Source of the DNA: Gordonibacter urolithinfaciens
GTDB taxonomy: Bacteria; Actinomycetota; Coriobacteriia; Coriobacteriales; Eggerthellaceae
Direction: 5' to 3'
Assembly: GCF_900199375.1 (NCBI RefSeq)
Contig: NZ_LT900217.1
Span: forward strand, 558,001-622,000
DNA: 64,000 nt
Part shown: piece after piece, positions 1 through 64,000 of the stretch
How positions within the stretch are numbered: position 1 is the first letter of the stretch
Layout of the letters: each line of letters starts with the position of its first letter
Notes under the pieces: generated by a model
Seen by the model: the letters and a program-made list of their open reading frames with translations, nothing else
Databases searched by the model: none
What the model was told of the DNA's origin: nothing
Made by a program: the position numbers and the translations under genes

Positions 1-100
1 TCGCCCGCGGCGTCAATCGATGAGGTTGTGGGAAGTTCGGAGGTGCGCCGGCTTAGCCGGCCGGGTTCGATGCGCCGCTCGCGGCACCCTCTTTCAGAGC

Positions 101-121
101 GCCCCCCCCGTGGGGCATTTT
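101..121 (+). terminator. Rho-independent terminator of an upstream transcript
   Basis: A five-pair GCCCC/GGGGC stem with a C-rich loop is followed by ATTTTT. It probably ends a plus-strand gene lying left of the window. No complete gene can be read in bases 1-100. Confidence 0.5.
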
Positions 122-126
122 TAGGC

Positions 127-604
127 GATCGGCTTCGGCGGCAGGGGCAGCCGCGGGCATGAGGGCAGAGCGATCCGCGGGCGCAAAGATGCGTCCATCG
201 AGCGAGTCTTTTGTGGGAGTCGCCACGCTCATGTCTCGAACCTATCTGGTAAACGTCGAAGCGCCGAAGCGCACAGGATCATTCGTGTTCCGCATCAAGA
301 TGGTAACAGAGCATAAACGATCTAGCAATTAGAAAACACCCCCTCCCCCTGCTGCTTTCGCATTCATTTCGCACAGTAACCACAGCCGGGAGCAGTAAGG
401 GCGCGGAAAAGACCGCCGGGCCGCCTTCCGCTCGCCGGCATGGGGATGCCGCTGGCTTCACGGTCCTTCCGCTCGCGCAGCGACGCAGAGCCATCCGCCG
501 TCGACTCTTCCAGGCAACAGGTCGTCAACGGTATCTTAGAACCATGGCATTATGAAGTGCCAGCTCGCGAGCAACGGAAAATCCGCGACAGGAAGGGAGT
601 CCCC
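127..604 (+). other. Long 5' leader or intergenic region before the aldehyde oxidoreductase operon
   Basis: This stretch holds no ORF with a convincing start and codon pattern. It probably contains the promoter and an untranslated leader for the operon at 741. A short A/T-rich patch near 297-345 is the likeliest promoter area, but I cannot pick clear -35 and -10 boxes. No riboswitch class that I can recognise is present. Confidence 0.35.
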
Positions 605-640
605 ATGGCTCCGCTCGTGCTCACCTCCTACAAGGTCTAA
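605..640 (+). CDS. Possible 11-residue leader peptide
   Basis: An ATG at 605 preceded by GGAAGGGAG at good spacing opens an 11-codon frame, MAPLVLTSYKV, ending with TAA at 638-640. The stop lies inside the left arm of a perfect inverted repeat (635-645 with 663-673), and the cytochrome gene begins 100 bases later. A strong ribosome site, a tiny ORF and a hairpin over the stop are what a translated attenuation leader would look like. There is no run of one amino acid that would name the signal, so the role is inference. The frame extends upstream to an ATG at 440, but that part has no ribosome site and looks non-coding. Confidence 0.35.
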   Translation: MAPLVLTSYKV

Positions 641-673
641 TCGCGTCGTGCGCCTCCTCCGGCGCGATTAGAC
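635..673 (+). promoter_or_regulatory. Hairpin with poly-C tail in the AOR operon leader
   Basis: A perfect 11-bp inverted repeat, GTCTAATCGCG and CGCGATTAGAC with a 17-base loop, is followed by ten C residues (673-682). It lacks the T tract of an intrinsic terminator. It could be an attenuator, an mRNA-stabilising structure or a protein-binding site controlling the downstream operon. Confidence 0.5.
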
Positions 674-740
674 CCCCCCCCCAGCACCGATTTTCGCCAA
701 GCCCCAAGGGGCCGGGCGAAGCACGTCGAAAGGAAGCCTC

Positions 741-1598
741 ATGCCTTGGTTCGACCAAGCGCCCTGGCTCGTCGCCCTGGCGCCGTTCCTCGGTCTGCTC
801 CTCTCCGCGTTCACCAAGAGGACAGACCCCTTCTTATCCGGCGACCGGGTATTTCGCCACGACGCTCCCGCGCGCATCTCCCATTGGGCCCATGCCGCAG
901 GCACGACCGTCTGCCTTGTCTCGGGCATCATCTTGGGCCTGCGGTTCACCCCCGCGTTCGTCGACGACGGCCCGGCGGCCATTGTCTGGCAGAACGTGCA
1001 CTTCGTGGCCGCGGTCGTGTTCCTGTTCGGGACGTTCTACTACCTGGGCAACACGATCGTGTCTCAGTGGCGGCTGCACGAGCACCTGCCCACGAAGAAC
1101 GTCGTGTCCTACACCGTCCGCCACTACAGCCTGCTCGTGGGCATCAAGAAGTTCACGATGCCGCCCGAGGACAAGTACTTCGAAAGCGAGAAGGCCGCCT
1201 ACGTCATGGCCGTGGTCACGGCCGCGCTGCTGGTGGTCAGCGGCCTGTTCAAAGCGGCGGCACACGTGTTCCTCGCACTGCCCGACGGCCTGATGAACGT
1301 CATGTTCTGGATCCACGACATCGCCGCCGCCCTCATGCTGGTGTTCCTGGCAGCCCATGTGTTCTTCGCCGTCATCGCGCCGTTCTCCTGGAAGACGTTC
1401 CCGTCCATGTTCACGGGCTGGATGCCGCTTTCCGAGGCCGAGAAGGAGCACCGGGGATGGCTCGATCGGTTGCAGCGCGAGCATGACGAGCGCACTGCCG
1501 GCGAGGGCTCCTGCGAAAGAACCGCGCCCGCGACAGCCCCCGACACGACGATGACCGCGGCGCCCGCAACGGGTACGCCCGGGTCTCAAAGGAGATGA
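741..1598 (+). CDS. Cytochrome b subunit, formate-dehydrogenase gamma (FdnI) type
   Basis: A 285-residue integral membrane protein of the di-haem cytochrome b family that anchors dehydrogenases and passes electrons to or from quinone. Hydrophobic segments lie near residues 7-24, 55-75, 90-110, 155-180 and 195-220. Candidate haem histidines sit in RISHWAHAAG, WQNVHFVAAV, FWIHDIAAA and FLAAHVFF. The ATG at 741 follows GAAAGGAAG. The stop overlaps the region just before the Fe-S protein, so the pair is translationally linked. The partners are an FdnH-like Fe-S protein and an aldehyde oxidoreductase, which implies a membrane-bound aldehyde oxidation or acid reduction complex. The tail after residue 240 is charged and of low complexity. 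Confidence 0.85.
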   Translation: MPWFDQAPWLVALAPFLGLLLSAFTKRTDPFLSGDRVFRHDAPARISHWAHAAGTTVCLVSGIILGLRFTPAFVDDGPAAIVWQNVHFVAAVVFLFGTFYYLGNTIVSQWRLHEHLPTKNVVSYTVRHYSLLVGIKKFTMPPEDKYFESEKAAYVMAVVTAALLVVSGLFKAAAHVFLALPDGLMNVMFWIHDIAAALMLVFLAAHVFFAVIAPFSWKTFPSMFTGWMPLSEAEKEHRGWLDRLQREHDERTAGEGSCERTAPATAPDTTMTAAPATGTPGSQRR

Positions 1599-1603
1599 GA
1601 GAG

Positions 1604-2389
1604 ATGGCAGATACGAACGAACGCGCGGCAGGCGCGCAGAGGAAGAGCGGCCTTTCGCGGCGCCAGTTCCTCGCCGGCATCGGCGGGCTGGGCATCGGCG
1701 TGGTGCTGGGCGGCGGCATAACGGCGCTGCTCTTGCCGGACGACGTGTACGCCATCGAGGCGAGCCAAGGCTACCTGCTGGTCGACGCGAAGAAGTGCGC
1801 CGGCTGCGAGACCTGCGTCATCGCATGCTCGCTCTCGCACCTGGGACGCATCAACACCTCGCTTTCGCGCATACAGGTGATGAAGAACGCCCTGGGCAGC
1901 TTCCCCACGAACGACGTGCAGCAGAACCAGTGCCGCCAGTGCCCCTACCCCTCCTGCGTGGAAGCTTGCCCCGTGGGCGCCATGCATGCCGATCCGGACA
2001 CGGGCGTGCGCCTGGTGGACGAGGGCAAGTGCATCGGCTGCGAGCGCTGCGTGGAGGCGTGCCCCTTCACGCCGTCGCGCGTGCAGTGGAACTTCGAGGA
2101 CAAGCACGCGCAGAAGTGCGACCTGTGCAAGAACACGCCCTACTGGGACGAGGCGGGCGGCGTCGGCGGCAAGCAGCTGTGCGTGGAGATCTGCCCCATG
2201 AAGGCCATCAGCTTCACGAACGAGCTGCCGGTGCAGACCGACGAGGGCTACACGGCCAACCTGCGCAACGACCATTACCTGGAGATAGGCCTGCCGAGCG
2301 ACGACGAGGCGCGCATCCCGCCGGCCCGGCTCGGGTACGGCGCCGGAGGCACGGCGGCCCAGGCGGCAGCCGGATCGAACGAGAAGTAG
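1604..2389 (+). CDS. Tat-signal 4Fe-4S ferredoxin-type electron transfer subunit
   Basis: A 261-residue iron-sulfur protein. A twin-arginine motif, SRRQFLAG, at about residues 18-25 leads a hydrophobic stretch to about residue 45. Four cysteine clusters follow: CAGCETC, CRQCPYPSCVEACP, CIGCERCVEACP and CDLC/CVEICP, as in FdnH/HybA-type subunits with four [4Fe-4S] clusters. I chose the ATG at 1604 because AAAGGAGA lies eight bases upstream; an in-frame ATG at 1595 touches that same ribosome site. It should wire the neighbouring cytochrome b to the oxidoreductase. The Tat signal is odd because the aldehyde oxidoreductase beside it has none. Confidence 0.85.
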   Translation: MADTNERAAGAQRKSGLSRRQFLAGIGGLGIGVVLGGGITALLLPDDVYAIEASQGYLLVDAKKCAGCETCVIACSLSHLGRINTSLSRIQVMKNALGSFPTNDVQQNQCRQCPYPSCVEACPVGAMHADPDTGVRLVDEGKCIGCERCVEACPFTPSRVQWNFEDKHAQKCDLCKNTPYWDEAGGVGGKQLCVEICPMKAISFTNELPVQTDEGYTANLRNDHYLEIGLPSDDEARIPPARLGYGAGGTAAQAAAGSNEK

Positions 2390-2399
2390 GAGGAGCACC

Positions 2400-4442
2400 A
2401 TGACCGAACACTACGGCTACGCCGGCAAGATACTCATCGTGAACCTGGACGACCGGACGTCCGAGACCATCGACACCGACCCCTATATCGAATGGGTGGG
2501 CGGCCACGGGATGGCCTCGAAGCTGTTCTGGGACTACTGCGAGGACAAGAGCGTGGAAGCCGTCGACCCGAAGAACGTGCTCGTGTTCGCCACCACGCCG
2601 TTCTCGGGCGCCGTGGTCCCGGCCGCGTCGGCGCGCTGCGAGTTCACGGGCATCAGCCCGTTCTCGCTGCCCGAATGGTACAACCGTTCCAGCATGGGCG
2701 GCCGCCTGGCCGGCATGATGAAGGAAGCGGGCTACGACGCCTGCGTCGTGCGCGGCAAGGCCGACGCGCCCGTATGGATCAGCGTGGTGAACGACCAGGT
2801 GACGTTCAACGACGCCACCGACCTCTGGGGCCTCGACGCCTTCGAGTGCCAGGAGCGCATCTGGGACGAGGTGACGCACGGCACGCCGCAAGGCTCATGG
2901 TACGAGCTCACGGGCAGCCGCGACGGCGGGCGCACGACGCAGCGCCCCTCCGTCATCTGCATCGGGCCGGCCGGCGAGAACCTCGCGCGCGTGTCGTGCA
3001 TCGTGCACGACGCCGGCCACGTGACGGGCCAGAGCGGCTTCGGCGCGGTGTTCGGCGCGAAGAACCTGAAGGCCATGAGCTTCATCGGCTCTAAGAGCAT
3101 CCCCATCGCCGACCCCGCCGCGCTCGTGCGCCTGCGCCTCGAGGTGCAGCAGAAGTTCGGCTACGACATCGACGCCGGCAAGGTGCCGGGCGCGCCGGGC
3201 AGCCCGGGAGCCGCATCCACCGTGCTGGACACAAGCCCCACGGTATCGCGCGCCGAGGGCTGCCGCGGGTGCTTCAAGAACTGCCGCAACCTCTACCCCG
3301 GCGGCGTGGGCAACGAGCTGACCTGCTCGGCCGGCCTCTACTTCACCGACTCGGGCAAGATCGACGAGCAGCTGGCCGCCTACAGCCTGCTGTCGAAGCT
3401 GGGCCTGAACGGCTACGAGATCGACATGCCCGTGTACTTGCACAACCTGTACAAGATGGGCGTCATGGGCAAGGGCAAGGACATCGACACCGACCTGCCC
3501 TTCGAGAAGTACGGGACCTACGCGTTCATCGAGGAGCTGCTGATGCGCATCGCCTACCGCCGCGAGATCGGCGACGATCTGGCCGAGGGCATCGCGCGCG
3601 CCGCGCAGAAGTGGGGGCGCTGGGACGAGGACACGTCCACGGGCCTGCTCGCGCGCCCGAACTGGGGCTACTGCGAGCACAACGAGCCGCGCGCCGAGGT
3701 GGAGTGGAGCTACGGCAGCATCTTCAGCGAGCGCGACATCAACGAGCACGGCGTGCACAACGCGGTGTACAACACCTCCATCATGGCGGTGCTCACCGGC
3801 GCCGAGCCGCCCGTGTCGGCCGAGAACATGGCCAAGCAGCTGGCCGACCAGTCCGGCCTGGGCGACCCGCTGTGCTTCGACTGGAGCGAGGAGGGCATCT
3901 ACACCGACGCGCGCGTGCGCGAGATCCACTGGAACCGGGCCTACGGGCGTTTCTGGCTGCAGTCGCTCGGCATGTGCGACTGGGTGTGGCCGAACTTCGT
4001 CAGCCGCAAGCACACCGCCGAGACGGGCTCGACCTACGGCGCCACGCCCGAGTACGAGGTGAAGTTCTTCCAGGCCGTCACCGGGCGCGACCTCTCCTAC
4101 GAGGAGAGCATCGAGCTGGGGCACAAGTTCTGGGTGCTCGACCGCGCCATCTGGGCGCTCGAGGGACGCCACCGCGACCAGGAGGTGTTCGCGAACTACG
4201 TGTACGACGTGAAGACCACGAAGCCCTTCCCGCTCGTGGTGTGCGAAAACGGAACGTGGAGCTATTCGCTGTGCCAGGGCCGCACGCTCGACCGCGAGAA
4301 GTTCGAGGACTTCAAGTCGCGGTTCTACGTGCACGAGGGCTTCGAGGAGTCCACCGGGCGCCCGACGCGGGCCGGCCTGGAGACGTTGGGGCTGGGCTTT
4401 GCCGCCGACGCGCTCGAGACCGCCGGGAAGCTGGGATCGTGA
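2400..4442 (+). CDS. Tungsten-type aldehyde:ferredoxin oxidoreductase family protein
   Basis: At 680 residues this is somewhat longer than archaeal AOR (about 605). The N-terminus GYAGKILIVNLDDRTSE and the segment GGRLAGMMKEAGYDACVVRGKA are typical of the family's cofactor-binding first domain. Cys288, Cys291, Cys295 and Cys309 form the C-x2-C-x3-C...C [4Fe-4S] site of domain 2/3. Family members oxidise aldehydes to acids, or run in reverse, at a tungsto-bispterin centre. There is no export signal, so a cytoplasmic location is expected. The ATG follows AGGAGGAGCACC. The gene lies 10 bases after the Fe-S subunit. The substrate is unknown; other family members in anaerobes act on aryl aldehydes or carboxylates. 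Confidence 0.9.
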   Translation: MTEHYGYAGKILIVNLDDRTSETIDTDPYIEWVGGHGMASKLFWDYCEDKSVEAVDPKNVLVFATTPFSGAVVPAASARCEFTGISPFSLPEWYNRSSMGGRLAGMMKEAGYDACVVRGKADAPVWISVVNDQVTFNDATDLWGLDAFECQERIWDEVTHGTPQGSWYELTGSRDGGRTTQRPSVICIGPAGENLARVSCIVHDAGHVTGQSGFGAVFGAKNLKAMSFIGSKSIPIADPAALVRLRLEVQQKFGYDIDAGKVPGAPGSPGAASTVLDTSPTVSRAEGCRGCFKNCRNLYPGGVGNELTCSAGLYFTDSGKIDEQLAAYSLLSKLGLNGYEIDMPVYLHNLYKMGVMGKGKDIDTDLPFEKYGTYAFIEELLMRIAYRREIGDDLAEGIARAAQKWGRWDEDTSTGLLARPNWGYCEHNEPRAEVEWSYGSIFSERDINEHGVHNAVYNTSIMAVLTGAEPPVSAENMAKQLADQSGLGDPLCFDWSEEGIYTDARVREIHWNRAYGRFWLQSLGMCDWVWPNFVSRKHTAETGSTYGATPEYEVKFFQAVTGRDLSYEESIELGHKFWVLDRAIWALEGRHRDQEVFANYVYDVKTTKPFPLVVCENGTWSYSLCQGRTLDREKFEDFKSRFYVHEGFEESTGRPTRAGLETLGLGFAADALETAGKLGS

Positions 4443-5002
4443 GCGGGGCAGACGTCGCCGAGCGTGCCGTCGGGGAAGAGGGAGCGGACGTCGCCGCTCC
4501 CTTCCCGCCCGGGGGCGAAGGCGCGATGCTCGAGGAGATCCCCGGTTTGGCCGAGGCATGCCGGCGCTTCCCGATGCCCGACGGCGCGCAGGCCGAGCGT
4601 GCGCTGCGGGAGCTCTCCTGGGGAGAGCACTTCGTGGCGGGACGCATGGTGCCCTCGAAAGGCGGGTCCGACCTGTACCTTTACAATCTGAAGAGCGCCG
4701 CCGTGTTCCTGCTCGATCGCGACCAGGCGAACATCGGCAAGGCGTCGGACCAGATCATCAAGCTCATCGACGTGGATGCGTTCGCCGCATGGGTGCGCGG
4801 AACGGTGGGCGACGAGGCGCTGGCCGACGCGCTGGCCGAGGAATGCCCGGCGGAGGACCCGTACCACGACCGACTGCAGGGCGTCCAGCGGCTGCTCGCG
4901 CTGCGCATGGTGCAGTACGGGGCATTAGAGGGAGCCAGAGGCGGCACCGAGGGCGACGAGCACGACAGGGCACCCCTTGGCGAAGGCGCGGCATCGCTAT
5001 GA
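4439..5002 (+). CDS. Conserved small protein of the AOR operon, unknown function
   Basis: The frame opens with GTG at 4439, overlapping the stop of the oxidoreductase by four bases, and closes with a four-base ATGA overlap with the cysteine desulfurase gene; the product is 187 residues. An internal ATG at 4527 could be the true start. The core, residues 35-160, is soluble and mixed alpha/beta (RFPMPDGAQAERALRELSWG, then DLYLYNLKSAAVFLLDRD). I recognise no domain, cysteine motif or membrane segment. Tight coupling on both sides suggests a maturation or accessory role for the oxidoreductase, which is inference. Confidence 0.65.
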   Translation: MSGADVAERAVGEEGADVAAPFPPGGEGAMLEEIPGLAEACRRFPMPDGAQAERALRELSWGEHFVAGRMVPSKGGSDLYLYNLKSAAVFLLDRDQANIGKASDQIIKLIDVDAFAAWVRGTVGDEALADALAEECPAEDPYHDRLQGVQRLLALRMVQYGALEGARGGTEGDEHDRAPLGEGAASL

Positions 5003-6279
5003 CGCGGGAGGGCGCGCATCCGTCGCCACCCTCCGGCGCGCTCGCCGCGCCGGAGGACTTCCCCTTGCTCGCGCACGAGGCCGCCGGGGACGGCGGCCTC
5101 GTGTACCTGGACAGCGCCGCCACGACGCAGAAGCCTTCCTGCGTGCTGGAGGCCCTCGACGCCTTTTACCGCACGGTCAACGCGAACCCCCACCGCGGGG
5201 CGCACCGCTTGGGCACGGCGGCAACGGAGGCCCTCGAGGCTGCGCGGCGCGATGTGGCCCGCCTCGTGGGCGCCGACGCCGACGAGATTGCCTTCACGAG
5301 CGGGACGACGTGCGCCCTCAACCAGCTGGCCTACGGCCTGGCGGGGCTGCTGCACCCAGGCGACGAGGTTGCCGTGTCGCTTCTGGAGCACCACAGCAAC
5401 CTCGTGCCGTGGCTCACGGTAGCGCGGATCGCAGGGGCGAAAGTGCGCCATATCGTGCCCGACCGGCAAGGGCGCATCCCCGACGACGAGATCGACCGCG
5501 TCATAGGTCCGCGCACGCGCATCGTTGCCGTGTCGCACGTGTCGAACGTGCTCGGCTGCATCCAACCGGTGGAGCGCATCGTCCGCGCGGCACGCGGCGC
5601 GGACGCGCTCGTCGTGCTCGACTGCGCCCAGAGCGTGGCCCACCTGCCCGTCGATTTGCATGTGCTCGGCGCGGACTTCGCGGCGTTCTCGGGCCACAAG
5701 ATGTACGGCCCGATGGGCGTGGGCGCGCTGTACGCGCGACGCGGCGCCGCCGTGGCGCTCCAGCCTCTTCTGCGCGGAGGCGGCATGGTGGAGGCCGTGT
5801 TCGAGCAGGGTTTCACGTTCAAGGGCTTCCCCGCAGGTCTCGAGGCGGGCACGCCGAACGCCGCGGGCGCCATCGGGATGGCCGCCGCGGCGCGCTTTCT
5901 GGAGGGTCTGGGCATGGAGGCTGTGCACGCCCACGGCGAGACGCTCGCCCGCCGCATGGCCGCCGGCCTGGCGGCCATCCCGTCGGCGCGCCTCTACGGC
6001 CCCGGACCGGGCGGGGCGGAGGAGCGCTGCGGCATCGTGGCTTTCAACGTGCGCGGCGTGGGCGCCGACCTGGCGGCGCACGCCCTGGACCGGCGCAACG
6101 TGGCGGTGCGCTCGGGCGCCCACTGCGCCCAGCCCCTAGTGCGCCACCTGGGCGCGGAGGCCGTCTGCCGCGCCAGCGCCGGCGTCTACACCTCCGAGCG
6201 CGACGTCGACCGCTTCCTCGAGGCCGTGGAGGCGGCGCGCCAGGACGCGGCGAGCCTCATGGCGGCGGCGATGCTGTAG
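4999..6279 (+). CDS. Class II cysteine desulfurase (SufS/CsdA type)
   Basis: A 426-residue PLP enzyme that takes sulfur from cysteine. The N-terminal YLDSAATTQKP, the HHSNLVPW motif, Lys234 in SGHKMYGP (PLP Schiff base) and Cys376 in RSGAHCAQP (persulfide) are all present, so it should be active. The ATG overlaps the previous stop (ATGA). No sufBCD or sufU lies nearby. As the last gene of the AOR operon it may supply sulfur for the oxidoreductase cofactor or its clusters rather than general Fe-S assembly, which is inference from context. Confidence 0.88.
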   Translation: MTREGAHPSPPSGALAAPEDFPLLAHEAAGDGGLVYLDSAATTQKPSCVLEALDAFYRTVNANPHRGAHRLGTAATEALEAARRDVARLVGADADEIAFTSGTTCALNQLAYGLAGLLHPGDEVAVSLLEHHSNLVPWLTVARIAGAKVRHIVPDRQGRIPDDEIDRVIGPRTRIVAVSHVSNVLGCIQPVERIVRAARGADALVVLDCAQSVAHLPVDLHVLGADFAAFSGHKMYGPMGVGALYARRGAAVALQPLLRGGGMVEAVFEQGFTFKGFPAGLEAGTPNAAGAIGMAAAARFLEGLGMEAVHAHGETLARRMAAGLAAIPSARLYGPGPGGAEERCGIVAFNVRGVGADLAAHALDRRNVAVRSGAHCAQPLVRHLGAEAVCRASAGVYTSERDVDRFLEAVEAARQDAASLMAAAML

Positions 6280-6312
6280 GGAGGGAAGCGGCGGCGCCTC
6301 CCTCCCTACAGC
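6273..6312. terminator. Bidirectional hairpin between converging operons
   Basis: A perfect 14-bp inverted repeat, GCTGTAGGGAGGGA with TCCCTCCCTACAGC, and a 12-base loop. The stop codons of the cysteine desulfurase gene (plus strand) and of ftsQ (minus strand) both lie inside the arms. There is no T tract, but the position suits a shared transcription end or anti-readthrough barrier. Confidence 0.6.
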
Positions 6313-7385
6313 GCCCTCCACGTGGGGCGGTCCACCGCGCGCACGTTGATGTAGACGACCGTGGGGTTCTCCTCCATGATCTTCAGCACGACGCGCTCCT
6401 TGTCGCGGATGTCCTCGGCCTTGCCGAACGCTATCTCCACGTTGTCGTCCAGCGTGAGCGTGGTGCCCTCGGCATCGGTGGCCGACACCTTCGTCACGCG
6501 GCCCGCGAGCTCGGTGGTCATGCCCGACACGATGTCGAGCGCGTTGTTCACGTTGTCGTCGGAGCAGTACGTGCCGATCTCGGCCTTCGTGCCGTAGGGC
6601 ACGTCGGTGATGGACAGCACGGCCGCGGCGTCCTCGTAGACCTTGGGGCTGGTCCTCTTGCCCGCCTCGGAGTCCTGGTCGGGGATGGGCATGAGCCACA
6701 TATGGTCCGACGCGATGGCCCACTGCTTCACGGACTTGGCGTCCTCGGTGGGCACGGCCACCACGGCCGCGATGGTGCGCTCGGTCACGGCCAGCTCCAG
6801 CGTGTTCGGGAACACGCGCTTCACCTCGGCGTCGGCCACCCAGGCGTTCTTGAGCAGGCGCTCGCGGATGCCGGCGGCGTCCACGCGCAGGAGCGTGGTG
6901 TTCGCGGGCACGTTCGCCATGGCCGTCATGTCCTCGGTGGTGAGATGCTCCACGCCGCTCACGGTGACGTTCTCCACGGCGAACAGGCTGGAATTGTACG
7001 CGACGACGGCGCCGATGACGAGCGCGGCCACGAGCGAGGCGACCACGGCGAGGCGCACGACATGGCGGCGGTACGTGCTCTGCGCGCGGCTCGCCCGCTC
7101 GGCGCGGTCGAGGTCGCCCACGCGTACCGAGGTCAGGCGCTGCTGCGGGTATCCGCCGGAGCCGGCGGCGGGATAGCGCCCGCCGGGCATGGCGCGGTAG
7201 GCGCCCTGCTGCGAGGGGCGGGAGGACCGTCCGGCCGGGGCGCGGCCAGCGCTGCTGCGGGCGGCACCGCGTCCCGACGGCCGGGACGCAGACGACGACG
7301 CGCGGGCGCCCCGGCCGGGCGTCGTCGCCCCGCGGGCCTTACGCGAACCCGAGGAAGCGGACTTCCGGTTGTAATTCGATGCCAT
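6306..7385 (-). CDS. ftsQ: Cell division protein FtsQ/DivIB
   Basis: A 359-residue single-pass divisome protein. A basic, low-complexity cytoplasmic tail of about 105 residues is followed by one membrane segment (VVASLVAALVIGAVVAY). The POTRA domain then starts with LFAVENVTVSGVEHL and includes the RVFPNTLELAVTERT motif. FtsQ bridges FtsL and other late divisome proteins. Its start overlaps the 3' end of murB by 47 bases. It is the last gene of the cluster; ftsA and ftsZ do not follow. Confidence 0.85.
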   Translation of the reverse strand: MASNYNRKSASSGSRKARGATTPGRGARASSSASRPSGRGAARSSAGRAPAGRSSRPSQQGAYRAMPGGRYPAAGSGGYPQQRLTSVRVGDLDRAERASRAQSTYRRHVVRLAVVASLVAALVIGAVVAYNSSLFAVENVTVSGVEHLTTEDMTAMANVPANTTLLRVDAAGIRERLLKNAWVADAEVKRVFPNTLELAVTERTIAAVVAVPTEDAKSVKQWAIASDHMWLMPIPDQDSEAGKRTSPKVYEDAAAVLSITDVPYGTKAEIGTYCSDDNVNNALDIVSGMTTELAGRVTKVSATDAEGTTLTLDDNVEIAFGKAEDIRDKERVVLKIMEENPTVVYINVRAVDRPTWRAL

Positions 7386-8277
7386 ACGTTTCGCTTACCT
7401 TCGCCTGTACGAGTTCGATGAGGTCCTTCACGTCGCGCGCCGTGGCGTCGCCCGTGTTCACGATGAAGTTCGCATGCAGCTCCGACACCTGGGCGCCGCC
7501 GATCCGCATGCCCTTGAGCCCGGCGCGCTCCACGAGCGACCCGGCCGACTCCCCCGGCGGGTTGCGGAACACGCTGCCGCACGAGGGATCCGTGAGCGGC
7601 TGCGTCTTCTTCCGCCGCGCCAGCGACGCCTCCATCTTACCGCGGATGAAGAACGGATCGGCCGGCTCTACGGAAAGTTCGCATTCCACGATGACCTCGT
7701 CCGGCGCGAACGAGCTGGTGCGGTAGTCCCAGCCGATCTCGTCGCCGGCGCGTCGCGCGAGGCCCCGCCCGGGCGAGAGCGTGGTCACGGACGCCACGCG
7801 CGCGCCGATCCACTCGTCGCGCGAGCCGGCGTTCATGCGCAGCGCGCCGCCCACGGTGCCCGGCGTGCCCACGGCGAACTCCAGCCCCGCAAGCGAGCGG
7901 CGGAACGCCTCCTGCACCACCGACGACAGCGGCACGCCCGCACCCACGCAGAACCGGCCGGCCTCCTCGTCGAAGCGGCAGGTGCGGAAGTCGCGCCCGA
8001 GCGTGACCACCACGCCGGGAAAGCCCTCGTCGGCCACCAGCAGGTTGCTCCCGCGTCCCACCACGACCCAGGGCACGCCCGTGCGCTCGCACACCTCGAC
8101 AAGCCGCACGAGCGCGCCCACGGAGGCCGTCTGCACGTAGAAGCGCGCAGGGCCGCCGATGCGGTACATGGTGTGGCGCGCCATGGGCTCCGCCGGATAG
8201 ACGTCGCCGTCGAAGCGGTCGTCCACGAGCAGCGCCTCGAGCTCGGTGGTATGGCGTGCGGACACGGCCCGCCTCAC
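7339..8277 (-). CDS. murB: UDP-N-acetylenolpyruvoylglucosamine reductase MurB
   Basis: The 312-residue FAD enzyme reduces UDP-GlcNAc-enolpyruvate to UDP-MurNAc. FAD-binding motifs include YRIGGPARF, VGRGSNLLV and EFAVGTPGTVGGALRMNAGS. DPSCGSVFRNPPG carries the catalytic Ser of type I MurB enzymes. The start is taken at the GTG at 8277, which overlaps the murC stop as GTGA; a GTG at 8265 with better ribosome-site spacing is an alternative. Confidence 0.93.
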   Translation of the reverse strand: MRRAVSARHTTELEALLVDDRFDGDVYPAEPMARHTMYRIGGPARFYVQTASVGALVRLVEVCERTGVPWVVVGRGSNLLVADEGFPGVVVTLGRDFRTCRFDEEAGRFCVGAGVPLSSVVQEAFRRSLAGLEFAVGTPGTVGGALRMNAGSRDEWIGARVASVTTLSPGRGLARRAGDEIGWDYRTSSFAPDEVIVECELSVEPADPFFIRGKMEASLARRKKTQPLTDPSCGSVFRNPPGESAGSLVERAGLKGMRIGGAQVSELHANFIVNTGDATARDVKDLIELVQAKVSETYGIELQPEVRFLGFA

Positions 8278-9734
8278 CTCCCGGCGGCGCCGGGAGCGCC
8301 GGCCGCCCCGGCGGCCCCGGCCGCGAGCGCGTCCACGAGCTGCGGCCCGATGGCCGTCACGTCGCCCGCGCCCATGGTGATGACCAGGTCGCCCTCCGCG
8401 GCCTTCGCCGCCAGGTACGGCACCACCTCCACGCGGCGCGGCACGTAGGCCGCCTCGGGGTGCCCCGCATGGTCCAGCACCACGTTCAGGAACGTCTTGC
8501 CGCTCACGCCGGGCACGGGCGCCTCGCCCGCCGGGTACACGTCCATGAACGTGACGGTGTCGGCCGCGTCGAACGCGCTGCCGAACTCGTCCTTCAGCAC
8601 CTCGGTGAACAGCGGCACGCGCGAGTAGCGGTGCGGCTGGAACAGCACGTGCACGTGGCGGAAGCCCAGCTGCGACGCCGCGCCGATGGTGGCGGCGATC
8701 TCGGTGGGATGGTGCGCGTAGTCGTCCACCACGGTGATGCCGGCAGCCTCGCCCACGAGGTCGAAGCGGCGGCGCACCCCGGCGAACCCGGCCATGGCGC
8801 GGGCAGCGGCCTCGGCGTCCATGCCGAGCGCGTCCGCGAGCACGATGACGCCGGCGGCGTTCAGCACGTTGTGGCGGCCCGGGTTCTGCTTGACGTGGGC
8901 GGACAGCTGGCGGCCGTCGGGCAGGGCCAGCACGAAATCGCTGCCCACGCCCTGCGGCTCGAAGGACACGATGCGCGCGTCGCAGCCTTCGCCGAAGCCG
9001 TACGTGACCAGCGTGCGGCCCGCGGCGCGCGCAAGCGCCGCAAGCTGCTCGTCGTCGCCGCAGGCCACCACCACGCCGCCGTCCGCAGGCACCGAGCCGA
9101 TGAACGCGGCGAACTTCTCGTAGATCTCGTCGAGGTCGCGGTAGTGGTCCAGGTGGTCGGCCTCGATGTTCGTCACGAGCACCGCGCGCGGCGACAGGTA
9201 CGTGAACGACTTGTCGCTCTCGTCGGCCTCCACCACGTAGTGCCGGCCCGACCCCGAGTGCGCGTTCGTGCCGTAGGAGCGCACGATGCCGCCGATGAGG
9301 AACGTGGGGTCCTCGCCCATGGCGTCCAGCACGCTGGCCAGCATGGACGACGTGGTGGTCTTGCCGTGCGTGCCCGCCACGGCAAGCGTCTCCAGGTCGC
9401 GGCCCAGGTGCGCGAGCATCTGCGCACGGTGCCAGATGGCCAGGCCCCGCTCCTTGGCGGCGATGAGCTCGGGGTTGTTGTCCAGGATGGCCGTGGACAC
9501 CACCACCACGTCGGGCGAGGCGTCGTCGCGCCCGGGGCCGCCCGGCAGGTTGGCCGGGTCGTGGCCGATGCGCACGTCGATGCCGGCGGCCTTCAGCTGC
9601 TTGGTGTAGCGGCTCTCCTTGAGATCCGACCCGCTCACGCGCAGGCCCTGGTCGAAGGCGACGCGCGCGATGCCGCTCATGCCCACCCCGCCCACGCCGA
9701 CGAAGTGAACCGATTCTATGCGCTGTGTGTCCAT
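8274..9734 (-). CDS. murC: UDP-N-acetylmuramate-L-alanine ligase MurC
   Basis: A 486-residue Mur ligase adding L-Ala to UDP-MurNAc. The N-terminal HFVGVGGVGMSGIA is the nucleotide-binding motif, GTHGKTTTSSML the ATP P-loop, and VVDDYAHHPTEI a MurC signature. The ATG at 9734 follows TTAAGGATATC. It lies 53 bases after murG and overlaps murB by four. The last 15 residues are a Gly/Ala run. Confidence 0.95.
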   Translation of the reverse strand: MDTQRIESVHFVGVGGVGMSGIARVAFDQGLRVSGSDLKESRYTKQLKAAGIDVRIGHDPANLPGGPGRDDASPDVVVVSTAILDNNPELIAAKERGLAIWHRAQMLAHLGRDLETLAVAGTHGKTTTSSMLASVLDAMGEDPTFLIGGIVRSYGTNAHSGSGRHYVVEADESDKSFTYLSPRAVLVTNIEADHLDHYRDLDEIYEKFAAFIGSVPADGGVVVACGDDEQLAALARAAGRTLVTYGFGEGCDARIVSFEPQGVGSDFVLALPDGRQLSAHVKQNPGRHNVLNAAGVIVLADALGMDAEAAARAMAGFAGVRRRFDLVGEAAGITVVDDYAHHPTEIAATIGAASQLGFRHVHVLFQPHRYSRVPLFTEVLKDEFGSAFDAADTVTFMDVYPAGEAPVPGVSGKTFLNVVLDHAGHPEAAYVPRRVEVVPYLAAKAAEGDLVITMGAGDVTAIGPQLVDALAAGAAGAAGAPGAAGR

Positions 9735-9787
9735 GATATCCTTAACTGCCCTTCCCTCGGGTGCGCTTCCATGGTAGCCAACGTTCG

Positions 9788-10888
9788 CTACCGCGCGGCC
9801 CCCATCACAACATCTGCCAATTTGGCGGCCGCGTCGGCCGTCTTCTGCGCGCGCGCCGCAGCGGCCATGCGCTCCCGCACGGCCGCGTCGTCCAGGAGCG
9901 AGCGCACGAGCCGCGCGAACTCCGGCCCCTCCACGTCGGCGTCCGCCAGCATGTACGCGCAGCCCGCCTCCACGTAGGCGCGCGCGTTCGTGGTCTGGTG
10001 GTCCTCCGTGGCGAATGGGAACGGAACGAGCAGCGCCGGGATGGCGCGCGCCGATATCTCCGCGAGCGACGTGGCCCCCGCGCGCGACACGATGGCGTCG
10101 GCGGCGGCCATGGCCTCGCCCATATGGTCCGTGTAGCCGAACAGGTGCCACCGCTTCTCCTCGGCGGGCGTGAGCGCCAGCTGCCCGGCGACGGCGTCGA
10201 GCTCCTTCGGGCCCGTCACGTGGACGACGTGCACGTCGCCGGCGGCCAGCAGCTCGTCCTTCAGCGCGCAGACGGCCTGGTTCAGGTGGCGCGCGCCCAG
10301 GCTGCCGCCCGTCACCAGCAGAAGGCGCGCGTCCTCGGGCACGCCGAAGCGCGCGCGCCCGTCCTCGCGCGTGGCATCGAACACGCTCTTGCGCACGGGA
10401 TTGCCCGTGACGGCGATGCGCGAGCGCGCGCCTTCGTCGAGCGCACCGGCCGCATGTTCGTAGGTCAGGCACACGGCGGCGGCCCGCTTCGCCAGGTACT
10501 TGTTCGCCATGCCCATGACCGAGTTCTGCTCGTGCACCACCACGGGCACGCCCAGCTTCTCGGCCGCTCGCCCCACCGGGATGCACACGTAGCCGCCGAA
10601 GCCCACCACGACGTCGGCGCCGAGCTCGGCGAGCCACGCCTTCGCGCGCCCGGTGCTCCGCTGTATCTTCGCCACGGCCTTCGGCAGCGTGAGCGGATGG
10701 TTGCGGTTGAACCCCGCCGCCTCGAACGGCGTGAACGGGATGCCCGCCTCGGCCACGAGCCGCGCCTCCACGCCCTGGGGCGTGCCGGCGAAGCGCACGT
10801 CGCAACCGCGGGCCCGAAGCTCGTCGGCCAGCGCGAGCGCCGGGTTGATATGGCCGGCGGTCCCGCCGCCGGAAAGTACGACCAACAT
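9788..10888 (-). CDS. murG: Lipid II synthase MurG (GlcNAc transferase)
   Basis: A 366-residue GT-B glycosyltransferase that adds GlcNAc to lipid I on the inner face of the membrane. The N-terminal VVLSGGGTAGHINPALA glycine-rich loop, VVGFGGYVCIPV and PFPFATEDHQTTNA are family hallmarks. The ATG at 10888 follows a perfect GGAGGTAAGC. It lies two bases after the ftsW stop. Confidence 0.95.
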   Translation of the reverse strand: MLVVLSGGGTAGHINPALALADELRARGCDVRFAGTPQGVEARLVAEAGIPFTPFEAAGFNRNHPLTLPKAVAKIQRSTGRAKAWLAELGADVVVGFGGYVCIPVGRAAEKLGVPVVVHEQNSVMGMANKYLAKRAAAVCLTYEHAAGALDEGARSRIAVTGNPVRKSVFDATREDGRARFGVPEDARLLLVTGGSLGARHLNQAVCALKDELLAAGDVHVVHVTGPKELDAVAGQLALTPAEEKRWHLFGYTDHMGEAMAAADAIVSRAGATSLAEISARAIPALLVPFPFATEDHQTTNARAYVEAGCAYMLADADVEGPEFARLVRSLLDDAAVRERMAAAARAQKTADAAAKLADVVMGAAR

Positions 10889-10890
10889 GC

Positions 10891-12321
10891 TTACCTCCTG
10901 CCTCGGCGCGCCGACGAGCCGGATGCACCCGACCGCCCCGCGCCCGCGTTGTCGCGCCGCCTCGAGCGCGAGCTCACCGCGTCCCACCCGATGCCGTCGG
11001 ACGATGCCGACGACGAAGCCGTCCCGCCGCGCTTGCCCGCACGCCCGGACCCTCCCGCGCCCGCGCCTCCGCGGCTGCCGCCGGAGCGCGGCTCGTCCGG
11101 CTCGGCGCGCACGATGCGCAGGTCGGCGCGCCGCCGCGCGGGCGCGAGCGAGTCGTCCACCGCCCCCTGCGACACGGACAGGATGAGCGCCACCATGATA
11201 AACGTGGCGATGAGCGACGAGCCTCCCGACGAGATGAACGGCAGCGGCTTGCCCACGACGGGGAACCAGCCCATGACCATGGCTATGTTCAGGAACGCCT
11301 GGAACACGATCATGATGGTGCAGCCGCCCGCCACCATGGTGCCGAAGTTGTCGGGCGCCGTGCGCGCGATGCGCATGCCCGCCCACAGCACGAGCAGGAA
11401 CAGCGCGATCACCGCGACCGCCCCCACCAGGCCCAGCTCCTCGCCGATGATGGCGAAGATGAAGTCGGTGTCGGACTGCGTGAGGTACAGGTACTTCTCG
11501 TGCGAGTTGCCCAGCCCCACGCCGAAGAGCCCCCCGCCGGCAAGCGCGTAGAGCGAATGGATGAGCTGGTAGCCGTTGCCGTAGCCCCCCTCGCCGTCGT
11601 TCCACGGATTCAAGAACACCATCAGGCGCTCGCGGCGGTACTCCGTGCCGAAGATGCCCACCATGCCCAGCGCCACCACCACGCCCACCACGACGAGCAT
11701 GGTCCGCGCGGGAACCTCGCCCAGCCACATGACCGCAAGGATGCCCACGACGCAGATCATGGCCGTGCCCAAGTCGGACTGGGGACCCAAGATGACGAGC
11801 ACCGGCGCCAGCACCAGAAGAAACACCATCACGAAGAACTGCGGTACCGAAAGCGTCCCCTCGCGGAAGTCGTCGAAGAGCCGCGCAGCCACCAGCACGA
11901 GCGCGATCTTCGCGAACTCCGAGGGCTGCAGGCTTGCCGGACCGAGCACGAGCCAGCGCTGCGCGCCCCACTCGTCCTCGCCCGCCCCCGAGAACATGGT
12001 GGCCACCAGCAGCACGAACGCGAGAAGCCACACCGCCCACACCAAATTGCCGCGCCAAACGGAATAGGGGACGAACTTCCACACGGCCAGCGCGACCACG
12101 ATGCCCACGACGGCGAACTTGATCTGGCTGAGCGTGTCGGCCATGGGATCGACCGTCGCCACCGCGTCGGCCGACGCGGAAGCCAGCGCGATGACCGACG
12201 ACGTGGAGTAGATCATGACGAAGCCGAGCAGCGTGAGCGCCAGCACGGACAGCATGAGGACGAGCCGGGGGCCCATGATATGCGCAGGTATCCCCTGCCT
12301 GTCGACGCGTGCGGCGGCCAT
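10891..12321 (-). CDS. ftsW: SEDS peptidoglycan glycosyltransferase FtsW
   Basis: A 476-residue polytopic membrane protein, about ten helices up to residue 385. The motifs GPQSDLGTAMI, GNSHEKYLYLTQSDTDFIFA and PLPFISSGGSS mark the SEDS family. It polymerises lipid II with its partner FtsI, encoded in the same cluster. The C-terminal 85 residues form an unusual Gly/Ser/Arg-rich cytoplasmic tail. It lies 9 bases after murD. Confidence 0.9.
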   Translation of the reverse strand: MAAARVDRQGIPAHIMGPRLVLMLSVLALTLLGFVMIYSTSSVIALASASADAVATVDPMADTLSQIKFAVVGIVVALAVWKFVPYSVWRGNLVWAVWLLAFVLLVATMFSGAGEDEWGAQRWLVLGPASLQPSEFAKIALVLVAARLFDDFREGTLSVPQFFVMVFLLVLAPVLVILGPQSDLGTAMICVVGILAVMWLGEVPARTMLVVVGVVVALGMVGIFGTEYRRERLMVFLNPWNDGEGGYGNGYQLIHSLYALAGGGLFGVGLGNSHEKYLYLTQSDTDFIFAIIGEELGLVGAVAVIALFLLVLWAGMRIARTAPDNFGTMVAGGCTIMIVFQAFLNIAMVMGWFPVVGKPLPFISSGGSSLIATFIMVALILSVSQGAVDDSLAPARRRADLRIVRAEPDEPRSGGSRGGAGAGGSGRAGKRGGTASSSASSDGIGWDAVSSRSRRRDNAGAGRSGASGSSARRGRR

Positions 12322-12329
12322 GGAGGCCC

Positions 12330-14051
12330 TTACGCTTCCACGCGCGCGGAGCGTTCGGCCACGAGCGCCTTGAACGCACGGCCGCGCTCCTCGTACGAGC
12401 CGAACTCGTCGAACGACGCGCAGGCCGGCGACAGCAGCACGACGTCGCCCGCGCCCGCGATGGCAAGCGCCGCGTCGAGGGCGTCCTCCAGGTGCGATGC
12501 CTGGAGGACGGCGAAGTCGCTGCCGTCCCGACCCGCAGGTCCACCAAGGTCAGCGAGGGTTTCCCCGGCGCCCCGCATCGTGGGGAGGGCGAGGGCGTGG
12601 CGTACTTCGGTACGCGAGTCCTCGGCCTCGCCGCGAGGCGGGGTGCCGGGGGAAGCCGCGGCATCGGCCGGTTCCGACGGCCGGCAGCCCACCGGAGCCC
12701 CGAACGCCGTCGCGAAGCGCGGGCCCGCCGCCCCGAAGCAGACGACGCCGCGCGCGCGGGCGCGGGCGGCCGCCACGAGGGGGGCCAGGTCGGTGCCCTT
12801 GTCGTCGCCGCCGAGCAGCACGATGGGGCGCGTCTCGGGGAACGCGGCCAGCGCGGTGAGCGTCGCGTCGACGTTCGTGGCCTTGGAGTCGTTGTAGCAG
12901 GTCACGCCCGCAACGGTGCCGCAGGGCTCGATGCGGTGCTCGAGCGGCTTGAACGAGCGCAGATGCGCCGCCACGTCGGGGTCGTCCACGCCGAGCGCGA
13001 ACGCGGCGGCTGCCACGGCCAGCGCGTTCGAGGCGTTGTGCGCGCCCTTGACCTGCAAGTCGCCGGCACGCCCCGCCTTGTGCTCCTTGCCGTCCAGCGC
13101 CACGCACAGCATGCCGTCGGCATCGAGGAACGCGGCGTTGTCGCTGCCGCACCGCGCGCGCATGTCGCCGCCCAGGCCCTCGGCCGTGCCCATCGGCACG
13201 TACGCGAAGCCGCGCCCGCCCTCGCCCAGCGCGCGCAGGCGGCGCACCTCGGCACGCACGACATCGTTCGTCGCATCGAGCACGGCCACGGCCCCCGGCA
13301 CGCCGGCCAAGTTCGCCAGCAGCTTGAGCTTCGCGTCGCGGTACGCCTCGAAGCTGCGATGCCAGTGCAGGTGGTCGGGCGTGATGTTCAGCAGCACGGC
13401 CACGTTAGGCGCGAAGCGCACCGTGGACGCCAGCTGGTAGGACGACACCTCGGCCACGTACACGTCCGTGGCGCCCGCGCCCACCGCGGAGATGCACGGG
13501 TCGCCGATGTTGCCGACGGCGGCAGCGGCCAGGCCGGCGCCCGCCAGCACATGCGCGGCGAGCGCGCAGACCGTCGTCTTGCCGTTCGTGCCCGTCACGG
13601 CCACCCAGCGGCTGTCGGCGGCGCTCTCGCGCCAGGCGAACTCGACCTCGCTCACCAGCTCGGAGCACGAGGCGGCCGCCGCCTGGTAGAACGCCGAGAA
13701 CTGCGGGATGCCGGGACTCGCTATGCCAAGGTCGAAAGCCGGCGCGGCGCCGGCTTCCCGCGCGGCGCCGCCATCGCCGCCCGCACCTTGCGCGGCCCTT
13801 GCGGCCAGCTCCGCCACGGCGCCGTCGCCGAACGCCACGAGCGCGCCGCGCGCCGCCGCCTCGGCAGCGAACGCCTCGGAGGCCTCCGTGCGCGCGCCGG
13901 CCGCCACGGCCAGCGCGTCCACGCGCCCGCCCACCAGCGGCAGCAGGTACTCCACGGCCGCCCGGCCGCTCTTCCCCAGCCCCAAAACGAGCACGCGCCC
14001 GAGGTGCTGCGGCGCGTGCTTCCTTCCCGGTATCAGGTCCCCGCGCGCCAT
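12330..14051 (-). CDS. murD: UDP-N-acetylmuramoylalanine-D-glutamate ligase MurD
   Basis: A Mur ligase adding D-Glu. GTNGKTTVCALA is the P-loop, LNITPDHLHWH and NDSKATNVDAT are catalytic motifs, and VLLSPACASFDEFGSYEERG is the MurD C-terminal signature. At 573 residues it is about 120 longer than usual. Part of the excess is a Gly/Ala insert near residues 85-105; the larger part is a 60-residue insert at about residues 454-513, coded by hairpin-rich DNA. It remains in frame and all catalytic motifs are kept, so it is probably functional. Confidence 0.93.
   Translation of the reverse strand: MARGDLIPGRKHAPQHLGRVLVLGLGKSGRAAVEYLLPLVGGRVDALAVAAGARTEASEAFAAEAAARGALVAFGDGAVAELAARAAQGAGGDGGAAREAGAAPAFDLGIASPGIPQFSAFYQAAAASCSELVSEVEFAWRESAADSRWVAVTGTNGKTTVCALAAHVLAGAGLAAAAVGNIGDPCISAVGAGATDVYVAEVSSYQLASTVRFAPNVAVLLNITPDHLHWHRSFEAYRDAKLKLLANLAGVPGAVAVLDATNDVVRAEVRRLRALGEGGRGFAYVPMGTAEGLGGDMRARCGSDNAAFLDADGMLCVALDGKEHKAGRAGDLQVKGAHNASNALAVAAAAFALGVDDPDVAAHLRSFKPLEHRIEPCGTVAGVTCYNDSKATNVDATLTALAAFPETRPIVLLGGDDKGTDLAPLVAAARARARGVVCFGAAGPRFATAFGAPVGCRPSEPADAAASPGTPPRGEAEDSRTEVRHALALPTMRGAGETLADLGGPAGRDGSDFAVLQASHLEDALDAALAIAGAGDVVLLSPACASFDEFGSYEERGRAFKALVAERSARVEA
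12512..12690 (-). repeat. Hairpin-rich element inserted in frame in murD
   Basis: This stretch separates MurD motifs that are normally about 20-25 residues apart (CFGAAGPRFATAF and the helix before GDVVLLSP). It contains a UUCG-type stem-loop, CGTACTTCGGTACG at 12601-12614, and a second stem, CCTCGCCGCGAGG. Such structure is typical of dispersed palindromic repeats rather than a protein domain, and the encoded peptide is low in predicted order. No second copy is evident in this window. Confidence 0.45.
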
Positions 14052-14054
14052 CCG

Positions 14055-15101
14055 CTACGCCACCGCCATGAGCGTCTGGGCGAAGTACAGCGAGAAGCCG
14101 CAGGCCGCCAGCACGCCCGACACGATCCAGAAGCGCACGACCACCTTCGTCTCGCTCCACCCCTTCTTCTCGAAGTGGTGGTGCAAGGGCGCCATGAGGA
14201 AGATGCGCTTCCTCGTCTTCTTGTAGTAGAACACCTGGATCATGACGGACAGGGCCTCGGCCACGAACAGGCCGCCGATGATGATGGACACGAACTCGGT
14301 CTTCGTGAGCACGGCCAGGCACCCCAGCGCCATACCGAGCGCGAGCGAGCCGGTGTCGCCCATAAAGATGTCGGCCGGGAACGAGTTGAACCACAGGAAG
14401 CCGATGCACGCGCCCGCGAGCGCCGCCGCGAAGATGGCGGGCTCCAGCATATCGGAGCGGTACGCGATGGCGGCCATCACTATCATCACGATCATCACCG
14501 TGCCCGCCGCCAGGCCGTCCAGGCCGTCGGTGAGGTTCACGGCGTTGCACATGCCCACCAGCAGGATGTTCGCGAATATCAGGTAGAGCCACGGGATGGC
14601 TATGCCGTCGCCCACGGGCACCACCGTGGTGAGCAGCCCCAGGTCGAACGTGTACACGAAGGGTATCTCCACCGTGGGGGCCACCCCCAGCCAGTTCACC
14701 GCCACGAGCGTGAACACGGTGGCGATGGCGAACTGGCCCGCGAGCTTCGCCTTCGGCGTGAGGCCGAGCGAGCGCTCCTTCACCACCTTCGAGGCGTCGT
14801 CCACGAGCCCCAGAAGGCCCGTGAGCACGGTGGCGCCCAGGAGCAGGAACGTCTCGAGCGTGGGCATGCCGATGACGAGCGCCGTGGCTATCACGGCCAC
14901 GAGCATGATGACGCCGCCCATGGTGGGCGTGCCCTGCTTCACCAGGTGGCTCTCGGGCCCGTCGGCGCGCACCTGCTGGCCGATATGGCTCGACTTCAGG
15001 AACTTGATCCATACGGGCATGAGCACCATCGTGACCACGATGGCGGCCACGATGGCCAGGAACACGAGGAACGTCGGGTAGTGGGAGAATATCGCAAACA
15101 T
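14055..15101 (-). CDS. mraY: Phospho-MurNAc-pentapeptide translocase MraY
   Basis: A 348-residue ten-helix membrane enzyme making lipid I from UDP-MurNAc-pentapeptide and undecaprenyl phosphate. GTPTMGGVIML, LVDDASKV, NAVNLTDGLDGLA (the Asp-rich active site) and FMGDTGSLALG are all present. APLHHHFEKKGW is the HHH motif. Its start follows the murF stop by one base, and murD follows four bases after its end. Confidence 0.95.
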   Translation of the reverse strand: MFAIFSHYPTFLVFLAIVAAIVVTMVLMPVWIKFLKSSHIGQQVRADGPESHLVKQGTPTMGGVIMLVAVIATALVIGMPTLETFLLLGATVLTGLLGLVDDASKVVKERSLGLTPKAKLAGQFAIATVFTLVAVNWLGVAPTVEIPFVYTFDLGLLTTVVPVGDGIAIPWLYLIFANILLVGMCNAVNLTDGLDGLAAGTVMIVMIVMAAIAYRSDMLEPAIFAAALAGACIGFLWFNSFPADIFMGDTGSLALGMALGCLAVLTKTEFVSIIIGGLFVAEALSVMIQVFYYKKTRKRIFLMAPLHHHFEKKGWSETKVVVRFWIVSGVLAACGFSLYFAQTLMAVA

Positions 15102-15102
15102 A

Positions 15103-16599
15103 TCAGTTGACCAGTCCTTCGACCACGCGCTCGAGACCCATGAAGCGGGACGCCTTCACCAGCACGGCGTCGCCCGGCTCGAGGTACGTATCCATCTCTC
15201 CGAGCACGTCGGAGACCGTCGCCGCGCGCACGATGCGCGCCGCGTCCATGCCCTCCGCCTCGGCGGCGTCGGCGATACGCATCGCCAGCTCGCCTACGCA
15301 CACGAGGCGGTCGAGCGGCAGCGTTCCCGCCAGCTCGCCGACGCCCGCATGGCAGGCGCGCGCGAAGTCGCCGAGCTCGCCCATGTCGCCGAGCACCGCC
15401 ACGCGGCGGCCCGGCACCTCCAGCGCGCAGAACGTGGTGAGCGAGGCGCGCATGGAGTCGGGGTTCGCATTGTAGGCATCGTTCACCACGGTGAAGCCGC
15501 CGCGCGCGGCGAGCACCTCCTGGCGCCCCGCCTCGGGCTCGGCGTGCGCGAGCGCCGCCGCCACGGCCGCAAGCGGCATGCCGAGCGCGCGGCCCACGGC
15601 CGCCGCGGCGCAGGCGTTGCCCACGTTGTGCAGCCCGCGCAGGTTGAGCGAGCAGGAGGCCTGCTCGCCGTGCGGGGCGGCCGCGTCCGAGCCGCCGAAG
15701 CCGGCGGCGTGCAGCTCAAAGCGCGGGCGGCCCTGCTCGTCCAGCTCCACCTGCTCGGCCCACACGGCCGGGCGCACCACGTCGGCCGCATCGGCGGCCA
15801 CGCGGCGTGCGGCCGCGTCCGGCGAGCCGTCGAAAAGCACGCACGGCACGCGCCGGGCGTCCAGCCGGGCCTCGGCGCGCACGAAGCCCGCGAAGTCGTC
15901 GGCCGCGTTCACGAACGCGAGTCCCGTGCCCTCCGGCAGCTCGCGCAAGAGCTCCGCCTTGGCGCGCGCGATGTTCTCGCGGCTGCCCAGAAGCTCGATG
16001 TGGCTCTCGCCCACGTTCACCACCAGGCCCCAGTCGGGGCGCACGAACGAGCACAGCTCGGCTATCTGGCCGGTGCCGCGCATGCCCATCTCCACCACCA
16101 CGGCCTCCGTCTCCGGTTCGGCCGAGAGCAGCGTTTTGGGAACGCCCAGCTCGTTGTTCTGGTTGCCCACCGTGGCCACCACGGAATGCGCGGCCGCCAG
16201 CACGTCGCGCACGAGGTTCTTCGTGGTGGTCTTGCCCGTTGAGCCCGTGAGCGCGATCACGCGCCCCTGCAGGTGGGAGCGCCACTCGCGCGCAAGATCG
16301 GTCACGGCGCCCGCCGTGTCGGGCACGTCGATGACGGCTGCGCCCAGCTCGCGTGCGAGCGCCCGCACGTCCTCGGCCACCGGCTGCATGACCAGCGCGC
16401 CCAGCGCGCCCGCGGAGAGCGCCGCGGCCACGAAGTCGTGCCCGTCTGCGCGCTCGCCCGGCAGCGCCACGTACAGGTCTCCCGCGCACACGTCGCGGGA
16501 GTCCCAGGTAATGCCCGTGAGCAGCGCACGGGGATCGAGCGGCTCCACGGCGAACGTCCCGCCCGTGTAAGCCGCGATCTGCTTCGCGTTCAGGCGCAT
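15103..16599 (-). CDS. murF: UDP-MurNAc-tripeptide-D-Ala-D-Ala ligase MurF
   Basis: A 498-residue Mur ligase adding D-Ala-D-Ala. The P-loop is GSTGKTTTKNLV, followed by GNQNNELGVP and the catalytic VVNDAYNANPDSM. The C-terminal domain contains VAVLGDMGELGD. The gene sits three bases after murE and one base before mraY, so it depends on the cluster promoter. Confidence 0.94.
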   Translation of the reverse strand: MRLNAKQIAAYTGGTFAVEPLDPRALLTGITWDSRDVCAGDLYVALPGERADGHDFVAAALSAGALGALVMQPVAEDVRALARELGAAVIDVPDTAGAVTDLAREWRSHLQGRVIALTGSTGKTTTKNLVRDVLAAAHSVVATVGNQNNELGVPKTLLSAEPETEAVVVEMGMRGTGQIAELCSFVRPDWGLVVNVGESHIELLGSRENIARAKAELLRELPEGTGLAFVNAADDFAGFVRAEARLDARRVPCVLFDGSPDAAARRVAADAADVVRPAVWAEQVELDEQGRPRFELHAAGFGGSDAAAPHGEQASCSLNLRGLHNVGNACAAAAVGRALGMPLAAVAAALAHAEPEAGRQEVLAARGGFTVVNDAYNANPDSMRASLTTFCALEVPGRRVAVLGDMGELGDFARACHAGVGELAGTLPLDRLVCVGELAMRIADAAEAEGMDAARIVRAATVSDVLGEMDTYLEPGDAVLVKASRFMGLERVVEGLVN

Positions 16600-16602
16600 A
16601 GG

Positions 16603-18108
16603 CTACTCAGCGCCCTTCTCGTCCAAAAGGCCTCCGAACGCACGGTTCAGCTCTTCGGCCGCAACCACGCGGTCGTCGAAGGAGAGCACCTCGTCGCCCA
16701 CCAGCTGGTAGTCTTCGTGGCCCTTGCCCGCGATGAGCACGGAGTCGTCGGGCTCGGCCCATTCCAGCGCCAGCGCGATGGCCGCGCGGCGGTCGGGCTC
16801 CACGGCGAAGCGGCCCTCGCCCGAGCCCATGCCGCCCACGATGTCGTCGATGATGGCCAGCGGGTCCTCGTGGCGCGGGTTGTCGCTCGTCACCACGGCG
16901 TAGTCGGCCGCGAGGGCGGCCTTGCCCATGATGGAGCGCTTCGAGGCGTCGCGGTCGCCGCCGCAGCCGAACACGCAGATGGTGCGCCCGCGCGTCAGCG
17001 CCTTAATGGACGCGAGCGCCTTCTCCAGGGCGTCGGGGGTATGCGCGTAGTCGACGAACACGCTCACGCCGCCGTCGCACGTCACGCTCACGCGCTCCAG
17101 GCGGCCGGGGATCTGCGGGGCCTCCTCCAACGCCTCCACGATCACGCTGGGCGGGAAGCCCAGCTGCAGCCCGATGCCGAACGCGCACATGACGTTCTCC
17201 ACGTTGAACTTGCCCACGAGCGGGTAGTCGAAGCGGTAGCGGCTTCCGCGCACGTCCAGCTCGACGGTGGTGTGCGTGGGGGCGTACCGCACGTCCACGG
17301 GATGGATCTGCGCCGCGGCGTCGAAGCCCGTCGTGACGACGCCGTCCTCGTTCGTGGAGCAGCGGCGCAGAAGCTCCTTGCCCCACTTGTCGTCGATGCA
17401 GATCACGCGCTTGGCCGGATAGTCCTTCGAGAACAGGCGCGCCTTGGCCTCGAAGTAGGCCTCGAACGTGTGGTGGTAGTCCAGGTGGTCCTGCGTGAGG
17501 TTCGAGAACGCGGTCACGGCGAACGTCGTGCCCCACGTGCGCTCCAGGTCGAGCGCATGCGAGCTCACCTCCATGGCCACCACGCCGCAGCGCTCGTCGC
17601 GCATGCGCGCGAAAAGCTGCTGCAGGTCGGGCGACTCGGGCGTCGTGTGCGCCGTCTTCTCCTGCTCTCCGCCGATGCGCACGCCCACGGTGCCGATGAC
17701 GCCCGTGCGCTTGCCGGCCACGTGCGCGATGTGCTCCACGAGGTAGGTGGTGGTGGTCTTGCCGTTCGTTCCGGTGATGCCCACGAGCGCGAAGTCCTTC
17801 GACGGGTGGTCGTAGAAGTTCGCCGACGCGGCCGCCATGGCCTTGCGCGTGTCGGCCACCACCACCTCGGTCACGTCGGTGGCGTCGGCCAGGTACACCT
17901 TGCGCTCCACCACGAGCACCTTGGCGCCGCGGTCGATGGCGTCCTGCGCGAAGGAATGGCCGTCCGCCGTCAGGCCCACGATGCAGAAGAACGCGTCGCC
18001 CGGCTGCACGCGGTCGCTGCGGTAGGCGATGCCGCCCACTTCCTCGTCGGCGTTGCCGATGACGGTGCAGTCAATTCCTGCGAACAGGTCGGTGCAGGTT
18101 TTCCCCAT
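16603..18108 (-). CDS. murE: UDP-MurNAc-tripeptide synthetase MurE, meso-DAP type
   Basis: A 501-residue Mur ligase adding the third residue of the stem peptide. GTNGKTTTTYLV is the P-loop and TAFSNLTQDHLDYH the Mg-binding motif. The substrate-selecting motif reads DNPRHEDP; DNPR is the form found in meso-diaminopimelate-adding enzymes, which suggests mDAP peptidoglycan. The ATG at 18108 follows GAGGACAAGCC, nine bases after ftsI. Confidence 0.94.
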   Translation of the reverse strand: MGKTCTDLFAGIDCTVIGNADEEVGGIAYRSDRVQPGDAFFCIVGLTADGHSFAQDAIDRGAKVLVVERKVYLADATDVTEVVVADTRKAMAAASANFYDHPSKDFALVGITGTNGKTTTTYLVEHIAHVAGKRTGVIGTVGVRIGGEQEKTAHTTPESPDLQQLFARMRDERCGVVAMEVSSHALDLERTWGTTFAVTAFSNLTQDHLDYHHTFEAYFEAKARLFSKDYPAKRVICIDDKWGKELLRRCSTNEDGVVTTGFDAAAQIHPVDVRYAPTHTTVELDVRGSRYRFDYPLVGKFNVENVMCAFGIGLQLGFPPSVIVEALEEAPQIPGRLERVSVTCDGGVSVFVDYAHTPDALEKALASIKALTRGRTICVFGCGGDRDASKRSIMGKAALAADYAVVTSDNPRHEDPLAIIDDIVGGMGSGEGRFAVEPDRRAAIALALEWAEPDDSVLIAGKGHEDYQLVGDEVLSFDDRVVAAEELNRAFGGLLDEKGAE

Positions 18109-18117
18109 GGCTTGTCC

Positions 18118-19884
18118 TCACTCAGGCATTATCTGGAATCGGTCGATGGCAGTTGACATTATATCCTTAAACACCGGCGTGACGATGGAACCGTATTCCG
18201 TCTCGTTGGCACCCACAAAACAAACCAATTGGGGACCCGTGGAGTCGGCTATGAAGCCGGTGAACGCCATGTTGTACACGCCCTTGCGGTAGCCGCCGTT
18301 CACCTCGTCGTAGATCTCCGCCGTGGACGTCTTGCCCGCCACGTTGTACCCCTCGATGGCGGCATCTTTGCCCGTACCCTCGGTGACGACGGTTTTCAAC
18401 ATGTCGGTCATGTCGGCGACCGCCTTCTCGCTGCCGATGACCTTCTCCGTGGCGTATTCGGGCGTCTCGCCGGACTGCGGTTTGCCGATGAGGAAGTGGG
18501 GCGTGCACTCCACCCCGTTGTTTGCCAGCGCCCCGTAGAAGCGCGTCATCTGCAGCGGCGTCACCGATACGCCCTGGCCGAAGCTGATGTTGTAGGCCTG
18601 CACCTTGCCCCACTTGTCGAACGGAAGGAGCGCCCCCAGGTACTCGGTGCCCTCCTCGCCCTCGCCGGGGTAGTCCACGCCGGTGCGCGTGTGCAGGTTG
18701 TACTCGTTTATCTTGTTGTACAGGTTCTCGAAACCCGATACGCCGTTCGCGGTGGCGTTCTCCGTGGCCAGCGAGATGCCCACGTTCGACGACTGGTCCA
18801 TGATCTGTTCCAGCGTGAAGGTGGCGTCGCCGCGGTCGTGCGCGTCGGAGATGATGTAGCCGTCCGCCTCGATCTCGCTCGGGCAGAACAGCTCGCTCTC
18901 GGGCGTCATGGTGCCCGACTCCAGAATGGCCATGGCCGAGACGGACTTGAAGATGGAGCCGGGCTCGAACAGGTGCGTGACCACCTTGAGCTCCGTCGCA
19001 CCGGCCGGGATGTTTTCGCGATCGTTCGGGTCGAGCAGCGGAAGCGACGCGGCGGCGTAGATCTCGCCCGTCTCGGCGTCCATGACCACGGAGCTGCCGC
19101 CGTTGGAGGTGAGCCCCTCCTTGTCGGCCAGCAGGCGGTCCTCCACGTACTGCTGCAGCTCTATGTCCACGGATATGATGATGTCCTGGCCGTCCACGGC
19201 GGGCGTCTCCTCGTGCACGCCGCCGGGGATGGGCGTGCCGTCGCGGCCGCGCTCGGCCTCGTAGCGGCCGGGCTCGCCGGACAGGATGTCGTCGTAGTAC
19301 TTCTCCAAACCGCTCAGGCCGTTGCCGTCGATGTCGGTCAGGCCGACGATCTGCGCGCCCACCCGCCCGTTGGGATAGGTGCGCTTCGTGTCGGCGATGA
19401 AGTAGATGCCCTTGAGGTCCAGGGCGCGCACCTGGTCGGCCACGGCGGTGTCGGCCTTGCGCTGGATGAAGGCGAACGTAGAGGTGCCGGCGGACAGCGC
19501 GTTCTGGTAGTCGGCCGCCTCGCCGCCCAGCACGCCGGCCAGCGCCGCGGCCGTGCCCGGCAGGTCCTCCACTTCGGAAGGATTGGCGTAGATGGTGGTG
19601 GCATCCACGCTCACGGCCAGCACCGTGCCGTTGCGATCGTAGATGGTGCCGCGCCGAGGCTCGATGTCGAAACCCACGGTGCGCGCCTGCTCGGCCTGCG
19701 AGGCGTACGAAGGAGCCACGATGACCTGCAGGTACACCAACCGCACGAGAAAGAGGGCCGCTATGACGGCGAAGGCGACAAGGGGGATGAACGCGCGGCT
19801 CGAATCAGCTGCGAAACCGGGAGCCGATGCGCGCGGCGCGCCCGGGCGGCGCGGGGCGCGCGGGGTGTGGGGCCGTCCCGCCAC
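18118..19884 (-). CDS. ftsI: Division transpeptidase FtsI (class B penicillin-binding protein)
   Basis: A 588-residue septal transpeptidase. A Pro/Arg-rich tail is followed by one membrane segment (FIPLVAFAVIAALFLVRLVYL, about residues 32-52) and the dimerisation domain with EPRRGTIYDRNG. The transpeptidase domain has SxxK in PGSIFKS, SxN in DQSSNVG and KTS in AGKTSTAE. Translation starts at a GTG at 19884, just after the ftsL stop. It works with FtsW in septal wall synthesis. Confidence 0.93.
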   Translation of the reverse strand: MAGRPHTPRAPRRPGAPRASAPGFAADSSRAFIPLVAFAVIAALFLVRLVYLQVIVAPSYASQAEQARTVGFDIEPRRGTIYDRNGTVLAVSVDATTIYANPSEVEDLPGTAAALAGVLGGEAADYQNALSAGTSTFAFIQRKADTAVADQVRALDLKGIYFIADTKRTYPNGRVGAQIVGLTDIDGNGLSGLEKYYDDILSGEPGRYEAERGRDGTPIPGGVHEETPAVDGQDIIISVDIELQQYVEDRLLADKEGLTSNGGSSVVMDAETGEIYAAASLPLLDPNDRENIPAGATELKVVTHLFEPGSIFKSVSAMAILESGTMTPESELFCPSEIEADGYIISDAHDRGDATFTLEQIMDQSSNVGISLATENATANGVSGFENLYNKINEYNLHTRTGVDYPGEGEEGTEYLGALLPFDKWGKVQAYNISFGQGVSVTPLQMTRFYGALANNGVECTPHFLIGKPQSGETPEYATEKVIGSEKAVADMTDMLKTVVTEGTGKDAAIEGYNVAGKTSTAEIYDEVNGGYRKGVYNMAFTGFIADSTGPQLVCFVGANETEYGSIVTPVFKDIMSTAIDRFQIMPE

Positions 19885-19888
19885 GCCG

Positions 19889-20359
19889 CTACTCCGCGGC
19901 GCCGGCGGCGATCTGCACGCTCTTGGAAAGCGACAGGTTCCCGGCCTCGTCGGTGGCGACGACGTCGGTGCCCAGGTCGATGACGCCGACGCTCTCGGGC
20001 GCGGCCATCTTGAGGCGGCTCGCCTCGGCCTTCACGCGCGTGGGGTTGGAAAGCGAGCTCTGCTGCACTTCCAGGTTGTTCCCGCTGGCGCGGGCGTCGC
20101 TTATCTGGCTTTCGAGCTGCTGCGACTGCACGGACGTGGCCACGGTCGCCGATCCGATGGCAATGCGGGCAAAGCACAAGAGCGCCGCCACCACCAGCAC
20201 CACGGCGAGCGTCTTGGCCATGAACACGACGGTGGAGGGAATGGTCTGGGTGCTTGTGCGGGTGCCCTGGCCCGGCACGACGCGAACGCGCGGGCGTTCG
20301 GGACGCTCGGGTACGCGCTCGGAATAATTGTAGGAAAACGCCGGTGCGGCTCCTGCCAT
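19889..20359 (-). CDS. ftsL: FtsL-like divisome protein
   Basis: A 156-residue bitopic protein. A proline-rich cytoplasmic tail is followed by a membrane segment (VFMAKTLAVVLVVAALLCFA, about residues 46-65) and an extracytoplasmic stretch with heptad character (QSQQLESQISDARASGNNLE). The ATG at 20359 has AAAGGAGGTTGGTC directly upstream, which beats the TTG six bases earlier. The assignment rests mainly on position between rsmH and ftsI and on topology, as FtsL sequences are poorly conserved. Confidence 0.75.
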   Translation of the reverse strand: MAGAAPAFSYNYSERVPERPERPRVRVVPGQGTRTSTQTIPSTVVFMAKTLAVVLVVAALLCFARIAIGSATVATSVQSQQLESQISDARASGNNLEVQQSSLSNPTRVKAEASRLKMAAPESVGVIDLGTDVVATDEAGNLSLSKSVQIAAGAAE

Positions 20360-20469
20360 GACCAACCTCCTTTTCTTCGTTTCTGGCTGCGGTTTCGGTG
20401 GTCGCGGTGCTGTTTATGATGTTGCTTGCAAGGCGGCCGGGACCAAGGCCCCGGCCGGATAGGTCGGTT

Positions 20470-21450
20470 TCAGCGTTTTCGGGCGACGCGCAGCTTGGCG
20501 CTGCGTGCCCGGGGATTGCGCTCTATCTCCCCTGCCGTGGGCAGAAGCGGCTTGCGCGTGACCAGGTCGAGTATCGGCTCCTTGCCGCACACGCACACCG
20601 GAAGGTCCGGCGGGCAGGTGCAGCGGTTCGCATACGCGTTGAAGGTTTCCTTCACGATGCGGTCTTCGAGCGAATGGTAGCTGATGACCACGAGGCGCCC
20701 GCCCGGATTGAGCCAGCGGACGGCGGCGTCGAGACCTCGACGCAGCACGTCCAGCTCCGAGTTGACTTCTATCCGAAGCGCCTGGAACGTCCGTTTCGCC
20801 GGATGCCCCCCGGCGCGGCGCGCCGAGGCCGGTATGGCGGCCTTGATGATGTCCACGAGCTGCTCGCTCGTCTCTATCCTCCCATTCGCCCGCGACCGCA
20901 CGATGAAATCTGCGATGCGGCTGGCCCATTTCTCGTCCGAGTAGGCACGGATGATCCGAGTGAGATCTGCTGCGTTGTAGGTGTTCACGATCTCTGCTGC
21001 GGTTAGGGTGGTTTTCCCCGGATCCATCCGCATATCAAGGGGGCCGTTCTCCTTGAAGGAGAAGCCGCGGGACGGTGTGTCTATCTGCACCGACGAGACG
21101 CCCAGGTCGAAGAGGAACGCATCGACCCCAGGTACCTCGGCGCTGACGAGAAGGTCGTCCATATCCCCGAAGTTGCCGCGCAAGAGCTCCAAGTTGGGGC
21201 GTTGCTCGTCGGGCAGTGCCTCGAGCCGGGAGCGGGCGGCGGCGAGCGCCACCTCATCCTGGTCGATGCCGATGAGCGTGCCCCCCGGACCTACGAGCTT
21301 GGCCATTTCAAGGGAATGCCCTGCCCCGCCGAGTGTTGCGTCCACGAACGTTTGCTGTGGTTTGAGGTTCGATTGTTCGAGGCACTCGGCGAGCAGAACG
21401 GGGGTATGCTGGAATTCATGTTGCCGATATTCGCTTGTCATTGCGCTCAC
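20470..21450 (-). CDS. rsmH: 16S rRNA (cytosine-1402-N4) methyltransferase RsmH
   Basis: A 326-residue SAM-dependent methyltransferase (MraW). HTPVLLAECL opens the family core, DATLGGAGHSLEM is the SAM motif, and DLGVSSVQIDTPSRGFS, ISYHSLEDRIVK and NPRARSAKLR are signatures. I use the GTG at 21450, nine bases after the mraZ stop. An in-frame ATG at 21441 is the alternative, and the ribosome-site spacing is poor for the first and long for the second. Confidence 0.93.
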   Translation of the reverse strand: MSAMTSEYRQHEFQHTPVLLAECLEQSNLKPQQTFVDATLGGAGHSLEMAKLVGPGGTLIGIDQDEVALAAARSRLEALPDEQRPNLELLRGNFGDMDDLLVSAEVPGVDAFLFDLGVSSVQIDTPSRGFSFKENGPLDMRMDPGKTTLTAAEIVNTYNAADLTRIIRAYSDEKWASRIADFIVRSRANGRIETSEQLVDIIKAAIPASARRAGGHPAKRTFQALRIEVNSELDVLRRGLDAAVRWLNPGGRLVVISYHSLEDRIVKETFNAYANRCTCPPDLPVCVCGKEPILDLVTRKPLLPTAGEIERNPRARSAKLRVARKR

Positions 21451-21459
21451 GTCCTACGA

Positions 21460-21936
21460 TCAGCCGAACAGGACACCGAGGTCGGTGTCGTCGTCCTGCG
21501 CCTCGTAACGCTTCGCGTCCCACACTTCGAAGTAGCCCGTGTTGCCCACGACGACGACGTCCTTGTCGATGTCCGTCGCCTCGCGCGCCTCCGTCGGGAG
21601 CATGATGCGCCCGGAGCCGTCCACTTCCACGTCCTTCGCGCGGGCCTTGAGCTTGCGGCGCAGGCGCACGTGCAGGTCGTTGGAGGAGTCGTACTTGCCG
21701 AACTTGTCCTCGAACACCTCCGCGACCCAGGCGTTGAAGCCACGGGGCTCGAAGACGTAGAGGCACTCGTCCTTCGGATTGCGGGTTACCACCAAGTCGG
21801 TCGAAAGCACCTTGCGGAATTTCGCGGGCAGGGACATACGGCCCTTGGCATCGACCTTGAAACGGAACTCGCCGTTGAGGTCGACGATATGCGCCGCCCC
21901 CTCCGTGCTCTCCGTTGTGTCGACGACCTCCGCCAT
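21460..21936 (-). CDS. mraZ: Transcriptional regulator MraZ
   Basis: A 158-residue protein with two SpoVT/AbrB-like repeats: FRFKVDAKGRMSLPAKFR and then DVEVDGSGRIMLPTEARE. MraZ binds direct repeats ahead of its own gene and tunes the dcw operon. Its ATG follows AAAGGATGGC. It is the first gene of the cluster, and its presumed binding boxes lie within the promoter just upstream. A short acidic tail follows the second repeat. Confidence 0.93.
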   Translation of the reverse strand: MAEVVDTTESTEGAAHIVDLNGEFRFKVDAKGRMSLPAKFRKVLSTDLVVTRNPKDECLYVFEPRGFNAWVAEVFEDKFGKYDSSNDLHVRLRRKLKARAKDVEVDGSGRIMLPTEAREATDIDKDVVVVGNTGYFEVWDAKRYEAQDDDTDLGVLFG

Positions 21937-21981
21937 GCCATCCTTTCCGCGTGCAGCCGTTCGGCCCTTTCGATGTTTGGC

Positions 21982-22010
21982 ATTCTATCCCACTTCGCCC
22001 CACTTCGCAA
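21982..22010 (-). promoter_or_regulatory. dcw/mraZ promoter with MraZ boxes in the spacer
   Basis: Read on the minus strand, -35 TTGCGA (22005-22010) and -10 TAGAAT (21982-21987) are 17 bases apart. Two TGGGN boxes, TGGGG (21998-22002) and TGGGA (21988-21992), lie in the spacer at the 10-base period known for MraZ sites. A weaker third box is possible 10 bases further upstream. MraZ binding here would block RNA polymerase directly. Confidence 0.75.
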
Positions 22011-22304
22011 CATTTATAGGGTATTCCGCCCCCTTTTTGCCGTGATGAAACCCACTGTTCACCCACCCGTCATTCATTTTCCAGCACGCGGAAAATCGGC
22101 CATACCACGGGTAGGCAGAGCCGCGGAATCGTCCACAACATATGGATTCGCTGCCCGCCGTGGCACGAAGTGGGAGAATTTGTGACGCCCTCCCACCCCG
22201 CCCCACGCAGACCCCGCAGGATCAACCGCTCGTTCAAGCGCTCCGGCCATCGGGCCGGGAATCGGGGCCGGGTCGGAAACGGAGGCGGATGGGCACCGGG
22301 GCGG

Positions 22305-22337
22305 CGCCCGCGCTCCCAGCGCGGGCGTACCGGGCCT
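22305..22337. repeat. Palindromic repeat, copy 1
   Basis: CGCCCGCGCT, loop CCC, then AGCGCGGGCG form a 10-bp stem. The unit beginning CGCTCCCAGCGCGGGCG at 22311 recurs at 22601 with one base inserted in the 3' part. Confidence 0.55.
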
Positions 22338-22471
22338 AAGCGGGGACGGGAACGGGGGCGGGGGTCCCGCAAGGAGGCGGGAGCAGGTCGGGGGTCGGGG
22401 GGGCGTCACCCAGCAACTCCAGTCAAGCCCGGCAGCAGCGCGAAGGGAGCAAGCGAAAGATCGAATTAGCG

Positions 22472-22499
22472 AACGGATGTTTCACGTGAAACATCCGTT
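22472..22499. other. parS centromere-like site (ParB-binding)
   Basis: The 16-base core TGTTTCACGTGAAACA (22478-22493) matches the canonical bacterial parS exactly and sits in a perfect 28-bp palindrome, with AACGGA and TCCGTT flanks. ParB spreads from such sites and ParA/SMC organise the origin region, so this part of the chromosome is probably near oriC. A second copy lies at 55196. Confidence 0.9.
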
Positions 22500-22600
22500 T
22501 CGTAGCGAGCCCTATTTCCGCACAAGCACACCATCCCTTTCCGAAGAAGCTGCGAGCCCGTCCCGCGTGCGCCTCCAAACAGCACCCAAGAAGCTCCGCA

Positions 22601-22628
22601 CGCTCCCAGCGCGGGCGTACCCGGGCCT
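22601..22628. repeat. Palindromic repeat, copy 2
   Basis: Second copy of the CGCTCCCAGCGCGGGCG unit. It has the same order of bases as copy 1 through the GTACC, with an extra C before GGGCCT. The left stem is less complete than in copy 1. Confidence 0.5.
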
Positions 22629-23064
22629 CGGCGATCAGCGGAGTCTAATATTATCAATTCGGTCATGTACAAGATCGGAGCCTGTGGTAGGTTTTTGCGA
22701 CCGCGCGTAAGCAATTCCCGTAAAAGGCCTGTTCGCAACAAGCATCTGGCGATTCAGACACCAGCAATCGTGCCATAGACTCGAATCTCGTCCACGCGGA
22801 TTTGCGCCAGGCGCGCGACAGACTGCCCCACCGAATACGCATCGCTGCACGACGCACGCAGCAGGCCGCTGCCCGAGCGCAGATGATTGCGGTCGCATAC
22901 GCAACAAGTCGCCGCGCCAGGCGCGGGCGACCGTACTGCGCACGCAACGGGCTCCTGCACCGAACGCGGGAGCATGCGTCGCGCATGCGACGGGGATGCT
23001 GCACCAAGCGCACGAGCCAGAGCGTTATCCACGCGAAGCGCCATGTGCATGACGAGCAGGTGCG

Positions 23065-23979
23065 CTATGCTCGCGGGCATTGCGCGCGCGGGTGGGCGCT
23101 CAGGTACTCCTCGCGGATGTGGGCGCGGCTCACGTGAGTGTATACCTGGGTGGTGGAGATGTCGGAGTGGCCGAGGATCTCCTGGATAACGCGCAGGTCC
23201 GCACCGCCTTCCAGCAGGTGGGTGGCGAAGGAGTGGCGGAGCGTATGAGGATGCAGGTTCGCCACGCCCACGAGGCGTCCGGCATCGGCGACGATGGTAT
23301 GCACGCTCTGGCGCGTCAGGCGGCCGCCGCGGGCGTTCAGGAACACCGCCGCCGTGGGCTTGGCGTAGGGCCTCGCAAGCGCGGGGCGGGCATGCTCCAG
23401 GTACGCGCCCAGCGCCTCGAGCGCAGCGCCCGAGATGGGGCTGATGCGCTCCTTGCCCCCTTTGCCCACGACGCGCAGGTACCCTTCCTCCAGGATGCAA
23501 TCGCCCAGATCGAGCCCCGTGCACTCGCTCACGCGCAACCCGCAGCCGTACAGCACCTCCAGGATGGCGCGGTTGCGCATCTCCGACGGACTGTCGCCCG
23601 TGCAGGCAGCCAGCATGGTTGACACCTGATTCACCGACAGCACGTCGGGCAGCCGCTCGGGGGGCTTGGGCAGCTGCAGGGTGTCGGTGGGGTTGCGGCG
23701 CGCATAGCCCTCGCGCACGAGGAAGCGGTGGAATCCCTTGATCACCGAAACGCGCCGATCCACGCTCGACGTGGCGTAGCCGCGGTCCACGAGGTCGGCC
23801 TCGTAGGCCACCACGCAGGCGCGGTCCACGTCATCGGCATTGTCCACTCCGCGCCCGTCGAGGAAGGCGGCGTAATCGCGCAGGTCGGTGGCGTACGCCG
23901 ACACGGTGAGCGGCGAGGACCCCCGCTCCACGCGCAAGTGCGAGAGGTACTCTTCCATGAGCGTGCGCACGGCGTCCAC
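23065..23979 (-). CDS. Tyrosine recombinase of the XerC/XerD family
   Basis: A 304-residue site-specific recombinase. The N-terminal SAM-like domain (YLSHLRVERGSSPLTVSAYA) is followed by the catalytic domain with Arg in GCGLRVSECTG, Lys in GKGGKERISP, HTLRHSFATH, GHSDIST and the nucleophile Tyr in TTQVYTHVS. It starts at a GTG at 23979 after GGGGGGCGGAT. Length and motifs fit chromosome-dimer resolution (XerD-like). No phage or transposon genes adjoin it, so it is probably housekeeping. Confidence 0.85.
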   Translation of the reverse strand: MDAVRTLMEEYLSHLRVERGSSPLTVSAYATDLRDYAAFLDGRGVDNADDVDRACVVAYEADLVDRGYATSSVDRRVSVIKGFHRFLVREGYARRNPTDTLQLPKPPERLPDVLSVNQVSTMLAACTGDSPSEMRNRAILEVLYGCGLRVSECTGLDLGDCILEEGYLRVVGKGGKERISPISGAALEALGAYLEHARPALARPYAKPTAAVFLNARGGRLTRQSVHTIVADAGRLVGVANLHPHTLRHSFATHLLEGGADLRVIQEILGHSDISTTQVYTHVSRAHIREEYLSAHPRAQCPRA

Positions 23980-24218
23980 ATCCGCCCCCCTTTCCAGCGG
24001 CCCTCGGGATCGCCTACGAGTATAGCACCGGCCTACCGGTCCTTAAGGGGGCTTTCGGCGCACTGCCCAACATGGGAGACGCTGCACTCCCCGCCGCACC
24101 GCCCTGCCCGCGGCGAGTTTTTACACGCTAGCAACACCGGGTACGGCAAGTGCGATATACTTTGGTTCGCGCGCGTACGCGCATCACCGTCTTCTCACGA
24201 AAGGGGCGCCGCAGACCC

Positions 24219-25700
24219 ATGCGCATAGGATTCGACAACGACCAGTATATCGCGCTGCAGGCAGAGCACATCCGCAACCGCATCGACCAGTTCGGCGGCA
24301 AACTCTATCTGGAGTTCGGCGGCAAGCTCTTCGACGACTACCATGCCTCGCGCGTGCTGCCCGGCTTCGAACCCGACTCCAAGATCCGCATGCTGAAGAG
24401 CCTCATCGACGACGCCGAGATCATCATCGCCATCAACGCGAACGACATCGAGAAGAGCAAGGTGCGCGGCGACCTGGGCATCACCTACGACGAGGACGTG
24501 CTGCGCCTCATGGACATCTTCCGCGGCATGGGCTTCGCCACCAGCGGCGTGGTCATCACCCATTACACGAACCAGCCCTCGGCCGAGGCGTTCCGCAAGC
24601 GCCTGGACAGCCTGGGCATCCGCAGCTACCTGCACTACCCCATCCCCGGCTACCCCTACGACATCGACCGCATCGTGAGCGACGAAGGCTATGGGCGCAA
24701 CGAGTTCATCGAGACCACGCGGCCGCTCGTGGTGGTGACGGCCCCCGGCCCCGGCAGCGGCAAGATGGCCACGTGCCTCTCGCAGCTCTACCACGAGCAC
24801 AAGCGCGGGGTGGCGGCCGGCTACGCGAAGTACGAGACGTTCCCCATCTGGAACCTGCCGCTCAAGCACCCGGTGAACATAGCCTACGAGGCGGCCACCG
24901 TCGACCTGAACGACGCGAACACCATCGACCCGTTCCATTTGGAAGCGTACGGCGAGACCACGGTGAACTACAACCGCGACGTGGAGATATTCCCCGTGCT
25001 GAAGGCCATGATGGAGCGCATTTCCGGCGAGAGCCCGTACCAGTCGCCCACCGACATGGGCGTGAACATGGCGGGCAACGCCATCGTGGACGACGAGGCC
25101 GTGCGCGAGGCCGCGAAGATGGAGATCGTGCGCCGCTACTTCCAGACCGCCGTGGAGACGCGCCGCAGCGGCACGGGCCAGGAGCACGTGGAGAAGCTGG
25201 AGCTGCTGATGAACCAGGCCGGCGTGAACGCGAGCTTCTCGCCGGCCCGCTCGGCCGCGCTGCTGAAGGAGGAGACAACCGGCGGCCCGGTGGGCGCCAT
25301 GGTGCTGCCGGACGGCTCGGTGGTCACGGGAAAGACGTCGTCGCTTCTGGGCGCGGCGTCGTCGCTCATGATGAACGCGCTCAAGGGCGTCTCCGGCGTC
25401 GACGACGAGATCGACGTCATCAGCGACGAGGTCATCGAGCCCATCTGCCGCCTGAAGACCGACTGCCTGCACAGCCGCAACCCGCGCCTGCACTCCGACG
25501 AGACGCTCATCGCGCTGTCCATCAGCTCCGCCACCGACCCGCTTGCCGCCAAGCTCATCGAGCACATCGACGACCTGCGCGGCTGCGACGCGTACTTCTC
25601 GGTCATCATCTCCTCCACCGACGAGAAGCTCTACCGTACCCTCGGCATCAACGTCTGCTGCGAGCCCAAGTACGAGCAGCACCGGTACTATCACAAGTAA
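24219..25700 (+). CDS. UPF0371/DUF1846 family protein
   Basis: A 493-residue cytoplasmic protein beginning MRIGFDNDQYIALQAEHIRN, typical of the DUF1846 family, whose function is not established. A P-loop-like PGPGSGKMATCLSQLYHEH lies near residues 180-195, and NRDVEIFPVLKAM, MGVNMAGN and KYEQHRYYHK are family-like segments. It is a single-gene unit with its own hairpin downstream; AAAGGGG lies upstream of the ATG. Confidence 0.85.
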   Translation: MRIGFDNDQYIALQAEHIRNRIDQFGGKLYLEFGGKLFDDYHASRVLPGFEPDSKIRMLKSLIDDAEIIIAINANDIEKSKVRGDLGITYDEDVLRLMDIFRGMGFATSGVVITHYTNQPSAEAFRKRLDSLGIRSYLHYPIPGYPYDIDRIVSDEGYGRNEFIETTRPLVVVTAPGPGSGKMATCLSQLYHEHKRGVAAGYAKYETFPIWNLPLKHPVNIAYEAATVDLNDANTIDPFHLEAYGETTVNYNRDVEIFPVLKAMMERISGESPYQSPTDMGVNMAGNAIVDDEAVREAAKMEIVRRYFQTAVETRRSGTGQEHVEKLELLMNQAGVNASFSPARSAALLKEETTGGPVGAMVLPDGSVVTGKTSSLLGAASSLMMNALKGVSGVDDEIDVISDEVIEPICRLKTDCLHSRNPRLHSDETLIALSISSATDPLAAKLIEHIDDLRGCDAYFSVIISSTDEKLYRTLGINVCCEPKYEQHRYYHK

Positions 25701-25725
25701 AACGGCGCGCGCAACGAACGCTATC

Positions 25726-25770
25726 GAACGCCCCCCTCACCTCAGAATTCCAAGGCGAGGGGGGGCGTTC
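25726..25770 (+). terminator. Hairpin after the UPF0371 gene
   Basis: GAACGCCCCCCTC pairs with GAGGGGGGGCGTTC across an 18-base loop. The T tract is weak (TTCTC), so termination may be partial. Confidence 0.55.
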
Positions 25771-25795
25771 TCACGAGGGCTCTCAAAACACCGGC

Positions 25796-25828
25796 AAAAC
25801 CTTGCACGGATCTTTCCAAAACCTTGCA
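25796..25828 (+). repeat. Two direct repeats ahead of the small hydrophobic ORF
   Basis: AAAACCTTGCA occurs at 25796-25806 and 25818-25828, exactly two helical turns apart (22 bases). This is a possible operator for the peptide gene at 25971; its function is not known. Confidence 0.35.
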
Positions 25829-25970
25829 GGAATCCAGTGCATTTTCGTTCAATTTTCTGCTTTTTACCAGGCTAAATAGCCTCTATCCAAGTGCGCGTTC
25901 AAGGCGTAGAATGAGTGTGCCGGCGGTGTCCGCGCTCGGGTGGCGCTTCTTTCGAGAGGAGTGTTCGCCT

Positions 25971-26108
25971 ATGAACGCAGTTCTAGAAATTCTTAACGCC
26001 TACGCAGCGATAGCCACGCTCGCGAGTTTCTTCCTCGCCTTGTGGACGAACCATAAGAACGCGGACGAAGCAGGGAGGGAACCAGGAGATGGTAAAGGCC
26101 GGGATTAA
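25971..26108 (+). CDS. Small hydrophobic peptide, candidate type I toxin
   Basis: A 45-residue frame with GAGAGGAG upstream. Residues 1-26 form one hydrophobic helix (AAIATLASFFLALW) followed by THKN-like polar and charged residues, the layout of small holin-like or Fst/TxpA-type toxins. A possible -10, TAGAAT, lies at 25907-25912. The stop codon sits in the loop of a perfect hairpin (26096-26116), and a minus-strand promoter faces it from 26195. Convergent transcripts sharing a bidirectional terminator are the arrangement of par-type toxin-antitoxin loci. The toxin role is inference. Confidence 0.5.
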   Translation: MNAVLEILNAYAAIATLASFFLALWTNHKNADEAGREPGDGKGRD

Positions 26109-26116
26109 CCCGGCCT
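26096..26116. terminator. Bidirectional terminator over the peptide's stop codon
   Basis: AGGCCGGG, loop ATTAA, CCCGGCCT. On the minus strand a short T run (TTTA) follows. It can end both the peptide mRNA and the proposed antisense RNA. Confidence 0.6.
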
Positions 26117-26190
26117 CCCACTAGTACCCGCGCCGCCCAACCTGGATGGTGAAGCCCGTTAAACTCGCCGTCCTGGGCACCGCCGGTAAT
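26096..26190 (-). ncRNA. Candidate antisense antitoxin RNA
   Basis: Inferred transcript of about 95 bases running from the minus-strand promoter at 26195-26224 to the hairpin at 26096. It would overlap only the 3' end and stop region of the peptide mRNA. There is no direct evidence beyond promoter and terminator placement. Confidence 0.3.
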
Positions 26191-26194
26191 TTGC

Positions 26195-26224
26195 ATTATA
26201 GCGACTCGATGCCATCAAATGCAA
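26195..26224 (-). promoter_or_regulatory. Minus-strand promoter facing the small peptide gene
   Basis: A consensus -10 TATAAT at 26195-26200 with -35 TTGCAT at 26219-26224 and an 18-base spacer, read on the minus strand. No coding frame follows, which supports a non-coding transcript. Confidence 0.5.
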
Positions 26225-26306
26225 GAAGGCCGGCCTCGCATATTAGAGGCGACACGTTCGCCGCAACCACTGGAATGAAAAGATTGCTCCAAGGGAAGCA
26301 AGCCGA

Positions 26307-27689
26307 TCAGGCGGCTGAGACTATCCAGATCATGGAGCCGTAGGTGAAGCCGGAGTCGCCGGAGGCGATGACGGCGTCGAGCAGGGTGCGCATGCCGTAG
26401 TCGGTGAAGGTGCCGTGCCAGACAAGCTGGGTGCCCATGTCGCCGGCGGCGAGGATGACGGGGCGGTCGAACGTCACCTCCAGGCCGAGCGGTGTGAAGC
26501 GGGCGTCCTGCACGAACGTCGTGGCGCCGCCCTGGGTGGAGAGCGACCACGAACCGCCCGGCAGGTCCATGTCGGAGCGCTTGAGGCGCGCACCCGTGAT
26601 GGCCACGGCGCGCTCGGAGCGGTTCGCCACCATGACAGGGATGGTGGCGCTGTTGAGGTCGTCCTCGCCCAGCATCATGGAAACCGATGAGGGGATGGTG
26701 ATGTTGACCTGGACAGCCTCTTCCTCGGGGGCGTCCGGCGCGGCGGAATCGGCTTCGGGCTCGGGCATTTCCTCCATCGGAGCGAGGGGCTCGTCGCTTT
26801 CAGGCAGCGGCGCCTCCACAGCGTCCTCGGCGGGATCGTCAGCGGGCTTGTCGGAGGGGTCGTCGGCGGGAGCCTCGGGGTCGGCCGGCTCCTCGACCGC
26901 AGGCAGCCCGGGCGCGTCGGGGTTCACGAGCGCGCGGCCGTCGAGGTCCCACGCGTAGGCGAGCACGTTCTCGTCCGTGCCACGGTAGACGGTGGACAGC
27001 GGCTCGTCGGGCGGCTCGGCGAAGCCAAAGCACTCCTCGAGGATCGCATCGTCAGCGAACGCGAGATCGTCCGGCAGCTCCACGAGCTTCGGGCAGTCGA
27101 AGAACGCGCGCGTGAGGTCCTTGACGTCGGCGGGGACGTTTGCGACCTCCTCGAGGTTCGCGCACCCCTCGAACCAGTGCGCCAGGCTGGCAGGCTCCAC
27201 CGCGTCGGCGAACACGACGCGCTTGATGTCGTCTGCCACGCCATCCGCAAGCCACGGCACCTCGTCGGCACTCTCGAACGCGAGGGTATCCCCCGCCCCG
27301 TCCACGACGAACGTCCCATCATCCCACAACTCGGCAACGACCGCCGCAGTCTCGTCGAGCCCGATGGGCCAGGCGTTCTCGTACTCGGGAACGGTAGGAG
27401 TTGAAGGGGGCTCGACCGGAGCGGTTGGCATTGCAGGTTTAGTCGAGGGAGTTGCGACGATCACGTTGTCCTTATCGTCGACGAGAATAGGAGCTTCGAC
27501 GGAATTCGTCGCATCGGATGCAGTTTCAGAAGTAGCTTCCATCGAAAAAGACATTTCGCCAGAAGTCGCCTTCGAAGCAGCAAACGAGTAAGTTGCCGGC
27601 CACAAATTGAAAATCAGAAAGAGGCAAAGTAGCAAAGCCGCACCCTCTACGGATGCGGCTTTGCTAAAGATGTGTCTTAATGTCCTCAC
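26307..27689 (-). CDS. Exported acidic surface protein with repeat-free linker and C-terminal beta domain
   Basis: A 460-residue protein. A signal peptide (residues 1-38, core GAALLLCLFLIFNLWPATYSFA) is followed by a Thr/Pro-rich stretch, a central region with surface-protein-like segments (DDIKRVVFADAVEPASLAHWFEGC, the pattern of BspA-like leucine-rich repeats), a long Asp/Glu/Pro linker and a C-terminal domain starting ITIPSSVSMML. That domain resembles the mature part of the neighbour at 27724 (TSVSVAL, ending near W-x-V). No LPXTG motif is present. It starts at a GTG at 27689. It is the last gene of a three-gene unit. Confidence 0.7.
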   Translation of the reverse strand: MRTLRHIFSKAASVEGAALLLCLFLIFNLWPATYSFAASKATSGEMSFSMEATSETASDATNSVEAPILVDDKDNVIVATPSTKPAMPTAPVEPPSTPTVPEYENAWPIGLDETAAVVAELWDDGTFVVDGAGDTLAFESADEVPWLADGVADDIKRVVFADAVEPASLAHWFEGCANLEEVANVPADVKDLTRAFFDCPKLVELPDDLAFADDAILEECFGFAEPPDEPLSTVYRGTDENVLAYAWDLDGRALVNPDAPGLPAVEEPADPEAPADDPSDKPADDPAEDAVEAPLPESDEPLAPMEEMPEPEADSAAPDAPEEEAVQVNITIPSSVSMMLGEDDLNSATIPVMVANRSERAVAITGARLKRSDMDLPGGSWSLSTQGGATTFVQDARFTPLGLEVTFDRPVILAAGDMGTQLVWHGTFTDYGMRTLLDAVIASGDSGFTYGSMIWIVSAA

Positions 27690-27723
27690 CTAGTCCGCCC
27701 AGCAAACTGACGCTGTACCAGAG

Positions 27724-28293
27724 TTATGCAGCAGGAGTAGCACTAGGGATGCCGACAGTCCAGACAAGATGGAATGGAGTGATTGCCTTATTTTCGTTTT
27801 CAGCTGTCATATTCTTCATAACCAACTCAGTAATAGAGCAAGTGAGACCAGAGGTCGGATCGATAACTCCAGGCGTATCGAACGTTTTCGCCGTCTCAGT
27901 GATCCCGCTAATCTCGAAAGCTCCAGAAGCATCACTACCTACCTGAATTTTTGCAGCAACCGCATTTTGAGCAGTCATGCTTGCTTGACCAGAAATAGTG
28001 AATCCGTCCTCCTTTACTGCCTTTACGCTTTTCACAACCACCTGATACGGGCCTGTTACAGTGAAGTTCATATCGCCTTTGGCGTTTAACGTTCCGTCGT
28101 TTTTCAAAGCAACCGACACGCTAGTTGGGACCGAGGCAGACAACTGAGCTGAGGGAGTCGTAACTTCAACGTTTGTGTTGTTGTCCGAATCCGCCCCGAA
28201 CGCCGTTCCCGCACAAAGTCCCGTCAGCATCGTGGCGGCGCATACGCCTACCAGACCCCGCTTGATGTAGTTGAACCGGCTCGTCTTCGTCAT
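27724..28293 (-). CDS. Small exported protein with WxL-like or surface beta domain
   Basis: A 189-residue protein with a signal peptide ending at TAFGA (about residue 34). The rest is a single beta-rich domain: PTSVSVALKNDGTLNAKGDM and so on, ending HLVWTVGIPSA. The ATG at 28293 follows AGGAAAGGGAAAG; an upstream in-frame extension lacks a signal and a ribosome site. GC is clearly lower than the window average, and it shares a domain type with the next gene. It is likely cell-surface or secreted; function unknown. Confidence 0.7.
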   Translation of the reverse strand: MTKTSRFNYIKRGLVGVCAATMLTGLCAGTAFGADSDNNTNVEVTTPSAQLSASVPTSVSVALKNDGTLNAKGDMNFTVTGPYQVVVKSVKAVKEDGFTISGQASMTAQNAVAAKIQVGSDASGAFEISGITETAKTFDTPGVIDPTSGLTCSITELVMKNMTAENENKAITPFHLVWTVGIPSATPAA

Positions 28294-28364
28294 GATACTT
28301 TCCCTTTCCTGATGTGCCCTTACGTTGTCTGACATGCTCTGACTATCTCTCGTCGAAGGTTGTC

Positions 28365-29105
28365 TTAGCCTTCGACGCGTAACGTGATCTCGGCGGCCGC
28401 TTGGCCGGTCTTCTTATGCGTCTCGCGGTCATAACCTGTGAACGTGGCCACGGCGGCGTACTCTCCGGGCTCCAGGTCGCGCGACAGCTTGATGTTCTGG
28501 ATGTGCTGGTCGGGCGCGATGGCGCCGGACTCGTAAACCGTTTCTTCGGTATCCTTGAGCGTGATGGTCACCTTCTGGTCCATCGGGTTCGCAGCGATGT
28601 TCTCGATGCGCGCCTCGCCCTCGGACGCGCCGTCGGGGAACGTGATGACGGCGGCGATGGAGATGTTCATCATGCCCTTCGCCACCTCCTCGTTCAGGGC
28701 GGCTTGGATCTCTTCCTTGGACTTGCCTTCGAACTGGCCCTGGGCGGCATTCGAGTCGAACCAGTCCTCCACGGCCGGCTGCTGCGTCAGCACGACGCCC
28801 GCGGTAACGGCGGCAGCCACGGCTACCACGGCCACCAGGCCGGCGAAGACGTGCTTGGACATCCCGAGAATCTTCCCGGTTTTCTTGGCCGTCTCGACGG
28901 CAGCGTTCGTTGCAGTTGAATGAGAGTCAGAAGCCCCGGTTTGGGAGGCCTGTTCGGCAGATGTCGAATCAGGAACGGCACCCGAACCCTGCTTGCCCGC
29001 GGCACTATCGGCGGTGTTTCCGCCATCCGCCTGGTGCGAGGAAGCATTCAGTTCGGTGTCGTCTACTGGAAAGCTCTGCGTGCTCTGGCTGTCTTGCTTG
29101 CTCAT
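28365..29105 (-). CDS. Membrane-anchored surface protein, unknown function
   Basis: A 246-residue protein. A polar, Ser/Thr/Gln-rich N-terminal region of about 88 residues precedes one hydrophobic segment (HVFAGLVAVVAVAAAVTAGVVL). The outer part begins with AVEDWFDSNAAQG and ends in an Ig-like module (LKDTEETVYESGAIAPDQHIQ; GEYAAVATFTGYD) of a kind seen beside small WxL-like proteins in Firmicutes surface cassettes. The ATG follows AAGGGGTTATACGT. First gene of the unit, behind a strong promoter. Confidence 0.65.
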   Translation of the reverse strand: MSKQDSQSTQSFPVDDTELNASSHQADGGNTADSAAGKQGSGAVPDSTSAEQASQTGASDSHSTATNAAVETAKKTGKILGMSKHVFAGLVAVVAVAAAVTAGVVLTQQPAVEDWFDSNAAQGQFEGKSKEEIQAALNEEVAKGMMNISIAAVITFPDGASEGEARIENIAANPMDQKVTITLKDTEETVYESGAIAPDQHIQNIKLSRDLEPGEYAAVATFTGYDRETHKKTGQAAAEITLRVEG

Positions 29106-29158
29106 ACGTATAACCCCTTGGTCCGGTTCGCATGCTGAGGCATGGAACTTAGTAAGCT

Positions 29159-29187
29159 AAGATACGACAGGGGGGTGGCGAAGTCAA
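29159..29187 (-). promoter_or_regulatory. Promoter of the surface protein cassette
   Basis: On the minus strand, -35 TTGACT (29182-29187) and -10 TATCTT (29159-29164) are separated by 17 bases. It lies 54 bases upstream of the ATG at 29105. Confidence 0.65.
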
Positions 29188-29276
29188 CCGAGACCGGATA
29201 CAACGATTATTCTATTTTCGGCATATAGGCAGGTAAAATCCCAGTAGAACACGCATATTTATCAACACGCATGCAC

Positions 29277-30221
29277 CTAGAAGAACACCCGCGCCGCATG
29301 CTCGTAGAAGCCTTCCCGCTGGTAGCGCAGCAGTACCGTGGGGGTGTCGCCGCGGCGGACGTAGACGCGGCGCACGGGGCGCTCGAACTCCAGCAGCTCG
29401 CCGTCGACGAACAGCGTGGCCTCGCGGGTGTCGGCGTTGTGCGACAGGTCCATCTCCACCACGTCGTTGGACGCCGTGACGATGGCGCGCGAGTGCAGCG
29501 TATGGGGCGCGAGCGGCACGGCCACGAGACCCACGAAGCCCGGCGACACGAGCGGCCCGCCGGCCGAGAGCGCGTAGGCCGTGGAGCCCGTTGCCGTGGC
29601 CACCACCAGGCCGTCACCGCGCATGTCGGCGATGTGCGCACCCGAGATGCTCAAGCCGAAGTCGATGATGCGGCCATGCGCGCCGCGCGTCACCGCCAGC
29701 TCGTTGAGCGCGAAGAACGTGCGCGCATCGCTTCCGCAGGGGAACCCGGATGCGGAGGGCGCCCCGTCGGGCCTTCCCTCTTCGTCGGGACCGTCTGACA
29801 TGAGGTCGTCGTCGCCCCAGCGGTCCCGCTCGCCCTCGCACACCACGTCGATGCGCAGGTTCGTGCGCTGTTCGGCCACCACGTCGCCGGCGAGCGCGGC
29901 GGCCACCACGGCCACCACCCCCTCGTCGCTCGTGTTCGCCAAGAAGCCCAGGCGGCCGAAGTTCACCCCCAGGATGGGCACGCCCGACGTGCCGATCTGG
30001 CGCGCCGTGCGCAGGATGGTGCCGTCGCCGCCCAGCACCACGGCCATCTCCACCCCGTCGGCAAGCGCCGCGTTCAGCCCTTCGTGGTCGCCGCGGCACG
30101 ACAGGTCCGACGAGTCCACGAGCGTGTAATCCGCTCCCTGCGTGGCCAGGTACGTGGCCAGCAAAAGCGAGGCGTCCACGGCCTTCGAGTTGGAATTATT
30201 GCGTACGATGAGGATGCGCAT
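29277..30221 (-). CDS. nadK: NAD kinase
   Basis: A 314-residue ATP-NAD kinase making NADP. It has the GGDGTILRTAR motif with the catalytic GGDG, NFGRLGFLA, LNELAVTRGAHGRIIDF (NE motif), and GDGLVVATATGSTAYALSAGGP. A hydrophilic insert of about 35 residues (near 137-172) is longer than in most homologues. It is transcribed divergently from murJ, with a 66-base gap. The ATG at 30221 follows GGAAAGAAG. Confidence 0.93.
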   Translation of the reverse strand: MRILIVRNNSNSKAVDASLLLATYLATQGADYTLVDSSDLSCRGDHEGLNAALADGVEMAVVLGGDGTILRTARQIGTSGVPILGVNFGRLGFLANTSDEGVVAVVAAALAGDVVAEQRTNLRIDVVCEGERDRWGDDDLMSDGPDEEGRPDGAPSASGFPCGSDARTFFALNELAVTRGAHGRIIDFGLSISGAHIADMRGDGLVVATATGSTAYALSAGGPLVSPGFVGLVAVPLAPHTLHSRAIVTASNDVVEMDLSHNADTREATLFVDGELLEFERPVRRVYVRRGDTPTVLLRYQREGFYEHAARVFF

Positions 30222-30287
30222 GAGGGTCTTCTTTCCGGGTTTGCTATGATGGGCCATTATATCCGATGCGCAAGAAAGCGTCCGTCC

Positions 30288-32409
30288 ATGTCCGACAAGC
30301 TCGCACGAGCTCAACATACGCGCGTTGCCGAGCCGACACCAGCCCCCACGCCCGCTTCTCCGACCGCCCCCGCCAAGCGCGCCGCGACGCCGTCGCATGC
30401 GCGCGCGGCCGATCCGGGCTCGACGTCGGAGATACGCGTGGGCGGGCGGCATGCGGGTCTCGACCGCACGGCCATCGCGGCCGCCGTGGCGCAGCAGGTC
30501 GTTCCGCGCCCGGAGCCCCGGCTCGACCCTGCCAGCGCGAAGGCCCGCCTGCGCGGCGCGGCGCCCGGCGAGACGTCGGAGATACGCATCGGCGGAAACC
30601 ATGCCGGTCCCGACCGCACGGCGCCGGCACGCGACCCCTTCGAGCCCCAGACGCCCGACCCGCGCGCGGCGGCGCGGGCTGCGGCCGTGGCGAGCCGCCG
30701 CGCCGAACGGGCGGCCTTCCCCGGCTCGACCTCCGAGCTGCCCATCGTCAGCAAGCACGCCGGCGTGGACAAGACGGCGCTCGCGCGCACGGACGATGCC
30801 GCGCAGGGCGACGCGGCCGCCGTTGGGTCGTCGGCCGCGCTCATCAGCGTGTGCACCATGGTTTCGCGCGTGCTGGGCTTCGTGCGCACCTGGACCATGG
30901 CCTTCGCGCTGGGCTCAACGCTGCTCTCCAGCTCCTACCAGGTGGCCAACAACCTGCCTTCCCAGCTCTACGAGCTGGTGATAGGCGGCATCCTGGTGAC
31001 GGCGTTTTTTGCCGGTGTATATGTCGGTGAAGAAGAGGCTCGGGCAGCAGGCGGGCAACGAGTACGCCTCCACCCTGCTCACCATCGTGGTGGTGCTGCT
31101 GGGCGCGGTGTCGGCGCTCTGCATCGCGTTCCCCTCGTTCTTCATCTACACGCAGAGCTTCTACTCCGACCAGCGCGAGATGGCGCAATCGGTGTTCTTC
31201 TTCCAGTTCTTCGCCATCCAGATCGTGTTCTCCGGGGCCACGGCCATCATATCGGGCCTGCTCAACGCTAACCGCGATTACCTGTGGTCGGCCATCGCGC
31301 CGGCGGCGCAGAGCATCGTGGTCATCGTGTCGTTCCTGACGTACGCGGCGCTCGCGCCGGGCAACCCCGACGCGGCGCTCTACGTCATAGCCATCGGCAA
31401 CCCGCTGGGCGTGTTCGTGGCGCTGGCCATCCAGCTGCCGGCACTGCGCCGCAACGGCATCAGGCTGCGCCCGCGCATGAACCTGCGCGACCCGGCTCTG
31501 CGCGAGACGCTCTCGCTGGGCGTGCCGGCACTGTTCGTCATGGTATGCTCGTTCGCGGTGGTGTCGGTGCAGAACGCGGCGGCGTACAGCTTCGCCGACA
31601 ACGGGCCTTCCATCCTGCTGTACGCGCGCCAATGGTTCACGCTCCCCTACTCGTTCTTGGCCGTGCCCATTACCACGGCCATGTTCACCGAGCTGGCCGA
31701 CATGCAGGCAGAGGGCAACGCCAAGGGCGTGAAGCGCGGCATCGTGAGCGGCACGAACCAGATACTGTTCTTCATGATCCCCTTCGCGCTGTACCTCATG
31801 GTGTTCTCGCTGCCGCTCATCACCGTGTTCCGCGCCGGCGCGTTCACGGCGGAGAACGTGGCGTCCATCGCCTCGTACATGAGCGTGCTGGCGTTCGCGC
31901 TGCCGGTGTACGGCGTGAACACGTACCTGCAGAAGATATTCTCGAGCCTGCGCAAGATGGGCGTGTTCGCGGCGTTCAACTTCGTGGCGGGCGCCGCCCA
32001 GGTGGCGCTCACGATGTTCGGCGCGTCGCACGCGGAGAGCTTCCCCATCGAGATCATCGCCGTGGGCGAGGTACTGTTCTACGTGGTGGCCGACGTGTGC
32101 CTGTTCGCGTACCTGCGCCGCCGCCTGGGGCCGTTCGGGCTGCGCTCCACGGCGAAGGCGTTTCTCGTGGCGCTGGTGTTCGGGGGGCTGGGCGCGGCGT
32201 CGGGCGGCGGCGTGCTGTTCGCGCTCACGACGTTCGTCGGGCCGCTGTCCGGGTCCATCCCGCAGGCGCTCGCCTATGTGGCGTGCGGTGGCCTGGTGTC
32301 GCTGGCGGTGACGTTCGGCCTGGCCATCAAGCTGCACGTACCGGAAGCGGCGTTCGTTGGCAACATCGTGGGCAAGGTGGCCGGCAAGCTGGGGCGCGGC
32401 CGGGCGTAG
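30288..32409 (+). pseudogene. murJ: Lipid II flippase MurJ/MviN with a one-base frameshift
   Basis: A polytopic MATE/MOP-fold protein that flips lipid II. The first frame runs from the ATG at 30288 to GGILVTAF. Then a run of six T (31005-31010) shifts the frame; with five T it continues ...AFLPVYMSVKKRLGQQ and is open to 32409, for about 707 residues. Everything after the shift is intact (14-helix core, e.g. YARQWFTLPYSFLAVPI). MurJ is usually essential, so a sequencing or assembly error is likely, though a recent mutation or slippage is possible. An unusual cytoplasmic N-terminus of about 180 residues carries three 50-residue-spaced repeats (residues 43-64, 93-114, 145-166). Confidence 0.8.
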
Positions 32410-32427
32410 CGCGTCTCGGTACGCGGC

Positions 32428-33660
32428 CTACCCGCGGCGTTTGCCTGCCGCCGCAGCCACGACCGCCGCCGCGGCTGCGGCGGAGCCGGCGGCTGCGATT
32501 GCCCCGAGCCCCCAACCGGCCGCATCGCTCGTTGCGGCGAGCTTCTTGGGGGCCGGGTAGTACCTCGATGCAGGCACCGACGTCGACGCCGGTGCAGCAG
32601 AGGGCGCGCCCGACCCGCCCGTCGGCGGAGCCGAGGCCGGCTCGGGCTGCGGCGCGGGATCGGGCAGCTTCTCGAACCGGGCCGTTACGGTCAGGTTCTG
32701 CACGATATGCGAGAAATCGACATCCCATCCTGTGAAGCGATAGCCTTCGGGGGCTTCCACATCGGGCGCGGTTGCTGCGCTGAACAGCGGCACCTCCTCG
32801 GTGGCGAGCACTTGGCCCTCCCAGCCTGCGAACGTCACCGTGCGCGTGGCGGTGATGAGGAATGAGCCGTCGTCCTGGAGCGTGCCCACGCGTTCGCCGT
32901 CCTCCACGATGGCGGTGTCGCCGCCGTTCACGAACAGGTGGTCGAGCGTCATGAGCTCGGAAAGGCGCGTCGCCCCGAACGGCGCCACGATGGTGTTCGA
33001 CGTGTAATCGCCGCCCACCGAGTAGCCCAGCACCCGCACGGGGGCGCCGAACACGATATGCGAGAGATCGAGGGTGCCGCCGAAATGCGTGATGTTGCTG
33101 AGGCTGGCTCCCGGCTCGAGCACGAGCGTGGCTCCGGCCCAGATGGACATGCTATAAGCGCCGCCCGTGAGCGTGACAGTGGCCGAGGGCAGCAGGTCAA
33201 GGGGAAGCGTGGCCTCGGCGATCGTGACGGAGCCGGGGCCGCTCACGTTGGCAGGCCGCGTCAGGTCGAACGCCTGCACCTCGTTGCCGGCACCGTCCAA
33301 GCGAAGCGCCGTGACCCCGGCGAACGAGAGCGTGCCGATGCGCACGCCCGAGCCCACGTTGATCGCGCCCACGCCCGCGGCGATCCGCACGTCGCCCATC
33401 GCCGCCGAGGCCGGGTCCGCCATGCCGGCGATGGTCACGCCGTCGCCCGTGACGGATAGCACCGCGCCATCCCACGCGTAGGCATCGGCGGGCCCCTCCA
33501 CATCGAACGGCCCTGCCGGAGCGGCGTCGGCCTGGCCAGGGGCAAGCGCAAAGAGCACCGCGGCAAGGGCGCAGACGACGATCGCAAGCGTGAGCGCACG
33601 ACGGCGCGGCTGCGGCTCCGGCGCGCGGAATCGGGGCGGGACGAGGGTTTCGGCGGGCAT
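32428..33660 (-). CDS. Secreted, C-terminally anchored surface protein
   Basis: A 410-residue protein. A signal segment, LTLAIVVCALAAVLFALA, ends at ADA (about residue 46). The mature part is beta-rich, built of short Gly/Ala/Thr-rich strands. Near residue 330 is an InlB-type B-repeat end (EGYRFTGWDVDFSHIVQNLT). A Pro/Ser/Ala linker leads to a C-terminal hydrophobic helix and KRRG, a sortase-like sorting tail without a recognisable LPXTG. It probably decorates the cell wall. There is no evident operon partner. Confidence 0.7.
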   Translation of the reverse strand: MPAETLVPPRFRAPEPQPRRRALTLAIVVCALAAVLFALAPGQADAAPAGPFDVEGPADAYAWDGAVLSVTGDGVTIAGMADPASAAMGDVRIAAGVGAINVGSGVRIGTLSFAGVTALRLDGAGNEVQAFDLTRPANVSGPGSVTIAEATLPLDLLPSATVTLTGGAYSMSIWAGATLVLEPGASLSNITHFGGTLDLSHIVFGAPVRVLGYSVGGDYTSNTIVAPFGATRLSELMTLDHLFVNGGDTAIVEDGERVGTLQDDGSFLITATRTVTFAGWEGQVLATEEVPLFSAATAPDVEAPEGYRFTGWDVDFSHIVQNLTVTARFEKLPDPAPQPEPASAPPTGGSGAPSAAPASTSVPASRYYPAPKKLAATSDAAGWGLGAIAAAGSAAAAAAVVAAAAGKRRG

Positions 33661-33800
33661 GGGGTCACTCCTATCGCATCGGTTGATGCGACGAGCCTAT
33701 CACCTGCGCCCGACATCGCCCCACCCATCCGCCAGCCTGCACTCAACGGTAGCAAGGCCGTTGACCTGGCGAACGCACAACGAGAACCCGATGCTCCCGC

Positions 33801-34013
33801 TTACTTTCGGAAGGGAGCCTCGGGGGATTCAGGCGTGGCGGAAGCGCCAAGGGCACCAGGCGTCCCGGGAGCTTTGGGGGCTCCGGGAGCACCAGGGGCT
33901 CCCGGGGCACCAGGGGCTCCCGGGGCACCAGGGGCACTAGGAGCCCCGGGAGCGCTTGAGCTGCCTGCGCCTTCGGGATTGTTGACTACCGGGGTCGACG
34001 GTCTGAAGCACAT
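33801..34013 (-). CDS. Collagen-like mini-protein with MCFRPS N-terminus
   Basis: A 70-residue product: MCFRPSTPVVNNPEGAG and then about 13 GAP/GXP triplets, ending ATPESPEAPFRK. The ATG at 34013 has AAAAGGAGGTTTTCCC, one of the best ribosome sites in the window, so the gene is real despite low complexity. From memory, short proteins starting MCFRP(P/S) sit near oxidoreductase genes in gut anaerobes and often carry zinc-ribbon cysteines; here the only cysteine is Cys2 and a collagen-like tail takes the place of a ribbon. It lies downstream of the molybdoenzyme and ferredoxin genes. Function unknown. Confidence 0.7.
   Translation of the reverse strand: MCFRPSTPVVNNPEGAGSSSAPGAPSAPGAPGAPGAPGAPGAPGAPKAPGTPGALGASATPESPEAPFRK
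33882..33950 (-). repeat. 18-bp tandem repeat coding for GXP triplets
   Basis: Near-identical units of GGGGCTCCCGGGGCACCA follow one another, each coding two collagen-like triplets. The unit is in frame, so copy number can change without a frameshift. Confidence 0.65.
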
Positions 34014-34110
34014 GGGAAAACCTCCTTTTGAAATGAAAGCAGCCTGTCCTCGCCGCTTTCCCTGTTCGCTATTGTAGGGGCGGATGCCATGCAGAACATG
34101 ACCCTGCCTG

Positions 34111-34141
34111 CGTGGTTTACCCCACCCTATCGCACGGTGAG
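34111..34141 (-). promoter_or_regulatory. Candidate regulatory site A, upstream of the MCFRPS gene
   Basis: GTGGTTTACCCCACCCTATC followed by CGGTGAG. The first part closely matches site B at 37851 upstream of the molybdoenzyme gene (GTGGTTTCCCCAGCCTATT). It lies about 100 bases before the ATG at 34013. Confidence 0.4.
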
Positions 34142-34153
34142 AAGAGGGGCGGT

Positions 34154-34453
34154 TCAAGGGGTGGCACGATGCTGACCGGGAGCGATAACGGGCACCATAC
34201 GAGGAGAAAGCGCTCCTTTCACGAGCTCTTCCTCCATATGCACGGCGTTGGCGGGGCAGATGCGCAGGCACGCCCCGCACCCGCCGCACACCAAGGCATC
34301 GTCCACATAGGCACGGCGCGCGTCCGCATCGTAGCCGATCACCTTGCCCAAAGGGCAGCAGCGCATGCAGAGCTTGCAGCCCACGCACAGGCCAGCATCT
34401 ATCGTGATGCGCTTTCGCGAAGTGAAATGGGTTCTGAGAGGTCCGTAAGCCAT
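34154..34453 (-). CDS. Small 2x[4Fe-4S] ferredoxin-type protein
   Basis: A 99-residue electron carrier with two cluster motifs, CVGCKLCMRCCP and CGGCGACLRICP, separated by a short linker, as in bacterial-type dicluster ferredoxins. It has no signal or membrane segment. It lies 46 bases downstream of the PQ-loop-like gene in the molybdoenzyme unit, so it is a good candidate electron donor for that enzyme. The ATG at 34453 follows GGATGGATGA. Confidence 0.85.
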   Translation of the reverse strand: MAYGPLRTHFTSRKRITIDAGLCVGCKLCMRCCPLGKVIGYDADARRAYVDDALVCGGCGACLRICPANAVHMEEELVKGALSPRMVPVIAPGQHRATP

Positions 34454-34499
34454 TCATCCATCCAGTCCTACGGCAAGCCGCACGCCGCAAACGCGGTGT

Positions 34500-34811
34500 C
34501 TAGCCGTCTTCCAACGCGCACGCCGCCTGCGCCTCGCGTTCCTTGTCGCGCTTCGAGTTGATGAAGTACAGCACGATATCGGTTCCCACGAAGCAAAGGT
34601 TGATCACGTAGAACACCACCACGTAGCTCAAGGACGTAGCCATGAACTTCGAGGTGATTCCGCACAGGTAGGCGCAAAACGATATGCTCAAGAACAGTAG
34701 GCTCTTGCCTTTCGCCGTTTTCGAGCGGATCGATTTCACGATGGAGGAAGGCCAGGCGATACCGAAGCCCACCAGAAACAGCATCTCGAAGAATTGCGAC
34801 CAAAACGTCAT
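34500..34811 (-). CDS. Small three-helix membrane protein, PQ-loop/SemiSWEET-like
   Basis: A 103-residue protein with three predicted membrane helices (FFEMLFLVGFGIAWPSSIV; LLFLSISFCAYLCGITS; YVVVFYVINLCFVGTDIVLYF). The first loop, SIVKSIRSKTAKGKSL, resembles the PQ-loop signature of SemiSWEET-type transporters, with Trp-Pro in place of Pro-Gln. The ATG at 34811 has GGAGGAG seven bases upstream. It may move a substrate or product of the adjacent molybdoenzyme, or anchor it; both are inference. Confidence 0.65.
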   Translation of the reverse strand: MTFWSQFFEMLFLVGFGIAWPSSIVKSIRSKTAKGKSLLFLSISFCAYLCGITSKFMATSLSYVVVFYVINLCFVGTDIVLYFINSKRDKEREAQAACALEDG

Positions 34812-34965
34812 GGGACGTCTCCTCCCCCGCCGCGGTGCGTCCGCGCTCACCGTGCCGCCACGCGCTGTCTTTCAACGCTCCGTCGAGGGGGCGCCAGCAC
34901 CAGCTGCCGTCCCCTCGGTTCCACTCGTTACGGGAGCGAACCACCTCTCCCGTCCCGACAGCCTG

Positions 34966-37713
34966 CTACTTGCCGAGCGTGTCGTACGTGCACTTGGGAT
35001 GCTGGCCCGGATCGTCGTTCTCCCAGTCGATCCGCTTGATCTCACGGCAGCCCAGCTTGTCGTACTGGTCGTTGAAATAGGTGTCGCCCTCGATGAACTG
35101 GTCGCCCGTCACCGTCACGTCCGTGCGGTCGGCAGGATCGATGCACGGGTAGATGCGGCAGAGCAGGCCGCGGTTCGTCCACGTTCCCGTGGCCTCGTCG
35201 GAACCCCTGACCGTGCCATCCACCAAACAGCCGACGTTGGAGATGAACGCACCCTGGCTCCACGGCTCCTCCGCCGGAAGCTCCGGATACCACCACGAGG
35301 GCATGGCCTGCACAGTGCCCTTGATGATGGCCTGGTCGACATGGGCAACCTGCTTGATGCGGCCGCGCTCGTTCTCGATCCACACCCAGTCGCCGTCGCG
35401 CACACCGCAGGCACGGGCATCCTCGCGGTGCATGTACACGCTGGGATACGGGAAGATGGAGCGCGTACCCTGGCCGGGAACGCGGTTCTCAGAGTGGTAC
35501 AGGACCGAGACGCGGCCGCCGGTGGTCAGGCGCAGCGGGTACTTCTTGGCAAGCTCTGGATTCGAAAGCGGCGTCTCGGGCAGCTCGCGGTAGTACGGGA
35601 GCGCGCTGTAGTCCAGATCTTCCATGAGCGTGGGGTAGATCTCGGCCTTGCGGGTGGGCGTCGCGAAGCCCTTGGTCTGGCCGTTCGGCAGCGTCTCGGC
35701 GTACTTGAAGGAGCGGGTGGGACCGGGGAACCAGGTACCCTGCTCGCACAGCGTGGTGTAATCCACGTCGACCCCACGCGAGATACGGTGCTTGATGACA
35801 TCTTCGTAGGTCTCCCACGGCCAAGCCTCGGCCTGACCCATGCGGATGCCCAGGCCACGGAAGAAGTCGTAGTCCATAACGCGGTCACCCACCGGCTTGG
35901 AGCCACGGTCGCCGCACACCACGAAGTCGTTGGAATCCTCGGCGGTGGTGAAGCACGGGCGCTCGAGGGAGTCGCAGCCGGGGATGATGTAGTCGGCCAT
36001 AGCTGCGGCAGGGGTCTTCCAGTACTCGACGGAGACGATAAGCTCCAGGTTGTTCTTCATGATCTTGTACAGGCGCTGCGGATCGGGCGCCCAGGCGAAC
36101 GGGTTGGACGACCACATGATCATGGCCTTGATGGGATAGGGATCCCCGAACTCCATGGCATCGTATACCAGCACCGGCGAGCACAACAGCTGATGCAGCA
36201 TCGGGCGCGGAACGCCGAACATCTTCATGTAGGCGTCGTAAATCGGCTCGTAGCCCTTCCAGCTCATAGCGCGGAACTGGTCGTAGCCGATGTACTTCTT
36301 GCGAATCTCGGGCGTGACGAGCTCGGACATCTCCATCTCGGCATCGCGGTACGGGAACGGCTTGGAGCCGTCGGCCTGCACGACACCGGGCTCGCCCACG
36401 TACTCGCCGCCCGGCTTGTCGATGTAGTTGCAGATGATACGCAGAATGGTCTTGGTGATGCACAGGCGCGAGGCGTTCGGGCCGGCCTGGTCGCCGCCTC
36501 CGAGGCCCCAGGTGATGAACGCGTTGCCGTTGGTGGCGTACACGCGGGCGGAATCGGCGATCTTGTTCTCGGGGATGCCGGTGATGGGAGATGCCCACTG
36601 CGGGCTGTAGGGCTCGGCCATCTCCTTGATGGCATCCCAAGCGGTGTAGCACTCGACCGTGGAGCCGTCGAGCAGCGAGATGGTATGGGTACCGCTCAGA
36701 GCCGGGTCGACGTCGCCGTCGGCGAACCACTCGTTCTTGTCGGAGTTCCACAGCAAGATGTTGCTGGCAAGGTTGTCCCACACCACGAAGTCGGAGTGCG
36801 CGGCGCCTTCTTTAACCTGGTCGGCGCGAATGGTGTGCTTGGTCTTCTTGTCCAGCAGGAACGGGCCGTTCGACCACCACTTGATGAACTCCTCGTCGTA
36901 CCAGCCGTTCTCGATGACCTCGTGCAGCCAAGCCAGGGCAAGCGCATGGTCGGTGCCGGGGTAGATGGGCATCCAGATGTCGGCAAGCAGGGCCTGCGTG
37001 GTGCAGTACGGGTCGATGACGATCATCTTCGGCTTCTTGCCGGGGCGGTCCATCGCAGCCAGGTACTGGCGCCACATGGGGCTTTGCGGGCCATATTTCT
37101 CGGAAGCCGAAAGGCCCCACACCACGAACGTATCGGACTGGTCGATGCCCACCGGCGAGATGGCCTCGATAGGCCAGCCCACCATGGCCATGTTCAGCGT
37201 GTAGTTCCAGCACCAGCAGATGGTGCCGGGATCGATGACGTTGCCCGGGTTGCCGAGGTTGTTGAAGAAGCGGGTGCGCGCCCACAGGTGGTCGGAGCGG
37301 TACGTGCCCTCGGAAGAGACCAACGTCTCGGGGCCGTACTTGTCGATAAGCGCCTGCAGCTTGTCGGCGATCTCGTCCATCGCCTGCTCGTAGGGGATCT
37401 CCTCCCATTTGTCCTCGCCGCGCTCGCCGGCACGCTTCAGAGCATGGTTGATGCGCTTGGGATGGTAGTGCATCTGGATGGCCTTCTGGCCGCGCTCGCC
37501 CATGCGGTCGCACAGCACCGTACCCTCTTTCCAATTGCCGCGAATCTCCACCACGCGGTCGGTCTTGGTGTCGGCGCCGATGACGATGCCGCAGTTCATG
37601 TGGCAGTAGAAGCAGCGGGAATACGTCCATTGGACACCGGTCTCGTCGATGTACTTGTTCGGCATGTCGGCAGGAAGCTTGACCTCGACCCGTTCGGTCT
37701 TCTTAAGTTCCAT
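34966..37713 (-). CDS. Molybdopterin (bis-MGD) oxidoreductase, DMSO reductase family; candidate dehydroxylase
   Basis: A 915-residue catalytic subunit. Cys34, Cys37, Cys41 and Cys68 form the N-terminal [4Fe-4S] site. The segment PGTICWCWNYTLN lies where the family places the metal ligand, so a Cys ligand is possible. PLRLTTGGRVSVLYHSENR and IENERGRIKQ mark the C-terminal cofactor domain. The ATG at 37713 has AGAGGGG; there is no Tat signal, so the enzyme is probably cytoplasmic. No TorD chaperone or membrane subunit adjoins it. A LuxR regulator upstream and a small ferredoxin downstream recall the catechol dehydroxylase loci of Eggerthella and Gordonibacter. The substrate is unknown. Confidence 0.85.
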   Translation of the reverse strand: MELKKTERVEVKLPADMPNKYIDETGVQWTYSRCFYCHMNCGIVIGADTKTDRVVEIRGNWKEGTVLCDRMGERGQKAIQMHYHPKRINHALKRAGERGEDKWEEIPYEQAMDEIADKLQALIDKYGPETLVSSEGTYRSDHLWARTRFFNNLGNPGNVIDPGTICWCWNYTLNMAMVGWPIEAISPVGIDQSDTFVVWGLSASEKYGPQSPMWRQYLAAMDRPGKKPKMIVIDPYCTTQALLADIWMPIYPGTDHALALAWLHEVIENGWYDEEFIKWWSNGPFLLDKKTKHTIRADQVKEGAAHSDFVVWDNLASNILLWNSDKNEWFADGDVDPALSGTHTISLLDGSTVECYTAWDAIKEMAEPYSPQWASPITGIPENKIADSARVYATNGNAFITWGLGGGDQAGPNASRLCITKTILRIICNYIDKPGGEYVGEPGVVQADGSKPFPYRDAEMEMSELVTPEIRKKYIGYDQFRAMSWKGYEPIYDAYMKMFGVPRPMLHQLLCSPVLVYDAMEFGDPYPIKAMIMWSSNPFAWAPDPQRLYKIMKNNLELIVSVEYWKTPAAAMADYIIPGCDSLERPCFTTAEDSNDFVVCGDRGSKPVGDRVMDYDFFRGLGIRMGQAEAWPWETYEDVIKHRISRGVDVDYTTLCEQGTWFPGPTRSFKYAETLPNGQTKGFATPTRKAEIYPTLMEDLDYSALPYYRELPETPLSNPELAKKYPLRLTTGGRVSVLYHSENRVPGQGTRSIFPYPSVYMHREDARACGVRDGDWVWIENERGRIKQVAHVDQAIIKGTVQAMPSWWYPELPAEEPWSQGAFISNVGCLVDGTVRGSDEATGTWTNRGLLCRIYPCIDPADRTDVTVTGDQFIEGDTYFNDQYDKLGCREIKRIDWENDDPGQHPKCTYDTLGK

Positions 37714-37768
37714 TGAAGCCCCTCTCGAATAGTCTGTGCGGGGCATTCTCCCAGCCCCGCGAAAGTCA

Positions 37769-37799
37769 CATGCGAGCAAGCCCGGGTTCCGCTCGCATG
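37769..37799 (-). promoter_or_regulatory. Inverted repeat upstream of the molybdoenzyme gene
   Basis: CATGCGAGC and GCTCGCATG, 13 bases apart, centred 71 bases before the ATG. The spacing suits a dimeric regulator, for instance the LuxR protein encoded next door, near the promoter. Confidence 0.45.
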
Positions 37800-37850
37800 C
37801 CGTTGAGACCATTCTATTGAGGGAGGGAGCGGAGGGCATGACGCGCCCAA

Positions 37851-37905
37851 GGTGGTTTCCCCAGCCTATTCCGGGGAGGGAGCCTAGGATGAGAGGCAGG
37901 GTGAG
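37851..37905 (-). promoter_or_regulatory. Candidate regulatory site B, upstream of the molybdoenzyme gene
   Basis: GGTGGTTTCCCCAGCCTATT (37851-37870) resembles site A, and AGGGTGAG (37898-37905) matches the motif repeated before the chaperone and MoxR genes. It lies between the LuxR gene's end and the molybdoenzyme start. Confidence 0.4.
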
Positions 37906-37960
37906 GCAGAGACGTGCCCCCGCCCCCGCCGATGCCGGCTGGGGCGGGGGCGGGGCGCGA

Positions 37961-40708
37961 TTATTCGTCCTCGCCGTCGTGGACGATAGAGAAGGCGTCG
38001 ATGCGGTTGGTGACGCCCAGCTTGCTGTAGATACCGCCCACGTGGCTTTTCACCGTGTTCAGCGACACGGTGAGCATCTCCGCAATCTCGCGCCTGGAAA
38101 GGCCCGCGTCAAGGAGCTCCAGCACTTCGCACTCGCGCTCGGTCAAGCCGAAGCGGGCCATAGGATTCGCCGTACGCTCCAGCACCGTCTCCTCGGCTTC
38201 GTTGGCTCCGAAGCGATGCAGCACCGCCTTCGCAAGCTGACGGGCCTGTCCGCCGGATTTGCGCACGTCCACGATCTCGTGGAGCAGCGCGCGGATTTTC
38301 CCGCCGGCACGCAAGAAGGGGCCTACCACCTGCTGGCCGGCTTGCAGCCTGAGCGCGCGGTTGAGGTACATGAGCGCATCGGAGCGCCTTCCGCATGCCG
38401 CCAAACGCTCGGTCGCCCGAAGGGAAAGCTCAAGCTCGCGCAAGCCGAGCCCCGCTCCGCACGCGCGCTCGACGAGCGGCAGGATGTCGTCGGGGTCGCC
38501 GACGCTTCCCGAAGCATCGTCCACGGCAGCGCGCACGGCCAAGCCGGCCAGCTCGAAGTCGATATCACCCCGGCCGATGCCCGCCTCGAGGCGCCTCGCC
38601 GCCGCATCCGCCTCGGGGATATACCCCATAGCCAACGCAACCTGGGCTTGCCTGACATGCACGAGCAGGTTGATGCTGCGCGGCACGCTTGCCGTGCCCA
38701 TCTGCAGTGCCGTCTTCGTTATCAGGTTGAAAGCCTGGGCGTGCTTCCCCGCCGCCGCGTAGTAATGGGCGCGCTCGGCCTCGGCCTCGTAGAGCATATC
38801 CACGTTGCGAGACGTGGACACGATACGGTGGGCACGCTCGACGCACTCGCGCGCCTCTTCCAACCGGTCCATCTCCACGCAGAGGTATCCCTTGGAGGCA
38901 AGCAGCGATCCGTACGGGATAACGGTATCGGGACATTCGGCAAGCGCCTTCTCGCACAGCTCGAGGGCTTCCTTCAACTCTCCTTGCGCAATGCGCAAGG
39001 AGATGATGCCCATGCGGCACATGGCAAGGTAGAAGTCCGATTTACCCAGCTCGGCCATGACCTCCGCCTGCAGATAGTTCTTCAGTGCCTCGTCGAAGCG
39101 GCCTCTGCGTGCATACGATTCCGCCAGCGAGTGCAGCAGCAGGCAACGCTGCGGAAGGGAGAGCTCTTCCTCGTGGGAGCGCAGGATAGCCTCGCTTTTG
39201 GCCATGGCTTCATCGTGAAGGCAGTCCATCTCAAGGCATTTTGCCCGGAACAGGTCAACCACGATCGAGGCATCGGGTCCGTCCTGACCAGGCTCGTGGG
39301 CTGCGGCGCGCTCGAACACCTCGATCCAGCGCAAGCCCTCGTCCGTTCGGGCGCAGATAACGTACCCCCATGCCGCATGGAGCGCCAACTGGGGAGACTC
39401 GGTGAACCGAGCTGCCGTGATGCGGCTGATCCAATCGAAGTAGGACATGCCGGTGCGCTGCGATTCATATCCCGAGGCCTGGGCCAGGTTCTCGATGAAG
39501 TTGGAATCTGACGCCATCAGCAGGTACTTCGCCGCCTCGGAGGTCATCTGGTGCGCCTCGTACCAGTCGCTTGCCGTCCGGCAGAGCTCAAGCAGATGGT
39601 TGGCGTCCATTTGCCCCTGCTTCATGCGCAGCCACCGGCGAAACAGCGGATGGAACTCGAACCAGCCCGCCTCGTTGGCGCACGGGCTGAGAAAGCACCC
39701 CCGTATGCGCAAATCGCGCAGGACGAACTTGGAGTCGGTGCGCCCGGTCAGCGCATTGCACAAGTCGGCGCACACCGTATCGGTCAGCGCTACCTCTATC
39801 ACGAACTGCGCCAGATCTTCGGGCAGCGCATCCAACACGCTGCTGCGGAAGAAACGGTTGAGCATCTGGCCGAGCGCGCGCTCGTCCACCGTTGCAGAAC
39901 AGTCGATCGACCCGCGGACAAGCGCATCGGCATACGTGCGAACACCGAGCGACCAGCCGTTCGTTATACCCCACAGATCAGCCGCAAGCGCCTTTAAATC
40001 CCGCGCATCCAGCTTGATGGGTGTTTCGGAAACGTAGGAGACCCGAGGCGATGTCTGAGCGTCCATGGCCTGTCTCAAGATGGCCTCCACCTCGTCTTGG
40101 CTGAAATTGAGCTTATCCGAGGGGAACATGCGCACCTCGTCACGAAAAGCCAAATCGATGTGCTCCCACAACAGGTAGTTTCCCGAGGCTACCACGTGCA
40201 CCGTTTCGGGGAAATAGCGCGCCGCCGAATTGAGGAATTCCGCTATGGCGTCGGGGGCCGCCCTATGTAGGTCGTCGACGAGCAAAACCACATCCACCCC
40301 CACATCGGAGGCGCGTTCAAGCAGGAAGTTGCTGAGCGCAACCCAAAAATAAGTAGGGTTTTCCTGGTAAAGCCGAACCAGCTCGACCATATCGAGCTCG
40401 GACCATACCGTATGCAGGGCGGCAAGCACATGGCGCGCCAACCTATCGCAGTCGTCGGCATCATCCACCGACAACCAGGCTGTTCGCCAATGCTCGGCAT
40501 CATCACCAAGGCGCCGGTACGCTTCCGCCAGAAAGCCGCTTCTTGCCGACCCCACCGGAGCCTCAACCGTCACGATCTTGCCGCTCAAGCACTCGATCAG
40601 GCTTTGCAGCGCACCGTCCCGGTCGATGGAGAGAGACGAGCGGCGAGGTGGAGTGATCTTCGCCAAAGCAACGTCATGCGAAACCTTCATAGGTATGCCT
40701 GCCGCCAT
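37961..40708 (-). CDS. Large LuxR-family (MalT/LAL-type) transcriptional regulator
   Basis: A 915-residue regulator. An N-terminal STAND-type ATPase domain has a degraded P-loop (APVGSARSGFL; the Lys is replaced by Arg) and a Walker B VVLLVDDLHRA. A long array of TPR-like helices follows (about residues 400-830). The C-terminal HTH reads LTERECEVLELLDAGLSRRE and ends NTVKSHVGGIYSKLG. In Eggerthellaceae such regulators often adjoin inducible molybdoenzymes. The ATG at 40708 follows GGGGGAAGGACC. It lies 48 bases after the chaperone gene, so the two are probably cotranscribed. Confidence 0.85.
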   Translation of the reverse strand: MAAGIPMKVSHDVALAKITPPRRSSLSIDRDGALQSLIECLSGKIVTVEAPVGSARSGFLAEAYRRLGDDAEHWRTAWLSVDDADDCDRLARHVLAALHTVWSELDMVELVRLYQENPTYFWVALSNFLLERASDVGVDVVLLVDDLHRAAPDAIAEFLNSAARYFPETVHVVASGNYLLWEHIDLAFRDEVRMFPSDKLNFSQDEVEAILRQAMDAQTSPRVSYVSETPIKLDARDLKALAADLWGITNGWSLGVRTYADALVRGSIDCSATVDERALGQMLNRFFRSSVLDALPEDLAQFVIEVALTDTVCADLCNALTGRTDSKFVLRDLRIRGCFLSPCANEAGWFEFHPLFRRWLRMKQGQMDANHLLELCRTASDWYEAHQMTSEAAKYLLMASDSNFIENLAQASGYESQRTGMSYFDWISRITAARFTESPQLALHAAWGYVICARTDEGLRWIEVFERAAAHEPGQDGPDASIVVDLFRAKCLEMDCLHDEAMAKSEAILRSHEEELSLPQRCLLLHSLAESYARRGRFDEALKNYLQAEVMAELGKSDFYLAMCRMGIISLRIAQGELKEALELCEKALAECPDTVIPYGSLLASKGYLCVEMDRLEEARECVERAHRIVSTSRNVDMLYEAEAERAHYYAAAGKHAQAFNLITKTALQMGTASVPRSINLLVHVRQAQVALAMGYIPEADAAARRLEAGIGRGDIDFELAGLAVRAAVDDASGSVGDPDDILPLVERACGAGLGLRELELSLRATERLAACGRRSDALMYLNRALRLQAGQQVVGPFLRAGGKIRALLHEIVDVRKSGGQARQLAKAVLHRFGANEAEETVLERTANPMARFGLTERECEVLELLDAGLSRREIAEMLTVSLNTVKSHVGGIYSKLGVTNRIDAFSIVHDGEDE

Positions 40709-40756
40709 GGTCCTTCCCCCTTGCCAACCCGTGCGCTGCCGGTATCCACCCTGCCA

Positions 40757-42115
40757 TTATGCTACTTTTCCTACCGCCGGAGCAGACCCTGCCGGCATTT
40801 GCAGAGAAGCATCTTCAATCAACGTGGAGCACGCCACCAGATCCTCGCTTGCCTTGAGGCGCAAGGCACCCTCGCGCGCCAGGTAAAGATAGCCGCTGCT
40901 TTCAACCTCTTCGCGCATCTGGGCGCCCCGGCCCTGCGCCGAAGAGGCGAAGAACGCATCGACGTCGGCGTCGGTTATCTCAAGGCCGCGATACCTGGCC
41001 CACGCGTCGAGCGCAGCCCCCTGGCGCAGCTGGGCGCGTGCCTGCATAAGCACCATCATGCGGTACTCCTCCTCGCTCGAGCCTTGCGCGCTCAGAAGCT
41101 CGTCGACCGTCGTATGCTGGGCGCGGGCCTGCTCGTACAGCGAATCCATCATCTGGTCGGCCACGGCATCGTAGGCCGCATCGGGAAGGTAGCCCTCGAT
41201 GCGCTTGGCAAGCTCGCCCGCCGCGAGGAAGTTGCGGTAATGGCGCATCTGCTCCGCCTTTTGCCGCTCAAGCTCCTTGCGGGACAGCTCCCGCAGTTCA
41301 ACCACGCTGCTGGCGCCGGGAATGCTCTGGGAGATGAAGTCGTCGTTCAGCACGCAGGCCACCTCGCGCATGATAGCCTCCACTTTCACCTCCGCGCACA
41401 CAGAAGGACCCGAAAGCGTCCCATCGAGCTCCTCGCGCGTCAGCAGCAGGAAATCGACGTGCACCATGCTGCCCACGGGCGCATGGGCAAGCGCCTCGTC
41501 GAAGCCATCCGGCATCTGCCCCGAGCCCGCTCGGTACAAGCGGTTGGCGAAGCACAGCTGCTCGAAGCGCTCTCCGTCCTTCAGGCAGTCCATCGATATC
41601 TGCACCACATCGCCCTCGGCAACCTGGGTGCGGCTCTCATCGGGTTCGACGCCGGTGTAGGTCTGCGCCACTTCCTCCATCCGCGCATCGATTTCGGCCT
41701 CGCTCACCGAAACGGGCGGAACCGCCAGCTCAAGGGGTTCGTAGGAGGAAAGCGTCACGGCGCCGAGGCGCGTCCACGTTGCATCGAAGACTAAATCCCC
41801 TTCGGCTTCCAATCTGCGATCGGCATCGAAGATTGGCGCGCCCACCACCGAGTAGTCTTCGCTTTCCGATGACAGGGCAAACGGTGCGACGAAGTTCTTC
41901 ATGGTTTGCGTCACCAGCGACGCCGCCTCGGATACGCCAAGCGCGCTCTCGAGCAGCTGGCGTGCCGTCTCGTTGCCGCCCAGATCGATGTTGTTTCGCT
42001 GGGCCACCACCAAGCAGGCGCCGCGCTCGAGCGACTCCAGCTCGCTTGCAGCCACGCGCACCGTCAGCGTTACCGACTCGTCCTCAACACGCCTGCCCTC
42101 AACCCGGATCTCCAT
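40757..42115 (-). CDS. Trigger-factor-like chaperone / FKBP-type isomerase
   Basis: A 452-residue protein with the trigger factor layout: an N-terminal domain, a central FKBP-type domain (VAEGDVVQISMDCLKDGERF; then MPDGFDEALAHAPVGSMVHV) and a helical C-terminal chaperone domain from about residue 250. The N-terminal domain lacks the GFRxGxxP ribosome-docking signature, so it is a specialised paralogue rather than Tig. The ATG at 42115 follows AAGGAGGATGAAAGC. It shares its upstream region with the divergent MoxR/VWA pair, suggesting a dedicated folding role for the local molybdoenzyme (inference). Confidence 0.75.
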   Translation of the reverse strand: MEIRVEGRRVEDESVTLTVRVAASELESLERGACLVVAQRNNIDLGGNETARQLLESALGVSEAASLVTQTMKNFVAPFALSSESEDYSVVGAPIFDADRRLEAEGDLVFDATWTRLGAVTLSSYEPLELAVPPVSVSEAEIDARMEEVAQTYTGVEPDESRTQVAEGDVVQISMDCLKDGERFEQLCFANRLYRAGSGQMPDGFDEALAHAPVGSMVHVDFLLLTREELDGTLSGPSVCAEVKVEAIMREVACVLNDDFISQSIPGASSVVELRELSRKELERQKAEQMRHYRNFLAAGELAKRIEGYLPDAAYDAVADQMMDSLYEQARAQHTTVDELLSAQGSSEEEYRMMVLMQARAQLRQGAALDAWARYRGLEITDADVDAFFASSAQGRGAQMREEVESSGYLYLAREGALRLKASEDLVACSTLIEDASLQMPAGSAPAVGKVA

Positions 42116-42192
42116 GCTTTCATCCTCCTTGTGCGCCATCATGCCAACACCGCAAACCATCCCCGCAGTGCGCTTTCGACGATAGTGAACCC

Positions 42193-42242
42193 CTCTCACC
42201 CCTCCGTACAGCTACTACCCGGGTGGTTTGACAGGGTGAGAG
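42193..42242. promoter_or_regulatory. Candidate regulatory site C, inverted CTCTCACCC/GGGTGAGAG
   Basis: CTCTCACCC (42193-42201) and GGGTGAGAG (42234-42242) are perfect inverted copies, with GTGGTTT (42223-42229) between them as in sites A and B. It lies about 80-125 bases before the chaperone gene. Confidence 0.45.
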
Positions 42243-42334
42243 ACAGGGCGAGATCGAATGCCCGCAACCATCCTTCTTTTCTTCAGAGTCCAAGAAGGAA
42301 ACGTATCGCCTGATCACGTTCATTTCGCCCCGTG

Positions 42335-42398
42335 TTTCACCCTATCATTTCACCCTTTCGAGCGCATGAAGTCGCCCCGGGTGGGCGCTAGGGTGAAA
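42335..42398. promoter_or_regulatory. Candidate regulatory site D, three TTTCACCCT copies
   Basis: TTTCACCCT at 42335-42343 and 42348-42356, and its complement AGGGTGAAA at 42390-42398, lie just before the MoxR gene. Together with site C, five copies of the GGGTGA core fall within 210 bases of the divergent region. Confidence 0.45.
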
Positions 42399-42433
42399 GC
42401 ACGAGCCATACCGACCAGGAAACGAGGGGGATC

Positions 42434-43858
42434 ATGCGGTTTGAAAACCTCGCCAAACACTATATTCCCGCCCTGCAGTCATACGGGATTACCATCCCCC
42501 AAGACGGAGAAGGGCGCTTCATGCTTTTCGAGGAAGACGGGACCATCGTGCCCGAAGTGCGCAAGCAGATAATTCCGTTGGGCGAAGAGGGCTTGATTCC
42601 CCAAAAGCTCATGCAGGACGCGGTTTTGCAGTACCTCGACTACCAGCAGCAAGAAGACGACATCCTGGCAACCTACGCGCTCGCGGAGCTTCACGAACGC
42701 CAGCTCGATGCGCATCTGGCTTTGTGGCAGACGATGGTCGATGCCGCCAAGGCCGGCCGCGCCTTCACCGATGTCGAGCTGGCCTGCTACGAGAAGGATA
42801 TCTCCCGTGCGCGCAAAGACCTGAACGCCGCGCGCAGCAACGCGCGGGCCGACATAGCCGAGCGCGCCCAAGCGCTGCACGACCGCGAGACCATACGGCG
42901 CTACGGCCTGCTGTTCGACCGCGAGATGATACAGGACATCGATACGCTGGTCGGCAACGCCCTCTCGGCGCGCCCCACCCTCCTCGTCGGCGACAAAGGC
43001 ATAGCGAAAACCCAAATGGCGAAGTTCGTCATGCGCCTCTACGGCACCGAGCCGCTCATCGTCTCGGTCAAGGGCGACATGATGAGCGACGAGCTGGTAG
43101 GGAAGATGGTTCACGATGCCCCCCGCAATACGTTCGTGTTCGAGGAAGGAGCCCTTCCCCGCGCCATGCGCGCCGGCGTTCCACTGCTGCTCGACGAAAT
43201 CAACTTCGGCGATCAGGCGATCATCGCGCGTTTGCAGGACATCCTTCTCAAGGGCCCCGGCGAATCGGTGTTTTTGCAGGAAGAGGGCATCGACCTGGTA
43301 GTACAGCCCGGATTCACCGTGTTCGCCACCGCCAACGAAGCATCGGCGCGATATCGGCACCGCGAGGTCCTAGACCCCGCCATCCGCGACCGCTTTGAGG
43401 TCATCGAGCGAACCTATCCCGACCTTGATCGGGATCCCCTGCGCCGTCCCAGCCCCTCCCTGATGCGGCTCGCCCTCTGCGAGGCGGTCGATGCCGACGG
43501 GGTTTTCAGCCGCCATCTCGACCGCGACCTGCTGAACGCCTTGGTGCATCTTGCCACCTTGACCGAGCACCTCTATGCCGTGCCGGCGAAAGACGCGGCC
43601 ATCTCGCTTGAGAAAGACCAAGCTGGCAGCATCGTGCGCGAAGACACCGCCCCTTTGCTGACCGACTGCATCACGCCGCGCGCCCTCAATCGCGCCGTCC
43701 AGGACAGCGCAGGAGGAAACCTGCCCGGACGCCACCTTGACCTCTACCTCATCGACAAGCTGCTGCGCACCCTTGACCAAGCAGGATCGAACCATAACGC
43801 CAGCCTAGCGCGGCAAGCCGCCCTGCTGGTGGGCATCGACCTAAGCCCGGTTGGCTGA
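42434..43858 (+). CDS. MoxR-type AAA+ ATPase
   Basis: A 474-residue protein. Residues 1-165 form a helical N-terminal region. The AAA domain has Walker A LLVGDKGIAKTQ, a MoxR-like insert (SDELVGKMVHD), Walker B PLLLDEINFG, and sensor 1 in VFATANEAS. MoxR ATPases pair with VWA proteins to remodel enzymes, e.g. CoxD/CoxE for Mo-CO dehydrogenase, NorQ/NorD and RavA/ViaA. The next gene is such a VWA protein, four bases on. The ATG follows GAGGGGGATC. It is probably an activase or metal-centre maturation factor for the molybdoenzyme; the target is inferred. Confidence 0.85.
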   Translation: MRFENLAKHYIPALQSYGITIPQDGEGRFMLFEEDGTIVPEVRKQIIPLGEEGLIPQKLMQDAVLQYLDYQQQEDDILATYALAELHERQLDAHLALWQTMVDAAKAGRAFTDVELACYEKDISRARKDLNAARSNARADIAERAQALHDRETIRRYGLLFDREMIQDIDTLVGNALSARPTLLVGDKGIAKTQMAKFVMRLYGTEPLIVSVKGDMMSDELVGKMVHDAPRNTFVFEEGALPRAMRAGVPLLLDEINFGDQAIIARLQDILLKGPGESVFLQEEGIDLVVQPGFTVFATANEASARYRHREVLDPAIRDRFEVIERTYPDLDRDPLRRPSPSLMRLALCEAVDADGVFSRHLDRDLLNALVHLATLTEHLYAVPAKDAAISLEKDQAGSIVREDTAPLLTDCITPRALNRAVQDSAGGNLPGRHLDLYLIDKLLRTLDQAGSNHNASLARQAALLVGIDLSPVG

Positions 43859-43862
43859 ACCC

Positions 43863-45641
43863 ATGGCCACCCGTGTTGAACAGGTGAAGCGCACGGTCGA
43901 GCACGTTGCGGCAATCAGCGGGCTCCGCACCGCCACGGTTTGCGTGAGCGCCGAGGGCAAAACCGGATGCCGGCTTACCCGCAGCGGCATCGACCTGCTG
44001 GTAAACCACGAGCTCAACGAGGACATTGCCGCGCGTAAGCGTTATGGCGTGCGCGGCACCATCGCCCTTGGCGAAGTCGACACCATGGTTGCCTGCTTCG
44101 TGGCAACCCGTGCGCAGGATTTCCTGCTCGACGACTGGCGCCAGCGCTTCGACTACCAAAACAACCTGTCGTCCCCCGCGCAACGCTACCTGCAGACGTG
44201 CATCGACGATATGGCAGCGTATGCGCGCATGATCAGCCGCATTCCCTTTGCCAAGCTGCACTTCGAAGCCTACCTCTCGCGCGCGGCGGCCCATGTGATG
44301 GCGAGCGAGCCTCTACACATCCAGCTTATGCGCACCCTGCGCCTCTACCTTTTCGAAGACCAGCCCAACGTGGTCGTCTCGCCGCTCATCGTCGAATGCC
44401 TGGGCACCGCCGCCGCCATGGACCCGCGTGTTGCCGCACTCGAGCGCCTCCTGTTCGACGAGAGCCTGTCCTACAGCGCCCGCCACAACCAGGCAGCGCG
44501 CCTGATAACGCCGCTGTTCACACGCATGATAAAGTTGGATGAGGAGGCATTGAGCTTTTACGACCTGGTGCACCTCTACGACAACGAGCAATCCTACGGC
44601 GCTTCCAAAGATGCCGCCAACGACGAGAACGCGCTGCGCCAAGAGGCTAACGAAACCGAGTTCATCCAGGCGTCGCTCGCCACGGTGAACGAAGGTAATA
44701 TCGACCAGCTGATCGCCGACAACAACGAAGCACCCGTCGAGGCGGGCAAGACGCCCAGCCTCAGCCTGCCCAGCATGTCCGCCGAAGCGAAAGCCATGGC
44801 GTTCCTCGACGATGGCCGGGCGTCCTACGAGCGCACGGCAGAGCGCTATCACGACACCATCGAGCGCATTGCCGAGGTTCTCGTGCGCATAGCCACTCCG
44901 CAGGAGCAGTTGGGCGTTTTCCGCTACCGCGCCCGACTTGCCCGCAGCGGCACCCGCATGCATCCCAGCACGCTCGTGCAAGCCCATCTCCAACTCGAGT
45001 CCGGTTGCGAGAATGCGATCTGGCAGAAGCGGCAGCGGTGCAGCCGCCCACAGAACAGGCAGTTTCACGGCATGGATATATACGTGCTGCTTGACGTGAG
45101 CATCTCAATGACAGGAAAAAATGCCAGCAGCGCCGGTGCACTGGCGGTTTGCCTTGTCGAAGGCATCGATCGGGCACTACAGCTTGCCGCGCGCGATCAG
45201 CAGCAGGGTGCGGTGGATATACGCACCCAGCTGCTTGCCTTCGGCGAAGGCTGGGCAGAGCTGACGCCCCTGGAGTTCACCCATGATCATGAGCGCAAGC
45301 GCTTTGCCTTCAACCTGGTCAACAACCCCACGAGCGAGCAAACCCTGATCACCGCAGCACTCAAGCAGGTGCAGGCCCGCGCCGCTGCCGAACCGACACG
45401 CAACATCGTATGCCTGGTGGTGGGCGACGGCCTATTTGCCGACGGCCTGCAGGCCAGAAAATGCGCGATGGGGTTGCCGCCCAACGTTTACCTCGCGCAC
45501 ATCAACATCGGCGCGTTCAATGGACTGCCCCTGACGGGCAACTTCGAGACGATCCAGGATCCTGCCCTGCTCCCCGAGAAGCTGCACCTCGTCTTGGCCC
45601 GGCAGCTTGAGCGCCCGGACGACTCCCTCGACGCCCGATAG
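43863..45641 (+). CDS. VWA-domain partner of the MoxR ATPase
   Basis: A 592-residue protein. The C-terminal von Willebrand A domain contains the MIDAS motif DVSISMTGK (DxSxS) at about residues 407-415, with VVGDGLFADG further on. The first 400 residues are helical and have no domain I recognise. I use the ATG at 43863; an in-frame TTG at 43851 overlaps the MoxR stop. The stop lies one base from the stop of convergent asnB. The pair resembles CoxE/NorD/CbbO adaptors that present a target to the ATPase. Confidence 0.8.
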   Translation: MATRVEQVKRTVEHVAAISGLRTATVCVSAEGKTGCRLTRSGIDLLVNHELNEDIAARKRYGVRGTIALGEVDTMVACFVATRAQDFLLDDWRQRFDYQNNLSSPAQRYLQTCIDDMAAYARMISRIPFAKLHFEAYLSRAAAHVMASEPLHIQLMRTLRLYLFEDQPNVVVSPLIVECLGTAAAMDPRVAALERLLFDESLSYSARHNQAARLITPLFTRMIKLDEEALSFYDLVHLYDNEQSYGASKDAANDENALRQEANETEFIQASLATVNEGNIDQLIADNNEAPVEAGKTPSLSLPSMSAEAKAMAFLDDGRASYERTAERYHDTIERIAEVLVRIATPQEQLGVFRYRARLARSGTRMHPSTLVQAHLQLESGCENAIWQKRQRCSRPQNRQFHGMDIYVLLDVSISMTGKNASSAGALAVCLVEGIDRALQLAARDQQQGAVDIRTQLLAFGEGWAELTPLEFTHDHERKRFAFNLVNNPTSEQTLITAALKQVQARAAAEPTRNIVCLVVGDGLFADGLQARKCAMGLPPNVYLAHINIGAFNGLPLTGNFETIQDPALLPEKLHLVLARQLERPDDSLDAR

Positions 45642-45642
45642 G

Positions 45643-47604
45643 CTACGCCACCTGGGTCTTCGGCGCCAGCTTCTCGCTCGACTTCCCGAAGAACACCTCG
45701 TACCAGCACAGGAAGCAGTAGATGTTCCAGATGCGCATCATCTTGAGCTTGCCGCGTCCCTCCACCGTGGAGAAGTCGGCCGACTTGTGGTCGTCGAGCA
45801 TCTGCACGAGGTAGTCCACGTTGAAGAACTCGTGCGCGGCCTCGCTCGTGAACGCCTCCTTGATGCGGTCGTAGTACAGGTCGGTCTGCAGCCACACCGT
45901 GAGCGGCGTGATGAACGGCTGCTTCGGCATGTTCGCCACCTTCTTCTGGAAGCCCAGCTTGCTCGCGGCCACGCGCAGCGCGTACTTCGCGTGGTCGTCG
46001 TCCACGCGGCAGGCCGTGGGCAGCTGCAGCGCCACGTCGAGCACCTTCTTGTCCAAGAACGGCACGCGCAGCTCGAGCGACTGCGACATGGACATCTTGT
46101 CGGCCTTCAGGCAGATGTCGAAGGGCATGTAGCTCACCATGTCAACGTACTGCGTCTGCGTGATGATGTCGATGTCCTGCTTCGCCGCCTCGTCGAAGTG
46201 CGGCTTGCACCATTCCCACGGCTTGCAGGGGCCGTCGTAATCGCGCAGCACGTTGGGGATCTCGTCCCACATGTAGTTCATGCTCGCGCGCTGGTAGCTT
46301 TTCTCGGGGCCGCCCGACCCGCGCATGGCGAAGCGGCGCCCGTGGAAGGAGGGGAGCTTCTCGGCCACCGCGCCTGCGGCGGCGCGCAGGGGGCGCGGCA
46401 CGCGGAAGTACTTGCCGAACTCGAACTGGTCGTGGTAGATCCAGTACCCGCCGAACAGCTCGTCGGCGCCCTCGCCCGACTGCACCACCTTCACCTGCTC
46501 GCGCGCCAGGCGGCTCACGAAGAACAGCGGGATGGCGCTCGGCGCGCCCAGGGGCTCGTCCATGTGGTACTGCTCGGTGGGCACGATGTCGAGGAACTCC
46601 TGCGCGTCCACCTTCACCTGCCAGTTCGGCAGGTTGGCCCACTTCGCGAACTCTTCGGCGTCCTCCAGCTCGTTCAGTTTGATCTCGAAGTCGGACTGCG
46701 CGGCGATCTCGGCCAGCTTGTCCTCGCAGCCGATGTCGTAGCCCACCGAGAACGTCTTGATGTCCGGCGCGTGCTGCCCCATGCAGTACGCGGCCAGCGA
46801 GCTGTCGATGCCGCCCGACAGGAAGCTGCCTATCTCGACGTCGGCGATCTCGTGCGCCGCCACCGACTCGTCGAACGCGCCCACGATGACGTCGGCCCAC
46901 TCGTCGAGCGACTTCGAGTCGTCGATCTTGTAGGTGATCTTGTAGAAGCACTCGGTGCGCAGCTCGCCGTCCTCGAACACCATGAAGTGGCCGGGGAGCA
47001 GCTTGTGCACGCCCTTGAACATGGTCTGCGAGTCGTTCATGTACTCGAAGCACAGGTACTGCGGCAGCTGCTCGCGGTTGAGCTCCTTCTTGAACGCCGG
47101 ATGCGCGAGGAACGCCTTGATCTCGCTGCCGTAGATGAGGCGCGCGCCCACGTGCTGGTAGTAGAACGGCTTGATGCCGAACAGGTCGCGCGCGCACACG
47201 AGGCGCTTCTTCGGCGCGTCCCAGATGGCGATGGCGAACATGCCGCGCAGCTTCTCGAACACGTCCGTGCCCCACGCCTCGTAGCCGTGGACGATGGTCT
47301 CCGTGTCGCCGTTCGTGACGAACGTGTAGCCCATCGCCTCGAGCTCGGCGCGCAGCTCCTGGAAGTTGTAGATCTCGCCGTTGAACGTGACGGTCACGGT
47401 GCCGTCGGTGTTCTGCATGGGCTGGCGGGAGCCTTCGAGGTCGATGATCGACAGGCGGCGAAAGCCCATCGCGATGTCGTCGTCCACGAAGAAGCCCTCG
47501 TCGTCGGGCCCGCGGTGGGCGATGCGATCGGCCATGTCCTTAACGATGGCCTGGTTGGCCTCTTGGTCGTAGTCGACCGCGGTGAATCCCACGAATCCGC
47601 ACAT
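45643..47604 (-). CDS. asnB: Glutamine-hydrolysing asparagine synthetase
   Basis: A 653-residue enzyme. The start is set at the ATG of MCGFVGF so that Cys2 is the N-terminal nucleophile of the class II glutaminase domain; RRLSIIDLEGSRQP and FNGEIYNF follow. The synthetase domain has the PP-loop SGGIDSSL and GEGADELFGGYW. Its length fits AsnB. It makes asparagine or amidates a related carboxylate; no partner gene adjoins it. Confidence 0.92.
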   Translation of the reverse strand: MCGFVGFTAVDYDQEANQAIVKDMADRIAHRGPDDEGFFVDDDIAMGFRRLSIIDLEGSRQPMQNTDGTVTVTFNGEIYNFQELRAELEAMGYTFVTNGDTETIVHGYEAWGTDVFEKLRGMFAIAIWDAPKKRLVCARDLFGIKPFYYQHVGARLIYGSEIKAFLAHPAFKKELNREQLPQYLCFEYMNDSQTMFKGVHKLLPGHFMVFEDGELRTECFYKITYKIDDSKSLDEWADVIVGAFDESVAAHEIADVEIGSFLSGGIDSSLAAYCMGQHAPDIKTFSVGYDIGCEDKLAEIAAQSDFEIKLNELEDAEEFAKWANLPNWQVKVDAQEFLDIVPTEQYHMDEPLGAPSAIPLFFVSRLAREQVKVVQSGEGADELFGGYWIYHDQFEFGKYFRVPRPLRAAAGAVAEKLPSFHGRRFAMRGSGGPEKSYQRASMNYMWDEIPNVLRDYDGPCKPWEWCKPHFDEAAKQDIDIITQTQYVDMVSYMPFDICLKADKMSMSQSLELRVPFLDKKVLDVALQLPTACRVDDDHAKYALRVAASKLGFQKKVANMPKQPFITPLTVWLQTDLYYDRIKEAFTSEAAHEFFNVDYLVQMLDDHKSADFSTVEGRGKLKMMRIWNIYCFLCWYEVFFGKSSEKLAPKTQVA

Positions 47605-47724
47605 GTGGCTGGTTCTCCTTTGCGTGCGTGCCCTTGCGCGCAACGGCGCGGCACGGTTCGTCCGTATCCTTCGGTATGATACGCCACGCGCGGCGAAACC
47701 CCAAGAACGGCGATGGAAACCCCA

Positions 47725-48064
47725 TCAGTCCTGCGAAAAGAGCGGATTCTCGTAGTTCTGCAGCGTTGAATAGCGAATCATCTGCGCACACCGAGGATGA
47801 ACGCTTTTCCGTGCATGCTTGTACGCCCTAATGTGCGAGACGAACCCTTGATGGATGCGCCGTTCCTGACCGCGAATGGCCTCGAACTCGTGCGGCGTGG
47901 CCGTGCTTGATGTGAGAGCGAAACGGAAGACCCCATATGGCTCCCTCGATCTTCACGAGCAGAACCATGTACGGTCTGTCGACCTTGTGCTCGATCTCCT
48001 TCCAGTCAGGCTCCGCATCGTTTTCGTAGAAATCTTCTGCTAGAAACACCAGCTCGCGTTTCAA
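47725..48064 (-). pseudogene. Decayed type III toxin (TenpN/ToxN-like)
   Basis: A TTG start with GGGGAGGGG begins a frame MKRELVFLAEDFYEND with VDRPYMVLLVKIEGAIWGLPFRS, the N-terminal pattern I associate with TenpN-type endoribonuclease toxins. After IKHGHA (about 47893) the frame is lost. The +1 frame then continues PHEFEAIRGQERRIHQGF and RYSTLQNYENPLF to a TGA at 47725, matching the family's C-terminus. About 40 middle residues are missing, so an internal deletion with frameshift fits best. A hairpin sits just upstream, as between antitoxin RNA and toxin in type III systems. Recognition is from memory of the family. Confidence 0.55.
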
Positions 48065-48086
48065 AGCAGCCCCTCCCCTAGAAGCG

Positions 48087-48110
48087 AGATGCCTCCCAGA
48101 GGAGGCATCT
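48087..48110 (-). terminator. Hairpin upstream of the decayed toxin gene
   Basis: A perfect 10-bp stem, AGATGCCTCC with GGAGGCATCT, and a four-base loop. In type III systems a weak terminator here limits toxin transcription. Whether antitoxin repeats survive further upstream (48110-48240) is unclear; I see no tandem repeat. Confidence 0.45.
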
Positions 48111-48318
48111 TCTCAGCGGGCTTTCTTTTGTCTGCGTTGGTCGCGCCCTACGACCAAAATCTCCTTGCCGGCAAGGGCGGCGACGGTCAGGACGAGACCA
48201 CCACGAAAGCTGCGCATTACCGGTTCATGAGACCTATAATGAGGCATGAACGCCAGTTAGGAGGCCATTTGACCGACGGCGCCTACTGAAGCAGCGCAAA
48301 AACGGAAAGGTACGCCGA

Positions 48319-49506
48319 ATGAGCGAGAGCACCGAATCTCAAGAAATCGTAAAGTCGATGATGAACGTCGAAATCATTCCTTCATTCCCGCGAGAATCTG
48401 CCAAGGAAAGAGGTCTCTTCGAACTTTCCCTTGCCGATCTGGCCACAGGCGGCATGGCCCTCTCGTCGCTTGCCGGCACACTCGGATCCTTAGCCCAGAG
48501 CGCAACCACCGCACGCGAGCAGTTGTTTAGGATCGATTGGCGTGGCTATTCGGGATCTCTTGCCGAGCTCAAAAACGATCCTGGAAAATACCTTACATCC
48601 GTCGTAGGTGAATCGGGCATAGTGGGACAAGCCGGCCTCGTTCCTGCCGATGTCGCAAAAGCGGCGAGCGCTATAGACCCTTACATGCTCATGCTGAGCG
48701 CAGCGCTCGCAGGTATCGAGAACCAGCTGAAAGATATCCGTGAAATATCTGAACGGATCGTCGATTTCCTGGAAGAGGATAAGAAAGCCTCGATTAAAGG
48801 AAACATGAACACGCTCGCCGACATCATGAACAACTACAAGCACAACGTCGGCAACGAACGCTATCGGAGTACAAGGCACCAGCAGGTTCTGGACATCAGA
48901 CGCGATGCTGAAAAGGATATCGAGTTTTACCGATCAAAAGCAGAACGGAACATGTCCAGCAAGAAAACTATTCTCACGAGCAGCGAGGTTGCCAGCAAGC
49001 TCACCAAGTTGGATGGTGATTTCGGAAACTACCAAGCAGCGCTCTATCTCTACGGCTTCTCGACTTTCCTTGAAGTGATGTTGCTGGAAAATTTCGAAGA
49101 AGACTATTTGACGAGCGTACGCACCAAACTCGAAAAGTATTCGTTGAGCTACAAGCAGCTTTACACAGAAGCATCCGAGTACATTGAGAGCCGATCTCGC
49201 TCATCCGTGCGCGCAGGCTTGCTTGGCGGCGTGGCCACAGCAGGCAAGGGGCTTGGAAGAGCTTTCGGATCTATGCCCGCGCTGAAAAAGAGCCCTATGG
49301 ACGAACTCCTTACAGACGGCGGAAATGCCCTTGAAGGCATCAAAGACAGGTTGACAAAAAACGATGTTAAGACCCTCGCCAGGCGAAAAGACAGCTGCAT
49401 CGCGCCATTCCAAAACAATATCGAAACCGTCTTTGCTGCTTTCCACAAACCAATGCAAGTTTTTGCCGACGGCGAGAAGATATTGCTCAGGCTTAACGCC
49501 GATTGA
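48319..49506 (+). CDS. Orphan protein of unknown function, lower GC
   Basis: A 395-residue protein that I do not recognise. Residues 44-66 are a small-residue hydrophobic stretch (GGMALSSLAGTLGSLAQS), the middle is long and helical with many charges, and residues 295-315 are Gly/Ala-rich (AGLLGGVATAGKGLGRAFG). No catalytic motif is evident. A -10 TATAAT lies at 48235-48240 and GGAAAGG before the ATG. Base composition is lower in GC than its neighbours and it sits beside a toxin remnant, which suggests transferred DNA. The two Gly-rich stretches could insert in a membrane; that is speculation. Confidence 0.65.
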   Translation: MSESTESQEIVKSMMNVEIIPSFPRESAKERGLFELSLADLATGGMALSSLAGTLGSLAQSATTAREQLFRIDWRGYSGSLAELKNDPGKYLTSVVGESGIVGQAGLVPADVAKAASAIDPYMLMLSAALAGIENQLKDIREISERIVDFLEEDKKASIKGNMNTLADIMNNYKHNVGNERYRSTRHQQVLDIRRDAEKDIEFYRSKAERNMSSKKTILTSSEVASKLTKLDGDFGNYQAALYLYGFSTFLEVMLLENFEEDYLTSVRTKLEKYSLSYKQLYTEASEYIESRSRSSVRAGLLGGVATAGKGLGRAFGSMPALKKSPMDELLTDGGNALEGIKDRLTKNDVKTLARRKDSCIAPFQNNIETVFAAFHKPMQVFADGEKILLRLNAD

Positions 49507-49654
49507 CGTTGGTCCACAACCCTGTCTTCAACTGCTCCTGAAACGAACGAACCCGCCTAGCCCAAGAAGGCGAAGAAATCGTGCAGCGACCTGCAAGAGC
49601 TCCTTGGTGTGGGATAATGCGACGCAGACCGCATACGAAGGAGATTCACCGAAC

Positions 49655-50944
49655 ATGACCGACAACTCCCCCCGCATCGCCTCGGCCGCCGACGTGGCGC
49701 GCCGTTTGCAGCCCGTCGTGGTGGGCGGCGACATCCTCGCGTACAGCTACGTGCGCGAGCTGCACCGCGCCTACGGCGTGGAGCGCACCATCGTGCTGGC
49801 CGCGCACGACATCAAGATGCTCTCGACCAGCCGCTTCACCGACTACCGCCTGGAGCCGAACGTCCACGACCCGGAGGGCCTCTACGACGCGCTCGAGCGC
49901 GTGGCCGCCGAGGTGCGCGCGGCAGACCCCGAGCGCGTGCTGCTCGTGCTCGGTTGCGACGACTGTCACGCGCGCATGCTCTCGTCGGGCAAGCCGCGCC
50001 TCGAGGCCGCCGGCTACACGGTGCCCTACCTCGACTTCGCCCTGCTCGACGACATCACGCAGAAGCGCCGCTTCTACGAGCTGTGCGAGCAGCTGGACAT
50101 CCCCTACCCGCGCACGTGGTACTTCTCGTGCGGCACGGACGGCCCCGAGGAGCTGCCGGTGCACGACTTCCCCTACCCGCTCATCGCGAAGCCGTCGAAT
50201 TCGGCGCAATTCCAGGAAGCGACCATCGAGGGCTGGCGAAAGATCTACGAGATAGAGAGCCCCGAGGAGCTGGCGCAGGTCTGGCGCAGCATCCGCACGT
50301 CGGACTACAATAACGAGCTGGTGCTGCAGGACTTCATCCCCGGCGGCGACGATGCCATCCGCACGCTCACCACATTCTCGGACGCGTCGGGCGAGCTGCG
50401 CGTGGTGTCCGGCGGCGTCGTGTGCCTGCAGGACCACGACCCCACCGCGCTCGGCAACCCGCTCTGCATCATGGGCGAGCGGGAGCAGGCTATCATCGAC
50501 GGCGCGCGGCGCTTCCTCAAGGAAGTCGGCTACCGTGGCTTCGCGAACTTCGACATCAAGTACGACGAACGGGACGGGAGCTTCCGCTTCTTCGAGGTGA
50601 ACACGCGCTGCGGCCGCAACACGTACTATATGAGCCTGGGCGGCCAGAATTTCGTGGAGCTCATCGTGCGCGAGTTCATCCTGGGCGAAACCATCGACTA
50701 CCGCGAGGCCTACGACCCCTTCGTCTACTCCTGCGTGCCGCGCTATGTGTTCGACCGCTCCATGGAGAACCGCACGCGCCTCCAGCAGGCCCTCGACGTG
50801 CTGCGCCGCACGCCCGAGCCCTACCCGCTGCACTACGCCCCCGACTCGCTCGCGCACAATTTCTGGGCGCGCGTCATGCACGTGAACCAGATCCCCAAGT
50901 TCAAGCGCTTCTACTGGGACACGAACGGCAAGCAGCTGAAATAG
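49655..50944 (+). CDS. ATP-grasp carboxylate-amine ligase
   Basis: A 429-residue ATP-grasp enzyme. The central domain has YPLIAKPSNSAQF (ATP-binding Lys), LVLQDFIPGGDD and FFEVNTRCGRN (Mg-binding Glu/Asn). It joins a carboxylate to an amine through an acyl phosphate. Overall size and the N-terminal VVVGGDILAYSYVRELH are close to D-aspartate ligase (Asl) enzymes that build peptidoglycan cross-bridges, a possible role here, but substrate is unproven. The ATG follows GAAGGAGATTCACC; GATAAT at 49613 may be its -10. Confidence 0.8.
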   Translation: MTDNSPRIASAADVARRLQPVVVGGDILAYSYVRELHRAYGVERTIVLAAHDIKMLSTSRFTDYRLEPNVHDPEGLYDALERVAAEVRAADPERVLLVLGCDDCHARMLSSGKPRLEAAGYTVPYLDFALLDDITQKRRFYELCEQLDIPYPRTWYFSCGTDGPEELPVHDFPYPLIAKPSNSAQFQEATIEGWRKIYEIESPEELAQVWRSIRTSDYNNELVLQDFIPGGDDAIRTLTTFSDASGELRVVSGGVVCLQDHDPTALGNPLCIMGEREQAIIDGARRFLKEVGYRGFANFDIKYDERDGSFRFFEVNTRCGRNTYYMSLGGQNFVELIVREFILGETIDYREAYDPFVYSCVPRYVFDRSMENRTRLQQALDVLRRTPEPYPLHYAPDSLAHNFWARVMHVNQIPKFKRFYWDTNGKQLK

Positions 50945-51001
50945 GGGATATCTCGAACGGGGCCATCCCCTTTCGAGAGGCCGCAAAGAGAAGGGGCGGG
51001 A

Positions 51002-51358
51002 ATGAAGGCTTGGGAATGGGCAGTCTGGCTGGCTCTGTGCATCACGCCGCTCGCCGTGGCGGCAGCATCCTTGGGCTCGCTGCCGGACACCGTCGCGATG
51101 CACGTCGGCCCCGACGGCACGATCGACCGCTATGGCTCCAAGTACGAGCTGCTGCGCATAGCGTGCCTCTTGGCCCTTCCCAACCTCCTCTTGATGCTCG
51201 CCTCCTGGAAGGCGGAGGCGCTCTTCGCCAAAGGGCTCGTGCACGGCATCGACGACCCCCACAACCTCAGAGTCCTTTTCCTGGTGCTCGGCATGATCGA
51301 AACCGTCATCTACGCCGGCGTCGTGCTCTCGTTCGGCCGCGGCGTCCTCGCGGGCTAA
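51002..51358 (+). CDS. DUF1648-type small membrane protein
   Basis: A 118-residue protein with three membrane helices. Between the first two lies LPDTVAMHVGPDGTIDRYGSK, the DUF1648 motif found at the N-terminus of SdpI-type immunity proteins and many orphans. It is a stand-alone gene. Its stop overlaps that of convergent map by three bases. Function is unknown. Confidence 0.75.
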   Translation: MKAWEWAVWLALCITPLAVAAASLGSLPDTVAMHVGPDGTIDRYGSKYELLRIACLLALPNLLLMLASWKAEALFAKGLVHGIDDPHNLRVLFLVLGMIETVIYAGVVLSFGRGVLAG

Positions 51359-52125
51359 ACCGGGCGCCGGTGCCCCTCCTCGCAGGTGAGCACCACAGGC
51401 CCGTCCTCGGTGATGGCGACCGTCTTCTCGAAGTGGGCCGAGGGAAGCCCGTCGCGCGTGCACACCAGCCAGCCGTCCGGCATCTGGCGCGTCTTGTGGG
51501 TACCCAGGTTGATCATGGGCTCGATGGCCAGCACCATGCCGGCCTCCAGCTTCACGCCCGTGTGGCGATGGCCGAAGTTCGGCACGTTCGGATCCTCGTG
51601 CATGTCGCGGCCGATGCCGTGCCCCACGTACTCGCGCACCACGCCGAAGCCCTCGGCCTCGGCGATGCTCTGCACCGCATGCCCGATATCCCCCAAGTGG
51701 TTGCCGGGACGTGCCGCCTCGAGACCGGCCCACATGCACTTCTCCGTCACGTCCAGCAGGCGCTGCTTCTCCGGCGAGATGCGGCCGACGGCATAGGTCC
51801 AGGCGTTGTCGCCCACCCAGCCGTCGACGATGGCGCCCGTGTCGATGGAGATGATGTCGCCGTCCTGCAGCACGACGCCCGCCGATGGAATGCCGTGGAC
51901 GATCTGCTCGTTGACGGAAGCGCAGATGGAGCCGGGGAACCCGCCGTAGCCCTTGAACGCGGGGATGCCGCCCTCCGCGCGGATGAGCGCCTCGGCCAGC
52001 TCGTCCAGCTCGAGCGTGGACACGCCGGGCCGCACGCGCGCCCCCACCTCGCGCAGCACCTTGGCCGATACGCGGCCCGCCTCCTTCATGGCCTCTATCT
52101 CGGCCGGTGACTTCCTGATGATCAT
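51355..52125 (-). CDS. map: Type I methionine aminopeptidase
   Basis: A 256-residue enzyme removing N-terminal Met. Metal ligands are visible in ISIDTGAIVDGWVGDNAWTY (two Asp), GHGIGRDMHEDP (His), LAIEPMI (Glu) and HFEKTVAITEDG (Glu). The His motif YVGHGIGR is normal. The start is the ATG of MIIRKSPAEIEAM at 52125; longer upstream frames have no ribosome site. Monocistronic here, away from the ribosomal protein operons where it is often found. Confidence 0.93.
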   Translation of the reverse strand: MIIRKSPAEIEAMKEAGRVSAKVLREVGARVRPGVSTLELDELAEALIRAEGGIPAFKGYGGFPGSICASVNEQIVHGIPSAGVVLQDGDIISIDTGAIVDGWVGDNAWTYAVGRISPEKQRLLDVTEKCMWAGLEAARPGNHLGDIGHAVQSIAEAEGFGVVREYVGHGIGRDMHEDPNVPNFGHRHTGVKLEAGMVLAIEPMINLGTHKTRQMPDGWLVCTRDGLPSAHFEKTVAITEDGPVVLTCEEGHRRPV

Positions 52126-52330
52126 GCCTCGCCCACACCTTCCGCACGTCGCGTCTGTTTGCTGCCGACCAGTATAGCACTCCCTTTCCACCCCGTTACG
52201 CATCCCCCACGCTCGGAAAACGCCTGCGCGCACGCCCCCTGGAGCGCCTGTGCGCCCCTCTAGCATGGAGGGGAATCCGCGTCCGCGCCGACGAGCCGGA
52301 GCGCACCGTACCAGCAAAGAAGGAGGCTCT

Positions 52331-53641
52331 ATGAACCCGTTTGAGCAGAAGCCGAAGAAGTCGTTGATGGAGATGGTCCCCAACTGGAAGCAGCTCGCCG
52401 TCAAGCCCTACGACAAGCTCGAAGCCGACCCTTACACCAAGGCGCGCATCATCCTCATGAACGGCATCGAGGTTGAGGCGGCGATGTTCGGCCACAACTT
52501 CAACCGACACTGCGAGAACAACGACCTGCGCCGCGACCTGGCCCTGTGCCGTCGCATGGAGCAGGAGCAGCAGAAGCGCATCAACTGGATGAGCCCGAGC
52601 AACGAATCCACACTCGAGCTCACCATCGGTTACGAGCAGCTGGCGGTCGACCTCACGGCGTGGCTCGCCATGCACGAGCCCGACGAGTACGCCAAGTCCT
52701 GCATGGACTTCGCTCTGCTCGAGGACTTCGACCACCTGTACCGCTACGCCGACCAGCTCAAGTTCGACGAGGACATCCCCGCGCACAAGCTCGTGCGCGA
52801 CACCATCGAGATCACCCCGGGCCGCCCGACCATCGCGCACCATCGCCACCCGTTCGACTCCGTGCGCATGCCGCGCAACTCCAAGACCGGCGACATCCGC
52901 ACGACGCTCGGCGCGCTCATCCTCACCGCAGGCGAGCAGCAGACGATGAACTTCTACATGAACCTGGGCAACACCGTGCCCGAGGGACCTGGCCGCGACC
53001 TCTACCAGGAGATCGGCATGGTCGAGGAACAGCACGTGACGCACTACGGCTCGCTCATCGACCCGTCCATGAGCTGGCTCGAGATGCTGCTGTGGCACGA
53101 GTACCAGGAATGCTACCTGTACTACTCGTTCTACGAGACCGAGGTGGACGCCCGCGTCAAGAAGATGTGGGAGATGCACTTCGAGCAGGAGTGCATGCAT
53201 CTCTCCATGGCCTGCGATCTGCTGCAGAAGTACGAGGACACCGAGTGGCAGCAGATCATTCCCGCCGGCGAGTTCCCCGAGCTTCTGGACTTCCACCCCA
53301 CGAAGGACTACGTGCGCCAAGTCCTGGCCGAACAGGTCACCCTCACCGCGCAGGACGAGGAGTTCGTCGACATCGACGACGTGCCGAGCGACTTCCGCTT
53401 CTTCGAGTGGAACGACACGGTGAACGGCCGCGTCCAGGACGTGCCGAGTCATGAGGCCGTGCGCCAGCTCATCGAGCGCGACGGCGAGGACTACCGCTCC
53501 GAGGACGCCGAGAGCCCCATCCCGGAGCTCCGCAGCCGCAAGAAGGACGACACCAAGCTCGCCCGCGTGCAGGGCTACGGTAAGAAGGCTCACGAGGTCG
53601 AGAAGCAGACCAAGGAAGAGCGCGAGGCCGTGCTCGCGTAA
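52331..53641 (+). CDS. Large ferritin-like diiron domain protein
   Basis: A 436-residue cytoplasmic helical protein. Repeated E...H motifs look like diiron ligands: GIEVEAAMFGHNFNRH, MVEEQHVTHYG, WHEYQECYLYY and FEQECMHLSMA. The C-terminal 60 residues are charged. It has AAGGAGG before its ATG and a strong terminator after it, so it is transcribed alone. A role in oxidative-stress defence or iron handling is plausible from the fold, but the family is uncharacterised to my knowledge. Confidence 0.7.
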   Translation: MNPFEQKPKKSLMEMVPNWKQLAVKPYDKLEADPYTKARIILMNGIEVEAAMFGHNFNRHCENNDLRRDLALCRRMEQEQQKRINWMSPSNESTLELTIGYEQLAVDLTAWLAMHEPDEYAKSCMDFALLEDFDHLYRYADQLKFDEDIPAHKLVRDTIEITPGRPTIAHHRHPFDSVRMPRNSKTGDIRTTLGALILTAGEQQTMNFYMNLGNTVPEGPGRDLYQEIGMVEEQHVTHYGSLIDPSMSWLEMLLWHEYQECYLYYSFYETEVDARVKKMWEMHFEQECMHLSMACDLLQKYEDTEWQQIIPAGEFPELLDFHPTKDYVRQVLAEQVTLTAQDEEFVDIDDVPSDFRFFEWNDTVNGRVQDVPSHEAVRQLIERDGEDYRSEDAESPIPELRSRKKDDTKLARVQGYGKKAHEVEKQTKEEREAVLA

Positions 53642-53667
53642 GCGCACCACCCACCGTCAGCAAGCGA

Positions 53668-53695
53668 ACAGGGCGCCCACCGGGCGCCCTGTTTT
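53668..53695 (+). terminator. Rho-independent terminator of the ferritin-like gene
   Basis: ACAGGGCGCCC, loop ACC, GGGCGCCCTGT, then TTTTCT: an 11-bp perfect stem with a T run. Confidence 0.9.
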
Positions 53696-53697
53696 CT

Positions 53698-53774
53698 GTA
53701 GGACAAGGGTTCTTCCCTTGCCGTCGGGCCGGGCTCGCCCGCAGGTGGCGGCAAGGGAAGAGCCCGTGCCCTAC
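53698..53774. repeat. Long imperfect palindrome (REP/MITE-like)
   Basis: Two 26-base arms (53698-53723 and 53749-53774) are inverted copies with three mismatches, around a 25-base GC-rich loop. It directly follows a terminator and takes in the stop codon of the RHH gene. The ends are GTAGG/CCTAC. It is too long for an ordinary terminator and resembles a non-autonomous palindromic element. Confidence 0.6.
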
Positions 53775-53962
53775 GCCTCTTCCCGGCCTTCTCCCCCGTC
53801 TTCGCCGCCCGGCGGCCTCAGTCGCCCGGCATCCTTCAGCGCGCGGCGGAGGATGAACTCCACCTGGGCGTTGACGCTGCGCAGGTCGTCCGCAGCCCAG
53901 CGCTCGACAGCCTCCCAGAGAGCCGGGTCGACGCGCAGCGGGTATTGTTTGCGTTTCGCCAT
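53771..53962 (-). CDS. Arc-type ribbon-helix-helix protein
   Basis: A 63-residue protein. [20 protein letters not shown] is the beta strand and first helix of an Arc/MetJ fold, followed by [15 protein letters not shown] Pro/Gly/Glu tail follows. It lies 49 bases downstream of the SPFH gene and probably shares its transcript; such Arc-like partners are commonly found beside this kind of SPFH gene. It may repress the pair. Confidence 0.75.
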
Positions 53963-54011
53963 ATCTCACACCGCGGGCGCCCCGGCAAACGCGCGGGGCG
54001 CCCGCCCTTCC

Positions 54012-55019
54012 CTACTGGTACAGCGTCCCCGTGTTCAGCACGGGCTGGGCGTCGGACTCGCCGCACAGCACCACCATGAGGTTCGACACCATAGCGGCCT
54101 TGCGCTCGTCGTCCAAGTCTACCACGTTCTTGCGCGACAGCTCGCCCAGCGCCATCTCCACCATGCCCACCGCGCCCTGCACGATCTTCTCACGCGCGGC
54201 TATCACGGCGTCCGCCTGCTGGCGGCGCAGCATCGCCTGGGCGATCTCCGGCGCATAGGCCAGGTGCGTGAGGCGCGCGTCGTCTATCACCACGCCGGCT
54301 TTCTCCAGGCGCACGGCCAGCTCCTCCTTGAGAGCGGCCGACACCTCCTCGATGTTGCTGCGCAGCGTTATCTCGCCCTCAGGCTCTCCGGGCATCTGGT
54401 CGTAGGCATAGGTGGTGGCCACGTGACGCAGCGCCGTCTCGCTCTGCGTGTGCACGTAGGAGTTGTAGTCGTCCACGTCGAACAGAGCCTTCGCCGTGTT
54501 CTCGACGCGCCAGACGATGACGTCGGCTATCTCGATGGGGTTGCCGCACTTGTCGTTCACCTTCAGGTGCTCTCCGTTGTACGTGCGGGCGCGCAGCGAG
54601 ACCTTCGTGGACAGCGGCGTGCTCTTTCCAGTGCGCGCATCGACGGTGCTGCCGGCCGAGCGCGAGTAGAACGGGTTCGCCCAGTGGAAGCCCTCGTCGC
54701 GCACCGTGCCCTTGTAGTCGCCGAACAGGATGAGCACGCGCGCCTGGTTCGGCTGGATGGTGAAGAAGCCCATGAGCATCAACAGGGGCCCCACGCAGAG
54801 CACGACGATGCCCACGACCAACAGCACCACGCCCATCGTGTGGGCCGGCGTGGCGAGGGGCATGTCTTCGGGCGGCAGCATGGTCGCCCCGGCCACGATG
54901 CAGGCGACGCACGCGGCTGCGAGAACGAACGTGAGCAGCAGCAGGGGCCAGCCGTTCCTTGCGTGGATGGTTTTCTCGACGGACGCGCCGCCGGTCGCAC
55001 GCGCGGTCTTATCGGACAT
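54012..55019 (-). CDS. SPFH/Band 7 membrane protein
   Basis: A 335-residue protein. Two membrane helices (about residues 23-45 and 60-85) are followed by the SPFH domain starting [21 protein letters not shown] and a coiled-coil-like helical region with [20 protein letters not shown]. The ATG at 55019 follows GAGAAAGGAACCGTC. Flotillin-like proteins of this type scaffold membrane complexes. The pairing with an Arc protein is conserved in other bacteria; no NfeD partner is seen. Confidence 0.85.
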
Positions 55020-55193
55020 GACGGTTCCTTTCTCTCCCGAACAAGACGCCCTATGCGCCCGTCCGCACCCTCGCACCGCAAGGTGATACGAATATGATAT
55101 CACATTGAGATCGCGTTGACGAGAGCGTGCGAGAATGCCCGCGAGAAAGACCGGCGTCGAACTCCGCCGCACTTTCTCATTTTTTCATTTTAC

Positions 55194-55213
55194 GATGTTT
55201 CACGTGAAACATC
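55194..55213. other. Second parS site (ParB-binding)
   Basis: TGTTTCACGTGAAACA at 55196-55211, identical to the first core, within a 20-bp palindrome. It is 32.7 kb from the copy at 22478 and lies between the SPFH gene and the rplA terminator. Two exact sites in 64 kb support an origin-proximal location. Confidence 0.9.
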
Positions 55214-55230
55214 TGTTCGCGTATCAGGCC

Positions 55231-55257
55231 AAAAAGAAAGGAGCCCTTGCGGACTCC
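55231..55257 (-). terminator. Terminator of the secE-nusG-rplK-rplA unit
   Basis: On the minus strand, GGAGTCC, GCAA tetraloop, GGGCTCC, then TTTCTTTTT. It sits 34 bases after the rplA stop. Confidence 0.85.
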
Positions 55258-55290
55258 CTTCTCTTCAAGCGTTCGGCTTCGTGCGCTCGG

Positions 55291-56001
55291 CTACTCGCCA
55301 GCCTCCGTGTAGTTGCGGGTCACGCTGGAATCGACCGACACGCCCGGCGTCATCGTGGCGGACACGGTGACGGACTTCACGTACTTGCCCTTGGCCGCAG
55401 CCGGCTTCATGCGAATGATCTCGTCGTACACGGCACCGTAGTTCTCGGCGAGCTGCTCGGCCGTGAAGCTGACCTTGCCGATGATGACGTGCGCGATGCC
55501 GTAACGGTCGGCACGGTACTCCACGCGGCCGCCCTTGAGCTCGTTGATGGCCTTCGCCACGTCGTTGGTGACGGTACCGAGCTTCGGGTTCGGCATGAGG
55601 CCGCGGGGGCCGAGGATCTTACCGAGACGGCCGACCTTGCCCATCTGGTCGGGCGTGGCCACGGCGGCGTCGAAGTTGAACTCGCCGGCCTGGATCTGCT
55701 GCATAAGCTCGTCGGAGCCCACGATGTCGGCGCCGGCCTCCTCGGCAGCGCGGGCAGCCTCGCCCTCGGCGAACACGGCCACGCGGACCGTCTTGCCCGA
55801 GCCGTTCGGCAGGCTCACGGTGCCGCGGAGCTGCTGGTCGGCCTGGCGGGTATCGATGCCCAGGCGGAAGTCGACCGTCACCGTCTCGTCGAACTTGGCG
55901 GTGGAGACTTCCTTCACCAGGTTCATAGCCGCCAGCGGCGCGTAGGCCTCCTCGCCGATCTTCTCGATCGCAGCACGGTAGTTCTTGGACAGTTTCGTCA
56001 T
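55291..56001 (-). CDS. rplA: 50S ribosomal protein L1
   Basis: A 236-residue ribosomal protein at the base of the L1 stalk, also usually an autoregulator of the L11-L1 operon. [20 protein letters not shown] and [15 protein letters not shown] are signatures. The ATG at 56001 follows the GGAACC region upstream; the longer frame is rejected. It lies 114 bases downstream of rplK. Confidence 0.96.
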
Positions 56002-56115
56002 GTTGGTTCCTTTCGTGGTTCGTAGCGGGCACATGGCGCGCCCTTCCACTGCCTTTTATCGCTCAAACGCCCGCCCGGTCGGACGGCCGTGTTTGCGCTT
56101 TGGTTCGCCGAAGGA

Positions 56116-56622
56116 CTAGTCCTCGTCCTCAAGCGTCTTGCCCTGCAGCATGGCGGCAACCTTCTTGGAAGGCACGTACTTGATCTTCATCTCGCGGCCC
56201 TCGATGCGCACGCCCATGGAACGAGCCGTGCCGGCGATGATCTCCATAGCGGCCTCGATCGTGTTGGCGTTGAGGTCCGGCAGCTTGATCTCGGCGATCT
56301 CGCGGAGCTGGTCCTCGGTGAGGGTGCCCACGGACTGCATGTGCGGGATGCCCGCGCCGCTCTTGATGCCCAGCTTCTCCTTGATGAGGATGGCCGCCGG
56401 CGGAGTCTTGCACACGAACGTGAACGACTTGTCCTCGTACACCGTGATCTCGACCGGAATGATGGTGCCGGACTGGTCCTGCGTCTGGGCGTTGAACGCC
56501 TGGCAGAACTGCATGATGTTGACGCCCTGGGCGCCCAGCGCCGGGCCGACCGGAGGAGCCGGGTTCGCGGCACCCGCGGGGATCTGCAGCTTGATAAAGC
56601 CGGTTTGCTTCTTTTCAGCCAT
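56116..56622 (-). CDS. rplK: 50S ribosomal protein L11, with C-terminal extension
   Basis: A 168-residue protein; most L11 proteins have about 141. The N-terminal [20 protein letters not shown] and the domain with [12 protein letters not shown] are normal. The extra residues at the end (about 25, [20 protein letters not shown] and an acidic end) are unusual but keep the same codon use. L11 forms the GTPase-associated centre with 23S rRNA. Confidence 0.95.
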
Positions 56623-56736
56623 GATAACTACCCTTTCAGCTGATCATAACGTTTCGAAAATCAATCTATCAACACAGCGGCATATGTCGAATGAGAAGCC
56701 CCGGTCCACGCGGGCACGCGACGCCGCCGATGTTCG

Positions 56737-57279
56737 CTAAATCTTGGCGATCTGGTCGAACGAGAGCTCCACGGGAGTCTCGCGCCCGAAGATCGACACG
56801 AGCACCTTCACCTTGCCGGCATCGGGGGACACCTCCGAGACCACGCCGTCGAACTCCGCCAACGGTCCGGAAACCACTTTGACGGACTGCCCCACCTCGA
56901 TGGAGGAGGACGTCTTCTTCGGCGTGCCGGGACGGTTTTTGTCCGAGCGCATGCCCATGATCTTGTTGTACTCGTCGCGGGTCAGCGGAGCCGGGTTGCC
57001 CTGGCTGCCCACGAAACCCGTGACGCCCGGCGTGTTGCGCACGGCCGCCCAGCTGCGGTCGTCAAGCTCCATGCGGACGAGCACATAGCCCGGGAACACC
57101 TTCTTCTCGCTCTCGACGCGGCGCCCGCCCTCTTTGATTTCCGTCACCATCTCGGTGGGGATCTCGATGGCGAACACGTTGTTCTCGAGGCCCATGGTCT
57201 CGATACGCGTCTCGAGGTTCTTCTTCACCTTGTTCTCATAGCCCGAGTAGGTGTGCAGGACGTACCATTTCTTCGACAT
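56737..57279 (-). CDS. nusG: Transcription elongation/termination factor NusG
   Basis: A 180-residue protein: an NGN domain beginning [20 protein letters not shown], with [13 protein letters not shown] and [10 protein letters not shown], then a KOW domain ([19 protein letters not shown]). It binds RNA polymerase and couples it to Rho or ribosomes. It starts four bases after the secE stop. Confidence 0.95.
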
Positions 57280-57283
57280 GTCC

Positions 57284-57721
57284 TTAAGCCCCCAAACTCG
57301 AGATGCCCACGAGAACCGGTGTGATGATGACGTTGTCGAGAAGAGCCACGTACACGCCGAAGAACAGCAGCGCGGCCACGACGACGACGCTCCAGCGGAG
57401 CACGTCCTTCTTCGTGGGCCACGTCACGCGCTTCATCTCGGCACGCACGTCCTTGAGGAAGCCGAAACGACGCTTCTTGGGCTTGCTCTCGACCTTCTTC
57501 TCGGCTTTCTTCTCTATCTTGCCCTTGTCCTGCTTGTTGGCGGCAGGGGTCTCGGCCTTGTCGGCTTTCTTGAAAAACCGCTTCTTGGGTTCCGCGGCGG
57601 CATCGGCCTCGGCGATATCCTTCGCCTCGACTGCGGCGCTCTCGGCCTCGAGGGCCTGCGCCTTTCGTGCGGCGCGTGCGGCCGAGGCCTTTGCGCGCTG
57701 TGTTTTCGATTTCTTCGCCAT
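57284..57721 (-). CDS. secE: Preprotein translocase subunit SecE with long N-terminal extension
   Basis: A 145-residue protein. The last 60 residues are Sec[21 protein letters not shown] followed by one membrane helix. The first 85 residues are a Lys/Ala/Glu-rich extension, longer than in the usual bacterial single-helix SecE (about 60-65 residues). SecE clamps SecY. It is followed directly by nusG. Confidence 0.93.
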
Positions 57722-57844
57722 CTGGTTCCTTCGCCCGAGAAAACCGGGAAAATCGTTATCCGTCTAAACGCCAAACAAGCAGCCTGATTCCAAGCTGCTC
57801 GAACAAGCAACCTGAATGCAAGCTGCTCAAGATTAACAAGCTGG

Positions 57845-57918
57845 CAGGCCAGGAGGGACTCGAACCCCCAACATGCGGTTTTGGAGACCGCCGCTCTACC
57901 AATTGGAGCTACTGGCCT
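57845..57918 (-). tRNA. tRNA-Trp (CCA anticodon)
   Basis: AGGCCAG/CTGGCCT acceptor stem, GTTCGAGTC T-loop, anticodon CCA in CTCCAAA, and CCA encoded at 57842-57844. It lies between rpmG and secE, as in many bacteria. Confidence 0.95.
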
Positions 57919-57942
57919 ATTGCTTGTCCTACCCTGATAACG

Positions 57943-58092
57943 CTATCGAGTCTCTTTGTGCGTCGTGTGATGACCGCACCACTTGCAGTACTTCTTCAAC
58001 TCGATGCGATCAGGATTGTTCTGCTTGTTCTTCTTGGTCGTGTAATTGCGGCGCTTGCAATCAGTGCAGGCCAAAGTGACCAACGTGCGCAT
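57943..58092 (-). CDS. rpmG: 50S ribosomal protein L33
   Basis: A 49-residue protein, [19 protein letters not shown] through KETR. Two Cys pairs, CTDC and CKWC, give the zinc-binding (C+) form. The ATG at 58092 follows GAGGAGAATTC. It lies between tuf and tRNA-Trp. Confidence 0.93.
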
Positions 58093-58160
58093 GAATTCTC
58101 CTCTTATCGCTTACGTGTCGAGCTTGATAACGTAATCGGCATACACATGAATTCTCAAGG

Positions 58161-58186
58161 GCGGGGCCCGCCGGAGCGGACCCCGC
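58161..58186 (-). terminator. GC-rich hairpin after tuf
   Basis: GCGGGGTCCGC, TCC loop, with GGCGGGCCCCGC lies 19 bases after the tuf stop. The T tract is weak, so it may attenuate rather than stop transcription into rpmG. Confidence 0.55.
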
Positions 58187-58204
58187 GTTACTGGTGAAGC
58201 GGTG

Positions 58205-59407
<1,203 letters not shown>

Positions 59408-59497
59408 GTTTCATCCTCCTTATCAAGGTTTCGCTTGCGCGAAAGTCAAAACAAAATAATGACGCGCCCGGAAACGGACGCGGAATAATCAAAATGG

Positions 59498-59571
59498 TAG
59501 CGGTGACTGGATTTGAACCAGTGACGCCACGGGTATGAACCGTGTGCTCTAACCAACTGAGCTACACCGCC
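59498..59571 (-). tRNA. tRNA-Met (CAT anticodon)
   Basis: GGCGGTG and CACCGCT acceptor strands (first pair G-U), anticodon CAT in TTCATAC, T-loop GGTTCAAATCC, and CCA encoded at 59495-59497. The first pair is not the mismatch of an initiator, so it is an elongator type. Confidence 0.93.
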
Positions 59572-59585
59572 ATGTTAGAAAATGG

Positions 59586-59658
<73 letters not shown>

Positions 59659-59668
59659 GATTAGATGG

Positions 59669-59750
59669 TGGGCGCGCTAGGATTCGAACCTAGGTAAGCA
59701 TAGCTAACGGGTTTACAGCCCGTCCCCTTTAACCACTCGGGCACACGCCC
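59669..59750 (-). tRNA. tRNA-Tyr (GTA anticodon)
   Basis: GGGCGTG and CGCGCCC acceptor strands, anticodon GTA in CTGTAAA, a long variable arm (class II), T-loop GGTTCGAATCC, and CCA encoded at 59666-59668. Confidence 0.95.
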
Positions 59751-59827
59751 CTGTTTCGCTCAATTCATGTGTATTTATCAAGCTGCCTGCCGCGTGTTTC
59801 GGTAGTTCCGAACGCGCGAGCAGATGA

Positions 59828-59856
59828 ATAATACGCTAGGATCACCAGCGTGTCAA
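59828..59856 (-). promoter_or_regulatory. Promoter of the tRNA-tuf-secE-nusG region
   Basis: On the minus strand, consensus -35 TTGACA (59851-59856), a 17-base spacer and -10 TATTAT (59828-59833). It is the strongest-looking promoter in the window and suits stable RNA and EF-Tu expression. Confidence 0.85.
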
Positions 59857-59859
59857 CTA

Positions 59860-60344
59860 CCTACACGCCCCCGGGCGTGTCTCCACGATTCCTCCTTTTT
59901 CGTGGGGAAACGCTTGCGGTCCCCCTCCTCCCCCGCCCTATGCGGCGTAAAAAAATTTCCCGAGGCGGGAGCGTCATCGTTTTGCCGAAGGCCCATCTAT
60001 ATTTATAGAGTAAGGCCTCTGCATCCATTTTGCGCGGTATGATGCGGAGAACGACGGAAGAAGGGCCGTACTGCCGGACATGAGGCCGCGCCAGTCATTT
60101 GGTGCGGATGCATCCTCGCATAGGGCGCGCAACGTCCTGGCGACTGCCGCGGGTTCGCCCTTGCTGGTTGGGCAACCGGTTCCCTACTATATATAGGTCA
60201 TGCTTCCCTATACGTTGTGGTCATCTATTTCCCCTGTTCCACGGCTTGTTTGCCTTCGTTTGACGTCCTCGGAACGGTTGCGCGTCCTCGGCTTGGAAAA
60301 CCCCCATCGTTGATCTGGGTTTATGAAACGCGTTCACAACAATT
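59860..60344. other. Intergenic region between divergent units
   Basis: No convincing gene. It includes a small inverted CACGCCC/GGGCGTG and A/T-rich patches at about 59997-60016 and 60185-60200 that could hold further promoters. Confidence 0.4.
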
Positions 60345-60345
60345 T

Positions 60346-60373
60346 TTGTCCATCTGCGCAAACGTGTTATGAT
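60346..60373 (+). promoter_or_regulatory. Extended -10 promoter of the NlpC/P60 gene
   Basis: TGTTATGAT gives an extended -10 with TATGAT at 60368-60373; a weak -35 TTGTCC lies 16 bases upstream. The mRNA leader would be about 45 bases. Confidence 0.55.
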
Positions 60374-60425
60374 GCGCACTGCTTTTGCCCACACATACTA
60401 CGTGCTCAATTCAGGAGGTCTTCGA

Positions 60426-61565
60426 ATGAGAGAGCATACAAACGGACTCAGCAGGCGAGCGTTCATTGGCGGTGCCGTCATGCTCGGTGCCGCATCGATC
60501 GTAGCTCCGACGACCGCATTCGCGGCGACGGCTGCGGAGAAGCAAGCCGAGGCGGACGCCGTCCGCAACCAGCTCGTCGGCCTTCAGGCGGATCTCGAAG
60601 CCGCCGCCGACAGTTACAAGCAGGCGCTCGACGCGCAAGAGGTTGCTCAGGCTGCCATGGAAGCCGAGCAGGTCAAAATCGATGAAGCCAACGGAAAGAT
60701 CGCCGATCTTCAGGACAAGCTGGGAACGCGTGCGCGCAGCATGTACCGCTCCGGTTCGTCGAACTTCCTCGATTTTGTCATGGGCGCGACCTCGTTCGAG
60801 GAGTTCACGCAGAACTGGGACCTGCTGAACAAGATGAACGAGAACGACGGCCAGATGGTCGACGAGACGAAGACCCTGCGCGAGGAGCTGCAGGCGTCGA
60901 AGGACGAGTACGCCCGCCAAGAGAAGATCGCCGCCGACAAGGCCGCCGAGGCGAAGGTCATCCAAACCGAGGCCGAGGCGAAGGTCGCCCAGGCCACCGA
61001 GCTGGTGAACTCCCTGGACGCCGAGGCGCAGGCGCTGCTCGCCGAAGAGCAGGCAGCCGCCGCGCGTGCCGCAGCCGAGCAGGCCGCGGCCGAAGAGGCC
61101 GCCCGCCAGGCGCAGAACAACAACAATGGCTACAATGCGCCGAGCAGCAACAGCAACAATACGTACGTGCCCCCCGTCTACAACAACGGCGGCGGCGGTG
61201 GCGGTGGCGGCTCCGTGGGCAACTACGGCTCCGTCGTGGACTACGCCATGAGCCGCATCGGCTGCCCGTACGTATGGGCCGCCGAAGGCCCGAACGCGTT
61301 CGACTGTTCCGGGCTCGTGCGCTGGGCGTACCTGCAGGTGGGCGTCTCGCTCCCCCATTACACCGAGTCGCTGTACGCCTGCGCGAAGAACCGCGTGCCC
61401 ATTTCCGAGGCGCGCCCGGGCGACGTGCTGTACCGCCCCGGCCACGTGGGCATCGCGGTGAGCTACGGCGGGTCGCATTATGTGCACGCCCCCACCTTCA
61501 ACGCGTACGTGCGCGACACGGACCCGCTGTCGTGGGCCGACTTCACCTGCGCGCTGCAGTTCTAG
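60426..61565 (+). CDS. Tat-exported NlpC/P60 peptidoglycan endopeptidase
   Basis: A 379-residue protein. A twin-arginine signal (LSRRAFIGG, hydrophobic core to about residue 34) precedes a coiled-coil domain of about 180 residues, then an Asn/Gly-rich linker and an NlpC/P60 domain. Cys of NAFDCSGLVRWAY is the nucleophile, with His in RPGHVGIAVSY and YVHAPT. The layout is that of PcsB/RipA-type wall hydrolases whose coiled coil restrains activity. Export by Tat rather than Sec is unusual for this class. AGGAGG precedes the ATG. Confidence 0.88.
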   Translation: MREHTNGLSRRAFIGGAVMLGAASIVAPTTAFAATAAEKQAEADAVRNQLVGLQADLEAAADSYKQALDAQEVAQAAMEAEQVKIDEANGKIADLQDKLGTRARSMYRSGSSNFLDFVMGATSFEEFTQNWDLLNKMNENDGQMVDETKTLREELQASKDEYARQEKIAADKAAEAKVIQTEAEAKVAQATELVNSLDAEAQALLAEEQAAAARAAAEQAAAEEAARQAQNNNNGYNAPSSNSNNTYVPPVYNNGGGGGGGGSVGNYGSVVDYAMSRIGCPYVWAAEGPNAFDCSGLVRWAYLQVGVSLPHYTESLYACAKNRVPISEARPGDVLYRPGHVGIAVSYGGSHYVHAPTFNAYVRDTDPLSWADFTCALQF

Positions 61566-61594
61566 GCCGCACCGTTTCAACCTGGTTTCGCAAG

Positions 61595-61617
61595 GAGGGC
61601 CTCGGGCCCTCCTTTTG
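61595..61617 (+). terminator. Rho-independent terminator of the NlpC/P60 gene
   Basis: GGAGGGCC, loop TCG, GGCCCTCC, TTTT. A TATAAT at 61619-61624 directly after it may be the -10 box of the next gene. Confidence 0.85.
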
Positions 61618-61659
61618 TATAATAGGGGCACTTCACTCCCCGCGAAAGGAGCATGCGGC

Positions 61660-62172
61660 ATGAACATCTCCGTGAGCCTGGAAAACGGCCTCCTCCCCGA
61701 CCGGTACGGCAAGCACGCGCCGGCCGACGCGATGCTGGACGGGCACCCGTGCGTATCGTTCCCCCTGTCGATAGACGACGTGCCCGAGGGCACGCGATCC
61801 CTGGCGCTCACGTTCCTGGACTGGGACGCCATCCCCGTGGGCGGCTTCTGCTGGATACATTGGATAGCCTGCAACTTCCCCGCCGAAACGCGCCTCATAC
61901 CCGAGAACGCGAGCGCCTCGGGTGCCGTGCCGTGCGTGCAGGGATCGAACAGCGACTGGTCGCCGCTGGCAGGTTCGCATACCGACCCGCGCATCATCCA
62001 CCGCTACGCCGGGCCGTACCCGCCTGACAAGACGCACGATTACACGCTGACCGTGTATGCGCTCGACTGCGAGCTGGACCTGGCCGAGGGATACTACCTA
62101 AACGAGTTCCGCCGCGCCATCCGCGGCCACGTGCTGGCCGAGACCTCGCTCGAGCTGCCGAGCCGCGCCTAG
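61660..62172 (+). CDS. YbhB/YbcL family PEBP-like protein
   Basis: A 170-residue protein of the phosphatidylethanolamine-binding fold. SLALTFLDWDAIPVGGFCWI and HRYAGPYPPDKTHDYTLTVY match the ligand-pocket segments (D-x-D...G.....H; GPxPP...H.Y). It has no signal peptide. GAAAGGAG precedes the ATG. The role of the family in bacteria is not clear. Confidence 0.85.
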   Translation: MNISVSLENGLLPDRYGKHAPADAMLDGHPCVSFPLSIDDVPEGTRSLALTFLDWDAIPVGGFCWIHWIACNFPAETRLIPENASASGAVPCVQGSNSDWSPLAGSHTDPRIIHRYAGPYPPDKTHDYTLTVYALDCELDLAEGYYLNEFRRAIRGHVLAETSLELPSRA

Positions 62173-62186
62173 CGGGACGCGCCGCC

Positions 62187-62696
62187 ATGGAGCCGACGCA
62201 TATCGAGCACCCGTTGGAACCGATCTTCGATGCCCGGTCGCGCGTGCTCGTGCTGGGCACGATGCCGTCGCCGAAGTCGCGCGAGGCGGGCTTCTACTAC
62301 GCGCATCCGCAGAACCGCTTCTGGAAGGTGATGGCCGCGCTGTTCGAAGAGCCGGAGCCCCTCGGCAACGAGGCACGCGCGGCGTTCATGTTGGAGCGGC
62401 GCGTCGCGCTGTGGGACGTGCTGGCCTCGTGCACCATCGAGGGCGCCTCCGATGCCTCCATTTCCAATGCCCGCCCGAACGACCTCTCGCGCATCGGCTT
62501 GGCCGCGCCGCTCGAAGCCGTGTTCACCACGGGCTCGAAGGCGACGGGGCTCTACCGGCGCTTCTGTGCAGGCATGCTTCCGGGCGTGCCGCACGTGGGC
62601 TTGCCCTCCACGAGCCCCGCGAACGCCCGCATGCGCCTGGCCGACCTCGTGGAGGCGTACCGGCCGCTCCGGGACGCGCTGCGCCGAAGCGCCTGA
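62187..62696 (+). CDS. DNA-deoxyinosine/uracil glycosylase family protein
   Basis: A 169-residue protein of the uracil-DNA glycosylase superfamily. VLVLGTMPSPKSREAGFYYA and HPQNRFWKV are the active-site segments of the MUG/deoxyinosine-glycosylase-like group, and LPSTSPANA is the C-terminal DNA-binding loop. It should remove deaminated bases in base excision repair. It lies 14 bases after the PEBP gene, so the two are probably cotranscribed. Confidence 0.85.
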   Translation: MEPTHIEHPLEPIFDARSRVLVLGTMPSPKSREAGFYYAHPQNRFWKVMAALFEEPEPLGNEARAAFMLERRVALWDVLASCTIEGASDASISNARPNDLSRIGLAAPLEAVFTTGSKATGLYRRFCAGMLPGVPHVGLPSTSPANARMRLADLVEAYRPLRDALRRSA

Positions 62697-62832
62697 GCCC
62701 CGGCGCGTTGGCCTGCGCAACCGCGGGTCGGCGGACGTTCCGACAGTCGTACCACCGCCTCCCGCGCCCAGTCGCGCGGGAGGCGGCCGATGCGGGACGG
62801 CGGCAGACAGGCGTGGTCGCCTGCGAACGCAG

Positions 62833-63015
62833 CTACTTCTCCGCCTTCTCGGGATGGCCGTGGTCCTTCTGCCAGCGATCCCAGGTGGAATAGCAGATTG
62901 CGGCGCGTTGGTCCTGGTCGGGCCATTTGTCCTTCTCATAGCGGGTGATGTGCTCCATGCAGCGGGAGATGTACGTCTCCTTCTTCTCGTTGCCGCGAGG
63001 GTCGGGTATGGGCAT
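62833..63015 (-). CDS. Small hypothetical protein
   Basis: A 60-residue basic and acidic protein, MPIPDPRGNEKKETYISRC through HGHPEKAEK, containing SRCMEHI and QRAAICYSTWDRW. Short proteins with SRCM...AICY..W recur in phage and host genomes, with no known function. GAAAGGAGGCAGGAC precedes the ATG at 63015, so the gene looks real. Confidence 0.65.
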   Translation of the reverse strand: MPIPDPRGNEKKETYISRCMEHITRYEKDKWPDQDQRAAICYSTWDRWQKDHGHPEKAEK

Positions 63016-63390
63016 GTCCTGCCTCCTTTCGCCGGGCCGGCAGCGCGGCGCGCCGTCGGCCGTCCGGGTAACGTCAGCCGCATCGTAGGCGACGTGCGCC
63101 CGGCGCACCCGGAGTCCCTGCAGTTGCGACACGGCGGTTTCCGCCGGGTTGCCCTGCCGTCGCCCGCTACGCGGCGCCGTTCTTGCAGCCAATTGCTGCC
63201 TCGTGACCTACTTCCCTCCCCATCAGCCGCCTCAAGCCGAACCTCCCGCGGACGCGCTTCCTCCCGAGGCCCCCGCTGCCTGCCCCTACCTTCCCGCACG
63301 TTCACGCGGGAAATCCGCGTCCCGACGCAATCGCGGTCGACGCGTAGGATGCCAAGTCGTATACTGGCTGGTGGAATTGGCAGCACAGAG
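63016..63390. other. Intergenic region between divergent genes
   Basis: No gene supported. It must contain the promoters of the small minus-strand gene and of the aminotransferase; no clear boxes stand out in this GC-rich stretch. Confidence 0.4.
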
Positions 63391-63406
63391 CGAAAGGATG
63401 CACACG

Positions 63407-64000
63407 ATGACAACGTACGCGGACCTGCCCGGAGACGAGCTCGGCTCCCTCAAGGCCGAGTTGGAGGCGCAGTACGCCGAGATCAAGGCGCGCGGCCTCG
63501 CGCTCAACATGGCACGCGGCAAGCCCGGGGCCGACCAGCTCGACCTGAGCATGCCCATGCTGGCCACGGTGACGACGGCCGAGGACTGCCGCGCGGAGGA
63601 CGGCACGGACTGCCGCAACTACGGCGTGCTGGACGGCCTGCCCGAGGCGAAGCGCTTCATGGCGTGCATGGTGGAGGAGGACCCGGCGAACATCGTCGTG
63701 GGCGGCAACTCCAGCCTTTCGCTCATGTACGAGACCGTGGCCCGCTGCCTCGACTTCGGCACGCTCGGTTCCAAGCCGTGGAGCCAGTACGACGGCATCA
63801 AGTGGCTCTGCCCCGTGCCGGGCTACGACCGCCACTTCGGCATCACCGAGGCGTTCGGCATCGAGATGATCCCCGTGGCCATGACGGCCGACGGCCCCGA
63901 CATGGACGAGGTGGAGCGCCTCGTGGCCGGCGATGCCTCCGTGAAGGGAATCTGGTGCGTGCCGAAGTACTCGAACCCTGGCGGCGTGACCTACTCCGAC
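63407..64000 (+). CDS. Aminotransferase class I (fold-type I PLP), 5' part
   Basis: 198 codons are visible and the frame runs off the window. ALNMARGKPGADQLDLSMPM, NYGVLDGLPEAKRFM, GGNSSLSLMYETVARCL and PKYSNPGGVTYSD are typical of the AspC4-like aspartate aminotransferase group. The PLP lysine lies outside the window. The ATG at 63407 follows GAAAGGATGCACACG. Confidence 0.85.
   Translation, partial: MTTYADLPGDELGSLKAELEAQYAEIKARGLALNMARGKPGADQLDLSMPMLATVTTAEDCRAEDGTDCRNYGVLDGLPEAKRFMACMVEEDPANIVVGGNSSLSLMYETVARCLDFGTLGSKPWSQYDGIKWLCPVPGYDRHFGITEAFGIEMIPVAMTADGPDMDEVERLVAGDASVKGIWCVPKYSNPGGVTYSD

Follow-up and report, generated by a model that had tools for sequence, protein, structure and literature searches.

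Genes for a MoxR-type ATPase, a VWA protein and a trigger-factor-like protein lie beside a molybdoenzyme gene in Gordonibacter urolithinfaciens, and the locus raises the question of whether these proteins belong with the enzyme and what they might do for it. We analysed a stretch of 64,000 nucleotides (GCF_900199375.1, NZ_LT900217.1, 558,001–622,000 of the forward strand), hereafter the window, to which all positions refer; L- and G-numbers denote loci and genomes in this analysis. The genes form a block of eight (33778..45643) that is missing in a single piece from the closest relative, G067: in blastn, its locus L109 matches the window at 33554–33777 and then at 45644–47619, with 13 bases between, and the flanking genes are ~97% identical to those of the window. 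L109 contains a run of ~100 N inside the flanking surface-protein gene; the junction itself is free of it. An earlier note, made from the sequence, had delimited the locus at 33,801–45,641, which nearly matches the missing block; all the genes that it named are found at the place given, with those encoding the MoxR ATPase and the VWA protein (plus strand) divergent from the others (minus strand). The block is also present in Gordonibacter sp. 28C (L079).

The oxidoreductase (34966..37713, minus strand; start at ATG 37,713, 915 aa) is a cytoplasmic bis-MGD enzyme of an uncharacterised, acetylene-hydratase-like clade, as indicated by domain matches, closest structure, tree and motifs. The Molybdopterin and Molydop_binding domains (Pfam), the cluster cysteines and the metal-ligand cysteine place it in the DMSO reductase family, with Molybdop_Fe4S4 slightly below its cut-off (21.6 vs. 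22.7 bits); a scan of the frame found no twin-arginine pattern, in line with the absence of a Tat signal reported earlier. Among solved structures, acetylene hydratase 2e7z comes closest (267 bits), and its ligand cysteine occupies the same aligned position. However, the two proteins share 28% identity across 520 residues, the window enzyme is ~190 residues longer, and the Asp of 2e7z that we take to be catalytic is replaced by His. By phylogeny, MoxR-linked enzymes form one clade (100/100). The window enzyme and the presumed eam catechol dehydroxylases fall into separate clades (100/100 and 100/99; ~28% identity), the latter being represented by two enzymes of a presumed eam cluster in L143 that was recognised by gene content rather than accession. 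The ligand motif is CWCW in the window enzyme and CYxPR in these presumed eam enzymes. On tree and motifs, membership among the catechol dehydroxylases was rejected; Dodh and Cldh were compared through papers only. Steroid 21-dehydroxylation by Gordonibacter is reportedly the subject of one paper.

The MoxR-type AAA+ ATPase (42434..43858, plus strand) carries an N-terminal extension of ~170 residues. It matches AAA_5 (E 2e-16, 60 bits) and, in the PDB, midasin, NorQ and CobS, and it is the sole AAA_3 match at E ≤ 0.001 in the genome. It retains Walker A and B as well as the sensor and arginine residues, and these motifs are invariant in four rows, placing the protein in the MoxR/midasin/CbbQ-NorQ group with intact motifs. 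Four bases downstream lies the VWA gene (43863..45641, plus strand), whose start is most likely ATG 43,863, since a stop stands in frame just before the equivalent ATG in L043 and L044. Pfam VWA models match the product only under their cut-offs, but the DxSxS-T-D MIDAS is complete, with D415, S417, S419, T498 and D526 invariant in six sequences. In a PDB fold search with the VWA model (pLDDT 60, moderate), chains G of NorQD complexes, presumably NorD, rank 1–4, followed by midasin MIDAS domains; the TM-scores are 0.50–0.57 by target length at rmsd 8.6–10.7. Examined for a VWA finger that would enter the AAA+ pore and for a C-terminal contact, the alignment spans ~270–295 NorD columns, with parts of the pre-MIDAS segment at pLDDT < 50. 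By its predicted architecture, the VWA protein is of NorD type.

The pair thus resembles NorQ-NorD both in its best fold matches and in joining a MoxR-type AAA+ protein to a VWA protein with an N-terminal domain, a low-confidence linker and a C-terminal VWA domain with MIDAS; it differs in the long extension of MoxR and in its neighbour, a cytoplasmic bis-MGD enzyme instead of a membrane haem/iron reductase. CoxD-CoxE likewise combines a MoxR-like ATPase and a VWA protein for a molybdenum enzyme (excerpts of PMC4240915), but the enzyme served there, CO dehydrogenase, is a xanthine oxidase family member with a Mo-Cu site, whereas the window enzyme is of the DMSO reductase family, and a coxF/coxG-like gene was not found among the eight genes. 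A cobaltochelatase-type metal chelatase was rejected, as the CobS and CobT matches are weak and the eight genes include no large chelatase subunit.

With ~100 first-look enzyme candidates per Gordonibacter genome, mere nearness to a molybdoenzyme is weak evidence of a link. Among 396 genomes of the same class, this MoxR is present in 6, an enzyme orthologue of at least 70% identity in at least 6, and both in 5, always clustered; two enzyme candidates were scored per genome, and as many as six when the family was searched, which makes the homologue counts lower bounds. The co-occurrence is significant across genomes (hypergeometric p ~5e-10) and loci (Fisher p 7e-5), neither value being corrected for the common descent that links the three Gordonibacter rows. 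In all five MoxR loci with enough flank (the window, L043/L080, L044/L079, L045/L081 and L083; L079, L080 and L081 are counted as duplicates of L044, L043 and L045, as is L082 of L101), the enzyme (at least 76% identity), the ferredoxin and the LAL regulator are clustered with it. Gene order differs among the three lineages, and in L083, from another family, LAL, enzyme, ferredoxin, MoxR and VWA genes form one co-directional run. In the sixth orthologue-bearing genome, G422 (78% complete), the enzyme (72%, L096) is accompanied by LAL and ferredoxin genes, and MoxR-VWA was found neither nearby nor elsewhere; in G412, MoxR lies on a 3.9 kb contig and the only enzyme among the candidates scored (52%) is elsewhere.

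Further from the window enzyme, whose homologues include some at 56–58% identity, no MoxR-VWA pair was found near any of 21 homologues at 46–58%, several of them on short contigs; among the homologue loci, L053, L054, L058 and L098–L102 run into contig ends. At a loose cut-off, the MoxR query finds a match in 8 of the 138 family genomes; in G029, G031, G036 and G111 this match is weak and covers ~100–160 residues. A GTDB contig scan with two short peptide patterns reached close relatives only. Because the pair is lacking nearby in 21/21 homologues at 46–58% and in 1/6 at 70% or more, MoxR-VWA is, judging from gene neighbourhoods, a feature of one enzyme subclade and not of the whole enzyme family. 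The earlier note had set homologues routinely found without the chaperone and MoxR-VWA genes against its own proposal, and in part such homologues exist. That the pair belongs with the oxidoreductase is supported by this clustering in three lineages, by the absence of the block as a unit and by shared promoter boxes.

The regulator (37961..40708, minus strand) is a MalT-type LAL protein with an N-terminal STAND ATPase, a TPR region and a C-terminal LuxR HTH (GerE and TPR_MalT matched; MalT model 202 bits, cut-off 537), as the earlier LuxR/LAL assignment had it. Its Walker A is degenerate in the three Gordonibacter proteins and intact in L045 and L083. Boxes of 9 bp, in tandem with a period of 12–13 bp, occur at the enzyme promoter (AGGATGAGA-n3-AGGGTGAGG, 37886..37906, plus strand; conserved in L043 and L044) and in the divergent TF/MoxR promoter region (42116..42433), as pairs at 42233–42253 (+) and 42335–42356 (−) and a single box at 42390–42398. 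The motif was first noticed in this gap, which makes the window statistics post hoc; it occurs 16 times in the window, against a shuffle mean of 15.7, only the location being unusual. A search of the 3.29 Mb genome with the exact pair pattern, itself derived from the window, gave only two sites, and both lie in the TF/MoxR gap. Over 904,396 bases scanned, 13 box pairs were found, all in LAL-enzyme clusters: 10 in the three Gordonibacter clusters and one each in L045, L083 and L049, the last a locus without MoxR that yet has a pair. Since tandem boxes stand at both divergent units, LAL-driven inducible control of the two, as proposed earlier, is plausible. Another element, ATAGGSTGGGGWAAACCAC, is common to the mini-protein and enzyme promoters; it was derived post hoc from those two sites, and a genome scan with up to one mismatch recovered only one of them. 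A promoter and terminator scan of 42,000–42,500 found nothing.

The trigger-factor-like protein (40757..42115, minus strand) matches Trigger_N and Trigger_C, but it falls under the NCBIfam tig cut-off (138 vs. 180 bits) and lacks GFRxGxxP, the ribosome-docking motif of trigger factor, which is present in the presumed housekeeping tig of the genome (L078). The motif is also absent from 31 of the 32 homologues found, some being fragments lacking the N-terminal domain. A gene of this type occurs in 9 of 27 enzyme-clade loci, in some as the C-terminal part only, and was not found at L045; this repeated linkage supports the protein as a partner of the enzyme clade. The idea that it stands in for TorD fares worse: one clade member (L050) adjoins TorD, and most homologue loci also lack the TF-like gene. 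A widespread TF-like paralogue, considered as part of an enzyme operon, was rejected: it lies beside a large frame read as FtsX-like in L077 and L065, and LuxR-type genes and a molybdoenzyme of 25% identity are ~4 kb off in L070, L072 and L077.

Three small genes complete the block. The 2x[4Fe-4S] ferredoxin recognised earlier (34154..34453, minus strand; Fer4_10, E 2e-10) is the probable electron donor of the oxidoreductase. The small membrane protein (34500..34811, minus strand; alternative start GTG 34850) is a candidate for a PQ-loop (SemiSWEET-type) fold, with three helices in a poor model (pLDDT 54) and no Pfam hit at E ≤ 0.1; homologues of ~50–60% identity occur in enzyme loci L045 and L052, and 90 of the 138 family genomes give at least some match. 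The MCFRP...PGAP mini-protein (33801..34013, minus strand; 70 aa) has its own RBS, and relatives with an added zinc ribbon are encoded between the enzyme and LAL genes in L047 and L048.

On balance, the cassette is probably a self-contained, inducible enzyme unit with a MalT-type regulator, a TF-like holder, MoxR-VWA remodelling and a ferredoxin donor. The LAL regulator would sense a ligand, bind the tandem boxes and turn on both divergent units, and the TF-like protein would hold the new apo-enzyme. MoxR, by analogy a hexamer, would then remodel this apo-enzyme through ATP hydrolysis together with the NorD-like VWA protein; the metal site at its bis-MGD, or else a cluster attached to it, could then be installed or repaired. 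This pattern has precedents in NorQD, which serves the iron of nitric oxide reductase, and in CoxD/E, which serve CO dehydrogenase (excerpts of PMC13036017, PMC9976466 and PMC4240915). As such pairs switch on metal enzymes elsewhere, the window enzyme probably needs an ATP-driven motor for activity. The mature, ferredoxin-fed enzyme may reduce a small molecule, most likely in a dehydroxylation- or hydratase-like reaction. By analogy, NorQD-type maturation of a cytoplasmic acetylene-hydratase-like enzyme appears to be the best reading. In a more far-reaching version, the NorQD-type motor would be reserved for loading the bis-MGD site or opening it, and its helper, in the place of TorD, would be a trigger-factor relative independent of the ribosome; the two would serve an uncharacterised acetylene-hydratase-like clade with a gut reaction. 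We hold this fuller version tentatively, with a probability of roughly 0.4; of the maturation by chaperone and MoxR-VWA proposed earlier, the linkage of both to the enzyme stands.

The pair could instead be a repair motor that ejects inhibitors or reactivates the enzyme as CbbQO does, first assembly being independent of it. MoxR-VWA pairs are reported in both kinds of work, CbbQO acting on rubisco (excerpts of PMC8718961), and homologues that live without a pair nearby are what one would expect if repair were optional; the present data, however, separate repair from maturation in neither direction, and we consider repair rather unlikely. Somewhat less likely again is an action on the ferredoxin, the membrane protein, the LAL regulator or an enzyme-ferredoxin assembly rather than on the metal site. 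RavA-ViaA is described, in the part of its literature consulted, as acting on respiratory complexes, ferredoxin and LAL genes accompany every MoxR-linked locus with enough flank, and on the cut contig of L084 the next reading frame after VWA encodes a ferredoxin; but homologues of both also lie beside many MoxR-less enzymes, and MoxR therefore tracks the enzyme subclade, not ferredoxin or LAL.

An ordinary catechol dehydroxylase locus with unrelated neighbours seems highly improbable, and the catechol analogy of the earlier note is not supported. A cytoplasmic enzyme next to genes for a small 4Fe-4S protein and a regulator of LuxR type does recall the Gordonibacter loci (excerpts of PMC12771579 and PMC7028382), and the bis-MGD enzyme shares with Gordonibacter-type dehydroxylases a His after the cluster cysteines and a conserved metal-ligand cysteine, but clade (~28% identity to the presumed Eadh enzymes) and ligand motif differ, the block has no MFS gene, the regulator is MalT-type and not the 12-TM LuxR of the known Eggerthella lenta loci, MoxR-VWA and trigger-factor-like partners are added, and the neighbours are missing as one block in the relative. 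We give still less credence to a conflict module, with an inactive STAND-type third component, lying by chance beside a molybdoenzyme. Ternary MoxR-vWA systems are described in multicellular prokaryotes (excerpts of PMC7159879), and the degenerate Walker A of the three Gordonibacter LAL proteins would suit such a component. Yet the LAL proteins of L045 and L083 have an intact Walker A, a DNA-binding domain is part of LAL, and what stays with the pair from lineage to lineage is the enzyme rather than variable effectors. PADLOC matched neither MoxR nor VWA at E ≤ 0.001, on which ground the defence reading was rejected.

In the literature searched, a link between Eggerthellaceae DMSO reductases and MoxR was not found, and a review found on MoxR and DMSO reductase family maturation names MoxR once, for CoxD; within that literature, a route combining a NorQD-type motor and a trigger-factor relative is not described for this enzyme superfamily. 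Gordonibacter urolithinfaciens and Gordonibacter sp. 28C are transformable (excerpts of PMC9734109). The enzyme clade delimited here is conserved and uncharacterised, and reporters built on its operator may lead to the inducer; with MoxR-VWA tied to a soluble enzyme in transformable gut bacteria, the effect of the motor on a metal enzyme would become testable.

The block of eight genes is arranged in two divergent arms. The minus strand carries genes for a trigger-factor-like protein (40,757–42,115), a MalT-type LuxR regulator (LAL; 37,961–40,708), the bis-MGD oxidoreductase (34,966–37,713; the enzyme), a small membrane protein (34,500–34,811), a ferredoxin (34,154–34,453) and a mini-protein (33,801–34,013), and the plus strand carries genes for MoxR (42,434–43,858) and a VWA protein (43,863–45,641), which confirms the gene set and its divergent orientation as noted earlier. 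MoxR is the sole AAA_3 match (E ≤ 0.001) in the genome (G000), a single contig of 3.29 Mb. The mini-protein belongs to a family starting with MCFRP that recurs in some enzyme–LAL operons and near trigger-factor-like genes (in the fetched loci, designated by L numbers, L047:11084–11317, L048:10791–11024 and L050:13007–13342, and also in L062, L072, L073, L075 and L077); a zinc ribbon and a PGAP-repeat tail are usual in this family, and the version encoded by the block has no zinc ribbon.

Within the genus, the block is carried by Gordonibacter sp. 28C (L079, duplicate of L044) and Gordonibacter sp. Marseille-P2775 (L080, duplicate of L043). In genome G067, the equivalents of window positions 33,777 and 45,644 are joined via 13 bases and all eight genes, in both arms, are missing, with flanks that are 97.4% (MurJ-like) and 96.6% (AsnB) identical to those of the window. 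Since G066 and G068 retain the block between the same neighbour genes and are both more distant from the window than G067 (MurJ identities of 92% and 80%, respectively), loss of the block in G067 is the simpler reading. At the equivalent place in G065, we found none of the eight block genes; there, AsnB is separated from the surface protein by about 1.9 kb of other DNA.

Among 396 genomes of the same class, six matched a MoxR profile (E ≤ 1e-25), and among 396 sampled from the phylum, two did, both from Gordonibacter (E ≤ 1e-30); a scan of GTDB species contigs recovered six loci, all with titles naming Gordonibacter, Eggerthellaceae, Eggerthellales, Coriobacteriales or Coriobacteriia. Six of the 396 class genomes (G000, G066, G068, G130, G371 and G422) were found to have an enzyme orthologue with at least 70% identity; five of them also encode MoxR, in each case in the same cluster as the enzyme. 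For MoxR, the co-occurrence across Coriobacteriia that the earlier note had put forward for checking thus holds for five of these six close orthologues but does not extend to more distant ones, no MoxR-VWA pair being found near any of 21 homologues at 46–58% within the stretches fetched. The MoxR-linked enzymes form one clade (support 100/100), whose sister, the G422 enzyme (L096), has no MoxR-VWA pair. The gene order differs between lineages: the Gordonibacter clusters have two divergent arms, MoxR-VWA face the enzyme side in L045, and L083 presents a single co-directional run of LAL, enzyme, ferredoxin, MoxR and VWA. Two more MoxR loci (L082/L101 and L084) lie on contigs too short to judge enzyme linkage; in L084, a ferredoxin frame directly follows VWA. 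The association of MoxR with the enzyme is significant (hypergeometric p 5e-10, Fisher p 7e-5), but these values count the three Gordonibacter rows as if they were independent; the real support for linkage comes from three lineages, to be set against two counter-cases, G422 (enzyme, no MoxR found) and G412 (MoxR, no close enzyme found). In L083, VWA is followed downstream (13437–19356) by a methyltransferase, a DUF5714 protein, a CobW-type GTPase and a methyltransferase/radical-SAM-like frame. The L045 cluster includes another LuxR-type gene (9936–10715), which is small, adjoins the ferredoxin gene and apparently encodes membrane helices.

The divergent promoter region between the trigger-factor-like and MoxR genes (42,116–42,433) contains repeats of AGGGTGARA, with all four exact copies of the window within these 318 bases. 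Allowing one mismatch, the window holds 16 copies, 10 of them within three promoter gaps (706 bases); this total matches the shuffle expectation (mean 15.7), so that the location alone is unusual. As the motif was first noticed post hoc in this gap, tandem pairs (period 12–13 bp, at most one mismatch per box) were then sought in the window and the fetched loci, 904,396 bases in total. Ten of the 13 pairs detected belong to the three Gordonibacter clusters, where they occupy the enzyme promoter and the trigger-factor-like/MoxR gap; two of these have a common box. The other three are single pairs: L045 has one between the enzyme and LAL genes, L083 has one between LAL and its divergent side, and L049, which has no MoxR, has one at the 3′ end of LAL, upstream of the enzyme. 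The exact pair pattern derived from the window occurs twice in the whole genome, both times in the trigger-factor-like/MoxR gap. The tandem boxes, which we take to resemble the MalT box, are putative LAL sites; co-induction of both divergent arms would then be predicted. The Walker A motif of LAL is degenerate (GSARS) in the three Gordonibacter and reads GKT in L045, L083 and most other relatives examined.

The closest solved structure to the enzyme is acetylene hydratase. In a tree including the latter and two enzymes of a presumed eam (ellagic-acid) cluster, the window enzyme falls within a clade of 13 rows (100/100), and the presumed eam enzymes within a separate clade of 10 rows (100/99). 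The ligand region reads DPG[TSQ][IV]CWC[WY] across the enzyme clade (one exception row, CWTW), in contrast to the CYxPR motif of the two presumed eam enzymes. At the aligned position that presumably corresponds to the catalytic Asp of acetylene hydratase, both groups have His, with one Ser. Known Gordonibacter dehydroxylases are described as cytoplasmic and accompanied by a 4Fe-4S protein, MFS transporters and LuxR regulators (PMC12771579, PMC7028382), and those of E. lenta as controlled by LuxRs with 12 transmembrane helices (PMC9734109). The analogy with catechol dehydroxylases drawn earlier is therefore a real resemblance, but clade and ligand motif both argue against membership of the enzyme in the known Gordonibacter type. 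The probable eam cluster of G000 (L143:876–13552) encodes two enzymes, a LuxR protein, a PF04909 decarboxylase candidate and two long membrane-type frames, read as MFS genes, and suggests that this strain is a urolithin producer.

The earlier note had also proposed that the chaperone and MoxR-VWA mature the enzyme in place of a TorD protein. A trigger-factor-like gene is next to the enzyme or in its vicinity at 9 of the 27 clade loci (the window, L043, L044, L083, L052, L055, L059, L060 and L098); none was found near the L045 enzyme, and in L050 its place adjoining the enzyme is taken by a TorD/NarJ-type gene (PF02613). The GFRxGxxP motif is missing in 31 of the 32 trigger-factor homologues of the loci, some being fragments, the exception being the presumed housekeeping copy of G000 (L078). 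The L083 protein has no N-terminal domain match, and those of L052 and L055 are reduced to about 200 residues. In a quick tree of these copies, linkage to the enzyme needs at least four changes, an exact number being unsure because of long branches, which suggests repeated recruitment to enzyme loci. Another trigger-factor-like paralogue, which is widespread and also lacks the ribosome motif, is present in L077 (G000, around 733 kb), L065, L070, L072 and L075; it adjoins a large FtsX-like frame in L077 and L065.

A fold search with the VWA model (moderate model confidence) ranked chains of the NorQD complex 1–4 (E 1e-7 to 3e-6; TM by target 0.50–0.57), followed by midasin MIDAS domains, and the MIDAS is invariant across six VWA proteins. 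The mechanism proposed for NorQD is that ATP hydrolysis twists the VWA protein and its linker, opening the target for metal insertion (PMC13036017); the MIDAS is described as required for target activity and dispensable for NorQ binding (PMC9976466). CoxD/E serve the Mo-Cu site of CO dehydrogenase (PMC4240915). In the literature searched, we found no described case of a MoxR-VWA pair tied to an enzyme of the DMSO reductase family. Judged from sequence, such a tie is present here, through linkage, joint absence of the block and common promoter boxes, and to this extent the earlier interpretation is supported. By analogy with NorQD and CoxD/E, the pair would act on the linked enzyme, the candidate actions being bis-MGD insertion, repair or assembly of the complex with ferredoxin.
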